Positions 1-45,768 of a stretch of DNA of 45,768 bases are shown in pieces; position 1 is the first letter of the stretch; every line of letters starts with the position of its first letter. This DNA comes from an uncultured Gammaproteobacteria bacterium (GTDB lineage Bacteria; Pseudomonadota; Gammaproteobacteria; Pseudomonadales; UBA5518): positions 1 to 45,768 of the forward strand of contig CAIYPF010000115.1 of assembly GCA_903928015.1 (NCBI GenBank), in the 5' to 3' direction. The translations under genes were made by a program, and so were the position numbers. The notes under the pieces were generated by a model. That model made no database searches. It was not told the origin of the DNA and was given only the letters and a program-made list of their open reading frames with translations.

Positions 1-192
1 AGGAGCGGGCCATGCCCGCGACGGATTCCGGCACCGCGGCCGCCGCCCCGTAGGAGCGTGCCATGCCCGCGACGGATTCCGGCGCCGCGCCCGCCGCCCC
101 GTAGGAGCGGGCCATGCCCGCGACGGATTCCGGCGCCGCGCCCGCTGCCCCGTAGGAGCGGGCCATGCCCGCGACGGATTCCGGCGCCGCGC
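1..192. repeat. 51-bp tandem repeat, four copies, REP-like
   Basis: Four head-to-tail copies of a 51-bp unit start at about 0/1, 51, 102 and 153; the last is cut short by the end of the kinase gene at 193. Each unit opens with TAGGAGCGGGCCATGCCCG, which holds a 6-bp inverted repeat GCGGGC/GCCCGC around CAT, followed by a GC-rich part (GCGACGGATTCCGGC and a run of CCG). Copy 2 has T for G in the stem, and copies 1 and 3 differ by a few bases. The same core recurs singly near 24784, 25020 and 25080. It resembles REP elements of gammaproteobacteria. The array lies just downstream of the leftward kinase and continues beyond the window edge. Confidence 0.85.
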
Positions 193-3100
193 TCAGTGAA
201 TCGCGGAGATGAGCCTTTCAAGCACCGACTGCGCGCTCTCGAACTCGTAGCGCTGCAATGCGCGTTCGAGCGCATCGACATGTTCCAGCGGCACCGCGGC
301 GCGCAGTGACGCCACCATTGCCCGGTGCGTGGCCAAGGCCTCCGGATTTGCAGCCCGCACCTGCTCGTGCAGTCTCTGCAGCGAAGGCCGAAGGGCGGCC
401 AGTTGCACGGCGTCGATTACCTCGGCGCCTGGCGTGAGCGACATCGGCGCGCTTTCCGCCGAGAGTGCATCGCGCAGTGCCTCGATCTGCCGCAAGAGGC
501 AGGCGTCGAAACGCGTGCAGGCCTCATTTACCTCGCTTCCAGCAGCATTCGCGCGCAGCAGCTTCTCGAGCGTCTCTGCCGCGTCCGCAAGCTCCACCGC
601 ACCGATGTTGCCGGCAACGCCGCGGGTGGTATGCAGTGTTCGCAGTGCGAGATCGGTATCGCCCGAGGCCAGCGCCAAGGCCACTTCACGCGCGGCGCCG
701 CTCTGGTTGTCGACGAACATCCGCAGTACCCGCAGGTACACGACCGGGTTGTTGGCGGTGCGTCGTAGCCCGAGCGCCATGTCGATGCCGTGAATCCGGT
801 GCGGGAGCGGATTCGCGGTTGATGCCTGCGTCGCGTGCTCCCGCGCGGCCGGCGCGCTCTCGGGTCGGCGCGGGATGCCCCACTGCTGCACGGCCACGAA
901 GAGCGCCTCCGGATCGATCGGTTTGCTCACGTGGCCGTTCATGCCCTCGGCGAAGCAACGCTCGCGCTCCTCGGCCATGGCATGGGCCGTCATCGCCACG
1001 ATGGGGATGCTGCTGAAGCGCGGGTCGCGGCGGATCTCCAGCGTGGCCTGGTGACCGTCCATCACGGGCATCTGCAGGTCCATGAGGATCATGGTCCAGG
1101 GCAGCGGGCGTGGCGCGGCGCGCAGCATCTCGAGCGCCTCATGGCCATTGCCGGCCACGCTCACCCGCGCACCGGCTGACTCCAGCAGTTCGGTTGCGAT
1201 CTGCTGGTTGATCTCGTTGTCTTCCACCAGCAGCACGTGCACGCCCCGGTCACGCAGTCCGTGGTCGCGGTGGCTGCGACGGCTCTCTTCGGCGAGCGCC
1301 TCGAGTTCGGCGGGCGCCATGCTGCCGACCACGCGGTCCCACAGGTGCGACTGCGTCACCGGCTTCACCAGGAAGCCGCTGGCGCCCAGTTCCTCTGCCC
1401 GGTCGCGCACGTTATCCACACCGAATGCCGTGACCATGATGATCTGCGGTTGCTGCTCGCCGAGCGGCTCGGCGCGGACCCGGCGGATGGTTTCCAGTCC
1501 GTCCATCTCCGGCATGCGCCAGTCCATGAACACCAGCCGGTAGGGATCCCTGGCCTGTGCCTGCCGCAGAGCGACAAGACAGGCTTCTCCGGATTCCACG
1601 GCCTCCACCCGCATGCCGAGCGATTGCGCCTGCTCGAGCAGGATCTCGCGGGCCACGGGGTTGTCGTCCACGATGAGGCTGCGCAATCCGTTAAGGCTGC
1701 CAGGCATCACGCGACGGGGAATCTCATCGCCGATCCCGAGCCACGCCGTGAAATGGAAGGTGCTTCCCTTGCCCGGCTCCGATTCGACCCAGATCTCGCC
1801 GCCCATCATTTCGATGAGGCGCTTGCAGATGGTGAGACCGAGGCCCGTGCCACCGAAGCGGCGCGTGGTCGATCCGTCGGCCTGGCTGAATGCGGTGAAC
1901 AGGCGGTTCGCCTGCTCGGTGCTCATGCCTATGCCGGTGTCCATCACGCTCCCCGACAGTTGCACCCGCGCGCCATCGGTGCCGGGCACCGAGAACGAGA
2001 GTTTTATCATTCCGGTGTGGGTGAACTTCACCGCGTTGTTGATGAGGTTGGTAAGCACCTGGGTGAGCCGCAGCGGATCGCCCACAAGTCCTTGTGGCAC
2101 TTCGGGCCCGACCTGGATCAGGAACTCCAGGCCTTTCTCCTGGGCACGCTGGCCCACGACGGTCTTCAGGTTCTCGAGCACGTCGTCAAGGCGGAAGCTC
2201 AGGCTCTCGAGTTCCAGCCGGTCGGCCTCGATCTTGGAGAAGTCGAGGATGTCGTTGATCACGCCGAGCAGCGATGTGCCAGCGCCCTGGATTTTCTCGA
2301 CGTAGTCGCGCTGGCGTGGGCTGAGATCGGTTTTGAGGCACAGGTGCGACATGCCGATCACGGCGTTCATCGGTGTGCGGATTTCGTGGCTCATGTTCGC
2401 GAGGAACATGCTCTTTGCTGCGGTGGCTTCCTCGGCACGCTGCCGCGCGGCCTCGACCTCGGTGGACTTGGCGTTGATCTCGTCATTGGCCTGCAGCAGA
2501 TCCCGCTTCTGGCGAAGCAGTTCGTCTTTCTGCTGCTGCATTTCTTCCTGCGAGGCTTTGAGTTCCTCGGTCTGTATGGCGAGGATCTCCGCCTGTCGCT
2601 GCGTTTCCTGCAGCAATTCCCGGGTGCGGCGGTTGCGTTCGAAGATCTCGAGGCTCAACGCCAGCGGCACCAGCAGCAGCGACATCAGCTCGCGTTCGAA
2701 ATCGTTGAAGGGCTGCAGCGTCGCCAGTTCGATCACGGCGAGCGCCCGTCCGTCACCGGAGAGTACCGGCGAGACGGTCAAGGCGCGGGGCGTGGTCTCG
2801 CCGAGGCCGGAGCCGATGCGCAGATACCCTTCAGGCAGGTCCCGGACGTCGATGCTGCGCTTGTCTTTCGCGCACTGGCCGACGAGGCCTTCCCCGGGCA
2901 TGAAGGCAAGTGCCTGCGCGGGGCTGGACTGGTACCCGTAACCGCCGGCGAAACGGTAGTGCCCCTGTTCCGGGTGCAGGGCGTAGAACGCGCCCACCTG
3001 CGCGCGCATGGCCGGTACCAGTTGCGAGAGCAGCGCATCGGCGAAGTCCTCGATGGTCTGGCTGTCCTGCAGGGCCGCGGAAATCTCGGCCAATCGCGCC

Positions 3101-3921
3101 TTGATCTCCGCCGAATGTGCCGCCGACCGTGCCGATCGCTGCAGGGCTTCAAGCGCACGGCTGATCGCGCCGATCTCGTCTTTCCTGTTCACCACGGGTA
3201 ACTCGACGTCGAGCTTTCCCTCTGCAAGGCCGGACATGGCGCTTGTCATCTCCTGCAGTGGCTGGAGTACGGATCTGCGCATCAGCAGCGCGATGCCGAG
3301 CAGCATGCCTACCGTGAGCGCCTTGCCCGCGAGAATGAGTCGCGTGCCCTGGGCGTGGAGTGCGTTGGCGTTCAGGGTGTTCTGCTCGGCGCCGTCCTGG
3401 TTGTAGGCGAGAAGGCGGTCTATCCCGGATTTGGCCGTGACGTAGTCGTCTTCTGCCTCGCGCATCATGTAGGCCTGCGCTTCCTGCTGCTTTCCCTCGT
3501 CCGAGAGCTTCATCACGGCCGGAAGGTGGTCCTGGAAGTTGCCGAGCGACACGAGAAAATCCCGTGCCAGCGACTGCTCCTGCGGCATGGTCACGCTGCT
3601 TTCGTATGCCGACCACGACAGCCCGACACTTTTCTGCAGTTCCGCGATGCGGCTCGCCCGAAGTGCCTTTTCGGAGGATTCCGCAACCAGCATGTGCGCG
3701 TTGATGGCGCGGCGCTCCTCGGCGAGGGCGTCGCGTATATCGGTAAGGTGACGTATGGCGAGTAGCCAGTTCGAGTACGTCTGCGTGGCGCTCTCATCCA
3801 GCAGTGAGAGCCGCGAGAGTGCGATGAAGCCGTTGCCTGCGATCAGCGCGAGCACCAGCACAAGGGAAGCGAGCAGCTTCCGTCCCACCGGGATGTTGTC
3901 GAGGGCTTTGAGGATCTGCAT
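193..3921 (-). CDS. hybrid sensor histidine kinase with GAF, two receiver domains and Hpt
   Basis: A 1242-residue inner-membrane phosphorelay kinase. Order: a first membrane helix (about 15-35), a periplasmic four-helix sensor (to about 200), a second helix, HAMP (about 220-270), GAF (about 275-425), a Gln/Glu-rich coiled coil (430-500), HisKA with H512 in [11 protein letters not shown], and HATPase with the GTGLGL box. Two receivers follow, with Asp in [11 protein letters not shown] (about 797) and [11 protein letters not shown] (about 946). An Hpt domain has its His in [11 protein letters not shown] (about 1093), and about 90 further helical residues end the protein. This is the BvgS/TorS type of layout, so phosphate would pass His-Asp-His-Asp to an unseen regulator. 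The start has a GGGAGC ribosome site and lies 13 bp after the CheR-like gene, so the two are probably co-transcribed. The ligand is unknown; the GAF and periplasmic modules suggest two inputs. Confidence 0.95.
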
Positions 3922-3934
3922 GGACTGCTCCCGT

Positions 3935-4822
3935 TCATGATCTGCGGGCCGTCCTGGCTGTTATGTAAGTGCAAGTTCCTACGGCCTTCAGCTGCCGGGT
4001 TGCGAGCCCGAGGTTTCCCTCGGTGCGACTGGTAAACAGTATGCCCTCGGGCCTCAGGCACCCGGCGACATTCTGCAGGATCCGCTCCTGTGCCGCGCGA
4101 TCGAAATATATCAGCACATTGCTCAGGAAAATCGCGTCGAAGGGCGCTTCCGCAGGCGGCTGCCAGTCGGCGCGGGCGAGATCCAGGTGCCGGAACCGCA
4201 CATGCTCACGCAGATCGGCGGGTATGTCCCAACGCGCTGCACCCGTGGATCCGGTGGCCAGCAGCTGGCTGCGAAGCCGCTCGGGCAGCGCGCCTATGTC
4301 TTCGTCCGCGTATCGTCCGGCGATCGCGGCATCGAGTGAGGCGGTGTCGATATCGGTGCCCAGCACTTCCCAGGCGGGATCGAAAGCCACGAAATGTGAT
4401 GCCGCTTCTGCTGCCACCAGAGCGGCGGTCCAGGCCTCTTCGCCGCGGGCGCAGGCCGCCGACCACACGCGCAGCGGCGCCCGGGCCTGGATGCGCAGGC
4501 ACAGGTGCTCGGCCAGGATGGGCCAGTGCTCGGGCTCGCGCCAGAAGCTGGAGTAATTGATGGTCAGAAGGTCGCGGAGCGCGTGCTGTGCCTCCGCCTC
4601 GCCGCCCTCGGCGCGGTCCAGCAATCCGGACAGGGAGTGTTCGCCGCGCAGTCGCACTTCCACCGCGAGGCGTGAGGCGACGAAGCCTCTCTTGATGCCG
4701 CCGTCGGCCACGCCGGACATCTGCTGCAATTGCAGCGATGTGCGCTCGACGAGGCGTTCGATTGCTTCGGGTGTCACGGCGATGGCGGCTCGCGGGAGTG
4801 GGGCTGTGGTGCGACCCGGCAC
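3935..4822 (-). CDS. CheR-like SAM-dependent protein methyltransferase
   Basis: A 295-residue protein of the CheR family, which methylates glutamates of chemoreceptors using S-adenosylmethionine. Visible signatures are [16 protein letters not shown] (family LTTNVTxFFRDPxHF), the SAM-binding [13 protein letters not shown], the acidic [10 protein letters not shown] and [14 protein letters not shown]. The start is GTG. The N-terminal helical domain is present, and there is no TPR or PAS extension. It sits between a TonB receptor (51 bp upstream) and a hybrid kinase (13 bp downstream). No chemoreceptor, CheB, CheA or CheW gene is visible, so its target may be the kinase or a receptor coded elsewhere. 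The family call is firm; the role is open. Confidence 0.9.
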
Positions 4823-4872
4823 GGTGAGCGCCCTGATCGGTGCGCATGATGCCCGAGAGGGCGGGTGTACCG

Positions 4873-6984
4873 CTATGCACCCGTTCCGAGGCGAAGATCC
4901 ACGCTGAACCAGACGCTGCGCTCAGGCAGCCGGTAGTACTGCGCATCGCCGAGTTCGCTTTCCGTGACGGGATCGCGGCGGTCGGAGAGATTGCTGCCGT
5001 CGAGACGAAGGTCCCAGTTGCCCAGCCGCAGGCCTATGCCGGCGTCCACCGTGTTGTAACCATCGCGTCGTGCGGTGTTGCGTTTGTTCAGGTAGAACTC
5101 GCCGCTGCGGTTGGCCATCAGCCAGGCCCGGAAGCCCTGTGCTGCGGGCTCGTAGCGGATCCCGACGCCAGCCAGCGTCTTGGGCGACATCTCGAGGTAA
5201 TTGCCGCGCAGCTGTTGCAGGTTCCCGCCGAAGAGTTGCGCGTAGTCGTCGAAGCGGGCTGCGTGGTGGGACCAGTTCGCGGTCAATTGCAGTGACGGCA
5301 GCAACTGCCATTGTGCCTCCAGCTCGTATCCCTCGAGCGTCGTGTCGCCGGCATTGACCTTCGAGGGCAGTCCGTTCACGGGCTGCGACACCACGAGGTT
5401 GTGGAAGGATGTGTTGAACGTGGAGGCTCCAACGCGCAGTCGCTCATCGAGGAATTTGCCGCGCAGCCCGATCTCGAGACCTTCGGTGTTCTCGGGTTTG
5501 AGGATGCGTGATTCCGCCTCCGGACCGAAATCCACGACGGCGGGTTTGAAGGTGTTGCGGTAACTGCCGTAGAGCGTGAGGTAGTCGCCGCCGCTTTCCC
5601 ACAGGGAATAACCCGATTCCACCGCGCCGGACCAGCGCTGGTCCGAGCGTGAATCCCGCTCGCCGGTGCCGGCGCCGTCCGCGGGTTCCTCCAGGCCGTA
5701 CTGCCGGTCATCCACAAGCGAGTAGCGTGCGCCGAGTTCCACGCGCCAGCGCGGGCTGAGTTCGATGTCCAGATCCGCGTAGGCGCCGGCGATGTCGCGC
5801 TCGTTTTCAAGTGTGGTGCTTTCGTCCACCGGCAGCGACGCGTGCGGCGGGGCATTGCTGCCGTCCGGCAGCACCGCGTACTCGGAATTCCTGCTGTTCT
5901 GCTCGCCGTCGCCGCCGATCCAGTCGACCCCCGCGACCAGCATCATGCCCGCAGCGAGCGGGTGGCTGAGGTGCGAGTCGAGGTACCACTCGTCGCGTCG
6001 TACCGTCTGTGCGTAGCCATCGGCGTTCGTGGTGATCCCGTCCTCGGCGAAATCCTCGCGCAGGAAACCGCGAATCGTGTGGTCGGTGATGCGGGTGAGG
6101 GCGAGGCGGGTGTCCCATTCGCCGAGCGCGGTGGGCGTGCTCGCGTGCAGCGAGAGACGCGCGCGGTCTTCGTCGAGCCGCGCATCGCCGGGATTGACGT
6201 TGGCATCCCGCGGGAAGCGCGACGAAAGATCCTGGCCTTCGCGTGGGTGCGGGCTCGCGGGATCCTGATCCACGGCCTGCAACTCCATGTCCATTCCCAG
6301 CGCCGTGCGGCCCACCGTTGTGGCACCCCGGTAGAGCGCGTGCAGCGTCGCGTCCTTGCTGCGGTCCACGGAGCCATCCTGCCCGCGTGCTTCCAGCATC
6401 AGGCTTTGCTTCCAGCCGTTGCTTCCGCCGGCCCGGGGAAGGTCCCACACCAGCGCGGCCGCTCTTCCGTCCCGCGATCCGGCGCCAAGGGAAACGGCTT
6501 CGGGTGCCTCGCCCGCTGCGTAATGCACGATGTTGATGACACCCACGAAACTGGTCGCACCGAAGCCCACCGGGGCGGCGCCCTTGATCACCTCGATGCG
6601 CTCCACGCCGAGCATGCTGAGTCCCGTGAGCAAAGGCGTGTACGCGGCACCGAGCGGAACGCCGTCGACCAGCAGCAGGAAGGCGTCGAATTCGCGCAGG
6701 CCCTGGAAGGCAGGCACCGAGGAGGCTGGCCCGCCGTCACCGCCCGGAGCGATCTGCACCCCGGGAACCATCGACAGTGCCGATGCCAGATCACGCGCCC
6801 CGCGCGAGCGCAGTTCCTCGCCGGTGACGATGCTCACCGTCTCGGCCGAGCGCTGCAGGGATTCCGCGGGTTTCTTGCCGTAGACGACGAGTTCGTCGGT
6901 GTCTGTGACCGTCGCGAGGGCGGCAGGGGAACACAGCAATGCGAGTGCGGTGGCAAGAAGGGATATGCGGGCAAGCGAAGGCAT
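4873..6984 (-). CDS. TonB-dependent outer-membrane receptor
   Basis: A 703-residue outer-membrane barrel that would take up a bulky ligand (siderophore, cobalamin or other) with TonB energy. A hydrophobic signal peptide covers about residues 1-24, ending near AALA. A TonB-box-like DELVVYG is followed by a plug domain (about 35-155) with SAETVSIVTGEELRSRGARD, the LLLVDGVPLG motif and VERIEVIKG. The rest is a barrel of alternating strands with long loops, ending in an aromatic strand SVWFSVDLRLG. The length is usual for the family. It is the first gene of a leftward group with the CheR-like and hybrid-kinase genes, which hints that uptake and signalling may be linked. No FpvA-type N-terminal signalling domain is present. 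The substrate cannot be read from the sequence. Confidence 0.93.
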   Translation of the reverse strand: MPSLARISLLATALALLCSPAALATVTDTDELVVYGKKPAESLQRSAETVSIVTGEELRSRGARDLASALSMVPGVQIAPGGDGGPASSVPAFQGLREFDAFLLLVDGVPLGAAYTPLLTGLSMLGVERIEVIKGAAPVGFGATSFVGVINIVHYAAGEAPEAVSLGAGSRDGRAAALVWDLPRAGGSNGWKQSLMLEARGQDGSVDRSKDATLHALYRGATTVGRTALGMDMELQAVDQDPASPHPREGQDLSSRFPRDANVNPGDARLDEDRARLSLHASTPTALGEWDTRLALTRITDHTIRGFLREDFAEDGITTNADGYAQTVRRDEWYLDSHLSHPLAAGMMLVAGVDWIGGDGEQNSRNSEYAVLPDGSNAPPHASLPVDESTTLENERDIAGAYADLDIELSPRWRVELGARYSLVDDRQYGLEEPADGAGTGERDSRSDQRWSGAVESGYSLWESGGDYLTLYGSYRNTFKPAVVDFGPEAESRILKPENTEGLEIGLRGKFLDERLRVGASTFNTSFHNLVVSQPVNGLPSKVNAGDTTLEGYELEAQWQLLPSLQLTANWSHHAARFDDYAQLFGGNLQQLRGNYLEMSPKTLAGVGIRYEPAAQGFRAWLMANRSGEFYLNKRNTARRDGYNTVDAGIGLRLGNWDLRLDGSNLSDRRDPVTESELGDAQYYRLPERSVWFSVDLRLGTGA

Positions 6985-7103
6985 CGGGGCCGAGGGTCCT
7001 GGATCTGTGGGGGGGCGGGAGGTTCTGGACGATGCTAGCAGGAGGGCTGCCTTGCGCGGTAGCCGCAGCGCGCTGTGGCTGCTCCCGCTCCACCGGCTCC
7101 CGC

Positions 7104-8618
7104 TCAGGAATCCGGATCCAGCTCCGATGCGCGGGACACGGGTTCGAGCCGTATCTCCGCGAAGAGGTAACGGGAACCGTCAGAGGTTTCGGCGAGCAGT
7201 TCCATGCACAGGCTGGCGTCGGAATGCGGCAAGGGCACCTCGGCCCTGAACCTGCAGTAATCAGCGCCGTCCAGCGAGGGATGCTTGAGCGCGACGTCCT
7301 TGCTCTGCAGCCCTGCCGGATATGCATGCTCGGAGCCTGCGCTCCGCACGATGATCCGGGAAAAGCGGCGATTGGCTGCGGCGCACCAGCCGGCCAGCAG
7401 GAATTTCCCCTGCACCGTCTGCTCCTGCTTCGGCTGCCCCACGGCGCCCAGAATGCGCGATGAGGACTTTCCGGTGCCCGGCGGGTGCAGTCGTGTGATG
7501 CCCGCGACGCGGAACTCCTGCACCGATGGACGTGCATGCGCCGCAATTGCCCGCGGCTCCTGCGTGCCGGTAACGTCCATCATCATCTCTTCGCACTCGG
7601 CACTCACCAGTGTCCGGCTGAGATCTCCGGCCAGGTCCGGCGACTGCGCGGTGTCGTCTGCCGTCTGCTGTGCCTCGCCGTGTCCGCAGGCGAAGAGCAT
7701 GGCCTGCATGACGGTGGCGATGCCCTCCTGGCTTACGTTGCGGCGGTCGCTTTCGAAGAATCGTCCCTCGGCCTGTGGCCCGGTGATGAGTTCGTAGGCC
7801 GGGAAATACGCGACGCCCGGATGCGATTCGGCGATTTCCTGCGCGGCGGCGCGGAGGATGGATTTGCTCGCCACCGTGGCGGCGATCACATGTTGCGTTG
7901 TTGCGGTTGCCACCAGCGGTACGGGCGAGACGGTGAGGATCAACCGTATGCCGGGGTTCAGTGCACGCAAGCGGCCGAGCAGAAGACCCATATCCTCCGT
8001 GATGTCCCGCACGCGGAAATTGCGGAAGCGGTGCCGTGAGGCATCGAAGGTTCCCCCGACCGTGCCCGGGCATGCAGGAAACACCGCACCGTCGGCGGTG
8101 GACTCCCATGCCTCGGTCAGGCCAAGCGTGAAAATCAGGACCGAGGCCTGCGTGAATGCTGTGCGCACCGCACGCAGGTGCTGGGCGCGCAGGGTGTCGA
8201 ACTCGCGATGCGAGCGCGCCTTGAAGCGCAGGCCCGGGCGATACGGGTCGATGATGTATGGCGATTCTTCCCAGCGATCTTCCGCCGGACTGAATTCGCC
8301 GAGTGCACGCAGCAGCAATTGCAACAGCTGACGGGCTGTGTAGATGTTCCCGTAGGCGGCCGAGAAATTGCCGTAGCCCAGGTTCTCCGCCAGATGCGCG
8401 AAGGCCGGGTGCGGTCGCTCCGCTCGCAGGTACCGGAAGCCCGCGTCCTCGATCCACGGCACGATGTTGGCGGCAAAGCAGCTGCCGGCGGACATGATCC
8501 TGTCGCTGCGCTCCAGCAGCGGAGTCGGCCCCGTGTAGACAAGACGGGTATCGGGATTTCTCGCGACGCTGCGCGACCAGAAAGCGGTGTCCGGTTGGGT
8601 GGAATACGGATGCTTCAT
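7104..8618 (-). CDS. GSCFA-domain protein (SGNH-like fold)
   Basis: A 504-residue protein with the family's namesake motif in RIMSAGSCFAANI (about residues 41-53), the GxLGYGNFSAAYGNIYTARQ block, the FTLGLTEAW block and LILTVSPVPLVAT. GSCFA proteins are related to SGNH/GDSL esterases, and the motif Ser is the presumed nucleophile; few members have a known substrate. The last 150 or so residues (from about 355) look like a separate beta-rich domain (FLLAGWCAAANRRFSRIIV, then YCRFRAEVPL), of a kind often attached to sugar-modifying enzymes. Its ATG overlaps the stop of the SGNH-like gene by ATGA, so translation is probably coupled. It is the last gene of the leftward hydroxyproline operon. A second, shorter GSCFA gene lies at 37670. 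Confidence 0.85.
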   Translation of the reverse strand: MKHPYSTQPDTAFWSRSVARNPDTRLVYTGPTPLLERSDRIMSAGSCFAANIVPWIEDAGFRYLRAERPHPAFAHLAENLGYGNFSAAYGNIYTARQLLQLLLRALGEFSPAEDRWEESPYIIDPYRPGLRFKARSHREFDTLRAQHLRAVRTAFTQASVLIFTLGLTEAWESTADGAVFPACPGTVGGTFDASRHRFRNFRVRDITEDMGLLLGRLRALNPGIRLILTVSPVPLVATATTQHVIAATVASKSILRAAAQEIAESHPGVAYFPAYELITGPQAEGRFFESDRRNVSQEGIATVMQAMLFACGHGEAQQTADDTAQSPDLAGDLSRTLVSAECEEMMMDVTGTQEPRAIAAHARPSVQEFRVAGITRLHPPGTGKSSSRILGAVGQPKQEQTVQGKFLLAGWCAAANRRFSRIIVRSAGSEHAYPAGLQSKDVALKHPSLDGADYCRFRAEVPLPHSDASLCMELLAETSDGSRYLFAEIRLEPVSRASELDPDS

Positions 8619-9406
8619 GGCGTCTGCGTTCCTGTCATTCCCGGGTCAGCGAGCGCAAGCACGGATTTCCACAGCAGTTCGCCATAGGCGGCATTTGCGT
8701 GGGTGGCATCCTCTGTCCAGTACTCGGGCAGCAGCGCCCCGGCCTGATCCTGTGCTGCGGCGGGTGCCGGCACCAGCGTCACGCCGAGCGCCGCGCAGGT
8801 CTCGCGGCGCAGGTCGCCGATGATCCCGCGCAGCGCGCGCCGGACTCCGAACGCGGTGATGGGGATCGTGGCGGCATCGACGCCCCTGCGGGCTGCTGCA
8901 TCCACGAAATGCTGCTCCTGGAGAATCCTGCTGCGCAGCGCTTCGCCATCCGGCATCGGTGGTGGCGGATCCGTGCAGATCAGGCTTGCAGGCCCGGCGC
9001 GCAGGATCGATCCGATCCGGGCAGACATGTCCTCCATCGTGTCGCGGAACAATTCGCGCACCGCCTCGGCGGGCACGTACACGCCGGTGTCGCCCGGATC
9101 CGGATCACTGCCGTCGTCCACGGCAATCCGGATCGGTGGCTTCGGTTCCAGCATGAAGCGGGCGTTGTGCTCGTTGCCGTTCCAGACCAGAACCACGTGT
9201 GCGCCAGGTGCCCGCTCGACGATGCGTGCCCAGTAATCCTGCGCTTGCGGAAGATGTCCGCCGGGGGCGAGCCCGATGAAGTCGTAGTCGATTTTCCTGT
9301 TGCGTCGCAGGAGCACGTTGCGGCCGAGGTGCAGCGCACCGCAGTGCGAGTGTCCGCACACCAGTATCCGCGGTGCCGGGGTTTCTGTGACAGAGGGCGT
9401 GGACAT
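8615..9406 (-). CDS. SGNH/GDSL-like hydrolase
   Basis: A 263-residue protein starting at the ATG at 9406, which has a GCAGGAG site about 9 bases upstream; the frame extends further up but without such a site. PRILVCGHSHCGALHLGRN near the N-terminus takes the place of SGNH block I, VVLVWNGNEHN could supply the block III Asn, and DATHANAAYG near the C-terminus resembles the DxxH block V. I infer an esterase or acyl-hydrolase fold, but the substrate is unknown and block I is unusual (GHSH rather than GDS). No signal peptide is visible, so it is probably cytoplasmic. It follows the reductase gene by 56 bp and overlaps the GSCFA gene by four bases, so the two esterase-like proteins are likely made together. 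Confidence 0.7.
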   Translation of the reverse strand: MSTPSVTETPAPRILVCGHSHCGALHLGRNVLLRRNRKIDYDFIGLAPGGHLPQAQDYWARIVERAPGAHVVLVWNGNEHNARFMLEPKPPIRIAVDDGSDPDPGDTGVYVPAEAVRELFRDTMEDMSARIGSILRAGPASLICTDPPPPMPDGEALRSRILQEQHFVDAAARRGVDAATIPITAFGVRRALRGIIGDLRRETCAALGVTLVPAPAAAQDQAGALLPEYWTEDATHANAAYGELLWKSVLALADPGMTGTQTP

Positions 9407-9462
9407 GAACGGCGTGCTCCTGCGAGTCCGGCGTGAAGGGCTGCAATGCGCCGTCCCGCGCC

Positions 9463-10449
9463 TCAGCGGGCGATTGTAGCTTCTGGCCCGTTCTGCCGGA
9501 CCAGTTCCATCAGGGCGCACACGCAGGCCAGATCCTGCAGTGCATTGCCGACGGATTTGAACACCGTGCGGCCGTGCCGTGTTGCGGGTGATGAGGGGGC
9601 GTCGAGCAGCAACTCGCCCAACTCCTGTGGATCCTTGCGGCAATCCAGCAGGCCGGCAGCGCGTGCGCGGTGGAATTCACCCGCCTCCTGCAGGCAGGCG
9701 GCGCGCTGGTCCACCACGACGCGTGCCTGCGCGATCAGTGCCGGTGGCAACTCGCAGCCCTGCGGCGTGAAGGAGCCCACGGCGTTCACGTGGGCTTCGG
9801 GGTGGAGCTCATCGAGTTCGAACAAGGGCTCCTGCGCGGTGGTGGCCGTGGCCACCAGTGTCGCTCTGGCCAGGTCGCTGCGTTGTGCCGTCCTCACGGG
9901 AATGCCGAGAGCTTCGCTCCAGTGGCTGCAAAATGCTGCGGTACGCGCCGGGTCGCGTCCGAAGACCAGCGCCTCCCGCAGCGGTCGCACGCAGTGGATC
10001 GCCTCGAGTTGGGTGGCGGCCTGCGCGCCGGCGCCGAAGAGCGCGAGCGTGTCGGCTCCCTGCGGTGCCAGCAGGCGCGTGGCCAGGCCGGAGGCCGCTC
10101 CGGTGCGCAGCGCGGTGACAGATTCGGCGTGAATGCGCGCGCAGGGCGCACCGGTGCGTGCGTCGAAGGCCTCGATCAGGCCGTGGATGGTCTCCAGTCC
10201 GCGAGTGCGGTTTTCCGGGCATACGCTCACGATTTTCACGCTGGCCCAGCGCCAGCCCGGCATGGACGCGGGCATCACCAGCAGGCGCGAGCCTTGGTCC
10301 TGCAGCGCGATGCTGCTGCGCACCGGCGCTTGTGCCTGTCCCGAGGATATGGCGCGGAAGGCCTCTTCCATGGCGGCGATCACGCGCGGCATGGGCAGCA
10401 GCGCACGCACGCGCGCGTCGTCGAAGATCTCGATGTGTTCGGCACTCAT
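9463..10449 (-). CDS. ornithine cyclodeaminase/mu-crystallin family; probable pyrroline-2-carboxylate reductase
   Basis: A 328-residue NAD(P)-binding protein. The family is shown by WRWASVKIVSVCPENRTRGLET (its first part is the substrate-binding strand with the conserved Lys), ESVTALRTGAASGLATRLLA and the Rossmann motif ALFGAGAQAATQLEAI. The family contains ornithine cyclodeaminase, ketimine reductases and delta-1-pyrroline-2-carboxylate reductases. Its ATG overlaps by four bases the stop of a dehydratase-like gene whose product would be pyrroline-2-carboxylate, so I infer that it reduces that ketimine to L-proline with NAD(P)H. The pairing is known from trans-3-hydroxy-L-proline catabolism. 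A true ornithine cyclodeaminase is less likely here. The family is firm, the reaction inferred. Confidence 0.85.
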   Translation of the reverse strand: MSAEHIEIFDDARVRALLPMPRVIAAMEEAFRAISSGQAQAPVRSSIALQDQGSRLLVMPASMPGWRWASVKIVSVCPENRTRGLETIHGLIEAFDARTGAPCARIHAESVTALRTGAASGLATRLLAPQGADTLALFGAGAQAATQLEAIHCVRPLREALVFGRDPARTAAFCSHWSEALGIPVRTAQRSDLARATLVATATTAQEPLFELDELHPEAHVNAVGSFTPQGCELPPALIAQARVVVDQRAACLQEAGEFHRARAAGLLDCRKDPQELGELLLDAPSSPATRHGRTVFKSVGNALQDLACVCALMELVRQNGPEATIAR

Positions 10450-11507
10450 CGCAGCAGGAAACCTCCGCCCAGCGTGTCTTCGGGGTCGAGCCAGAATTCG
10501 CTGCGGCCCGTGAGCGCGGCGCGTCCTGATACCTCGGGCACGATGGCCTCGTGAGGGCCGAATCGCATGCGTTCCACCGCGCGGACTCCGAAGACGCTGC
10601 CCACCAGGCTTTCGATGCGGATCTCCTCGCCGATTGCCAGTTCGCCGCGGGCCACATGGATTGCGGCACGTCCCGACACACCCGTGCCCGTGGGGCTGCG
10701 GTCCACCTCACCGTCGGCGAAGACGCAGCAGTTGCGGCTGTGGTTCGAGGGATCCTGTGGTGGCGCCACGAAGATGGTGCCGTAGAGGAAGGAGAGATCG
10801 GCTTCGGCCGGATGTTCCACCGGGAACTGTGTCATCACGGCATGCTTTATCGCGCTCCCCAGTTCGATGATGCGGCGGTACTCCTCCGCCACCAGCTGCA
10901 GCCCGAGCGTGGTGGCATCGACATAGGCATAGAAGGCGCCGCCGAAGGCGAGGTCGAAGCGCAACGTGCCCACGCCGGGCACGTCGGCGGTCGCATCGCG
11001 CAGTGCGAGGAAGGAAGGCACGTTGCGGAAGCACACCCGCGTGACGCGGCTGCCGGTGCACTGCGCCACCGCAACGATGCGCCCTGCGGGTGCGTCGATG
11101 CGGATCTCCTGGCCGGCGAGTTCCGCGGGCAACACGCCGGTTTCGAACAGGGCCGTGACCACGGCGATGATCCCGTGCCCGCACATCGAGCTATAGCCCT
11201 CGTTGTGCAGGAACAGCACGCCGAAGTGGGCATCGGGGGTGTCGGGCGGCAGCACGATGCAACCGTACATATCGGCGTGTCCGCGCGGCTCCCACATCAG
11301 CGCGCGGCGGTAGTTGTCCAGGCGCTCGAGCGCGTCGCGCCGGCGCGAGAGCACCGAGCTCCCGACGGGCGTGGGCATGCCGGCGAGCAGGATCCGCAGG
11401 GGCTCGCCGCCGGTGTGCGCATCGAGCACGGTGATGCGTTCGATACCCGCGGGCGGTTGCCAGCCGATCGCAGCTGTGAGTGCGGCGGGGAAGCGGATGT
11501 CTTTCAT
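10446..11507 (-). CDS. proline racemase family; probable trans-3-hydroxy-L-proline dehydratase
   Basis: A 353-residue protein starting at the ATG at 11507 behind a GGAGAGGA ribosome site; an in-frame upstream extension lacks one. Family motifs include the N-terminal DAHTGGEPLRI, MCGHGIIA and DRSPTGTGVSGRAA. Proline racemase and 4-hydroxyproline 2-epimerase use two cysteines. Here the first is C109, but the second position is T273. The Cys/Thr pair is the known mark of trans-3-hydroxy-L-proline dehydratase, which gives pyrroline-2-carboxylate. The next gene, coupled by an ATGA overlap, is a matching reductase, which supports this reading. It is the first gene of a leftward operon. It should not be called a proline racemase. 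Confidence 0.88.
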   Translation of the reverse strand: MKDIRFPAALTAAIGWQPPAGIERITVLDAHTGGEPLRILLAGMPTPVGSSVLSRRRDALERLDNYRRALMWEPRGHADMYGCIVLPPDTPDAHFGVLFLHNEGYSSMCGHGIIAVVTALFETGVLPAELAGQEIRIDAPAGRIVAVAQCTGSRVTRVCFRNVPSFLALRDATADVPGVGTLRFDLAFGGAFYAYVDATTLGLQLVAEEYRRIIELGSAIKHAVMTQFPVEHPAEADLSFLYGTIFVAPPQDPSNHSRNCCVFADGEVDRSPTGTGVSGRAAIHVARGELAIGEEIRIESLVGSVFGVRAVERMRFGPHEAIVPEVSGRAALTGRSEFWLDPEDTLGGGFLLR

Positions 11508-11676
11508 TGTGGGTCCTCTCCGCACCACTGCGTGGCAGGGCTGCGGGTACGCGGGTGCTCGAGTGGCTGCAGATCGGCGTGGACGATAATCCGCCGCCGC
11601 GCGGCACGGAAGGGCCGGCCTGCGTTGACGCGAATCAATCCCTTGCAACTTGAATCTGCCGGTCATGCACGGAAGG

Positions 11677-11705
11677 CTGTCATCCGCGTGCTGCGCGCCT
11701 AGAAT
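11677..11705 (+). promoter_or_regulatory. possible sigma-70-type promoter for the LLM oxidoreductase
   Basis: CTGTCA (11677-11682) and TAGAAT (11700-11705) are 17 bases apart, about 40 bases before the ATG at 11746. The -10 is good and the -35 poor. It lies in the 238-bp divergent gap with the dehydratase gene. Confidence 0.35.
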
Positions 11706-11745
11706 ACGCGCCTATCCCGCAGTTCCACACGAGGACCCCGCGCCG

Positions 11746-12852
11746 ATGACCGCATCGCCCAACCGCATGTTCCGCCCCAACCATTTCAAGCTCGGCACCT
11801 TCTCGACCAACTGCTCCGGCGGCATGACGGTCACGAAGATTCCGGAGAGATGGGATGCCACCTGGGACAGCAACCTGGCGGTGGCGCGGCTGCTTGATGA
11901 CGCGGGCATCGACTTCATGCTGCCGATTGCGCGCTGGATCGGTTACGGGGGTGAAACCAACTTCCACGGCTATGTGCTGGAGACCATGACCTGGGCCTCC
12001 GCGCTGCTGGCCTCGACCAGCCGCATCAGCGTCTTCGCCACCATGCACACCGTGGTCAACCACCCTGTGGTCATCGCCAAGCAGATTGCGACCATCGACC
12101 AGATCGGCAAGGGCCGTGCGGGCCTGAACATCGTTGCCGGCTGGAACAAGCCCGAGTACGAGGCACTCGGACAGGTACTCCCGGATGACCACGAAACCCG
12201 CTACGCCTACGCGCAGGAATGGTTCGACGTGGTCCGCAAGCTCTGGACGGAGCAGGGACGCTTCGACTGGGAAGGCCATTTCTGGAAGCTGAAGGACGTA
12301 CACAGCGATCCGAAGCCCTTCGCCGGACAGCCGCCGATCATCAACGCGGCGGGCTCGGGCCTGGGGCGCGAGTTCGCCACGCGCAACGCCAACTTCCTGT
12401 TCACGCCCGCCATCGATCTCGCGCGTACTACCGAGGAAGTGCAGGAACTCAAGCAGCAGGCACGCGCCAGTGGCCGCGAGGTGGACGTGCTGACCTTCTC
12501 GCACGTGGTTTGCCGCCCCACCGAGAAGGAGGCGCGCGATTACTGCGATTATTTCTTCGGCCAGAACACCGACTGGGCCGCCACCGACAACCTTGTACGG
12601 CTGCAGTTCGCGCATGCCCACAGCTTCCCTCACGATCTGCTCGCGCTGATCCGGGATCGCATGGCGATGGGTCACGGCGGCTTCCCGCTGATCGGCACGC
12701 CCGAGCAGGTTGCCGATGGCATCTGCCAGTTGCATGAGGCGGGGCTCGGCGGAACCACGCTCTCCTTCGTTGATTACACCAAGGAGTTCCCGTACTTCCG
12801 CGATAACGTCCTGCCGATCCTCGAGGCGCGGGGATTGCGGCAGCCGGGCTGA
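11746..12852 (+). CDS. LLM-class flavin-dependent monooxygenase, RutA-like
   Basis: A 368-residue TIM-barrel luciferase-like protein starting at the ATG at 11746 (GAGGA about 9 bases upstream). FKLGTFSTNCSGGMT, IARWIGYGGETNFHG, ATIDQIGKGRAGLNIVAGWNKPEYEALG and INAAGSGLGREFATRNANF follow the pattern of the RutA/SsuD branch of FMNH2-dependent monooxygenases, which use reduced flavin made by a partner reductase. RutA opens the uracil ring; related enzymes act on alkanesulfonates or heterocycles. The full family length is present. The gene stands alone, convergent with the GMC oxidoreductase 55 bp away. No flavin reductase adjoins it. The substrate is unknown; a nitrogen heterocycle would suit the neighbouring amidase-rich catabolic locus, but that is a guess. 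Confidence 0.9.
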   Translation: MTASPNRMFRPNHFKLGTFSTNCSGGMTVTKIPERWDATWDSNLAVARLLDDAGIDFMLPIARWIGYGGETNFHGYVLETMTWASALLASTSRISVFATMHTVVNHPVVIAKQIATIDQIGKGRAGLNIVAGWNKPEYEALGQVLPDDHETRYAYAQEWFDVVRKLWTEQGRFDWEGHFWKLKDVHSDPKPFAGQPPIINAAGSGLGREFATRNANFLFTPAIDLARTTEEVQELKQQARASGREVDVLTFSHVVCRPTEKEARDYCDYFFGQNTDWAATDNLVRLQFAHAHSFPHDLLALIRDRMAMGHGGFPLIGTPEQVADGICQLHEAGLGGTTLSFVDYTKEFPYFRDNVLPILEARGLRQPG

Positions 12853-12860
12853 GGAACGTC

Positions 12861-12876
12861 TGTCGCAGTGGCGACA
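12861..12876. terminator. weak hairpin between convergent genes
   Basis: TGTCGC and GCGACA pair perfectly around AGTG, between the convergent stops at 12852 and 12908. There is no T-tract on either side, so intrinsic termination is doubtful. Confidence 0.25.
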
Positions 12877-12907
12877 TCTCCCGGCTGGAGCGTGCCGTGC
12901 CCCCGGT

Positions 12908-14470
12908 TCAGCCGGCGATCTGGCTCCAGTTGTCGATCAGGTGAGCGGCGCTGCGCGCCGCCAGCGCGTGCACGGTGAAGGTGGGGTTCACTGCACCACT
13001 GGTGGGGAAGAGGCTGGAGCCGGCCACGAAGAGGTTGCCGACCCCGTGCACGGTACCGAAGGCGTCGGTCACCGAGGCGGCCGGGTCCTTGCCCATGATG
13101 GTTCCACCCATGTTGTGCATGGGCCCGATATTCCCCGCCCAGGCTTCTTTCGCGCCGCCGGCTTTGAGCACGGCGATGCCTTCGTCCCGGGCATGGTTCC
13201 AGAGCGCGACAGATGCCTCCGAACTGCTGTGGTTTACCGTGGCGAGCAGCAGGCCGCGCGCATCCGTCTTGCCGTCCAGCGTCACGCGGTTGTCTGCCAG
13301 CGGTGCGTCTTCCACCACGCCGGTCATCATCGCGAAGCCCCGCGCCGCGCGCTTCATGAAGTCATCCAGCGCAGGGCCGTAGAGATCCACGCGGCTCATC
13401 GCGATGCCCAGCAGGTCGTTGGGTTTCATCGCCTGCGCGATCAGCCACTGATAACTGCCGAAGGGCCCGCCGTCGCGCACTTTGGCATAGCCGTCCTGGT
13501 TGAGCAGTTGCCCGCCGGTGGCGCCCATGTGCGGCTGCGTGTCTTCGTCCCACAGGCCGAAAACGGGGCAGGCGAGGTGGATCATGACGTAACGGCCGAG
13601 TTGGTCCGATGCGTTCCCGATGCCGCCCGGCGAGCGCCCGCGCGAAGCAAGCAGCAGGCGCGAATTCTGGATGGTGGAGGCCGCGACAATCACGATCGCT
13701 GCCTCGGTGGTCTGGCGCGCGCCGGATTCATCGAGCCAGGCGACGCCGGTGGCGCGCGTGCCGGAAGCGTCCTGGAGGATCTCGACCACTTCCGCGCGAT
13801 TTTTCAGCACGGCGCCCGCCGCAAGGGCGCGGGGGAGGTAGGTGACCAAGGGGTTCGCCAGCGCACCGATCGGGCAGCCGGCATCGCACCAGCCGTCCCA
13901 GATGCAGGCCTTGCGCTCTCCCTCGGACGCGGTGCGGATGGCCAGAGGAATGGGTGAGGTCTTACGCCCCATCGCGGTAAAGCCGCGGCGGATGACATCT
14001 CCGTGCGGAAACACCGGCACCGGCGCCTGGGTATAGGGCGCACCTGCAGGGCGCCACACTTCCTGCGTGTGGTCGCCCGAGACGCCCACCTCCTGCTGGA
14101 TCGTGTCGTACCAGGGCTGCAGATCGGCGTATCCGATGGGCCAGTCGTGGTGGCGCTGGTGGCTGCTCGCCTCGTTGAAGTCTTCCGGGTGCAGACGTGG
14201 CCAGACGGCGTAGTGATGCACTGCCGCGCCGCCCGTTCCCCAGCCGGTGTTGTAGTTGTGGCCGACGGGTTGGGCGCCTGTCTCGATCACGGCTGATCCA
14301 CCCCACTTGAGCCGGCGTCCCCAGAGGCCGTTGCTCACGAGGTCCTGCGTGCCGCGTGCGGGCCCGGCTTCCAGTATCAGCACGCGTTTGCCCGCCTCGG
14401 CGAGCTTTGCCGCCATCAGGCTCCCCGCAGCGCCCGAGCCCACGATCACCGCATCGAAACGATCTGTCAT
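12908..14470 (-). CDS. GMC oxidoreductase, FAD-dependent
   Basis: A 520-residue FAD enzyme of the glucose-methanol-choline family. The dinucleotide motif VIVGSGAAGSLMA lies at residues 9-21, followed by VLILEAGP. The GGSAVIETGAQ and NYNTGWGTGG region binds FAD. A Cys-rich ACIWDGWCDAGCPIGALANP segment (about 190-210) is typical of gluconate-2-dehydrogenase-like members. The C-terminal GPMHNMGGTIMG and VNPTFTVHALAARSA hold the usual His and Asn active-site positions. It would oxidise an alcohol or sugar and pass electrons on. Its start overlaps by four bases the stop of a small Tat-type lipoprotein of the subunit-3 kind, so they probably form one periplasmic complex, with the larger subunit possibly exported with the smaller. 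No cytochrome subunit follows. The substrate is unknown. Confidence 0.92.
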   Translation of the reverse strand: MTDRFDAVIVGSGAAGSLMAAKLAEAGKRVLILEAGPARGTQDLVSNGLWGRRLKWGGSAVIETGAQPVGHNYNTGWGTGGAAVHHYAVWPRLHPEDFNEASSHQRHHDWPIGYADLQPWYDTIQQEVGVSGDHTQEVWRPAGAPYTQAPVPVFPHGDVIRRGFTAMGRKTSPIPLAIRTASEGERKACIWDGWCDAGCPIGALANPLVTYLPRALAAGAVLKNRAEVVEILQDASGTRATGVAWLDESGARQTTEAAIVIVAASTIQNSRLLLASRGRSPGGIGNASDQLGRYVMIHLACPVFGLWDEDTQPHMGATGGQLLNQDGYAKVRDGGPFGSYQWLIAQAMKPNDLLGIAMSRVDLYGPALDDFMKRAARGFAMMTGVVEDAPLADNRVTLDGKTDARGLLLATVNHSSSEASVALWNHARDEGIAVLKAGGAKEAWAGNIGPMHNMGGTIMGKDPAASVTDAFGTVHGVGNLFVAGSSLFPTSGAVNPTFTVHALAARSAAHLIDNWSQIAG

Positions 14471-15033
14471 GACCAGTCTCCCGCGGGTTCGATGTGTGCC
14501 ATATAGGGGACGCCGAGGCGCTCGAATCCGCCGCGTGTGCCATAGGCCACGTCAACAGCATCAGCCCTCAGCACGAAGTAGAAAAACGGCGCCGGTGCCG
14601 CCGCCCATGCGGTGGGCTTGCCTGCGGCGATGTCGCCCACGAGTGCGGCGACGGATGCTGCATCCAGCGCCTCGATCGCCTTGCCGAAGGTCTGCTTCGA
14701 CCAGACCTGTGCTGCTGCCAGTGCGGGCAGGTAGAAATCGGCGTAGGGCGCAGGAACGCCAAGGTATCTCAGCATCAGCATCGCCTGCTCGGGCGGCGCT
14801 GACAGTTGTGTTTCGAGGTAGTCGGCAAAGCCTGCGGCGCCAGCGCCTGGCGCGAGGGCATCCGCGAGTGCCTGGAAAGCGGCTCTGGCCGAGGCATCAA
14901 GCACCGTCTCCGGTGCCTGCGCAGGTGGCGCGGTAGCGGTGATGGAGGCCGCAGGTTCCTTGCCGCATCCGGCAAGTCCCGTGGCAATGCCGAGTCCGGC
15001 GGCGCCAAGGAGGATGAAGTCACGTCTGTCCAC
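14467..15033 (-). CDS. gluconate 2-dehydrogenase subunit 3-like Tat lipoprotein
   Basis: A 188-residue small subunit. The N-terminus, MDRRDFILLGAAGLGIATG, has twin arginines, a hydrophobic core and then LAGC (Cys at about 23), so it should be Tat-exported and probably lipid-anchored. The rest is helical (FQALADALAPGAGAAGFADYLE; ALDAASVAALVGDI), as in subunit 3 of membrane gluconate dehydrogenases, which carries the flavoprotein across the membrane. The start is GTG at 15033 behind GGGGGAA. The stop overlaps the GMC start by ATGA. A strong hairpin lies just upstream at 15059-15092, so expression may need read-through from the TonB gene or a promoter in that short gap. Confidence 0.8.
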   Translation of the reverse strand: MDRRDFILLGAAGLGIATGLAGCGKEPAASITATAPPAQAPETVLDASARAAFQALADALAPGAGAAGFADYLETQLSAPPEQAMLMLRYLGVPAPYADFYLPALAAAQVWSKQTFGKAIEALDAASVAALVGDIAAGKPTAWAAAPAPFFYFVLRADAVDVAYGTRGGFERLGVPYMAHIEPAGDWS

Positions 15034-15049
15034 GTTTTGGTTCCCCCGG

Positions 15050-15092
15050 AAATGAAATCGCCGGCGTGACCCCGCGAAGGATCACGCCGGCG
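15050..15092 (-). terminator. intrinsic terminator after the TonB receptor gene
   Basis: CGCCGGCGTGA (15059-15069) pairs perfectly with TCACGCCGGCG (15082-15092) around a 12-base loop. Read leftward, the stem is followed by ATTTCATTT. It begins 11 bases after the receptor stop at 15103 and ends before the GTG of the next leftward gene, so it would separate or attenuate the GMC pair. Confidence 0.75.
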
Positions 15093-15102
15093 TTGGAGGC
15101 TA

Positions 15103-17571
15103 TCAGAAGCTGTAACGCACGCCCACGGAGTAGAGACGCGGGTTGCGGTACGAGACCTCGTTGCAACCGCAGAGGTTGGCGAGGTCGTAGCCCTGCAGGC
15201 CCGCGCGCTCGTCGCTCAGGTTGCGGCCGGCCAGCGTGACCTGCCAGTCCTCTTCGGGGCTGACCCATGCAACGCTTGCGTTGTACATCACGTAAGCGTC
15301 GAACTTGTCTGCCGCGAAGTTCCGCAGGTTGTAGAAGAACTCGTCGGAGTAGGAGAAATCACCCTGTACCGACATCGTTCCGCCCAGTGCCTGCCACTCG
15401 TAGCGCACGAGGCCGGAGGCCTGGTACTCGGGGGTGTAGGTGGGCTTCACGTCCAGCGTCACGTCCTGCGAGGTGAGCGAGAGCGGAACCTTCTGCACTT
15501 CGGCATCCGTCCAGGAACCGCCGATCATGATGTCCCAGCCCTCGGCGGGCGACATCTGCAGCGAGAGTTCCGCGCCGGTCGTCTCTGCGTCGCGGTTGAT
15601 CACCACGCCACCGACGCCGGTGAACAGGAAGGCCTGGTAGTCGCTGTAGTCGTAATAGAACGCAGCACCGTTCAGGCGGGCGAGGCCGTCCATCAGGGTG
15701 GCCTTGAAACCGCCCTCGAAGCTCACCAGGACTTCTTCGTCGTAGGGCAGGCCGGCGTTGCCGACCTTGGCGTAGTTGCCGATCAGCGGGGCGTTGAAGC
15801 TGCCTGCCTTCACGCCGCGGTTGATGCCCGCGTAGAGCAGCAGATCGTCGGTCATGTGGTAGTCGAGCTGGATCTTGCCCGCCCACAGGTCGTCAGAGGT
15901 GCTGTCGGAGTAGGCACCCAGAGGACCGCTGGGGACGATGTCGCCCTCCACGTTCACGACATACACACCCTGATGCACCTCGGTGGGGCTGGTGGATGCG
16001 TAGAAGCCGTTGGTCATGTCGTAGTCTTTGTCTTCCCGCATCACGCGCAGACCCGTGATCAGCGTCAGCTGGTCGGTGAGGTCGTATTCGAGCTGGCCGA
16101 AGGCGGAGTAGGACTCGGTCTTCAGTTTGGCGTCGACGCCGATGTCGGTGCCCACGCCCATGGGCAGGATCGCGCCCTCGAGGATGCTGCCGATGGGAAT
16201 CTTCAGGCCGTTGATCGAATCGATGTCGATGCTGAGGTAGTAGAGACCTGCCACCCAGCGCATGGAATCGGATTCGCCGTTCAGGCGGAACTCCTGCGTG
16301 AAGCTGTTTGCGTCCATGGCAGCGTAGTTGCCGAGCTGGTTGACCGGCGCCGCGTCCACGTCGATCGACATGAACTTCTCGTAGTCCTTGTAGTCGGTGA
16401 TCGAGGTGAAGCTCATGCCGTCGGAGATGTCCCAGCTGACCGTGCCTGCAAGGCCCCAGGTATCGAGGTAGAAGGCATCTTCAAAAGCGAGGTCGCTGGA
16501 GGTGCGCAGCCCGTCTCCGTCCGGATCTTTGTAGCCGAAGAAGTCGCCGCCGGCGCGCGGGCGCGGTCCGGCGTTGATCAGGAAGCCGAGGTCGGCCGGG
16601 TCCCGGCCGTTGTCCGTACCGTCAGCCGCGATGCTCTGGCGCGTTTCGTTCGGGCCGATGTTGATGACGTTGATCAGTTCGCCCTGACCGCCCGATCCGT
16701 TGTAGATCCCGATTACCGGGATCGACTGGTAGGGGCCGGTCGAGAGATCGCTGTTGGCGATGTTGCCGCGCAACTCGACCCGGACGTCTTCGCTCACGTC
16801 GAAGTCGAGGATGCCGCGGGCAGCCTTGGTGTCGTCGTCGGCCATGTCAGCGCCTGAGCCCGCACCGGGCGAGCCGCCGACCGCGCGGAAGGGGTACTCG
16901 TTCTCCAGGTAGGGATCCTGGTTGTGGTAGAGGATCGCCACGCGACCGGCCACGCCGTCGGTGATCGGGCCGCCCACGGCTGCCTGCACGGTCATGTCCT
17001 TGGCGTCGCTCGGGCTGTCGAACTGGCCGTAGTTCAGGTCGACGTAGCCTTCCATCTCCTCGGTGTTGGGCTTGTTCGAGATGTAGTGGATCAGGCCGCC
17101 CGTGGCATTACGGCCGAAGAGGGTGCCTTGGGGGCCTTTGAGGATTTCAACGCGCTCGACGTCGAAGAGCGCGAAAGTCTGGGCCTGCGAGGAGGAGATG
17201 TAGCCCTCGTCGAGGTAGACGGCGTTGGGTGCTTCCACCACGTCGTTGAAGTCGTTCTGGGTAACGCCGCGGATGGTGAACTGGGTGTTCTGGCCGGCGA
17301 GGCTGCCGCCGATGTGCACGCCGGGCGTGAATGCCGCGATGTCCACGCTCTGCTTGATGCCGAGCGCTTGCATCTGGGTGCCGGTGAAGGAGCTCACCGA
17401 TATGCCTACGTCCTGGAGGTTCTGCTCCCGCTTCTGGGCCGTAACAGTGATTTCTTCGAGCACGCTGTCGGCGAGCGCCGCGTTGCCGACGAGTACGCCC
17501 GCGGCCGCAATGGCCAAGGCGAGCGGTGCGCGACGCGAGATGGCTCGGCGCGCGGTGGTGGTCTTCTGCAT
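15103..17571 (-). CDS. TonB-dependent receptor of the catabolic locus
   Basis: An 822-residue outer-membrane receptor. The signal peptide (about 1-35) ends in GNAALA; a TonB-box-like EEITVTAQKR follows, then a plug (to about 170) with VGISVSSFTGTQMQALGI, FTIRGVTQND, VYLDEGYISSS and VEILKGPQGTLFGRNATGG. The barrel ends with RLYSVGVRYSF, whose terminal Phe is the usual outer-membrane signature. This IroN/FyuA-like subtype is common beside aromatic and steroid degradation genes. The ribosome site GGAGGAG is 7 bases before the ATG. It is transcribed away from the hydrolase-oxygenase operon, with both promoters touching one palindrome at 17700-17728, so it is likely induced together with ring degradation and may import the substrate. 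A strong terminator follows the stop. Confidence 0.94.
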   Translation of the reverse strand: MQKTTTARRAISRRAPLALAIAAAGVLVGNAALADSVLEEITVTAQKREQNLQDVGISVSSFTGTQMQALGIKQSVDIAAFTPGVHIGGSLAGQNTQFTIRGVTQNDFNDVVEAPNAVYLDEGYISSSQAQTFALFDVERVEILKGPQGTLFGRNATGGLIHYISNKPNTEEMEGYVDLNYGQFDSPSDAKDMTVQAAVGGPITDGVAGRVAILYHNQDPYLENEYPFRAVGGSPGAGSGADMADDDTKAARGILDFDVSEDVRVELRGNIANSDLSTGPYQSIPVIGIYNGSGGQGELINVINIGPNETRQSIAADGTDNGRDPADLGFLINAGPRPRAGGDFFGYKDPDGDGLRTSSDLAFEDAFYLDTWGLAGTVSWDISDGMSFTSITDYKDYEKFMSIDVDAAPVNQLGNYAAMDANSFTQEFRLNGESDSMRWVAGLYYLSIDIDSINGLKIPIGSILEGAILPMGVGTDIGVDAKLKTESYSAFGQLEYDLTDQLTLITGLRVMREDKDYDMTNGFYASTSPTEVHQGVYVVNVEGDIVPSGPLGAYSDSTSDDLWAGKIQLDYHMTDDLLLYAGINRGVKAGSFNAPLIGNYAKVGNAGLPYDEEVLVSFEGGFKATLMDGLARLNGAAFYYDYSDYQAFLFTGVGGVVINRDAETTGAELSLQMSPAEGWDIMIGGSWTDAEVQKVPLSLTSQDVTLDVKPTYTPEYQASGLVRYEWQALGGTMSVQGDFSYSDEFFYNLRNFAADKFDAYVMYNASVAWVSPEEDWQVTLAGRNLSDERAGLQGYDLANLCGCNEVSYRNPRLYSVGVRYSF

Positions 17572-17679
17572 GGTGTCGCTCCTCCGGTTCTAGTAGTAAA
17601 GGCTTTCAGACTCGGGAATCCTATCCCACGGGAAGCACGTCCTGCGACCCGAAATTTCCGGGCCCTCTTCCGCAAATCG

Positions 17680-17708
17680 AGAATAGCCAGCGTCCTCTCG
17701 AAGTTCAA
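17680..17708 (-). promoter_or_regulatory. predicted leftward promoter of the TonB receptor
   Basis: Read on the minus strand, TTGAAC (17708-17703) and TATTCT (17685-17680) are 17 bases apart. The -35 box is inside the left arm of the 29-bp palindrome, so a bound repressor would block polymerase. Confidence 0.5.
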
Positions 17709-17728
17709 TAGACTTTCTATTGAACTTC
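17700..17728. promoter_or_regulatory. 29-bp palindromic operator shared by divergent promoters
   Basis: The arms GAAGTTCAATAGA (17700-17712) and TCTATTGAACTTC (17716-17728) are perfect 13-base inverted repeats around CTT. An overlapping smaller palindrome, ATTGAA-C-TTCAAT, covers 17719-17731. The site is AT-rich in a GC-rich region and lies between the receptor start (17571) and the hydrolase start (17800). Each arm contains a TTGAAC -35 box, one for each direction. The size and symmetry suit a dimeric MarR- or TetR-type regulator; the MarR-type gene at 26147 is a candidate. Confidence 0.75.
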
Positions 17729-17749
17729 AATGAACCATCGGTGTAGGCT
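17720..17749 (+). promoter_or_regulatory. predicted rightward promoter of the hydrolase-oxygenase operon
   Basis: TTGAAC (17720-17725) and TAGGCT (17744-17749) are 18 bases apart, 50 bases before the ATG at 17800. The -35 box is inside the right arm of the palindrome and mirrors the leftward promoter. Confidence 0.45.
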
Positions 17750-17799
17750 TTTGCCGCTGCGATGCCCCCACCCCATTTTTTGCGAAGGAAAGTCCCCTG

Positions 17800-18684
17800 A
17801 TGCGATCCATCCACCTCGACCTCCTCGGCACCGAGACCCGCTTCATTGACACGGGCAAGTACTGCTCCCGGGTCATCTCCGGCCGCGGCCAGGGTGAGCA
17901 CCTGTTCCTGATGCACGGTGGCGGCGGTCATGCCGAAACCTACTCGCGCAACCTGGTCGCGCTGTCCAAGGCCTGCCAGCCGCACGCCTTCGACTACATA
18001 TGGCACGGTATGTCCTCCAAGCCGGTGTACTCGAACGCCGGCCCCACGGAAAAAGGGCACTGGCTCTCGCAGTTCACCGACCAGTTGCTGAACCTGATGG
18101 ATCACATGGGCATCGAGAAAGCGGCGGTCGAGGGGGAGTCCCTCGGCGGCTGGATCGCGCTCGACATGGCCATCAATCACCCGGACCGCACATCCAAGCT
18201 GATCCTGAACACGGCGTGGGGCATGCACCTCGATCCCTCCAAAGTGCATGAGGGCGCGAGCGACCTGAAAGCGCTGCGCGAGACCTCCGTGAACGCGCTG
18301 ATGAACCCCACCCGCGAACTGCTGCGCAAGCGGCTCGACTGGCTGATGCCGCTCGGCGGCGTTACCGATGAACTGGTGGAGCTGCGGCTCGCGCTCTGGC
18401 AGGACGAGGAAACCCGCAACGCCCTGCTCGAGTACTACGAGCGCCTCTTCGCCGACAACATCGGAGAGTTCTATTTCAACGAGGAGCAGATCCGCACGAT
18501 CCGCTGCCCGACGCTCGTGCTCTGGACCGACAAGAACCCGATCCATGGCACCGACGCCGCCGACCGTCTCGAGGAGATCATCCCGGGTTCGACCAAGCAC
18601 GTGATGAAGGGCTGTGCCCACTGGCCGCAGTGGGAGCGTCCCGAAGAGCACGACACCGTCGTCTGCGATTTCATGCGTTCCTGA
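17800..18684 (+). CDS. alpha/beta hydrolase, meta-cleavage-product hydrolase-like
   Basis: A 294-residue alpha/beta hydrolase. The oxyanion-hole segment LFLMHGGGGHAETY is followed by the nucleophile elbow GESLGG (S114), an acid in LWTDKNP (D244) and the catalytic His in KGCAHWPQWERPEEH (H274). The residues around the His, with W and the PEE(H) tail, are like those of BphD/HsaD-type hydrolases that split the C-C bond of ring-fission dienoates. It is the first gene of the rightward operon, 35 bp before the Rieske oxygenase. An extradiol dioxygenase two genes on supports a role on its product. A simple esterase or a deformylase-like role (as in N-heterocycle pathways) is also possible. Confidence 0.85.
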   Translation: MRSIHLDLLGTETRFIDTGKYCSRVISGRGQGEHLFLMHGGGGHAETYSRNLVALSKACQPHAFDYIWHGMSSKPVYSNAGPTEKGHWLSQFTDQLLNLMDHMGIEKAAVEGESLGGWIALDMAINHPDRTSKLILNTAWGMHLDPSKVHEGASDLKALRETSVNALMNPTRELLRKRLDWLMPLGGVTDELVELRLALWQDEETRNALLEYYERLFADNIGEFYFNEEQIRTIRCPTLVLWTDKNPIHGTDAADRLEEIIPGSTKHVMKGCAHWPQWERPEEHDTVVCDFMRS

Positions 18685-18719
18685 TACCGCAATCACCGAT
18701 AACACCGAGGACCGCCAGA

Positions 18720-20063
18720 ATGAACGAAGCCGTACCTCCGAAGCGCCGCGCAGCACGCACGCGCGTCAACACGATCAGCAACAGCCGCACCAACGACCAG
18801 AAGACCCAGAGCCAGTACCAGCCCTACAAGGACGCGGCATGGGGTTTCATCAACCACTGGTACCCCGCGCTCTTCAGCGGTGAACTCGCCGAGGACCAGG
18901 TCGAGGGCATCCAGATCTGCGGCATCCCGATCGTGCTGCGCCGTGTCGACGGGCGCGTGCTCGCGCTGAAAGACCAGTGCGTGCACCGTGGAGTGCGGCT
19001 CTCGGCGAAGCCCATGTGCTTCAACAAGAAGACCATCAGCTGCTGGTACCACGGTTTCACCTTCGATCTCGAGACCGGTGGCCTCACCACCATCGTGGGC
19101 AACCCCGATGACAAGCTGATCGGCACCACCGGCATCACCACCTACCCGGTGGAGGAAATCTCGGGAATGATCTTCGTGTTCGTGCGCGAAGACGATTTCC
19201 CCGACGAGGACGTGCCTCCGCTCGCCAGCGATCTCCCCGTGCGTTTCCCGCAAAGCAGCGAGCGCTTCCCGCACCCGCTGTGGCCGGCGGCGCCCGGCCT
19301 GATGGACGAGAACGCAGTGGCGCTCGGCATGCATCGCACCGGCGACTGCAACTGGCGCATCGCCTGCGAGAACGGCTTCGACAACGCCCACATCCTGGTC
19401 CACCAGGACAACACCATCGTGCAGGCCATGAACTGGGTGCTGCCGCTCGGCATCCGCCCGGCGAGCGATGACTGCATCACGCTGATCGAGGACGAAAACG
19501 GCCCGAAGGGCCTGATGCAGTGGCTCTTCACCGACCGCTGGGAACCCATCCTCGAGAACAAGGAACTGGACGCGAAGGTCGAGGGCCTGAACGGCCGTTT
19601 CTACCGCACCTCCGTGGTGCTGCCCGGCGTGCTCATGGTCGAGAACTGGCCCGAAGAGCACATCGTGCAGTACGAGTGGTACGTGCCCATCACCGACGAC
19701 ACCTACGAGTACTGGGAAGTGCTGGTGAAGGTCTGTCCGACGGAGGAAGAGCGCAAGAAATTCGAGTACCGCTACGAGCGCGTCTTCAAGCCGCTCTGCC
19801 TGCACGGCTTCAACGACTGCGACCTTTACGCGCGGGAGGCCATGCACGAGTTCTATGCCGACGGCACGGGCTGGGACAACGAGCAACTCGTTGCCACCGA
19901 CGTTTCGCCCATCACCTGGCGCAAGGTGGCCTCGCGCTACAACCGCGGCATCGCAAAGCCGGGCAAGGGCGTCGACGGCGCGACCAAGACCTCGAGCATC
20001 CGTCTGCGCCGTATCTCGGACGGTGACGCGCCGGGCTATCGCGTGAAGAAGATCGAGGACTGA
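18720..20063 (+). CDS. Rieske non-heme iron oxygenase, CarAa-like terminal component
   Basis: A 447-residue ring-hydroxylating oxygenase alpha subunit starting at the ATG at 18720 (CGAGG upstream). The Rieske cluster ligands are C87, H89, C108 and H111 (CVHRG; CWYHG). The mononuclear iron ligands are H224 and H228 in NGFDNAHILVHQDN, plus an Asp in GFNDCDLYAREAM (about D368). WGFINHWYPALFSGEL, LPGVLMVENWPEEHIVQYEW and the DLYAREAMHEFYADG region closely follow the carbazole 1,9a-dioxygenase oxygenase CarAa, as I recall it. It has about 60 more residues, partly a basic N-terminal tail. CarAa-type enzymes are homotrimers needing no beta subunit, and none is encoded here. A reductase follows in 4 bp. 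It probably adds O2 to an aromatic or heteroaromatic ring; the true substrate is unknown. Confidence 0.92.
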   Translation: MNEAVPPKRRAARTRVNTISNSRTNDQKTQSQYQPYKDAAWGFINHWYPALFSGELAEDQVEGIQICGIPIVLRRVDGRVLALKDQCVHRGVRLSAKPMCFNKKTISCWYHGFTFDLETGGLTTIVGNPDDKLIGTTGITTYPVEEISGMIFVFVREDDFPDEDVPPLASDLPVRFPQSSERFPHPLWPAAPGLMDENAVALGMHRTGDCNWRIACENGFDNAHILVHQDNTIVQAMNWVLPLGIRPASDDCITLIEDENGPKGLMQWLFTDRWEPILENKELDAKVEGLNGRFYRTSVVLPGVLMVENWPEEHIVQYEWYVPITDDTYEYWEVLVKVCPTEEERKKFEYRYERVFKPLCLHGFNDCDLYAREAMHEFYADGTGWDNEQLVATDVSPITWRKVASRYNRGIAKPGKGVDGATKTSSIRLRRISDGDAPGYRVKKIED

Positions 20064-20067
20064 GACG

Positions 20068-21093
20068 GTGGGTTCTGACTGCTCCGTGTCATTGCGCTTC
20101 GCTGATGGCGTGGAGCAGCGGTTTTCCGTTCAGCCCGGGCAGAGCGTGCTGGAGGCGGCGCTCGCTGCCGGCGCACCGGTTCTCAACCAATGCCGCAGCG
20201 GCAGTTGTGGCTCCTGCGTGGCGCGCCTCGCACAAGGCGACGCAAGGATGCGCAGCGGCGCGGCGAGCTCGCTTCTGCCGGGCGAGCAGGCGCAGGGGCA
20301 GCGACTGCTCTGTCTCACCGAGGCACACGCCGACAGCACCTTCGAGTTCGCCTACGACAGCCAGACCGCCGCTGGCGGTCCTGTCAGCGCCAGCGCTTTC
20401 GTCGATGCCATAGAGCGCATCGCGCCGGATGCGGTGCGGCTCAAGCTCGAGCTCGCCGAAGGCGACTGGTTCGATTTCCAGCCCGGGCAGTTCATCGAAC
20501 TCACGGTGCCCGGCACAGATGCCAGGCGCCGCTACTCCATGGCTTCCTCTCCCGCAGACCTGCCCTCGCTGGAACTGCTGGTGCGGCTGCTTCCCTCGGG
20601 AGCCATGTCCGATTACCTGCGCGACCGCGCCAGTGTGGACGACGTGATTTCGCTCACCGGGCCCTACGGTGCGTTTTTCCTGCGCCCGAAGGTGAAAGCC
20701 CCGCACATCATGATCGCTGGCGGCACAGGCCTCGCGCCGATGATGTCGATGCTGGACGCCATCCGCGCGCGGCCGGGCATCAAACCTCCCGTGCTGCTCA
20801 GTTTCGGTTGCGCCACGCCGGAGGGCTTGTTCAACCTCGAGGAACTCGAACTCCGCTCGCACTGGATGCCCGCCCTGCAGGCGCGTATTTCCGTGGATGC
20901 GGGCGATCCGGGCGCGGGCTGGCGCATCGGCAATCCGGTGCAGGCGATCACGGCCGAAGACATCCGTGACCCCGCAGGTGTCGCGTATCTGTGCGGGCCG
21001 CCGGGCATGGTCCGTGCGGCGCGCGAGCATCTGGAGCGGCTCGGGCTCGATCCGGCCAACATTCACGCGGAGCAGTTCGTCGCCAGCGAGTGA
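20068..21093 (+). CDS. 2Fe-2S/FAD/NAD(P)H reductase of the oxygenase
   Basis: A 341-residue electron-transfer protein starting with GTG four bases after the oxygenase stop. The N-terminal plant-type ferredoxin domain has C42, C47 and C50 (QCRSGSCGSC) and C82. The FAD domain has RRRYSMASSP, and the NAD domain has IAGGTGLAPMMSML and ends in the CGPPGMV motif. This order, ferredoxin first, is that of the benzoate-dioxygenase reductase and CarAd type. It would take electrons from NAD(P)H to the Rieske centre. Since no separate ferredoxin gene lies in the operon, it may reduce the oxygenase directly, making a two-component system. Confidence 0.93.
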   Translation: MGSDCSVSLRFADGVEQRFSVQPGQSVLEAALAAGAPVLNQCRSGSCGSCVARLAQGDARMRSGAASSLLPGEQAQGQRLLCLTEAHADSTFEFAYDSQTAAGGPVSASAFVDAIERIAPDAVRLKLELAEGDWFDFQPGQFIELTVPGTDARRRYSMASSPADLPSLELLVRLLPSGAMSDYLRDRASVDDVISLTGPYGAFFLRPKVKAPHIMIAGGTGLAPMMSMLDAIRARPGIKPPVLLSFGCATPEGLFNLEELELRSHWMPALQARISVDAGDPGAGWRIGNPVQAITAEDIRDPAGVAYLCGPPGMVRAAREHLERLGLDPANIHAEQFVASE

Positions 21094-21146
21094 TGCTTTC
21101 GCCTTTCGCAAAACGTCCCGACAACGACAACAGGGGAGAAAAAGCA

Positions 21147-22019
21147 ATGGGAGTTTCGGCACTGGGTTACGTGGCCCTCAATGTCTCGCAACCGGCCCGC
21201 TGGGTCGAGTTCGCTACCGGGCTCTTCGGGGTCGAAGTGCGCAAACGCGCCAAGGGCAAGGCCCTCGACCTGCGCATCGACGAGCGCCATCACCGCTTCA
21301 GCCTTTACCCGTCCAAGACCGATTCGGTGGCCGCGCTCGGTTGGGAAGTGGCGACCATGACGGAACTCGATGCACTCGCAGAGGCGCTGCGCGCCGAAGG
21401 CATCACGGTGAAGGCGGGCAGTGCGGAACTCTGCGAGGAGCGCAAGGTGCGTGCGCTCTACAGTTTCCATGAGCCCCATATCGGCGTGGCCACCGAGATT
21501 TTCTACGGCGCACTGGTATCGAACACCCCATGGGTGCCGAGCCGCGGTGTCTCCGGCTACAACACGGGTTCCGGGCTTGGTCTGGGGCATATCGTGTACT
21601 GGGTGAAGGACATGGCTGCCACCACCGCTTTCTACGAGCGTGTGATGGGTTTCAGCATTTCCGACACCATCGCCTGGGACGACAACGACGCGATCTTCAT
21701 GCACTGCAATCCGCGGCACCACACGCTCGCGCTGGTGGCAGAGGCCCCGGGACGCCCCGGCGGCAAGCTGAACCACATCATGCTCGAGGCACGCACTCTG
21801 GATGACGTGGGCTACGGCTTCGATATCGCCAAGGACATGAACATCCCGATGATCTTCGAGATGGGCAAGCACACCAACGACCACATGCAGTCCTTCTACG
21901 TGGTCACGCCCTCCGGCTTCGGCATGGAGTACGGCTTTGGTGGCCGGCTGATCGGCGATGACTGGGAGATACGCCACTACGACCAGCCCATGCTCTGGGG
22001 CCACCGGCAGCCCAAATGA
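21147..22019 (+). CDS. type I extradiol ring-cleavage dioxygenase, BphC-like
   Basis: A 290-residue vicinal-oxygen-chelate enzyme starting at the ATG at 21147, with AGGGGAG about 9 bases before. The iron ligands are H148 (GLGHIVYWV), H210 (KLNHIMLE) and E261 (GMEYGFGG), in the order seen in 2,3-dihydroxybiphenyl 1,2-dioxygenase. Active-site companions are the NPRHHTLAL His pair and KHTNDHMQSFYVVTPSG. The two-domain repeat and length fit the BphC/HsaC group. It would open a catechol next to the hydroxyls. Classical carbazole and dibenzofuran operons of the CarAa type use a type III (LigAB-like) enzyme for this step, so the pairing here is unusual. It overlaps the amidase start by four bases. 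Confidence 0.93.
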   Translation: MGVSALGYVALNVSQPARWVEFATGLFGVEVRKRAKGKALDLRIDERHHRFSLYPSKTDSVAALGWEVATMTELDALAEALRAEGITVKAGSAELCEERKVRALYSFHEPHIGVATEIFYGALVSNTPWVPSRGVSGYNTGSGLGLGHIVYWVKDMAATTAFYERVMGFSISDTIAWDDNDAIFMHCNPRHHTLALVAEAPGRPGGKLNHIMLEARTLDDVGYGFDIAKDMNIPMIFEMGKHTNDHMQSFYVVTPSGFGMEYGFGGRLIGDDWEIRHYDQPMLWGHRQPK

Positions 22020-23326
22020 ACGCCCCGGCAGATCCGGCGCGTCTCGGAGCCGCCCAGGCTGCAGCGGCCATCGCTGCGGGCCGGTTGGGCGCCGAGGAAT
22101 TGCTGAAGGCGCTGCTTTCGCGCATTGATGCCCGTGATGGCGAAGTGCAGGCCTGGGCCTGCGTAGATGCGGAAGGCGCATGGTCGCAGGCGCGAGCTCT
22201 GGACCGCCGTGGGCCCGTGGGTCCCCTGCACGGCGTGCCTGTGGGCATCAAGGACGTCATTGACGTTGCCGGCATTCCATCCGCCTACGGCAGCCCGGCG
22301 TTTGGCAAGAACATCCCCGGAGCCGATGCCGCCTGCGTGGCACGTCTGCGCCGGGCCGGTGCGCTTATCCTCGGCAAGACCGTCACTGCCGAATTTGCCA
22401 CGTATCATCCCGGTCCCACCCGCAACCCGCGCAACCGGGAGCGCACGCCGGGCGGTTCCTCCAGCGGCTCCGCGGCTGCAGTGGCCGATTGCCAGGTGCC
22501 GCTCGCGCTGGGCACGCAGACTGCGGGTTCCGTGATCCGGCCGGCGAGTTTCTGCGGGATTTTCGGCTTCAAGCCGAGTTTCGGTCGTTACGACATCGCG
22601 GGCATGCTGCCGACTGCGCCCAGTCTGGACACGCTCGGCAGTTTTGCGCGCAGCGTCGAGGACATCGCTCTCCTCGATGCCGTGCTGGCCGACGAGGAGC
22701 AGATCGCGTTGCCAGAGCGGCGCGAAGTGCGCATAGGCATCTGTCGCAGCCCGGCATGGGAGCAGGCCTCGCCTGACATGCGCCACACTCTCGAGGCCGC
22801 AGGCCTGCTGCTGTCGCAGGCCGGGTGGCGCGTCGAGGAAGTCAGCATGGGCGCTGCCTTCGAGCGGCTCGCCGCTGCGCAGGCCGTGCTGCATCGCCAC
22901 GAATCCTACCGCTGCCTCGGCGTGATCCGCAGGGCCCATGCGGATCTGGTGAGCGAGGTCTTCCGCAATTTCATCGACGCCGGCGAGCGCGTCACGCCCG
23001 AGGAATACGCCGAGGCACTCGCGACGCAGGCCGCGTGCAGGGCGGAACTCGACGCCATGCTCCCTCCCGACACGCTGTGGCTCACGCCCGGTGCGCCCGG
23101 CGTGGCGCCCGAAGGCATCGCCGCCACCGGCGATCCGGCATTCAGCCGCATATGGACCGCGCTCGGTGTGCCCTGCCTCGGATTTCCTGCGGCGCTCGAT
23201 GCCGCCGGCATGCCGCTCGGGTTGCAGTGGATCGCCCGGCGCGGCGCTGATCGCGCGCTGCTCTCTGCGGCCGCTGAACTCTGCCTCGTGCTCGGCGCGG
23301 GCCGTCGCATATCCTTTCCCGACTGA
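22016..23326 (+). CDS. amidase signature family enzyme
   Basis: A 436-residue amidase. The Ser-cisSer-Lys triad is visible: Lys in GVPVGIKDVIDVAG (about 78), the bridging Ser in TPGGSSSGSAAAVAD (about 152) and the nucleophile in QTAGSVIRPASFCG (about 175). Such enzymes hydrolyse amides to acids and ammonia or amines. The ATG overlaps the extradiol gene's stop by ATGA, so it is translated with the ring-cleavage enzyme. This strongly suggests that the catabolic substrate, or its ring-fission product, carries an amide or N-acyl group. It is not the GatA subunit, since no gatB or gatC is near and the spacing is that of a catabolic operon. The exact substrate is unknown. Confidence 0.93.
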   Translation: MNAPADPARLGAAQAAAAIAAGRLGAEELLKALLSRIDARDGEVQAWACVDAEGAWSQARALDRRGPVGPLHGVPVGIKDVIDVAGIPSAYGSPAFGKNIPGADAACVARLRRAGALILGKTVTAEFATYHPGPTRNPRNRERTPGGSSSGSAAAVADCQVPLALGTQTAGSVIRPASFCGIFGFKPSFGRYDIAGMLPTAPSLDTLGSFARSVEDIALLDAVLADEEQIALPERREVRIGICRSPAWEQASPDMRHTLEAAGLLLSQAGWRVEEVSMGAAFERLAAAQAVLHRHESYRCLGVIRRAHADLVSEVFRNFIDAGERVTPEEYAEALATQAACRAELDAMLPPDTLWLTPGAPGVAPEGIAATGDPAFSRIWTALGVPCLGFPAALDAAGMPLGLQWIARRGADRALLSAAAELCLVLGAGRRISFPD

Positions 23327-23347
23327 TCGCACCTTCCAGGAGACTCC

Positions 23348-24673
23348 ATGGAACCGACCGTCCAGAATCCGCTGAGCGCCGAGCAGCAGGCCCACTACGA
23401 GGCGGCCTGTGAACGGCTCGATCCGGAGCGCCTGAAGCGGCTGCTCTTCGACATCACCAACATCCACAGTCCCACGGGCGCCACGCGGCAGGTCTGCGAG
23501 TTCCTCGCCGATCACATGCAGAGCGTCGGTCTCAAATCCCGCTACCACCCGATGAGCGAGATTTCGGGCAACGTGCTTGGCGAGAAGCGCGGTTCCGGTG
23601 GTGGCGCCACGCTGCTGCTCTACGCGCCCATCGACACTCACCTCGAGGGCGATGCAACGGATTTCCCGTGGGCTGGCCCCAAGCAGTACGTCGACCTCAA
23701 GCCCGAGGCGAAGCAGGTCGGGGACTGGATCTACGGACTCGGCTCCTCGAACCCCAAGGCCATGGTGGCCACGCTGACAGAGATCAGCACCGCGCTGATC
23801 GAGGCGGGCATTCCGCTGAAGGGAGACCTGAACCTCGGCTTTGCCGACGGCGGCATGCCGGTGACCATTCCGCAGCGCCACAACGCGGGCATGTCCAATG
23901 GCGTTCACCATCTGCTGAACCGCGGCATGGCGCCGGATTTCGCCATCATCATGAAGCCCTGGAACTGGGTCTATCACGAGGAACCCGGCATGGGCTGGTT
24001 CCGCGTGACGGTGAAGGGCACGCTGGGCTACGCGGGTGTGCCGCGCGGCTTGCCGGAGTTCCGCAGTTCGGTGGTGCCGAGCGCAACGCTGATTCCCGAA
24101 CTCGAGCAGTGGCTGATCGACTACGCCGAGCGCAACACATCGGGCATCATCCAGCCGCACGGATGGATCGCCGGCGTGCGCTCGGGATGGCCGGAGCGCC
24201 CGGCTTTCCCGTCCGCGGCCACCGAGATTTTCCTCGACGTGCGCATCAATCCGCGCACCACTCCCGGCGATGTCAAAGCGCAGTTCGCGGAGTTCATCGC
24301 GGCCTTCCGCGCACGGCATCCGGATATCGATCTCGACTGGGAGATGTACGGCTCTGCGCCCGGTGGCACCACGGATCCTTCCAACTGGATCATCCAGAGC
24401 GCGCGCCGCGGCTGGGAACACATCGAGGAGCGCGCTTACCCCAAACCCGACATGCTCGCCGGCCAGACGGACGGCGCTGCGCTGCGACGCCTCGGCGTGC
24501 CCACGGCCCGGATGGGATGGCCTTGGCCTGCGACGGGTTCGCCCGAACCCATCGCTGAAGGCCTGGGCGGCATGGGCGCCACCTACATCCCCGATCTCAT
24601 CCCCTGTGCGCGCAAGATCATGTACTCGGTGATCGATACGCTTACGCGGTCGCGCGGGGAGATGGGTCTGTAA
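23348..24673 (+). CDS. M20-family-like protein lacking usual metal ligands
   Basis: A 441-residue protein with the M20 peptidase/deacylase outline: N-terminal ITNIHSPTGATRQVCEFLAD, a dimerisation domain near GWFRVTVKGTLGYAGVPRG, and a C-terminal lobe with AGQTDGAALRRLGVPTARMG. The metal-binding positions differ. The usual GHxDVV reads YAPIDTHLEG, the GRGxxDxKG motif reads GLGSSNPKAM (Asp to Asn), the DEE pair reads ADGGMP, and the C-terminal His region reads GGMGATYIPD. I therefore doubt a classical di-zinc hydrolase. It may bind a substrate, use other ligands, or be a pseudo-enzyme. It is the last gene of the operon, 21 bp after the amidase, with AGGAGA before the ATG. The alignment was made by eye. 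Confidence 0.8.
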   Translation: MEPTVQNPLSAEQQAHYEAACERLDPERLKRLLFDITNIHSPTGATRQVCEFLADHMQSVGLKSRYHPMSEISGNVLGEKRGSGGGATLLLYAPIDTHLEGDATDFPWAGPKQYVDLKPEAKQVGDWIYGLGSSNPKAMVATLTEISTALIEAGIPLKGDLNLGFADGGMPVTIPQRHNAGMSNGVHHLLNRGMAPDFAIIMKPWNWVYHEEPGMGWFRVTVKGTLGYAGVPRGLPEFRSSVVPSATLIPELEQWLIDYAERNTSGIIQPHGWIAGVRSGWPERPAFPSAATEIFLDVRINPRTTPGDVKAQFAEFIAAFRARHPDIDLDWEMYGSAPGGTTDPSNWIIQSARRGWEHIEERAYPKPDMLAGQTDGAALRRLGVPTARMGWPWPATGSPEPIAEGLGGMGATYIPDLIPCARKIMYSVIDTLTRSRGEMGL

Positions 24674-24677
24674 TCGG

Positions 24678-24700
24678 GTAGCGCCCACGCTTCGCGCTAC
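24678..24700 (+). terminator. hairpin after the catabolic operon
   Basis: GTAGCGC (24678-24684) and GCGCTAC (24694-24700) pair perfectly around nine bases, a few bases after the M20-like stop. No T-tract follows, so termination may need Rho. Confidence 0.35.
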
Positions 24701-24783
24701 GTGGCCTCGCGTCTCGTGTTACGGCCCCCACGAGACCACGCACCGCGAAGCGCTCGATCCGGCTGTGTTGCGAATTCCTTGTG

Positions 24784-24840
24784 TAGGAGCGGGCCATGCC
24801 CGCGACAGAGGTTTTTGCAGGAACTGGCCATGCCCGCGAC
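24784..24840. repeat. two REP-like cores
   Basis: TAGGAGCGGGCCATGCCCG at 24784 is a full core. A second at 24818-24840 reads AGGAACTGGCCATGCCCG and has lost pairing in the left stem arm. Both are in the same orientation as the array at 1-192. Confidence 0.75.
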
Positions 24841-25019
24841 TCCCTGACAATGTGCCACCCGCGCTTCGGGCCGCAGGCCCTCCCTGTTCGCTCACGCCGC
24901 CGCACATCCCTGTGCGTCGGCTGCCTGCATCCGCTGGATCGTTCCCGACGATCCCGCGGCTGAAGGCCGCTCACCGGGAGAGCCTGCAGCCCGAAGCGCT
25001 CGAACTGTTGCTCTGACAT

Positions 25020-25103
25020 GTAGGAGCGGGCCATGCCCGCGACGAAAGCGTCAGGTCGGGGGCGCGGCCCCCTCCTACGCAGGAGCGGGCCATGCCCGCG
25101 ACG
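25020..25103. repeat. paired REP-like units
   Basis: Two direct cores, at 25020 and 25080, each followed by GCGACGAAAGC, flank a GGGGGC-GCG-GCCCCC hairpin. GTAGGAG (25020-25026) also pairs with CTCCTAC (25072-25078), so the left unit and spacer could fold as one larger hairpin. The arrangement is like composite REP elements. Confidence 0.75.
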
Positions 25104-25131
25104 AAAGCCTGTGCAATCGACCCGCGGTCGC

Positions 25132-26133
25132 TCAGACCTCGATGACGAGTTTGCCGAAGTGCTGTCCGCGCGGCAGTGCCTCGTAGGCAAGTGCGGCCTC
25201 GTCGAAACCGAAGCGGGTATCGATCACTGGCTGTATGCCGTGCAGGTCGATGGCGCGGTTCATGGCGAGGAAATCCTCGCGATGTCCCACCGTGATGCCG
25301 CAGAGGCGGATGTGGCGGAACAGCATGTCGGGCACCGAGATTTTCGCTTCCAGCCCGGAAAGCACGCCGATCACGGAAATATGGCCGCCCACCGCCACGC
25401 AGCGCATCGACTGCGCGAGCGTGTCTGCGCCACCGAGTTCCACCACCAGGTCGACGCCGCGTCCGCCCGTGATCTCCTGCACACGTGAGCCCCAATCGGT
25501 GGTCTCGCGGTAATTCACCACGTGTGTGGCGCCGAGTGTGCGTGCACGTTCGAGTTTTTCATCGCTGCCGGAAATGACCGTGACCTCGGCCCCTGCCATC
25601 CGCGCGAATTGCATTGCGAAGGTGGCGACTCCGCCGGTGCCCTGCACCAGCACGTGTTGCCCCGGACGCAGATTGCCCTCGGTGAAGAGCGCCGACCATG
25701 CCGTTAGCGCGGCGCAGGGCAGCGTTGCTGCCTCGGCAAAATCGAGCGATACCGGCTTGTGTACCAGTGCTGTGGCGGGCAGGCAGATGTGCTCGGCCAG
25801 TACGCCGTCGTGCTCGCAGCCCAGCGATGCCGCATGGTTGCCCGCAGTGGCGGGCCCCGCCTGCCAGTCCGCGTAAAAGCAGCCGACGACAGCATCGCCT
25901 GCAGCGAAGCCCTGCACGCCCGGGCCCACGGCTTCTACCGTGCCCGCGCCATCGGAGAGCGGGATCACGCCGCGTTTGTTCGGGTAAAAGCCTGCGAGGA
26001 TCCCGAGGTCACGGGAGTTGATGGAGGCGGCGCCCAGCCTGACGAGCACCTCGCCGGCACCCGGCACCGGAATGGACTCTTCTGCGCAGACCAGGCCTGC
26101 GGCACCACTTTCCTGCAGTCGGTAGGCTTTCAT
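25132..26133 (-). CDS. MDR-family NADPH:quinone reductase-like oxidoreductase
   Basis: A 333-residue medium-chain dehydrogenase/reductase. The GroES-like N-terminal domain has SINSRDLGILAGFYP and the VIPLSDGAGTVEAVGPGV motif. The Rossmann part has HVLVQGTGGVATFAMQFARMAGA and VISGSDEKLERARTLGATHVVNY. The zinc-ligand cysteines of alcohol dehydrogenases are not in the usual places, so it belongs with quinone reductase or enoyl-reductase-like members that use NADPH. It is the last gene of a leftward operon, 13 bp after the MarR-type regulator. It may reduce an unsaturated or quinoid intermediate of the nearby aromatic pathway. Confidence 0.9.
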   Translation of the reverse strand: MKAYRLQESGAAGLVCAEESIPVPGAGEVLVRLGAASINSRDLGILAGFYPNKRGVIPLSDGAGTVEAVGPGVQGFAAGDAVVGCFYADWQAGPATAGNHAASLGCEHDGVLAEHICLPATALVHKPVSLDFAEAATLPCAALTAWSALFTEGNLRPGQHVLVQGTGGVATFAMQFARMAGAEVTVISGSDEKLERARTLGATHVVNYRETTDWGSRVQEITGGRGVDLVVELGGADTLAQSMRCVAVGGHISVIGVLSGLEAKISVPDMLFRHIRLCGITVGHREDFLAMNRAIDLHGIQPVIDTRFGFDEAALAYEALPRGQHFGKLVIEV

Positions 26134-26146
26134 GCGCAGTTGCTCC

Positions 26147-26671
26147 TCAGAGGTCGTGGTTGAAGGCGGCCGCGTTGCGGGCCGATTCCTCGTAGATGCC
26201 GGTCATGATCGAGAGTGTCTGCGCAGCCTGCTCGGTGCGGTGGTCTATGTCGGAGAGCGCGCGCAGGTTCTTGGTGAGCATCTCGGCGCGGATCTTGGCG
26301 TACTCGTCGGTGATCTGCGTGCCGCGGGCGGTGATCTCGTAGACGAAGTTCTTGGTGCCCTTTTCCTTTTTCTTGCGCACCAGACCTTCGGATTCGAGCT
26401 TGCGCAAGCTGTACTGGATGTTGGGCATGTCGTCGCGGTTTATGAGCCTCGCGATGGTGGCCGTGCTCTTGGGACGGTCCTGCATGCGGATCACGTGCAG
26501 CATCACGTGCTCGCCGTACTTCAGGCCCGAGGAACCCGTGAGCTCGCCGATGGTGACGATCCAGCGCGCGAAGGCCTCCTGGAAACGGATCGCCGAGTAC
26601 TCGAGTTCGGTGATGTTCAACTCGGTCTCGTCTTTCGCGAGATGCCAGTGGCGGTAGTAGCGCGATTCCAT
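26147..26671 (-). CDS. MarR-type winged-helix transcriptional regulator
   Basis: A 174-residue regulator. The central winged-helix domain (about residues 45-125) shows KYGEHVMLHVIRM, the helix-turn-helix STATIARLINRDDMPNIQYSLRKLESEGLV and a basic wing RKKKEKGTKNFVYEIT. Long helices at both ends would form the dimer. The family often represses catabolic operons until an aromatic acid or thioester binds. It is 13 bp from genes on both sides in a leftward operon. The palindrome at 17700-17728 is a candidate target, but no copy of it lies in front of this operon, so the link is inference. Confidence 0.85.
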   Translation of the reverse strand: MESRYYRHWHLAKDETELNITELEYSAIRFQEAFARWIVTIGELTGSSGLKYGEHVMLHVIRMQDRPKSTATIARLINRDDMPNIQYSLRKLESEGLVRKKKEKGTKNFVYEITARGTQITDEYAKIRAEMLTKNLRALSDIDHRTEQAAQTLSIMTGIYEESARNAAAFNHDL

Positions 26672-26684
26672 CCGGGCGGCCGCC

Positions 26685-27449
26685 TCAGAACACCGAGGGA
26701 ACGGAGGCGAACAGCGCGTCTGCGGTGCGCGCCGGCGAGGGATAGGCCCGCTTGCTGTGACTCAGGCCGAGGTCCAGCAGCGTTTCGCAGAGCTTGAACG
26801 CCACGAGGCCGGGATTGAGCAGCGGCACTTCGAGGCGCTCGCTCAGCCACGCATGCGACTGGTGCATGGTGGTGGAGCCGAGGATCAGCACGTCGGCGCC
26901 GTCCTCGTCGATCGCGGCGCGGCACTCGCGCAGCAGTTTGTCGAAAACGATCTCTTCCTTGCCCGCCAGCAGTTCGGCGGTGTCGGGACGCGTACCGATG
27001 TGGCGGATGGAGGCGAGGCGGTCTTTCAGGCCTGTCTCGCGAGCGGTTTTCTCGTACATCCAGAACCACTCGGGCCACATCGTGACCACCGAGAAGCGCC
27101 GGCCGAGCATTGCGGCGGTGTGGAAGGAGCTGTGTGCAGGCCCCACCACGGGAATGCGGAGTCGCGAGCGCAGTGCGTTCAGCCCCGAATCGCTCATCGA
27201 GTTGATGCACACCGCTGCGTAGCCCTCTTCCTCGGCGGTGGCGCCGGCTTCGAGGACGAAGACATCGGAGAGCGCGCCCTCGTACTGCGAATCGAGGATC
27301 GCGGCGCCATTGCGCGTGCCGAAGAACTCCACGGAAACACCGGGCCGCAGCAGCTTGGGCGGGATCTGCGCGGCGAAGGCGGGCAGTGCTTCGGGCGGGA
27401 TCGGGATCGGCAACAGCATCTTGATGCGCGTGCTGGCGGGCTCGCTCAC
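26685..27449 (-). CDS. Asp/Glu/hydantoin racemase family protein with Ser in place of both Cys
   Basis: A 254-residue protein starting with GTG at 27449, 7 bases after AGGAGA; the upstream in-frame ATG lacks a site. The overall pattern is hydantoin-racemase-like: VVGPAHSSFHTAAMLGRRFSVV, DGADVLILGSTTM, PLLNPGLVAFKLCETLLDLGL and SKRAYPSP. The two catalytic cysteines of the family normally lie in ACFxDPGL and LGCAGM. Here these read NSMSDSGL and LGSTTM, so both are serine. Classical two-Cys racemisation is therefore unlikely; an isomerase, decarboxylase or binding role is possible. It is the first gene of the operon with the MarR and MDR genes. The alignment was made by eye. Confidence 0.8.
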   Translation of the reverse strand: MSEPASTRIKMLLPIPIPPEALPAFAAQIPPKLLRPGVSVEFFGTRNGAAILDSQYEGALSDVFVLEAGATAEEEGYAAVCINSMSDSGLNALRSRLRIPVVGPAHSSFHTAAMLGRRFSVVTMWPEWFWMYEKTARETGLKDRLASIRHIGTRPDTAELLAGKEEIVFDKLLRECRAAIDEDGADVLILGSTTMHQSHAWLSERLEVPLLNPGLVAFKLCETLLDLGLSHSKRAYPSPARTADALFASVPSVF

Positions 27450-27515
27450 GGGGCGGTCTCCTGGGTTGATTTCGTGGCGCTCCGGCGCGGCGTACACGAG
27501 CCGGATGAGGCGCCT

Positions 27516-27544
27516 AGACTAGCAGGCGGCACCCGCAAAACCAA
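27516..27544 (-). promoter_or_regulatory. predicted promoter of the racemase-MarR-MDR operon
   Basis: On the minus strand, TTGGTT (27544-27539) and TAGTCT (27521-27516) are 17 bases apart, about 65 bases before the GTG at 27449. Confidence 0.4.
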
Positions 27545-27592
27545 TGTGAACGCAGGCTGTGCGCAGTGCCGTTTCCGGGCGCTCTGGCGCGG

Positions 27593-27979
27593 TCATTCCG
27601 GGGTGCGCGGCGCTCGGGTCTCCGGCGTGACCGCAATGAAAACGGGCTCCAGTTGCTGCTCGCGCAGATAGGCGCTCATCTGCGCGCGGCGCTCGCCGTA
27701 GCGCTGCTCGAGGAGGGCCTCGGCTGCATGCGTGCGGGAGTCTGCGGCGGAGAACAGTTCGGCCGTGCCTTCCTGCCAGTCGCCAAGGAGATTGCCGTCC
27801 CAGTCACACGGCGCGAAGCGCAGCCGCGCGTCGTTGCGCAGACGCTTCACCTTGCCGAACTGAAGCGCGGTGCGCAGCCAGAGCCGCTCTTCGTGCCACA
27901 CGTACCACACCGGCGTGAGCACTTCGCTTCCGTCACGCCGGCGCGTGGCGAGATTGATGCACTCGGCCTGCTCGTTCAT
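27593..27979 (-). CDS. PPOX-class flavin/F420-binding protein, Rv2061-like
   Basis: A 128-residue split-barrel protein of the pyridoxamine-phosphate-oxidase superfamily. RRDGSEVLTPVWYVWHEERL, then LRTALQFGKVKRLRNDARLRFAPCD and EGTAELFSA, match the pattern of the Rv2061 group of probable F420- or FMN-dependent enzymes. The ATG at 27979 overlaps the cyclase stop by four bases (ATGA), so the two are coupled, and the frame upstream is only a shadow of the cyclase. It is likely cytoplasmic and dimeric. Whether this organism makes F420 cannot be seen here; FMN or heme are alternatives. Confidence 0.85.
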   Translation of the reverse strand: MNEQAECINLATRRRDGSEVLTPVWYVWHEERLWLRTALQFGKVKRLRNDARLRFAPCDWDGNLLGDWQEGTAELFSAADSRTHAAEALLEQRYGERRAQMSAYLREQQLEPVFIAVTPETRAPRTPE

Positions 27980-28761
27980 GTGGAGGGCTCGTCGATGATG
28001 GCCACCGCGCGCGTCCAGCCGGCAGATGCGGCGCGGATCTTCACCGGGAAGCAGCTCACGGTGAACCCCGTGGCAGGCAGCGCCTCGAGGTTGTGGAGTT
28101 TCTCGAGATGGCAGTAGCCGATGTCGCGGCCGGCCTTGTGTCCTTCCCAGATGAGCCCCGCATTGCCGCTCTCGAGGTATTTCTCGCGGGTGTGGACGAA
28201 GGGCGCATCCCAGCTCCAGGCATCCGTGCCGGTCAGTCGAACGCCACGCTCGAGCAGGTAGAGCGTGGCCTCGTGTCCCATGCCGCATCCGGCCGAGACG
28301 TAATCGTTCTGGCCGTAGCGCGCGCCCGCGCTGGTGTTCACCACCACGATCTCCAGAGGGCTCAGGCTGTGACCGATGCGCGCGAGTTCCGCTTCCACAT
28401 CTGCCGCCGTCACCACGTAGCCGTCCGGCAGGTGGCGGAAGTCGAGCTTCACGCCGGGCTGGAAACACCACTCGAGCGGAACCTCGTCGATGGTGATCGC
28501 GCGCTCGCCGTGGTTCATGGTGCTCGCGAAGTGATACGGCGCGTCGAGGTGCGTGCCGTTGTGCGTGATCAGCTCGATGCGTTCTATCGCCCAGGCCTCG
28601 CCGTCGGGAAGGTCTTCCTTGCGCAGTCCCGGAAAGAAGCCCGCGATCTCGGGAACGGAGCGCTGGTGGTCGATGTATTCGATGCGCGGACGGTAGGCCT
28701 CCGGGTCGGAGACCACATCGTTTTCGAGGAAGATCGAGATGTCGATGAAGCGGCGGGTCAT
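27976..28761 (-). CDS. cyclase family metal-dependent hydrolase (kynurenine formamidase-like)
   Basis: A 261-residue protein starting MTRRFIDISIFLENDV. The metal-binding motif HNGTHLDAPYHF (HxGTHxDxPxHF) lies at about residues 66-77. VVVNTSAGARYGQNDYV and LTGTDAWSWD follow, as in bacterial formamidases and isatin hydrolases, which hydrolyse amides or cyclic amides using Zn or Mn. The family suits a nitrogen-containing aromatic pathway: kynurenine formamidase acts on N-formylkynurenine and isatin hydrolase opens an indole-dione ring. It is coupled to the PPOX gene. A strong leftward terminator-like hairpin lies in its leader (28831-28856). Confidence 0.9.
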   Translation of the reverse strand: MTRRFIDISIFLENDVVSDPEAYRPRIEYIDHQRSVPEIAGFFPGLRKEDLPDGEAWAIERIELITHNGTHLDAPYHFASTMNHGERAITIDEVPLEWCFQPGVKLDFRHLPDGYVVTAADVEAELARIGHSLSPLEIVVVNTSAGARYGQNDYVSAGCGMGHEATLYLLERGVRLTGTDAWSWDAPFVHTREKYLESGNAGLIWEGHKAGRDIGYCHLEKLHNLEALPATGFTVSCFPVKIRAASAGWTRAVAIIDEPST

Positions 28762-28830
28762 GCTGGCGGCCGGGGTGTGTTCGGAGCTCCATTGTCCCGC
28801 CGTGCCCGGCCGGGGCCAAGGCAATCGGCC

Positions 28831-28856
28831 AAAAAAAACGGGGAGCAAGCTCCCCG
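28831..28856 (-). terminator. strong intrinsic terminator or attenuator, leftward
   Basis: CGGGGAGC (28839-28846) and GCTCCCCG (28849-28856) pair perfectly around AA. Read leftward, the stem is followed by eight T (complement of the A run at 28831-28838). It lies 70 bases before the cyclase ATG in the same direction, so it would act on the cyclase leader or on antisense RNA entering from the CoA-transferase side. Confidence 0.75.
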
Positions 28857-28929
28857 AACAAGACAAGACCCCACAACGCTGAGCCTTACGTGAAAACGCT
28901 TGCGCGCGGATCACTTGCAGATCCGCCGC

Positions 28930-28949
28930 AGGAGCGCGCCATGCGCGCG
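28930..28949. repeat. variant REP-like core with compensatory stem
   Basis: AGGAGCGCGCCATGCGCGC resembles the other cores, but the stem is GCGCGC/GCGCGC around CAT (28934-28948). Both arms have changed together and pairing is kept. It lies in the 270-bp gap before the CoA-transferase. Confidence 0.55.
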
Positions 28950-29031
28950 CCAGGACGCTGCCCGCTGGTTCATAATCGCGCCCTACGCGGCCCCGTGCTG
29001 CCGCTCCCATACCGCGTTCAGGAGAGATCAC

Positions 29032-30228
29032 ATGACAGCTGGGCCGCTTGCGGGTCTCAGGGTGCTGGAGATGGGGCAGCTGCTGGCGGGTCCCTTCACG
29101 GGCGCGATCCTCGGCTATTTCGGGGCGGAGGTGATCAAGGTCGAGCCGCCGGGCGGGGATCCGATCCGCGGCTGGCGTGTACTCGATGACGAGGGCACCT
29201 CGTTCTGGTGGCGCAGCCTGGGCCGCAACAAGAAGTGCATCAGCCTTGATCTCCGCGAAGAGCAGGGCAGGGCGCTTGCGCGCAGGCTTGCCGGGCGTGC
29301 CGATGTGCTCATCGAGAACTTCAGCCCGGGCGTGATGGAGCGCTGGGGCATGGGGCCCCAGCAACTGCGCGAGATCAACCCCGGCCTCGTGTATGCGCGG
29401 ATCTCGGGTTACGGGCAGGACGGGCCCTATGCGGGCCGTCCCGGTTTTGCCTCGGTTTGCGAGGGTCTCAGCGGTTTCCGTTACCTGAACGGCCATCCGG
29501 GCGAGGCGCCTGTGCGCCCGAACCTCAGTATCGGCGACACCATCGCAGCCTTGCATGCCTCCCTCGGCATCATGATGGCCCTCCGTGCCCGTGATGCCAC
29601 GCCCGGCGCCACCGGACAGGTGGTGGACGTTGCGCTCTACGAGTCGATGTTCAACCTCATGGAGGCCGTCATTCCCGAGTTTTCGGGTGCGGGTGTGGTA
29701 CGCGAGCCGGCCGGCACTACGGTCACGGGCATCGTGCCCACCAATACCTATCGCTGCGCCGATGGCCGCTTCGTGGTGATCGGCGGCAATGGTGACTCGA
29801 TCTTCCGCCGCCTGATGGACGGCATCGGCCGCTCCGATCTGGCCAGTGACCCCGAACTCGCGGTGAACGCCGGGCGCGTGCGTCGCGAACGGGAAATCGA
29901 CGCCGCCATCGCCGCGTGGTGCGCGGCGCGGGAGTGCCCGGAGGTGCTGCGGGTCATGGAAGAACAACGTGTGCCGGCGGGTCCGATCTACAGCGTGCGC
30001 GACATGTTCTCCGATCCGCACTTCCGCGCCCGCGGTCTCTTCGAACAGGTCGAGATCAACGGCAAGCCACTGGAGATTCCCGCCCTGATGCCGCGCCTCG
30101 ACGGCACCCCCGGCGGCACGCGCTGGCCCGGTGGCGGTGTGGGCAGCCACACCGACGAGGTGCTGCGCGATGTGCTGGGGATGGACGATGCGGAGATCGC
30201 CGGCCTGCGCTCGGCCGGCGTGGTCTGA
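29032..30228 (+). CDS. CaiB/BaiF family CoA-transferase (class III)
   Basis: A 398-residue class III CoA-transferase starting at the ATG at 29032 behind CAGGAGAG. LAGLRVLEMGQLLAGPF, LGYFGAEVIKVEPPGGDPIR, SLGRNKKCISLDLREEQGR and the region ADVLIENFSPGVMERWGMG are all family hallmarks. The region YARISGYGQDGPYAGRPGF precedes the helix that binds CoA. These enzymes move CoA from an acyl-CoA donor to a carboxylic acid, and so activate acids for degradation. It is alone on the plus strand, with the cyclase pair diverging to its left and the phosphotransferase-like gene 6 bp after its stop on the other strand. It may activate an acid from the aromatic pathway. Confidence 0.93.
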   Translation: MTAGPLAGLRVLEMGQLLAGPFTGAILGYFGAEVIKVEPPGGDPIRGWRVLDDEGTSFWWRSLGRNKKCISLDLREEQGRALARRLAGRADVLIENFSPGVMERWGMGPQQLREINPGLVYARISGYGQDGPYAGRPGFASVCEGLSGFRYLNGHPGEAPVRPNLSIGDTIAALHASLGIMMALRARDATPGATGQVVDVALYESMFNLMEAVIPEFSGAGVVREPAGTTVTGIVPTNTYRCADGRFVVIGGNGDSIFRRLMDGIGRSDLASDPELAVNAGRVRREREIDAAIAAWCAARECPEVLRVMEEQRVPAGPIYSVRDMFSDPHFRARGLFEQVEINGKPLEIPALMPRLDGTPGGTRWPGGGVGSHTDEVLRDVLGMDDAEIAGLRSAGVV

Positions 30229-30234
30229 GCGGGA

Positions 30235-31620
30235 TCAGTCGAGCCGCGGTACGCGGCACCAGTTCCAGCGCTCGACCAGCGGCCCCATCAGCTGCATGTT
30301 GCGCCGTGCCACGCCCCATGAGTGGCGCAGCAGCGCGAGCTCGCCCTGCGCGTCCAGACTCCCGGTTGCTGCGATCAGTGCGCGCCGCGCCGGTTCCAGC
30401 GAGTCATGTGCGCTGCCAAGGAGCTGCCGGATGCCTTCGAGTTCCAGCGCATCGGCCTGCGGGCCGAAGAGATGCAGCCGCTCCAGGTACCTGACCATCC
30501 CGGCAGCTCCGCTGGCCATGGTTGCCGCAAAGGGGTCCGTGACCTTCGGTGCCACGCCTTTCTCGAGTTGCGTGGCGAGTGTCTGGTAGAGCTCGCCTGC
30601 CTCGCTTCCTTCCACGATTGGCAGCGGCTCGGTGGGCTGTTCTTGCAGTCCATGCCACAGACCGATCGCCTCGCAGCAGGTGATGTCGCAGAGTGCCTGG
30701 TAGCCGAGGTTCAGCGCCACGGTGCTTTTCCAGTCGGGCCGGCGGGTGAGTCCAGGTATGGTCATCACCGAGCGAACCAGCTGGTGCACGAAGTAGTAGA
30801 TCGCCTTCTGCCGGTCCAGCGTCACGCCGGCGCGCTCCGCGTAATGACGCACATAGGGCGTGAGGTCTCCGCCGCAGGAGGGCGTGAAGAAATCCCTCAG
30901 CCACAGGTTTCCGATGTCTTCCATCGGGTCGCCGTAGTGGGCCCACTCCCAGTCCACCACCGCGGTCACGCGGCCATCGAGGAACATGAAATTCCCCGGC
31001 CCCGTGTCGCCCTGCAGAAGCACGGTGCGCTCCACCGAACGCGGCACGTGGTTCAGCAGCCAGCGCTGCCCGAAGGCGGAGAGCACGCTGCTCGCGTCAG
31101 GGGCGAAGCGCGCGAGCCGCGGGTCCTCCACCGCGCGCAGCTCGAGCAGTGAATGCTCCTCGGGCGTTGCCGGCATCTCGAAACCGGGCAGGTCCAGGGC
31201 GTGGACGTCGATGCGGTGGAGATCGGCGAGGATCTCCATGAAATGCAGCATCACCGCGTGCTGCTCCTCGCGGGGGGCATTGTTCAGGTCTGCCCGTCCC
31301 GGCTCGAAGGACTGTATTGCCACGCAGTGCTCGTCGTTCCATCCCAGTATCTTCTGGGTGGGGATGGTCGTGCTGGAGGCGAGCCAGCTGATCAGCGAGG
31401 TTTCCCGCGAGAGATTGCGCGAGTAGGGCTTGCCTGCCGCGCTGGCACGGTCGATGCGCAGGAACAGGTCGCGCGGTCCGCCGGGGGCTGCGAGCTGCGC
31501 TCGCCAGGCTTCCCTGCGCACCACCATGCGTTCGGGTGTGCTGACCGGTCCGCCGCCCACCTGTTCGATCCAGGGCAGGGCGGAGGGAGGGAAAACGAGG
31601 CCGGCGTCGGGGTTGTTCAC
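30235..31620 (-). CDS. aminoglycoside-phosphotransferase-like (APH/ChoK) family protein
   Basis: A 461-residue protein starting with GTG. The kinase-like catalytic segment reads LLQGDTGPGNFMFLDGRVTAVVDWEWAHYGDP: the catalytic Asp, the Asn and the metal-binding DWE are present, but the family's HGD is QGD. The N-terminal ATP lobe has LFLRIDRA and the conserved Glu in RETSLISWL. About 110 further helical residues follow the kinase fold. Members of this shape are often linked to acyl-CoA metabolism genes in environmental bacteria and are not drug-resistance enzymes. It is convergent with the CoA-transferase (6 bp). The substrate is unknown. Confidence 0.85.
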   Translation of the reverse strand: MNNPDAGLVFPPSALPWIEQVGGGPVSTPERMVVRREAWRAQLAAPGGPRDLFLRIDRASAAGKPYSRNLSRETSLISWLASSTTIPTQKILGWNDEHCVAIQSFEPGRADLNNAPREEQHAVMLHFMEILADLHRIDVHALDLPGFEMPATPEEHSLLELRAVEDPRLARFAPDASSVLSAFGQRWLLNHVPRSVERTVLLQGDTGPGNFMFLDGRVTAVVDWEWAHYGDPMEDIGNLWLRDFFTPSCGGDLTPYVRHYAERAGVTLDRQKAIYYFVHQLVRSVMTIPGLTRRPDWKSTVALNLGYQALCDITCCEAIGLWHGLQEQPTEPLPIVEGSEAGELYQTLATQLEKGVAPKVTDPFAATMASGAAGMVRYLERLHLFGPQADALELEGIRQLLGSAHDSLEPARRALIAATGSLDAQGELALLRHSWGVARRNMQLMGPLVERWNWCRVPRLD

Positions 31621-31935
31621 GGTGGTGCTTCGCTCCGTACAGGGGAGGTTCAGGTGGATGCATGCGCTCTGGCAGGGTGCGTGCCGGTTGGCGCCGGCGC
31701 TGGTCTGCCGTGGGCGATTCTAGTCCGGGAGGCAGTGCCCCGGGCGGTGTTGTTCCCGGGACTCGGCCGGGATTTGCCGTGCGCGGGCCCATCGGTTAAA
31801 AGTCTCCCCGGAAAGCTCTACTGCCTTTCCCGTCCCCGAGGAGTCACGGTCCCTTGATCCATCCCCTGCGCACGAAGGAACCGGCGCGGACATACACGGA
31901 CGGACCCGGCACGCGCCGTGGCCGTGTGATGCGCC
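31621..31935. other. 315-bp divergent non-coding region with possible promoters
   Basis: It lies between the leftward phosphotransferase-like gene and the rightward hybrid kinase. A possible rightward promoter is TTGCCG (31774-31779) with TAAAAG (31797-31802), 17 bases apart. A leftward -10-like TAGAAT (31722-31717) lacks a clear -35. I found no gene or repeat in the gap. Confidence 0.4.
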
Positions 31936-34900
31936 ATGTCTGATTCTCCATTGAGGGGCTTGTTGCGCTGGTGGTCGGATCTCCGGGCTGGTGCAGCCGA
32001 CTCCGGGCCAGCGCTCACCGGGCCGCTGATGCCGCAGTCCGTGCAGATCGCGGCTCAGCTCCGTTATGCCGGCCTCTTGCGCCTGCGTGCTGTTTCCATT
32101 GGCGTGATCCTGGTCGTTTGCATCGGCACTCCCTTGCGATTTGCCGTTGCTGAATTCCGCCAGGAGCGCGGGGATCTCGTGCTTGAAAGCGAGTTGCAGG
32201 CGCGCGCGCTGCGGCACTTCGTGCTGGAGCATCCCGGTCAGCCCGAGGCCCTCGCCAACCAGTTGGACAAGCTGACCCCCGAGGCCAGCCGCAGCCGCAC
32301 CCTGCGCATGCTGCGGCTCGGACATGGTGATGTGTTGCGTGCGGGGCCCGAGTTGCTCGCCCCGGTGCTCAGCGAACAGGTCCCGATACGCCGGGCCGAT
32401 GGCAGCATTGTGGGAGAGCTCAGTCTCTCGCGTTCCATGTTCTGGCAGATTCCCGGGATACTGGTGGCGATACTCGCCGGCATCTGCCTGGCGATGTTTC
32501 TGGTTCGGCAACTGAACCAGCAGGTCTTTGCACGCTGGATCCGTGCGGAACTCGCCCAGCGTCTCTCCCAGGAGAGGCTCGCCGATATTGCCGCTGCCTC
32601 CTCCGACTGGTTCTGGGAGCAGAACACGAGCTTCCGCTACACCCTGAATACCCTCGATGAGCCCGGCATGCCGCGCGGGCTGAGCATGCTCGGGCGACAG
32701 ATCTGGGACGTGCTGCCGATCCAGCCGCCAGAGGGTGGATGGACGGAGCACCGGCGCAGCCTGGAAGCGCACGAGCCCTTTGTGTTGCGTTGTGGTGTGC
32801 GGATCGAGAACGGCATGCGCTGGATCGAGCTCCGCGGCAAACCCTTCTTCAGCGCGGGTGGTGTTTTCCAGGGCTATCGCGGCGCCGGCCGTGACATCAC
32901 CGGCGAGGAGGAGCGCGAGCGGGAGCTGGCCCGTCACCGCGACGAACTGCGCCTGCTGGTGGACGAGCGTACCGCCGATCTCCTGCGCGCCAAAGTGCAG
33001 GCCGAGACCGTGAGCGAAGTGAAGTCCATGTTCCTCGCGACCATGAGCCACGAGATCCGCACGCCCATCAACGCGATCATGGGCCTCACGCACCTCGCCC
33101 TCAGCGCGACACCGGTCCCGCGCATCTCGGGTTACCTCCAGCGTATCGACCAGGCAAGCCACCGCCTGCTGCATCTCGTGAACGATGTACTCGATCTCAG
33201 CAAGATCGAGGCGGGCAAGATCGAGCTCGACCATGTCGAATTCGATCTGCAGACGATGCTCGACGAGGTCGTGGCGCTGGTGGCCGAGCGTGTCCACACC
33301 AAGGGTCTGGAACTGGTTACCGACATCGATTGCGACTCGCAAAGGCTGTTCATCGGCGACCCCCAGCGTCTTGGCCAGGTGCTGATCAACTACATCGGCA
33401 ACGCCATCAAGTTCACCGATGCCGGGCAGATCGTCATCTCCGTGGGTGCCGACCGTGATGCCGGATCCGAGGGCCCGGTGCAGCTGCGTTTCGCGGTGAG
33501 TGACACGGGTATAGGGATGACGCCGGAGCAGCAGTCACGCGTATTCAGGCAGTTCGAGCAGGCTGATCGCAGCACCAACCGCCGTTTCGGCGGCACCGGA
33601 CTTGGCTTGTCGATCTGCAGGAGTCTGGCCGAGTTGATGGGCGGCGAGGTCGGCCTGAGCAGCGCCGAGGGAGAGGGCTCGACATTCTGGTTCACCGCGC
33701 GCCTCGCCCTGGGTCCGGAGCGCTCGCCAGCGCCCGCCCCGGTCACGGCGCTGCGAGGCATGCGAGCGCTCGTGGTCGATGACAACCCGGCTGCCCGCTG
33801 GGTGCTTGCAGGCGTGCTCGAGCGCATGGGCTTCACGGTCGAAGCCCTTGCCGACGGTGCCCAGGCGATCGACGCGCTGCGTGCGGCTGCCGGCACGGGA
33901 GCGCGGCCCGATGTGGTCTTCATCGACCGCGACATGCCTGGCATCGATGGCCTGCAGGCGGCCCGCGCGATCCGCAGCCTGGTGCCCGCACTTGCCGGGC
34001 GGCTGGTATGTGTGGGCGCACAGCCGGAACAGGACGCCCAGGGCACTGCAGTTGCCGGGCCTTTCGCGGCACTCATGGACAAGCCGGTAAACCCCTCTCA
34101 TGTCCGGGATCTGCTGTTCCGTCTTCTGGAGCCCGCGCGCTACCGTCAGCTGGTCACCGAAGCGCGCGTCGATCCGCTCTCGCCGCGGCTGCTGCCGGCG
34201 GTCTCGCTCGCGGGCGCCCGCGTGCTGCTGGTTGAGGACAACGAGGCCAGCCGGGAGGTCCTGCGCGAGATGCTCGAGCACGAGGGCATGCTCGTCTCCA
34301 CGGCTCGGGAGGGGCGCGAGGCGATCGATGCGCTGCTGCGTGACGAGGCACCGGACATCATCCTCATGGATCTGAACATGAGAGGAATGGGTGGCATCGA
34401 TGCCACCCGCGAGATCCGCGGGATGCCGGGCATGGACAGCCTGCCGATCGTGGCCCTGACCGCCGACGTGATGAACGAGGCCCGCGAGGCCTGCCTGGCG
34501 GCGGGCATGACCGATTTCGCCGCAAAACCGATCGACGTCGAGCGCCTGCTGGCAACGCTCCGGCGCTGGCTGGGTTCCCGCCCTGGCGCGATGTTCGAGG
34601 TCGAAACCCTGCGCATCGAGAGCGATGGTCCGGGGCTTGGCCTTGGCGTCCGGGGGCTGCTCGATGCCGAAGGTCTGGCCCGCTGTGCGGGCAATGCGGC
34701 CCTCTACCGGCGCCTGCTGTTGAGATTCGTCGCGGAGGTGCCGTCCACTCTGGAGGCGATTTCTTCTGCGCTCGCAGCGGCGGACGCCGCGGCATTGCGT
34801 CTTGCCGTCCACTCGCTGAAGGGGGAGGCGGGGCAGTTGGGGATGGTGCCGGTGCAGGCTGCGGCTGGAGAGCTCGAGGTACTGCTTGTGCCCGGTGCAC

Positions 34901-35094
34901 CGCTCCCTTCCCGCCGCAGCCTCGATCCTGCGCTCGAGGCGGTACAGCAGGAACTCGTCCGCATGGTGCGGGACCTGCAGCCCGCGCTGGAGCGCCATAT
35001 TGCGGAGTCCGCCACTGCGGATGCGGGACGGCAGGTCCCGGCGCCGCGTGCTGCCACTGGCGCGCGAGAGGGCAAGGAAGCGCAGCCGGACTAG
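31936..35094 (+). CDS. hybrid sensor histidine kinase with PAS, two receivers and Hpt
   Basis: A 1052-residue membrane kinase. Two membrane helices (about 51-70 and 172-190) bound a small periplasmic domain of about 100 residues. A PAS-like domain follows (about 215-325, starting SSDWFWEQN), then a coiled coil, HisKA with H372 in [11 protein letters not shown], and HATPase with GTGLGLSICR. A first receiver has its Asp at D664 (FIDRDMPGIDG), a second at D812 (LMDLNMRGMGG), and an Hpt has H959 (VHSLKGEAGQLG). A full phosphorelay is thus in one chain, the output regulator elsewhere. A frameshifted cytochrome c and a HAMP protein follow on the same strand 140 bp on; if co-expressed, redox input is possible, but that is inference. 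Confidence 0.95.
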   Translation: MSDSPLRGLLRWWSDLRAGAADSGPALTGPLMPQSVQIAAQLRYAGLLRLRAVSIGVILVVCIGTPLRFAVAEFRQERGDLVLESELQARALRHFVLEHPGQPEALANQLDKLTPEASRSRTLRMLRLGHGDVLRAGPELLAPVLSEQVPIRRADGSIVGELSLSRSMFWQIPGILVAILAGICLAMFLVRQLNQQVFARWIRAELAQRLSQERLADIAAASSDWFWEQNTSFRYTLNTLDEPGMPRGLSMLGRQIWDVLPIQPPEGGWTEHRRSLEAHEPFVLRCGVRIENGMRWIELRGKPFFSAGGVFQGYRGAGRDITGEEERERELARHRDELRLLVDERTADLLRAKVQAETVSEVKSMFLATMSHEIRTPINAIMGLTHLALSATPVPRISGYLQRIDQASHRLLHLVNDVLDLSKIEAGKIELDHVEFDLQTMLDEVVALVAERVHTKGLELVTDIDCDSQRLFIGDPQRLGQVLINYIGNAIKFTDAGQIVISVGADRDAGSEGPVQLRFAVSDTGIGMTPEQQSRVFRQFEQADRSTNRRFGGTGLGLSICRSLAELMGGEVGLSSAEGEGSTFWFTARLALGPERSPAPAPVTALRGMRALVVDDNPAARWVLAGVLERMGFTVEALADGAQAIDALRAAAGTGARPDVVFIDRDMPGIDGLQAARAIRSLVPALAGRLVCVGAQPEQDAQGTAVAGPFAALMDKPVNPSHVRDLLFRLLEPARYRQLVTEARVDPLSPRLLPAVSLAGARVLLVEDNEASREVLREMLEHEGMLVSTAREGREAIDALLRDEAPDIILMDLNMRGMGGIDATREIRGMPGMDSLPIVALTADVMNEAREACLAAGMTDFAAKPIDVERLLATLRRWLGSRPGAMFEVETLRIESDGPGLGLGVRGLLDAEGLARCAGNAALYRRLLLRFVAEVPSTLEAISSALAAADAAALRLAVHSLKGEAGQLGMVPVQAAAGELEVLLVPGAPLPSRRSLDPALEAVQQELVRMVRDLQPALERHIAESATADAGRQVPAPRAATGAREGKEAQPD

Positions 35095-35234
35095 CGCTTT
35101 CGCGCTGCTCGCGGTCATGCCGCTGTCATATGCCGCGGACACACCGCGTCCGAGCCAGGTCCTGCACGCGCGGGAACCGTGCCCTGAGGGGCGCGGTGTC
35201 ACTGGAGAGCCCCAGCCGGTAGTGCGTGCAGTCG

Positions 35235-35731
35235 ATGAAAAACTCTCCGATAGCCTGGTGGTGCGGAATTCTCGCGGTGCTTGCGAGCACCTGCCTCGCT
35301 GCTGAACCCGCACCCCTCACGATCCAGTAACGGGAGCCGACTGCTCGGCCTGCCATGCAGGGCCCGTATCTGCACCGCCCGCCTTCGAGTCGCAGAACCT
35401 GCGCCCCGATCACGGCGCCTTCTCCGCGGACGGCACGGCCATGTGTCTTGGCTGCCACGAGAGCACCTCGAGCCATGTCGTGGGCGTTCCGGCACACGAT
35501 GCCGTTCCTGCTGACCTGCCGCTGGGCGCCGGTGGCGTCATCACCTGCACTACCTGCCACTACACCCACGGCTCGCTCGAGAGCGATCGCCCGAGGGCGA
35601 GTTTCAGCTTCACCGACCGGCTCACTGACAGCCCGCGGCTGCGCAAGAGCTTCCTGTTGCGGCGCAACAACTCTGACGGGGACATGTGCCGCATCTGCCA
35701 CCACTCCGAGCAGGAGGACACCACCCGATGA
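35235..35731 (+). pseudogene. tetraheme c-type cytochrome, frameshifted
   Basis: The first part (ATG at 35235) encodes a clear signal peptide, MKNSPIAWWCGILAVLAST then CLAAEPAP, but stops at TAA 35328-35330. The second part, in the frame one base back and open from 35306, encodes four CXXCH heme sites: CSACH (35342), CLGCH (35444), CTTCH (35546) and CRICH (35687). Adding one base to the C run at 35313-35316 joins them as AEPAPPHDPVTGADCSACH, about 165 residues. It would be a periplasmic electron carrier of the doubled-CXXCH kind. The break may be a real mutation or a sequencing error in a C tract. The stop overlaps the next gene's start by ATGA, so the coupling still exists. Confidence 0.82.
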
Positions 35732-36300
35732 GCGCACCCCAGAATCCGTTGCGTCGCACGGTATTCATCAAGAAGGCCTTCCAGGGCCGCTTCGTGGCCG
35801 CCGTGCTGCTGAATCTGTTGCTGTTCGCGCTGGTGTCGGCGGGCCTGCTGTACTGGCTGATCGGAGGCGATCTGAGCGCCAGCCGCAACAGCGCCCACCT
35901 CGCCATAGAGTCCCTGTGGGCGAAGATCGGATTCATCATCCTTGCCGGCAATGTTGTTGCGGGCCTTGTCGCGGGCGTCACCGCCACCCGCACCGTGATC
36001 CGCAAAAGCCATCTCATCGCCGGTCCGCTCTACCGATTCGAGCAAGTGTGCCGTCAGGTCGGGGAGGGCAGGCTTGATGTGCACACGGGCCTGCGCGAGT
36101 CGGACGAACTGAAAGACCTGTCCACGGCCTTTGCGGGGATGCTGGAGGGACTGCGTGCGGCTCGCGCACAGCGCGATGCGGCGATCGATCAGGCAGAGCA
36201 GGCGCTGGCAGGGCTCGACGCCCGTGTCGCGGCAGACCCGGAGGCTTCATGCGGCCTCGCCGCCGCGCGGGTCGCGCTCAATTCACTAAGAGGCGCCTGA
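35728..36300 (+). CDS. stand-alone HAMP-domain membrane protein
   Basis: A 190-residue protein whose ATG overlaps the cytochrome stop by four bases. Two membrane helices (about 22-44 and 67-87) have a short loop of about 20 residues between them. A HAMP domain follows (about 88-142), with the usual Pro (IAGPLYRFEQ), GEGRLDV and DELKDLSTAFAGM. A coiled coil ends the protein, and there is no kinase, cyclase or chemoreceptor output domain. HAMP normally relays a signal between membrane and output, so a partner must be supplied. Coupling to a multiheme cytochrome suggests redox sensing, or a membrane anchor for the cytochrome. No function can be named. Confidence 0.85.
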   Translation: MSAPQNPLRRTVFIKKAFQGRFVAAVLLNLLLFALVSAGLLYWLIGGDLSASRNSAHLAIESLWAKIGFIILAGNVVAGLVAGVTATRTVIRKSHLIAGPLYRFEQVCRQVGEGRLDVHTGLRESDELKDLSTAFAGMLEGLRAARAQRDAAIDQAEQALAGLDARVAADPEASCGLAAARVALNSLRGA

Positions 36301-36321
36301 GACCAGCCCTGCCGGGCCTGC

Positions 36322-36771
36322 TCAGCGGCGCTGTTGCGCGCTGCGGGAGGAGTAACCCGGCACCTGATGACCCTTCGCGTACATGCATTGCATATAGGCC
36401 GTGTCGTAGCGGTACTGCACGGTGTCACGGGCCTCGTGTTCCTGTTCCATTCCATGGGCGCCGCCCAGTATCAGCCCCGCACCAGCCCCGGTGCCGATGG
36501 CCTCGCTATCGCCGTGACCGATCATCGCGCCGGCTACCGCTCCGGCTGCCGCGCCTGCTACGGCGCCCTTTGCGGTCTCTTGTCCTGCAGCCGCCTTGAC
36601 AGCTCCTGATCTGTCTGCCGCGAAGTCACGGCATACCAGATCGTCATTGGCGAATTGTTCGAAGGATTTGTCTGGCGAGGGCATCACCTCGACCTCTGGC
36701 CCCGGCGGAACGGCTGCGCAGGCGAGGAGAGTCATGAGCGAGGACGAGAGCAGGACGAGTCGCAGCTGCAT
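36322..36771 (-). CDS. glycine-zipper family outer-membrane lipoprotein
   Basis: A 149-residue lipoprotein. The signal is MQLRLVLLSSSLMTLLACAA, with the lipobox Cys at about 18. CRDFAADRS is followed by an Ala/Gly-rich GAVAGAAAGAVAGAMIGHG and GAGAGLILGGA, the glycine zipper, which probably forms a membrane hairpin. The C-terminus has YRYDTAYMQCMYAKGHQVPG, a pattern usual in this family. Such proteins are associated with the cell envelope, but their roles are not settled. It is convergent with the HAMP gene (21 bp). Confidence 0.88.
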   Translation of the reverse strand: MQLRLVLLSSSLMTLLACAAVPPGPEVEVMPSPDKSFEQFANDDLVCRDFAADRSGAVKAAAGQETAKGAVAGAAAGAVAGAMIGHGDSEAIGTGAGAGLILGGAHGMEQEHEARDTVQYRYDTAYMQCMYAKGHQVPGYSSRSAQQRR

Positions 36772-36843
36772 GGTGCGTGTTCCAGTGGGCGGGACAGGGG
36801 AGGCAAACGCCGCCTTGCGGCTGCCGTTGACAGGGCCTGAGCA

Positions 36844-37527
36844 TCAGTCGCGCAGGGCGGGGCTGCCACCCAGCGCCCAGAGCCAGCCGAGCACGATGAG
36901 CAGCGTGAGTTTCTGCCCGAGCGCCAGCGCTGCGGGTGTCTGTTCACCGGCCATGGCGTGCGGCAGATACGCGGCGAACATCACGGGCACCACTGCGAGT
37001 ACCGCGAGTCCCAGCACACGTCCTGCGGTGCTGATGCCCCGATGCCGGAGCGTGAGCAGGGCCACGCCGCTGCTGGCACACCAGCCCGGCACTGCGGCAC
37101 CCAGCAGCGTGAGGTGATGGGGCCAGGGCAGTACCAGCACTTTCTCGAGAGGCACCAGCACCACTGCGCTCAGCGCGAGTATCCCGCAGGCGCTTACCGT
37201 CTGTGCGGCAGCGGTGGACGGAGCCAGGCGCTGGGCCACGCCGGTCCATGCCGGCAGCAGCCCGCCCACGACCAGCAAGAGGCCGCCGGCGATACCGAGC
37301 GTGGCGCTGGTGATATTGGGCCGACCGTTGTAGGTGTTCAGTGGCATGAACAGGTCGCAGAGAAAATTGCGCACAAGGTGGAAGTGCAGCGCCTGCGGGT
37401 CGACGTTGTTTCCGCCGCTGTAGGCCAGTGCCGATCCCGTCACCAGGAGCGCGAAGCCGATCACGGCAGGGCGCATGTGGCGCGGAGCCGGGCGCAGCGT
37501 GCGCAGGTCGATGGAATGTCCGGGCAT
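36844..37527 (-). CDS. six-helix integral membrane protein, function unknown
   Basis: A 227-residue protein starting MPGHSIDLRT at 37527. Six hydrophobic segments are visible: VIGFALLVTGSALAY, TLGIAGGLLLVVGGLLPAW, GILALSAVVLVPLEKVLVL, LTLLGAAVPGWCASSGVALL, VLGLAVLAVVPVMFAAYL and LTLLIVLGWLWALGG. The loop HLVRNFLCDLFMPLNTYNGR is polar and might be conserved; it recalls DUF998/Frag1-like proteins. I do not recognise a catalytic motif. It lies between the lipoprotein and the divergent GSCFA gene. Confidence 0.75.
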   Translation of the reverse strand: MPGHSIDLRTLRPAPRHMRPAVIGFALLVTGSALAYSGGNNVDPQALHFHLVRNFLCDLFMPLNTYNGRPNITSATLGIAGGLLLVVGGLLPAWTGVAQRLAPSTAAAQTVSACGILALSAVVLVPLEKVLVLPWPHHLTLLGAAVPGWCASSGVALLTLRHRGISTAGRVLGLAVLAVVPVMFAAYLPHAMAGEQTPAALALGQKLTLLIVLGWLWALGGSPALRD

Positions 37528-37669
37528 TGGGCGCTCCACAGGGGTCTGCGGCAAGGCTACCTTGCCCGGCCGCGTCTGTCTCGCAGGTGGCGGTTGCCTC
37601 CGCAGGTTACGCTGCGTCCCTGTCATTGCTAAGCTCCCCGCCGTCATGCGGTGCGGCGGTGGAGCAGTC

Positions 37670-38764
37670 ATGAGAAGGCGTTTGTCGGCCCTGCTAGCGC
37701 GCCTCTTGCGCCGAGGCGCACCCGGCGTGCGCCCGCTTGCCGGGGTCGACGCGGCTGCGGTACGCGAGGCGCGCCGCGACAATCCCTTCGATACCTGGGC
37801 CTCGCGCTCGCGCAGCGCCAATGCCGCCGATCCCGCGCTCGCCTGCCACCGGCTGTGGCAGCCTTTTCCCGAGTTGCTGATCCGGCCCAAGTTCCGCATC
37901 CCGGCGTCGATGCCCGTGTTCGCATCCGGTTCCTGCTTCGCCCGCGAGGTGGAGGAATCCCTCGCCGGACTGGGTTTCGAGGTGAGCACGCTCTGCGACG
38001 AGATCTTCGGGCGTGAGCCCTTGATGCATGACGGCGCAGCGCATACCGGCGTGCGGCCCCGCTCTTACCTGAACCGCTACAACACCATGTCGATGCGCGA
38101 CGAGTTCGCCCATCTGCTGGGCGCCGATCCGGGGCTGGAGTCGGGCGCCTTGATGTATTCGCTGGGGCAGGGGGCGGCGGCCGACCTGCACTACTCGCAG
38201 TCGCTGCGTCAGGCGGACCCCGCCACCACCCTTGCCCGGCGCCGCGCAGTGCGGGAATTCCTCGGTCCGCGCTTGCGCCGTTGCCGGCTCTTCGTGCTCA
38301 CCCTTGGCATGGCCGAGTGCTGGTTCGACGCCGAGGAGCGCCGTTACCTGAACAACACGCCCGGCCCTCGCGTCCTCGCCGCTTTCGGCGAGCGCCTGAG
38401 CGTGCGCCTGACCCGTTTCGAGGAGCACCTTGCCGCGCTGGAATCGCTCTACCTGATGCTGCAGCGGGTCCACGGGGATGATTTCCGGATCGTGCTCACG
38501 GTCTCGCCGGTTCCGCTCGAGCGCAGCTTCCTCGGGCGCGACGTCGTGCTGGCCAACACCTACTCCAAGTCGGTGCTGCGCGCTGTGGCGGAGGAGTTCG
38601 CGGCCTTCCGCCCCAACGTCGATTACTTCCCGAGCTTCGAGCTGGTGAGTTTTGCCTCGCCTGCGGACGCATGGGAATGGGACCACCGTCACGTCCGCCC
38701 CGCGCTGGTCGATCACATCATGGCGAGCTTCCGGCGCCACTACGTCGAGGACGCCCCGGCCTGA
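37670..38764 (+). CDS. GSCFA-domain protein, shorter form
   Basis: A 364-residue protein starting at the ATG at 37670, with GGAG upstream. ASMPVFASGSCFAREVEESL holds the GSCFA motif at about residue 87. FVLTLGMAECWFD, ILTVSPVPLERSF and NTYSKSVLRAVAEEF are the family's later blocks, and WEWDHRHVRPALVDHI near the end could bring the catalytic His. The N-terminus is basic (MRRRLSALLARLLRRG), perhaps membrane-associated. It lacks the C-terminal beta domain of the gene at 7104. Three sulfotransferase-like genes follow on the same strand, so an acyl-ester or deacylation step on a sulfated product is a plausible but unproven role. Confidence 0.88.
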   Translation: MRRRLSALLARLLRRGAPGVRPLAGVDAAAVREARRDNPFDTWASRSRSANAADPALACHRLWQPFPELLIRPKFRIPASMPVFASGSCFAREVEESLAGLGFEVSTLCDEIFGREPLMHDGAAHTGVRPRSYLNRYNTMSMRDEFAHLLGADPGLESGALMYSLGQGAAADLHYSQSLRQADPATTLARRRAVREFLGPRLRRCRLFVLTLGMAECWFDAEERRYLNNTPGPRVLAAFGERLSVRLTRFEEHLAALESLYLMLQRVHGDDFRIVLTVSPVPLERSFLGRDVVLANTYSKSVLRAVAEEFAAFRPNVDYFPSFELVSFASPADAWEWDHRHVRPALVDHIMASFRRHYVEDAPA

Positions 38765-38917
38765 GCAGACGGGCGCCCCGGGGTACCGTCGGCGGCGCCA
38801 TTGCGCGTATTATCCGGACGCCGGTCGGCCAGCGGGCCCTGCCGCAGTGCCCCGCCGCGGCGGTGCCGTGGTTGCCGGCAAGATTCCATGACCTGATCCC
38901 GGCGAGCCATAAGCCCA

Positions 38918-39664
38918 GTGAAAGCCCCGTTCTTCATCATCGGCTGCGTACGGTCGGGCACGACCATGCTGCGCAATGTCCTGCGCCTGCATCCCAATCT
39001 CACGGCACCGGAAGAAACCCATTTCTATCGCTGGACCGACCCCTACGGCACCGATGGATCCCAGCACCTTCTCTCGAAGAACGCCACGCTGGTGCGTCAC
39101 CGCGCCATTGACGGCATCACCGAAGACGAGTTCGCGAGGATGCTCGCGACGGCGCTCACGCGGCGCCAGCTCTACCAGCGCTACATGGCGCTTTTCCTCG
39201 AGCGCAGCAAGCCCGGCGCCACCCGCTGGTTCGACAAGACACCCCAGAACGTCTACGGCGCGGCCATGCTCGCGGCCGACTTTCCCAGCGCGCGCTTCGT
39301 GCACATCGTCCGCAACCCTCTTGATGTAGTGCTCAGCCTGCGCGCTGGAGCCGTCATGAAGGTGAGCAGCCTGGTGGGCGCCAGCAATTACTGGCTCGAA
39401 TCGGTGACCAACATCCATTCGTTGAAGAAAGCCTGGCCGGGACGGGTGCTGGAGTTCCGCTACGACGAATTCAATGCCGACCCGCAATCCCATGCCGAGC
39501 GCGTGCTGCGCTTCGTGGGTGAGCCGCTGGTGCCTGGCTTCATGGATTCCTTCGTCGCGCGGCCCAGATCCTACGACCATCAGGAGGCCCTGCAGCCCGC
39601 TGAGCTGGCAACCGTGCGGCGCATCTGCGGCAAGTGGGCTTCCGCCTACGGTTACGAGATCTGA
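38918..39664 (+). CDS. PAPS-dependent sulfotransferase
   Basis: A 248-residue sulfotransferase starting with GTG. The 5'-phosphosulfate loop is IIGCVRSGTTMLRNVLRLHP, and the 3'-phosphate strand and helix is FVHIVRNPLDVVLSLRAG (Arg and Ser contacts). EETHFYRW and RWFDKTPQN lie at the acceptor side. The shape and length fit bacterial Sulfotransfer_3-type enzymes, which transfer sulfate from PAPS to hydroxyls of sugars, lipids or other small molecules. It lies 153 bp after the GSCFA gene and 8 bp before the next sulfotransferase-like gene. No PAPS-making genes are seen in the window. Confidence 0.9.
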   Translation: MKAPFFIIGCVRSGTTMLRNVLRLHPNLTAPEETHFYRWTDPYGTDGSQHLLSKNATLVRHRAIDGITEDEFARMLATALTRRQLYQRYMALFLERSKPGATRWFDKTPQNVYGAAMLAADFPSARFVHIVRNPLDVVLSLRAGAVMKVSSLVGASNYWLESVTNIHSLKKAWPGRVLEFRYDEFNADPQSHAERVLRFVGEPLVPGFMDSFVARPRSYDHQEALQPAELATVRRICGKWASAYGYEI

Positions 39665-39672
39665 GAGCGCAG

Positions 39673-40716
39673 GTGCTCGACCGGTTCCAACTTCCCTCAT
39701 GGCTGCGCGCCACCCGGCCCGCCCCGGGCGCCGGGCGCCGGCTCTACCTGCACATCGGCATGAACAAGGCCGGCAGTTCGGCGATACAGCGCACCCTGTC
39801 AGCCCGGGAGAAAACCCTTCGGGCGGCAGGTCTGCTCTACCCCCGCACAGGCCGCAGTGCGAGCCAGGCCCACCACCTTTTCAGCCATGTGCTGGGTTTC
39901 TCGCAGGGCAAGCCGCCCAGCGTGCGTTCCCGCTCCCAGCTCGAGAACCTCGGGCCCAAGCTGCTGGCCGAGGCGGATCGCCGTGGTTGCAACACCGCCA
40001 TCGTCAGCTCCGAGGTCTTCACCAACCGCGGTGACATCCGGCTCGTGCGCGAGTTTTTTGCCGGCTGGGATGTACGGGTCGTCGTTTACCTGCGTCGCCA
40101 TGACCACTGGTGGGCCTCGTGCTACAGCCAGGGCGTGCGCATGACATCGAATCCGCCCTGGCCGCTGGGCTTCGATGGTTACATCGCCTGGCAGCGCGCG
40201 CGCCGGCACAAGGGCGATTACCGCAAGCTGCTCGATGACTGGGCGGATGTCTTTGGTGCTGCCAACCTTCTTGTCCGCCCCTACGAGCGGGAGCAGAACC
40301 AGCCGAGCATCGTGGCCGATCTGCTCTCCGTCATGGCGTTTCCCGGGCTTGCGCAGGACGTGGGCGCAGAGGTGGCCGGATTCAACGTCTCGCCCGGAGA
40401 GCGCGAGCTGGCGCTGGTCGATGCGATACAGCACTCAGGCCTTTCCCACGCCAGCCGCAAACGGCTGATCACGGCCATCTGTGCCCGACCCGGTCAGGTG
40501 AGGGGCGCGGGTTTCATCTCGCCGGCGGAACGGCTGCGGATGGTCGAGGAAAACCTCGATGATTACGCCTACATCGCCCGGACCTACATGGGGCGTGCCG
40601 ATGGCGAGTTGTTCCGCGAGCCTTTGCCGGATCCCTCTGCCCCCTGGACGGCCCCGCCGCCTGCCTCACATCGGGACATCATCGAGGCGCTCGCCGCTGT
40701 GGCGGGCTGGACCTGA
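39673..40716 (+). CDS. sulfotransferase-like protein, second
   Basis: A 347-residue protein starting with GTG 8 bases after the previous stop. RLYLHIGMNKAGSSAIQRTL is a PAPS loop of the kind with HIGxxKAGSS. NTAIVSSEVFTNRGD, VVVYLRRHDHWWASCYSQG (3'-phosphate binding, Arg and Ser) and ANLLVRPYEREQ follow. These fit the P-loop-like group often annotated as hypothetical or sulfotransferase-domain proteins in cell-surface clusters. The C-terminal third, from about residue 245, is variable. It is probably co-transcribed with both neighbours. Confidence 0.8.
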   Translation: MLDRFQLPSWLRATRPAPGAGRRLYLHIGMNKAGSSAIQRTLSAREKTLRAAGLLYPRTGRSASQAHHLFSHVLGFSQGKPPSVRSRSQLENLGPKLLAEADRRGCNTAIVSSEVFTNRGDIRLVREFFAGWDVRVVVYLRRHDHWWASCYSQGVRMTSNPPWPLGFDGYIAWQRARRHKGDYRKLLDDWADVFGAANLLVRPYEREQNQPSIVADLLSVMAFPGLAQDVGAEVAGFNVSPGERELALVDAIQHSGLSHASRKRLITAICARPGQVRGAGFISPAERLRMVEENLDDYAYIARTYMGRADGELFREPLPDPSAPWTAPPPASHRDIIEALAAVAGWT

Positions 40717-40737
40717 TATGCGCCCCGGGCCTGCACG

Positions 40738-41586
40738 GTGATCGGGCAACTGCTTGCCGGCGCACGCGCGCTGGTTCCGCTGCAATTCGGGCAGCGTCCC
40801 CCGCTCTGGTCGCCGGAGTTCCCGTTTCTGCTGCTGTGGTCCCACAAGGCCGCGTCCACCGCGCTTGCGCAGTGGTTCTTCGCGCAGATCGGATCTCCGC
40901 AGTTGCGTGACGGCGGGCAGGAGGCGGCGCGCCGCTACGCAGGACTCGGCATCCACGCCTACCAGTTCGATGTGCATTGCCGCAGTGCCAGCTATCGCTG
41001 GCATTGCCGCCGTGCGCTTGCGGGGGGCGCGCCGGTGATCAAGTTCGTGCGCGATCCTGCAGCGCGAGCCTTCAGTGGTTTTCTTGCCACGCGGCGTGCG
41101 GTGGTGCTCGAGCGCCCGGATTTCTGGGGTGCACGGGTCAGCCGTCAGGTCTTCGCCTGGAAAGGCCATACGGACATCGACGGTTCCTACAGCTTCGCGG
41201 AGTTCGTGGAGTGGTTGGCCTGCACGGCTCCGGCGCGGCAGAACCCGCACGTGCGCGGCCAGCACATGGGTTTCGAGTCCGGTCGTCGCATCGAGACCGT
41301 CCGGATCGAGAACCTCGTGGAACAGCTTGCAGGGCTCGAGCAGCGTTTCGGTTTGCCGGGGCTCTCTGCCACGCCCGGACTGCTTGATTCCGGGCACCAC
41401 AGGCCACGTTCCGGCTCCCTCGGCCCCGTCGCGCTCGAGCAGTTGCTCCGCCAGCCGGTCGCGCCGGGAGCATTCGAGCGCGAGGCTGCGCCGCAGGTCG
41501 ACAGCGCCGTGCTCGCCGGCACTGCATTGGGCGATCGGCTGCGGCAGGTTTTTGCTGCCGACTACCGGGCCTATCCGCTCTACTGA
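40738..41586 (+). CDS. sulfotransferase-like protein, third (carbohydrate type)
   Basis: A 282-residue protein starting with GTG 21 bases after the previous gene. FLLLWSHKAASTALAQWFF resembles the PAPS loop of Sulfotransfer_2 proteins (KxxxTxL), and PVIKFVRDPAARAFSGFLAT is the 3'-phosphate region (RDPxxRxxSxF). FAEFVEWLAC and NPHVRGQHMGF follow, as in carbohydrate sulfotransferases. It differs from both upstream genes, so three unlike sulfotransferases lie in a row. Acceptors are unknown. Confidence 0.8.
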   Translation: MIGQLLAGARALVPLQFGQRPPLWSPEFPFLLLWSHKAASTALAQWFFAQIGSPQLRDGGQEAARRYAGLGIHAYQFDVHCRSASYRWHCRRALAGGAPVIKFVRDPAARAFSGFLATRRAVVLERPDFWGARVSRQVFAWKGHTDIDGSYSFAEFVEWLACTAPARQNPHVRGQHMGFESGRRIETVRIENLVEQLAGLEQRFGLPGLSATPGLLDSGHHRPRSGSLGPVALEQLLRQPVAPGAFEREAAPQVDSAVLAGTALGDRLRQVFAADYRAYPLY

Positions 41587-41731
41587 CTGGGCCGGCAACG
41601 CCGCTGAAGTCCTGGCAGCCTTTGCTCTGAATGAGCTTGCCGGCACAAAGGACGTGCAGAGTGATATCCGGTTTGAAAAGCGGAGGCGGCAGGCAGCACA
41701 ATGCGCGCTCCTGTTTCCGGACGATCAGGAC

Positions 41732-42859
41732 ATGAGCAGTACCCCTCCAGCAACGGCGCCGGCGGCGCGCCCCGTCGTGCTGCTCGTGGATGACACCCCG
41801 GAAAACCTCTCCGTTCTGGGCGAGTTGCTGCAACCCTTTTACCGCGTCCGCGTCGCCAATTCCGGCGCCCGTGCGCTCAGCGTGGTCGCCAGCGAACCGC
41901 GCCCCGACCTCATCCTGCTCGATGTGATGATGCAGGACATGGATGGCTACGAGGTGATCCACAGGCTGAGGGCAGATCCCGCAACCCGCGACATCCCGGT
42001 CATTTTCGTCACCGCCCTGGACGCCACCGAAGACGAGCGCAAGGGCCTGGAGCTCGGCGCCGCCGACTACATCACCAAGCCGGTACGGCCCGCGATCATG
42101 CATGCCCGGGTGCGTGCGCAGCTCGAACTGAAGCAGGCCCGTGACCGCATGCGCGACCAGAACGCATGGCTCGAATCCCAGGTGCTGCTGCGCCGCGACG
42201 AGAACCAGCGCTTGCAGGACGTATCACTTCGCGCCCTGGCGAGCCTTGCCTCGACTCGCGACAACGAAACGGGCAACCACATCCTTCGCACCCAGGGCTA
42301 TGTGCGGGTGCTGTGCGAGCACCTTGCCGCGCGCGGCCGCCACCCCGAGGCCTTGACGCCCGACGGCATCCGCTTCATCACCATGGCCGCGCCCCTGCAC
42401 GACATCGGCAAGGTCGGCATTCCCGACAGCATCCTGCTCAAGCCCGGCAAGCTCGACCACGATGAGTGGGAGGTGATGCGAACGCACGCCGAGCTCGGCG
42501 CAGAGGCCATCCAGCGCGCCATGGACCAGGACGGCGGGGACGCCCGCCCCTTCGGCTTCCTGCTCGCTGCCATCGAGATCGCCCTTGGTCATCACGAAAA
42601 ATGGGATGGCAGCGGATACCCGCACGGGCTGAAAGGCGAAGCGATTCCGCTGCCCGCACGTCTGATGGCCGTGGCCGATGTCTTCGACGCGCTGATCAGT
42701 CGCCGTGTCTACAAGCCGCCGTTCCCGCTCGAGGAGGCCGCCTCCATGATCGCCGATGGGCGCGGGACACACTTCGATCCGGAGCTCGTCGATGCTTTCC
42801 TCGAGCGCAGGGAAGAGTTCTTCGCCATTGCCCGCCGGCATGTCGACCATGAGGACTGA
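41732..42859 (+). CDS. two-component response regulator with HD-GYP c-di-GMP phosphodiesterase domain
   Basis: A 375-residue protein. The receiver domain (about 12-130) has LLVDDTPENL and the phosphorylated Asp in LILLDVMMQDMDGYE. After a coiled linker, the HD-GYP domain (about 165-365) has HDIGKVGIPDSIL, then GHHEKWDGSGYPHGLKGEAIPL and a metal Asp in VADVFDAL. HD-GYP proteins break c-di-GMP to pGpG or GMP. The full HHExxDGSGYP signature is present, so I expect activity. The ATG at 41732 has AGGA only about 2 bases upstream, so the start is not certain. The next gene, a PAS sensor kinase, begins inside its end, so the kinase probably controls it. Confidence 0.92.
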   Translation: MSSTPPATAPAARPVVLLVDDTPENLSVLGELLQPFYRVRVANSGARALSVVASEPRPDLILLDVMMQDMDGYEVIHRLRADPATRDIPVIFVTALDATEDERKGLELGAADYITKPVRPAIMHARVRAQLELKQARDRMRDQNAWLESQVLLRRDENQRLQDVSLRALASLASTRDNETGNHILRTQGYVRVLCEHLAARGRHPEALTPDGIRFITMAAPLHDIGKVGIPDSILLKPGKLDHDEWEVMRTHAELGAEAIQRAMDQDGGDARPFGFLLAAIEIALGHHEKWDGSGYPHGLKGEAIPLPARLMAVADVFDALISRRVYKPPFPLEEAASMIADGRGTHFDPELVDAFLERREEFFAIARRHVDHED

Positions 42860-44387
42860 GTGGGGGCGCGGCGTGAGCCGGTTCAGTTGCGCGGTTTCCC
42901 TGCTTCCGGGAACGCTGCTCGCCAGCCCTCAGGCCATGGCAATGCTACCCGCGGCCTCTCCATCACCCGACTTCAGTGCCCTGTGGGCGGAGCACCCGCG
43001 CACCGTGCTGTTCATCGGCGCCCTGCTCGTGCTGCTTCTTGCAGCTGTGCTCGCGCTCGGGCTGCTTGCGCGCCGGCTGACGCAGGCGCGGGCGGCCCTC
43101 ACGGCAGAGGTCCTGCTCGAGTCCGATGGGCGCCGGCAATTGCGCGCGCTCTTCGATGCCCTTCCGGATCTCGTCTGGGTGAAGGATCCCGCCGGGCGCT
43201 ATGCCGCCTGCAACCGTGCATTTCTCGATTACAACGATTTGGAAGAGGAGGAGGTGATTGGCTTGCAGGCCTCCGACCTCCTGCCCGCAGAGCTGGCCCG
43301 GGAGCTCGAATCTGACGACCGGAAGGCGCTCGGCACGCTGAAGCCCGTGCACGTCCAGCACTGGCTCTCCGGCGCGGACGGCAGTGCCACGCTCTTCGAA
43401 GTCGTGAGGCTTGCGCTGCGCGACGATGCCGGTGTTCCCGTTGGCTTGCTGGGCGTGGCCCGCGATATCACCGCCACCTTCACTGCGCGTGCGGAACTCG
43501 GGCAACGCATGAAGGAACTCGCCTGCCTCTACGATGTGTTCCGTCTCACCGAGGATTCCACCAACCCGGTTGCCGAGGTGCTCTCGGCGGTGGCGTCCCG
43601 GTTGCCTGCCGCCCTGCGGCATGACGGGTCGGTTCTGGCGTGGATCGAATATGACGGCAAGTACTTCGGGGCCGCTGCCGAGGCCCGTGCCGGCGCCGCC
43701 GGTGAGTGCCTGAGCCGCGAATTCGAAGCCGATGCCGGGCGCCGGGGAAGCTTGCGCGTTGCGTATCTCTCGCCGGCGGATGGCGCCTTCCTGCCCGAGG
43801 AATCCGACCTGCTCCTTGCCATTTCCCAGCGCCTCGAAACCTTCATGCTCGAAGGCGGCGCGATCCGCGAGAGCGAGCGCCAGCGCCAGTTGCTCGAGCG
43901 GGTGTTTGCCGCAACATCGGAAGGCATCGTGGTGGTCGATGCCGCCACACGCGGTTTTGCACAGTTCAACGAGGCAGCCTGCAATGACCTCGGCTACACC
44001 CGTGAGGAATTCGCCGCGCTCTCGGTGCAGGATCTGTTGGTAGACCAGGCGCTTCCGCCGGAGTGGATAAGCGGCTTCCGTGTGAAGGGGATGGCGGGGC
44101 TCGAGTCCCTGCACCGCCACAAGAACGGCAGTATCAGGCTGCGCGAGGTACAGAGCCGCCAGATCCTGCTGGCGGGGCAGGAGTACTGGGTTTCGGTCTG
44201 GCATGACGTCACCGCGAGGGCAGAACTCGAGGCTCGCCTGCGTGAAAGCGAGCAGAGCCTGCAGCAGGCCCAGGCCATTGCCCGGCTGGGCAGCTGGCGC
44301 GTGGATGCCGAAGGCAGGGTCACGGACTCCACGCCCGAGGCGCGGCGGATCCTCGGCGCCACCGACGATGCCGCGTTCACCCCCTGA
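42849..44387 (+). CDS. multi-PAS sensor histidine kinase, N-terminal part (frameshifted)
   Basis: 512 residues before a stop at 44385. The ATG at 42849 overlaps the HD-GYP stop by 11 bases. A signal-like stretch ([19 protein letters not shown]) and a membrane helix ([21 protein letters not shown]) lie in the first 75 residues. Then come PAS 1 ([20 protein letters not shown]), a GAF-like domain ([20 protein letters not shown]), PAS 2 ([20 protein letters not shown]) and the start of PAS 3 ([14 protein letters not shown]). The stop falls right after AAFTP at a run of five C (44380-44384). Removing one C reads on as [19 protein letters not shown], the expected PAS sequence. So this is one gene with a frameshift, not two. 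Confidence 0.88.
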
Positions 44388-45768
44388 TGACTACCTCTCG
44401 CTCGTGCATGACGATGACCGCGCGGCATTGGCCAGGGCCGCCACCGAGATCTTTACGCACGGCGGCAGTTTCGAACTCGATTACCGGCTGCGGCGCGGGG
44501 ATGCCTTCCTGTGGGTACGGGGGAGCGGTGAGGCGGTGCTGGATGCCTCCGGCAACGCCTGCGGGATGATCGGCACCGTCCAGGACATCGACCGGCAGAA
44601 GAACACCGAGCTGGAATTGCTGAACGCCACCGAGTTCCTCGAGATGACGCAGGCGATTTCCATGCTCGGTGGCTGGCGTATCGCCACCGACGGCTCGGCG
44701 TCCTATGTCTCCGAGCAGATTGCCCGCATTTTCGAGGCGCCGCCGGGCCATCGGCTGTTCAGCAACGGCGGCAACCTCGGACACTTTGCCCACGATGAAT
44801 TCCGGAAGCTCTACGCCCCGGAGGATCTGGAACGGCTCTTCGGCGCCTTCACCCGCACGTGGGAAACCGGTGAGGCTTTCGCGCTGGAGATGCGCGCCAC
44901 GACGTTCACGGGGCGCGATCTCTGGGTCGAGGTGCGCTGCGGGGGACGGGTCGAACATCCGGACCACAGCTGGATCGCGGGCACGTTGCAGGACATCACC
45001 GTGAAAAAGCAGCTCGCCAGCGAGCTCGATGCCTACCGCCACCAGCTCGAGGAACTGGTGCATTCACGGACCGAGCAGCTGGAGCATGCCAAGGCGGTTG
45101 CCGAGTCGGCGGCGCTCGCGAAGAGCCGCTTCCTCGCCAACATGAGCCACGAAATCCGTACGCCCATGAACGCGATCCTCGGCCTGTCCCACCTGCTCGA
45201 GGGCGAACTGCGCGAGACCGCGGCCCGCGATCGTGTGCAGCGCATTTCCGCCTCCGCCCGTCACCTGCTCGGCATCATCAACGACATCCTCGATTTTTCG
45301 AAGATCGATGCCGACCGCCTGGCGCTGGAGAGCGTGCGGATGACGCTCTCGACGGTGCTGGACAGTGCCTATTCCATGTTCGCCGAGCGGGCCCGCGAGA
45401 AGCATCTCTCGCTCAGTGTGGAGGTCGAGCCGATGACGGGGGCCACGCCTCTGCTGGGCGACCCCATGCGGCTGAACCAGGTACTGATCAACTACCTCTC
45501 CAACGCGCTCAAGTTCACCGAGTCGGGCAGCATCGTCATCCGTGCGCAGGCGCTTCCGCACTCTGATGCCGCCGTCACCGTGCGGTTCGAGGTAGAGGAC
45601 TCCGGTATCGGCATGAGTGCCGAGCAGCAGGAGCGGGTCTTCGAGGCTTTCGAGCAGGCCGAGAGTTCGACCACGCGCAGATTCGGCGGCACCGGCCTCG
45701 GCCTTGCGATCAGCCGCCGCCTGGCGAGGCTGATGGGCGGGGACGCGGGCGTCGAGAGCGAGCCCGGC
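44386..45768 (+). CDS. multi-PAS sensor histidine kinase, C-terminal part, cut by window end
   Basis: This is the continuation, in the frame one base forward, of the gene above; the first internal start codon is GTG at 44404, so it is not a natural start. It holds the end of PAS 3 with its PAC ([14 protein letters not shown]), PAS 4 ([32 protein letters not shown]), a coiled coil, HisKA with the His codon at 45148 ([13 protein letters not shown]), and HATPase with [21 protein letters not shown] and [12 protein letters not shown]. The window ends inside this domain or just after it, so receivers may follow. With the HD-GYP regulator it forms a probable two-component pair. Coding quality is high on both sides of the break. 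Confidence 0.88.

Follow-up and report, generated by a model that had tools for sequence, protein, structure and literature searches.

An OxoO-type oxygenase operon with an amidase and an M20-fold protein, most likely for the degradation of quinoline-type compounds

The six-gene operon described here most likely serves the degradation of quinoline-type compounds, in which two rings are fused and one of them contains nitrogen, and its amidase and M20-fold protein are good candidates for removing the ring nitrogen, a poorly understood step. Quinoline is a toxic pollutant of coal tar and wastewater. No paper naming the genes for nitrogen removal in the quinoline route was found in the open-licence literature, and the operon and its relatives single out two genes whose expression in a laboratory strain would allow this function to be assayed.

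Results

Layout of the operon

The window, the whole 45,768-nucleotide stretch of DNA that was analysed, contains six open frames on the plus strand, whose bounds were confirmed by an open-frame check:

17800-18684, plus strand: alpha/beta hydrolase, 294 aa; Pfam Abhydrolase_1, G-x-S-x-G at residue 112
18720-20063, plus strand: OxoO-type Rieske oxygenase, 447 aa; 1z01 at E 3.6e-251, Rieske C-x-H and C-x2-H
20068-21093, plus strand: OxoR-type [2Fe-2S]/FAD/NAD reductase, BenC-like, 341 aa; GTG start, C-x4-C-x2-C
21147-22019, plus strand: type I extradiol dioxygenase, BphC-like, 290 aa; LGH, HHT and MEY motifs
22016-23326, plus strand: amidase-signature hydrolase, 436 aa; PF01425, Lys/Ser/Ser motifs
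23348-24673, plus strand: M20-fold protein, 441 aa; M20-like by weak NCBIfam matches and by fold

The frame listed for the oxygenase opens upstream, at 18630, relative to the called gene start at 18720. Gaps of 35, 4, 53, -4 and 21 nt separate the genes. Four nucleotides (ATGA) are common to the stop of the extradiol gene and the ATG of the amidase gene, so the translational coupling claimed in the initial annotation holds at the sequence level. Its parts list (oxygenase, FeS-flavin reductase, BphC-like enzyme, amidase, M20-like protein) was likewise borne out by the frames and their domains, and a motif check found intact cofactor or catalytic motifs in the oxygenase, reductase, extradiol enzyme and amidase. 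In the neighbourhood comparison that the same annotation had proposed, the order OxoO-OxoR-extradiol-amidase-M20 was present in 17 of the 81 other OxoO loci, including three that belong to the same genus as the window, which shows that the arrangement is not due to chance. The six-gene operon is real and correctly placed.

The oxygenase and its reductase

The oxygenase had been labelled CarAa-type, which proved to be the wrong subfamily. It was 77% identical over 428 aa to OxoO of Pseudomonas putida 86 (1z01) and 40% identical to CarAa; among solved structures, OxoO matched at E 3.6e-251 and the carbazole oxygenases at 1e-84 to 1e-88. In the phylogeny suggested earlier as a check, the oxygenase grouped with OxoO, and CarAa fell outside on a long branch. 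Its Pfam domains are Rieske and PF11723; the Rieske motifs lie at residues 87 (C-x-H) and 108 (C-x2-H), and the 2-His-1-carboxylate iron motifs GFDNAHILVH (common to 1z01) and FNDCDLYARE are kept. By sequence the protein is an orthologue of 2-oxo-1,2-dihydroquinoline 8-monooxygenase (OxoO), and 8-hydroxylation of 2-quinolone is its predicted activity. The adjoining reductase gene encodes Fer2, FAD and NAD domains. Pfam detected neither a beta subunit nor a ferredoxin among the six operon frames. The two-component OxoO/OxoR system normally has neither, and their absence, already noted in the initial annotation, is thus expected for a pair of this type.

Ring-cleavage enzyme and hydrolase

The extradiol enzyme (Pfam Glyoxalase/BphC_D1; 1han at E 1.1e-56) carries the 2-His-1-Glu motif of type I, the BphC class, and scored 286.5 bits against the biphenyl-2,3-diol 1,2-dioxygenase model TIGR03213, under the cut-off of 366.45. 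For the alpha/beta hydrolase the best NCBIfam model was HsaD (103 bits, cut-off 400). The protein is a candidate C-C (meta-cleavage product) hydrolase, or a lactonase; its scores far under the C-C hydrolase cut-offs count against the pathway favoured below.

Conservation across OxoO loci

Where at least 9 kb of sequence flanked OxoO on each side (51 loci), OxoR was present in 49, the M20 protein in 48 and an amidase in 50; no M20 gene was found nearby in the remaining three (L022, L048 and L084). OxoR occurred in 74 of the 81 OxoO loci and in all 69 M20 loci. Among 25 genomes of the genus of Pseudomonas panipatensis (genome G067, the source of locus L042), six had the M20 gene, and the same six had OxoO. 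The extradiol enzyme, the hydrolase and the amidase subtype vary, and 14 loci have the order OxoO-OxoR-M20-amidase with no extradiol gene between. The constancy of OxoR, M20 and amidase leaves the description of the operon as a mosaic unsupported for its core. Genes for MMPL, DUF1329 and DUF1302 proteins were found near OxoO in 21, 20 and 16 of 82 loci, mostly of Pseudomonas and Oxalobacteraceae, which suggests a more hydrophobic substrate in those loci.

Flanking features were as follows:

15103-17571, minus strand: TonB-dependent receptor, divergent to the operon; PF00593/PF07715
17700-17728, no strand assigned: 29-nt perfect palindrome upstream of the operon; 12-nt arms, 5-nt spacer
25132-26133, minus strand: MDR-family oxidoreductase, zinc ADH/quinone reductase-like by Pfam
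26147-26671, minus strand: MarR-type regulator; winged-helix PF13463
26685-27464, minus strand: Asp/Glu-racemase-fold protein; PF01177, frame open to 27497, start codon not settled

In L011, L012 and L013, near copies of the palindrome, a candidate operator judging from the sequence, stand ahead of the same first gene. The receptor, possibly involved in substrate uptake, has family members in 14 of 82 OxoO loci, the window counted. The MDR-family oxidoreductase, a possible C=C reductase, is retained beside the operon in L011, L013, L016, L017 and L059. Relatives of the MarR-type regulator and the racemase-fold protein occurred in 32 and 35 of 81 OxoO loci, respectively; the latter is nearest to allantoin/hydantoin racemases among solved structures and has Ser at both racemase Cys positions.

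Quinoline genes and downstream genes

In three loci, L072, L080 and L086, QorL, of quinoline 2-oxidoreductase, was located about 6 kb or less from OxoO. L072 and L080 have the gene arrangement of the window, the L080 contig ending inside the amidase, and the L072 protein matched 1t3q with 1061 bits (next best 506). The initial annotation could not match the operon to a known pathway; the identity of the oxygenase and the QorL genes near it in three relatives point to the quinoline (8-hydroxycoumarin) pathway, with which the earlier proposal of a nitrogen heterocycle giving an amide-bearing product agrees well. A different molybdenum hydroxylase type was found near OxoO in L069, L074, L077 and L082 by family clustering (one being a fragment), and in three loci by a stricter search.

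The window's own genome, estimated to be 97.2% complete in 220 contigs, gave no QorL match at E <= 1e-60, which makes 2-quinolone or a relative the probable substrate. The search covered 34 genomes, 33 of them with OxoO, and gave a QorL-grade match (66% or more) in only two, both of which had been chosen for having QorL; most of these hosts cannot start from quinoline by Qor. Maleate isomerase, expected near the operon if the side chain stays cis, was there in 5 of 81 OxoO loci; of the 30 genomes searched for it, only 9 gave a match, and the window's genome gave none at 1e-15.

A tblastn search of the window at E 1e-4, in which a control protein did match, gave no match to aldolase, acetaldehyde dehydrogenase, QorL or maleate isomerase (one reference protein each), to hydratase (two), or to the ferredoxin and putative type III extradiol of the carbazole plasmid pIC001B (one each). 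The earlier statement that hydroxypentadienoate genes are missing thus stands for the window but not for the genome, where they sit on another contig (C204). There the aldolase and acetaldehyde dehydrogenase scored above their NCBIfam cut-offs, the DmpE-like hydratase just under (390 vs 409), and an HsaD-like hydrolase also under.

The amidase and the M20-fold protein

The solved structure nearest to the amidase was malonamidase E2 (E 9.7e-67), with whose Lys, cis-Ser and Ser the motifs GIKD (77), GGSSSG (146) and AGSVIRP (170) align. The amidase also matched the indoleacetamide hydrolase model, under its cut-off, which a second amidase of a relative clears (601 vs 532). 6-Aminohexanoate cyclic dimer hydrolase was among the matches as well. 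Malonamidase E2 and indoleacetamide hydrolase are both primary-amide hydrolases, which counts for the pathway proposed below.

The M20-like frame had no Pfam match at 0.001, and its NCBIfam matches to M20 were far under their cut-offs. When its predicted model (pLDDT 84.3) was used in a fold search, M20 structures filled the list (Z 25-39), the nearest predicted match being 5-nitroanthranilate aminohydrolase (Z 38.9 over 395 residues). This aminohydrolase was the closest solved structure by sequence too (5k8p, E 6.7e-19). In a sequence alignment of 66 members of the OxoO-linked family, the M20 metal ligands (HxD, Asp, Glu, Glu, His) were absent, their positions being taken by P94, N135, G169 and K203 in all 66 and by T412 in 65. 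The relatives L118 and L121, which are not linked to OxoO, retain His, Glu, Glu and His. Aligned with the aminohydrolase, whose ligands were assigned from the M20 motif and not from coordinates, one His is replaced by Pro94 and two Glu by Gly169 and Lys203. The invariant K203 thereby occupies the position of a presumed metal-ligand glutamate in relatives. With these metal-site residues replaced, the chemistry may differ from that of the aminohydrolase, and the protein is a candidate aryl C-N hydrolase without the presumed metal-site residues.

Discussion

The quinoline route through 2-hydroxyquinoline, 2,8-dihydroxyquinoline and 8-hydroxycoumarin has been described from metabolites, with ammonium release given in PMC9029321 and an outline in PMC11945285. 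The substrate of the operon is probably 2-oxo-1,2-dihydroquinoline (2-quinolone), which arises from quinoline, or a closely related derivative, degraded by this 8-hydroxycoumarin route with the M20-fold protein and the amidase removing the nitrogen. What was observed is the identity of the genes, their motifs, the fold, and the order and linkage of the genes; from these we infer each reaction and the order within the second step. By orthology, OxoO/OxoR would hydroxylate C8. The M20-fold protein and the amidase would then free the ring nitrogen as ammonia, converting 2,8-dihydroxyquinoline to 8-hydroxycoumarin/2,3-dihydroxycinnamate. In the preferred order, water would displace the amide nitrogen at C8a, in an aromatic substitution like that of 5-nitroanthranilate aminohydrolase, to give cis-2,3-dihydroxycinnamamide, whose primary amide the amidase would hydrolyse; 8-hydroxycoumarin would be the lactone of the resulting acid. 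The BphC-like enzyme would cleave the catechol ring, before or after side-chain reduction, and the alpha/beta hydrolase would cut the product to 2-hydroxypenta-2,4-dienoate and a C4 acid. The hydratase, aldolase and acetaldehyde dehydrogenase on C204 could complete the breakdown. Not all use of quinoline goes via 8-hydroxycoumarin, since an anthranilate route is also put forward in PMC9029321, which lists a 5,6-dihydroxyquinolinone route as well.

The order of nitrogen removal might be reversed: the amidase would open the 8-hydroxy-2-quinolone lactam to cis-3-(2-amino-3-hydroxyphenyl)acrylate, whose free aryl amine the M20-fold protein would exchange for hydroxyl. This variant, which overlaps with the preferred reading, would suit the known chemistry of the aminohydrolase, which acts on a free aryl amine, as the entry names of 5-nitroanthranilate aminohydrolase also indicate, and amidase-signature enzymes such as 6-aminohexanoate cyclic dimer hydrolase do open lactams. 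We regard it as rather doubtful: a free amine leaves poorly, the M20-fold protein lacks the presumed metal-site residues, the amidases look more like primary-amide hydrolases, and re-closure to the lactam should be favoured. Ring cleavage ahead of deamination, in which the extradiol enzyme would cut an aminophenol ring and the M20-fold protein or the amidase strip nitrogen from the open chain, could be read from the position of the window's extradiol gene between reductase and amidase. The 14 loci without that intervening gene, and PMC9029321, which proposes 8-hydroxycoumarin and ammonium ahead of ring cleavage, make it improbable.

There is a real chance, if short of an even one, that another natural 2-quinolone or lactam N-heteroarene is the actual substrate here and that quinoline is used only where Qor has been added. 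This overlaps with the preferred reading, which admits a close derivative. The scarcity of QorL, for which the window's genome gave no match, and the MMPL, DUF1329 and DUF1302 genes that many loci have close to OxoO speak for it; against it stand the 77% identity of the window's OxoO to the quinoline enzyme and the recurrence of the window's gene order beside QorL in L072 and, to the contig end, in L080. Angular dioxygenation of a carbazole or biphenyl-type substrate, as the CarAa label implies, is very improbable. PF11723 is common to both oxygenases, and after OxoO the solved structures that match next are those of carbazole oxygenases, but the identities (40% vs 77%) speak against it, and the pIC001B ferredoxin and type III extradiol subunit, the latter our reading of a gene annotated AmmeMemoRadiSam system protein B beside a CarAa-like gene, have no match in the window.

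Returning to the preferred order, we would go further only with much reserve, and think it rather unlikely, that the OxoO-linked M20 family is a metal-free aryl C-N hydrolase which uses nucleophilic aromatic substitution to drive out the lactam nitrogen of 8-hydroxy-2-quinolone and, with the amidase, supplies the step of nitrogen removal that is missing from the pathway from quinoline to 8-hydroxycoumarin across Pseudomonadota. If the protein does act without metal, the known functions of the M20 fold would be widened.

Comparison with known systems

CarAa, the oxygenase of carbazole 1,9a-dioxygenase (PDB 1ww9), belongs to the same homotrimeric Rieske family with PF11723. It works with a ferredoxin (CarAc) and a type III extradiol enzyme (CarBaBb), whereas the extradiol enzyme of the operon is type I and its oxygenase only 40% identical. 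5-Nitroanthranilate aminohydrolase (PDB 5k8m-5k8p) shares the M20-like fold and an Asn at the usual bridging-Asp position with the M20-fold protein, but the two are 22% identical, and at the M20 metal-motif positions the OxoO-linked family has Pro, Gly and Lys where the aminohydrolase has His and two Glu. OxoO/OxoR of P. putida 86 has a two-component layout with an FeS-flavin reductase. The comparison, made for the oxygenase sequence and not for OxoR, showed the same Rieske and iron-site motifs at 77% identity; in contrast to P. putida 86, the window comes from a gammaproteobacterial genome without a QorL match and has oxoR directly after oxoO, followed by extradiol, amidase and M20 genes in one operon. 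Plasmid p1 of Cupriavidus necator C39 (NZ_CP068436, locus L008) encodes OxoO (77%), OxoR (58%), the M20 protein (74%), the MarR regulator (53%) and an amidase, the last of another subgroup (31%), and differs in lacking an intervening extradiol or hydrolase gene; this stretch of NZ_CP068436 carries no gene annotation. L072 of Altererythrobacter sp. XM-24bin4 has the same order as the window, hydrolase-OxoO-OxoR-extradiol-amidase-M20, but unlike the window adds QorL, maleate isomerase, hydratase, acetaldehyde dehydrogenase and aldolase families and, judged by its gene content, appears to hold a near-complete quinoline set.

Operon layout and identity of the oxygenase

The operon described in the initial annotation proved to be real, with six reading frames in place in an order common to other loci. 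The features of the region are as follows.

11746-12852 (+), luciferase-type flavin monooxygenase of the SfnG/RutA group
12908-15033 (-), GMC oxidoreductase and gluconate 2-dehydrogenase subunit 3-like protein
15103-17571, TonB receptor, divergent, upstream of the operon
17700-17728, perfect 29-nt palindrome, 71 nt ahead of the operon's first start codon
17800-24673, operon of six co-directional genes (alpha/beta hydrolase, OxoO, OxoR, extradiol dioxygenase, amidase, M20-fold protein), with gaps of 35, 4, 53, -4 and 21 nt
downstream of the operon and convergent with it, MDR oxidoreductase, MarR-type regulator and Asp/Glu-racemase-fold protein (the last at 26685-27464, -)

When compared with solved structures, the Rieske protein matched the 2-oxo-1,2-dihydroquinoline 8-monooxygenase (OxoO) of P. 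putida 86 (PDB 1z01) with an E-value of 3.6e-251, and carbazole oxygenases with values between 1e-84 and 1e-88. Its identity with the P. putida 86 enzyme is 77%, against 40% for a carbazole oxygenase. A tree of 87 rows (midpoint root, for drawing only) placed the P. putida 86 enzyme within Pseudomonas relatives and the window's protein within gammaproteobacterial and sphingomonad rows, with CarAa outside on a very long branch. Phylogeny and identity thus rule out the CarAa-type label given earlier, and the carbazole reading was dropped, as the neighbouring genes also speak against it. The pathway, which the initial annotation could not match to a known one, can be identified fairly confidently as one of the quinoline type.

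Two further observations concern individual loci. In Pseudomonas sp. A-1 (L085) a pair of OxoO-type genes lies at 4180 and 9995, at a distance of 5.8 kb; one shares 91% identity with the P. putida 86 enzyme. Locus L013, on a contig titled as a Klebsiella pneumoniae MAG, contains a copy of the operon that is 91% identical, and clusters in the tree with the window and with rows from uncultured gammaproteobacteria; its genome label looks doubtful.

Near copies of the palindrome were found only in the three closest relatives, ahead of the same first gene, with other palindromes or none elsewhere. It may be a binding site of the MarR protein. Relatives of the luciferase-type monooxygenase (76-79% identity) lie near the OxoO operon in six sphingomonad loci (L017, L018, L021, L029, L037 and L059); a role for the enzyme in this pathway, at a C-N bond or a bond to another heteroatom, is conceivable. 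The GMC family occurs near OxoO in five loci, counting the window.

Distribution and gene order

A scan of species genomes yielded 110 OxoO relatives, the best 80 of which were kept; they come from Pseudomonas, Stutzerimonas, Cupriavidus, Paraburkholderia, Massilia, Thauera, Zoogloea, sphingomonads, Acinetobacter and others. The main counts (n=81) refer to these best 80 of 110 plus locus L008, with the CarAa-type loci L009 and L010 left out. Counts from family clustering (n=82) differ slightly, because the window is included and frames were picked differently.

Among the 81 loci, OxoR (the reductase of OxoO) was present near OxoO in 74, an amidase in 71 and the M20 gene in 69; when only the 51 loci flanked by 9 kb or more on either side are counted, the numbers are 49, 50 and 48. 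All 69 M20 loci contained OxoR, and in 50 of them the M20 gene was no more than 200 nt from it. Neighbourhood conservation, proposed earlier as a check, was borne out: the order OxoO-OxoR-extradiol-amidase-M20 is kept in 17/81 loci, including three of the window's own genus (L011-L013), and in 13 the same hydrolase stands in front. Another 14/81 loci have the order OxoO-OxoR-M20-amidase.

In the genus of G067 (the genome of L042, Pseudomonas panipatensis), six of 25 genomes contained M20 and the same six contained OxoO, a coincidence with a chance of 1 in 177,100 (5.6e-6) if kinship is ignored. When 369 genomes were sampled across the class, M20 relatives (E 1e-20) were detected in three, namely that of the window itself and two others, where the identity was 29-30%.

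A sister module (L120:3-7472) occurs in genome G026, which belongs to the window's taxonomic order. It encodes a pair of Rieske oxygenases (about 44%; one is partly masked), a reductase (40%) and an incomplete M20 protein (38%) that likewise lacks the metal motif's first His and Glu; DUF1329 and DUF1302 genes adjoin the module. Its existence suggests more than one substrate for the combination of oxygenase, reductase and M20 protein.

Probable link to quinoline

The strongest evidence on the substrate class is the presence of the quinoline 2-oxidoreductase large subunit (QorL) within approximately 6 kb of OxoO in three loci (L072, L080 and L086). Against solved structures the L072 protein scored 1061 bits with 1t3q and 506 with the next relative; members of its family are also encoded in L080 and L086, the L086 protein being 66% identical to that of L072. 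L072 has the window's whole arrangement, as has L080 up to the amidase, where the contig ends, and L072 also contains maleate isomerase, hydratase, acetaldehyde dehydrogenase and aldolase families. Another type of molybdenum hydroxylase was found in four more loci (L069, L074, L077 and L082, one a fragment), or in three by a stricter search.

A direct search of the window's own genome for QorL gave no match at 1e-60, and its molybdenum hydroxylases were rejected as candidates, the best being only about 30% identical to a QorL. A search of 34 genomes, 33 of which carry OxoO, gave matches of at least 66% identity in only two, and QorL was already known to be present in these two. With so few QorL matches, the usual hosts of the operon must either start from 2-quinolone or rely on a different initial enzyme or a different substrate. 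PMC7193041 describes a start from 2-quinolone for Thauera in a cross-feeding pair; none of the gene words looked for occurs in its text. Genes for MMPL, DUF1329 and DUF1302 proteins lie near OxoO mostly in Pseudomonas and Oxalobacteraceae; these loci may serve a more hydrophobic substrate.

Candidates for nitrogen removal

PMC9029321 gives a route from 2-hydroxyquinoline through 2,8-dihydroxyquinoline to 8-hydroxycoumarin and ammonium, then to 2,3-dihydroxyphenylpropionate and meta-cleavage, beside an anthranilate route; PMC11945285 reports conversion of 2,8-dihydroxyquinoline to 2,3-dihydroxyphenylpropionate in Pseudomonas stutzeri. Candidates for the ammonium-releasing step are the two conserved hydrolases, the M20-fold protein and the amidase.

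The M20-like protein had no match in Pfam at 0.001. By sequence its sole solved relatives at E<=0.1 were chains of 5-nitroanthranilate aminohydrolase (E 6.7e-19), which was also the first Foldseek match of the predicted model (pLDDT 84.3; E 1.4e-31). Among the structures ranked by Foldseek, to which the VIA-align comparison is confined, this enzyme gave Z 38.9 (rmsd 2.9, 395 aligned) and the next other entry Z 32.8. At three motif positions where the sequence alignment shows His, Glu and Glu in the aminohydrolase and two unlinked relatives, the OxoO-linked family has P94, G169 and K203; at the C-terminal position, uncovered in the aminohydrolase, the two relatives have His and the family T412. 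The first three residues are invariant in 66/66 OxoO-linked sequences and T412 is kept in 65/66 (66 of 71 members passed the length filter); the structure alignment comprised 29 of 37 non-redundant M20 sequences. Judging from the M20 motif, these positions would be metal ligands in the relatives.

The amidase retains its Lys-Ser-Ser motifs, is nearest to malonamidase E2 and matches the indoleacetamide hydrolase model below its cut-off. As both are primary-amide hydrolases, we prefer an order in which the aryl C-N bond would be cleaved first and the resulting primary amide then hydrolyzed. Compared with a free amine, an amide nitrogen would also leave more readily, which would make the presumed loss of metal in the M20-fold protein easier to tolerate.

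Ring cleavage and later steps

The extradiol enzyme has intact motifs and scores below the biphenyl-specific cut-off. All loci with a relative of it (30/81) also encode an alpha/beta hydrolase from one or both of two families. In four sphingomonad loci (L026, L035, L057 and L079) the other family replaces the window's hydrolase, and several loci have both, so either family may be able to stand in for the other. Alternatively, the window's hydrolase might be a lactonase.

True maleate isomerase lies near OxoO in 5/81 loci, suggesting that ring cleavage can take place with the side chain still in the cis form. At 1e-15 it was found neither in the window's own genome nor in 21 of the 30 genomes searched in all, so these would reduce the double bond or treat the acid otherwise. 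The racemase-fold protein at 26685, with relatives in 35/81 loci, was rejected as a maleate isomerase: the true isomerase is a separate family, and both catalytic cysteines are replaced by serine in 29/29 aligned members (of 30, after a length filter) in an alignment to allantoin racemase. The cysteine positions are partly our assumption, as solved allantoin racemase chains include Cys-to-Ser mutants. The members share a conserved GSTTMHQ stretch, with Q in 28/29.

On another contig of the same genome (C204), acetaldehyde dehydrogenase and aldolase scored above curated cut-offs, together with a DmpE-like hydratase and an HsaD-like hydrolase; these genes may serve this operon.

Comparison with known systems

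In the literature searched, outside which a 2004 cluster paper lies, no paper was found on the genes around OxoO. As to coumarin reduction, PMC7913881 assigns that of 8-hydroxycoumarin to XenA of P. putida 86 and that of 7-hydroxycoumarin to the alcohol dehydrogenase HcdE of P. mandelii, whose gene is near a cupin-like gene. Zinc-ADH-type and cupin genes each occur near OxoO in 40/81 loci and resemble the HcdE locus by family only; neither was matched in the window by tblastn, which recovered its control protein. The OxoO/OxoR system is already known, which limits the novelty of the operon, and the main interest lies in the M20-fold protein and the amidase as a candidate pair for nitrogen removal.
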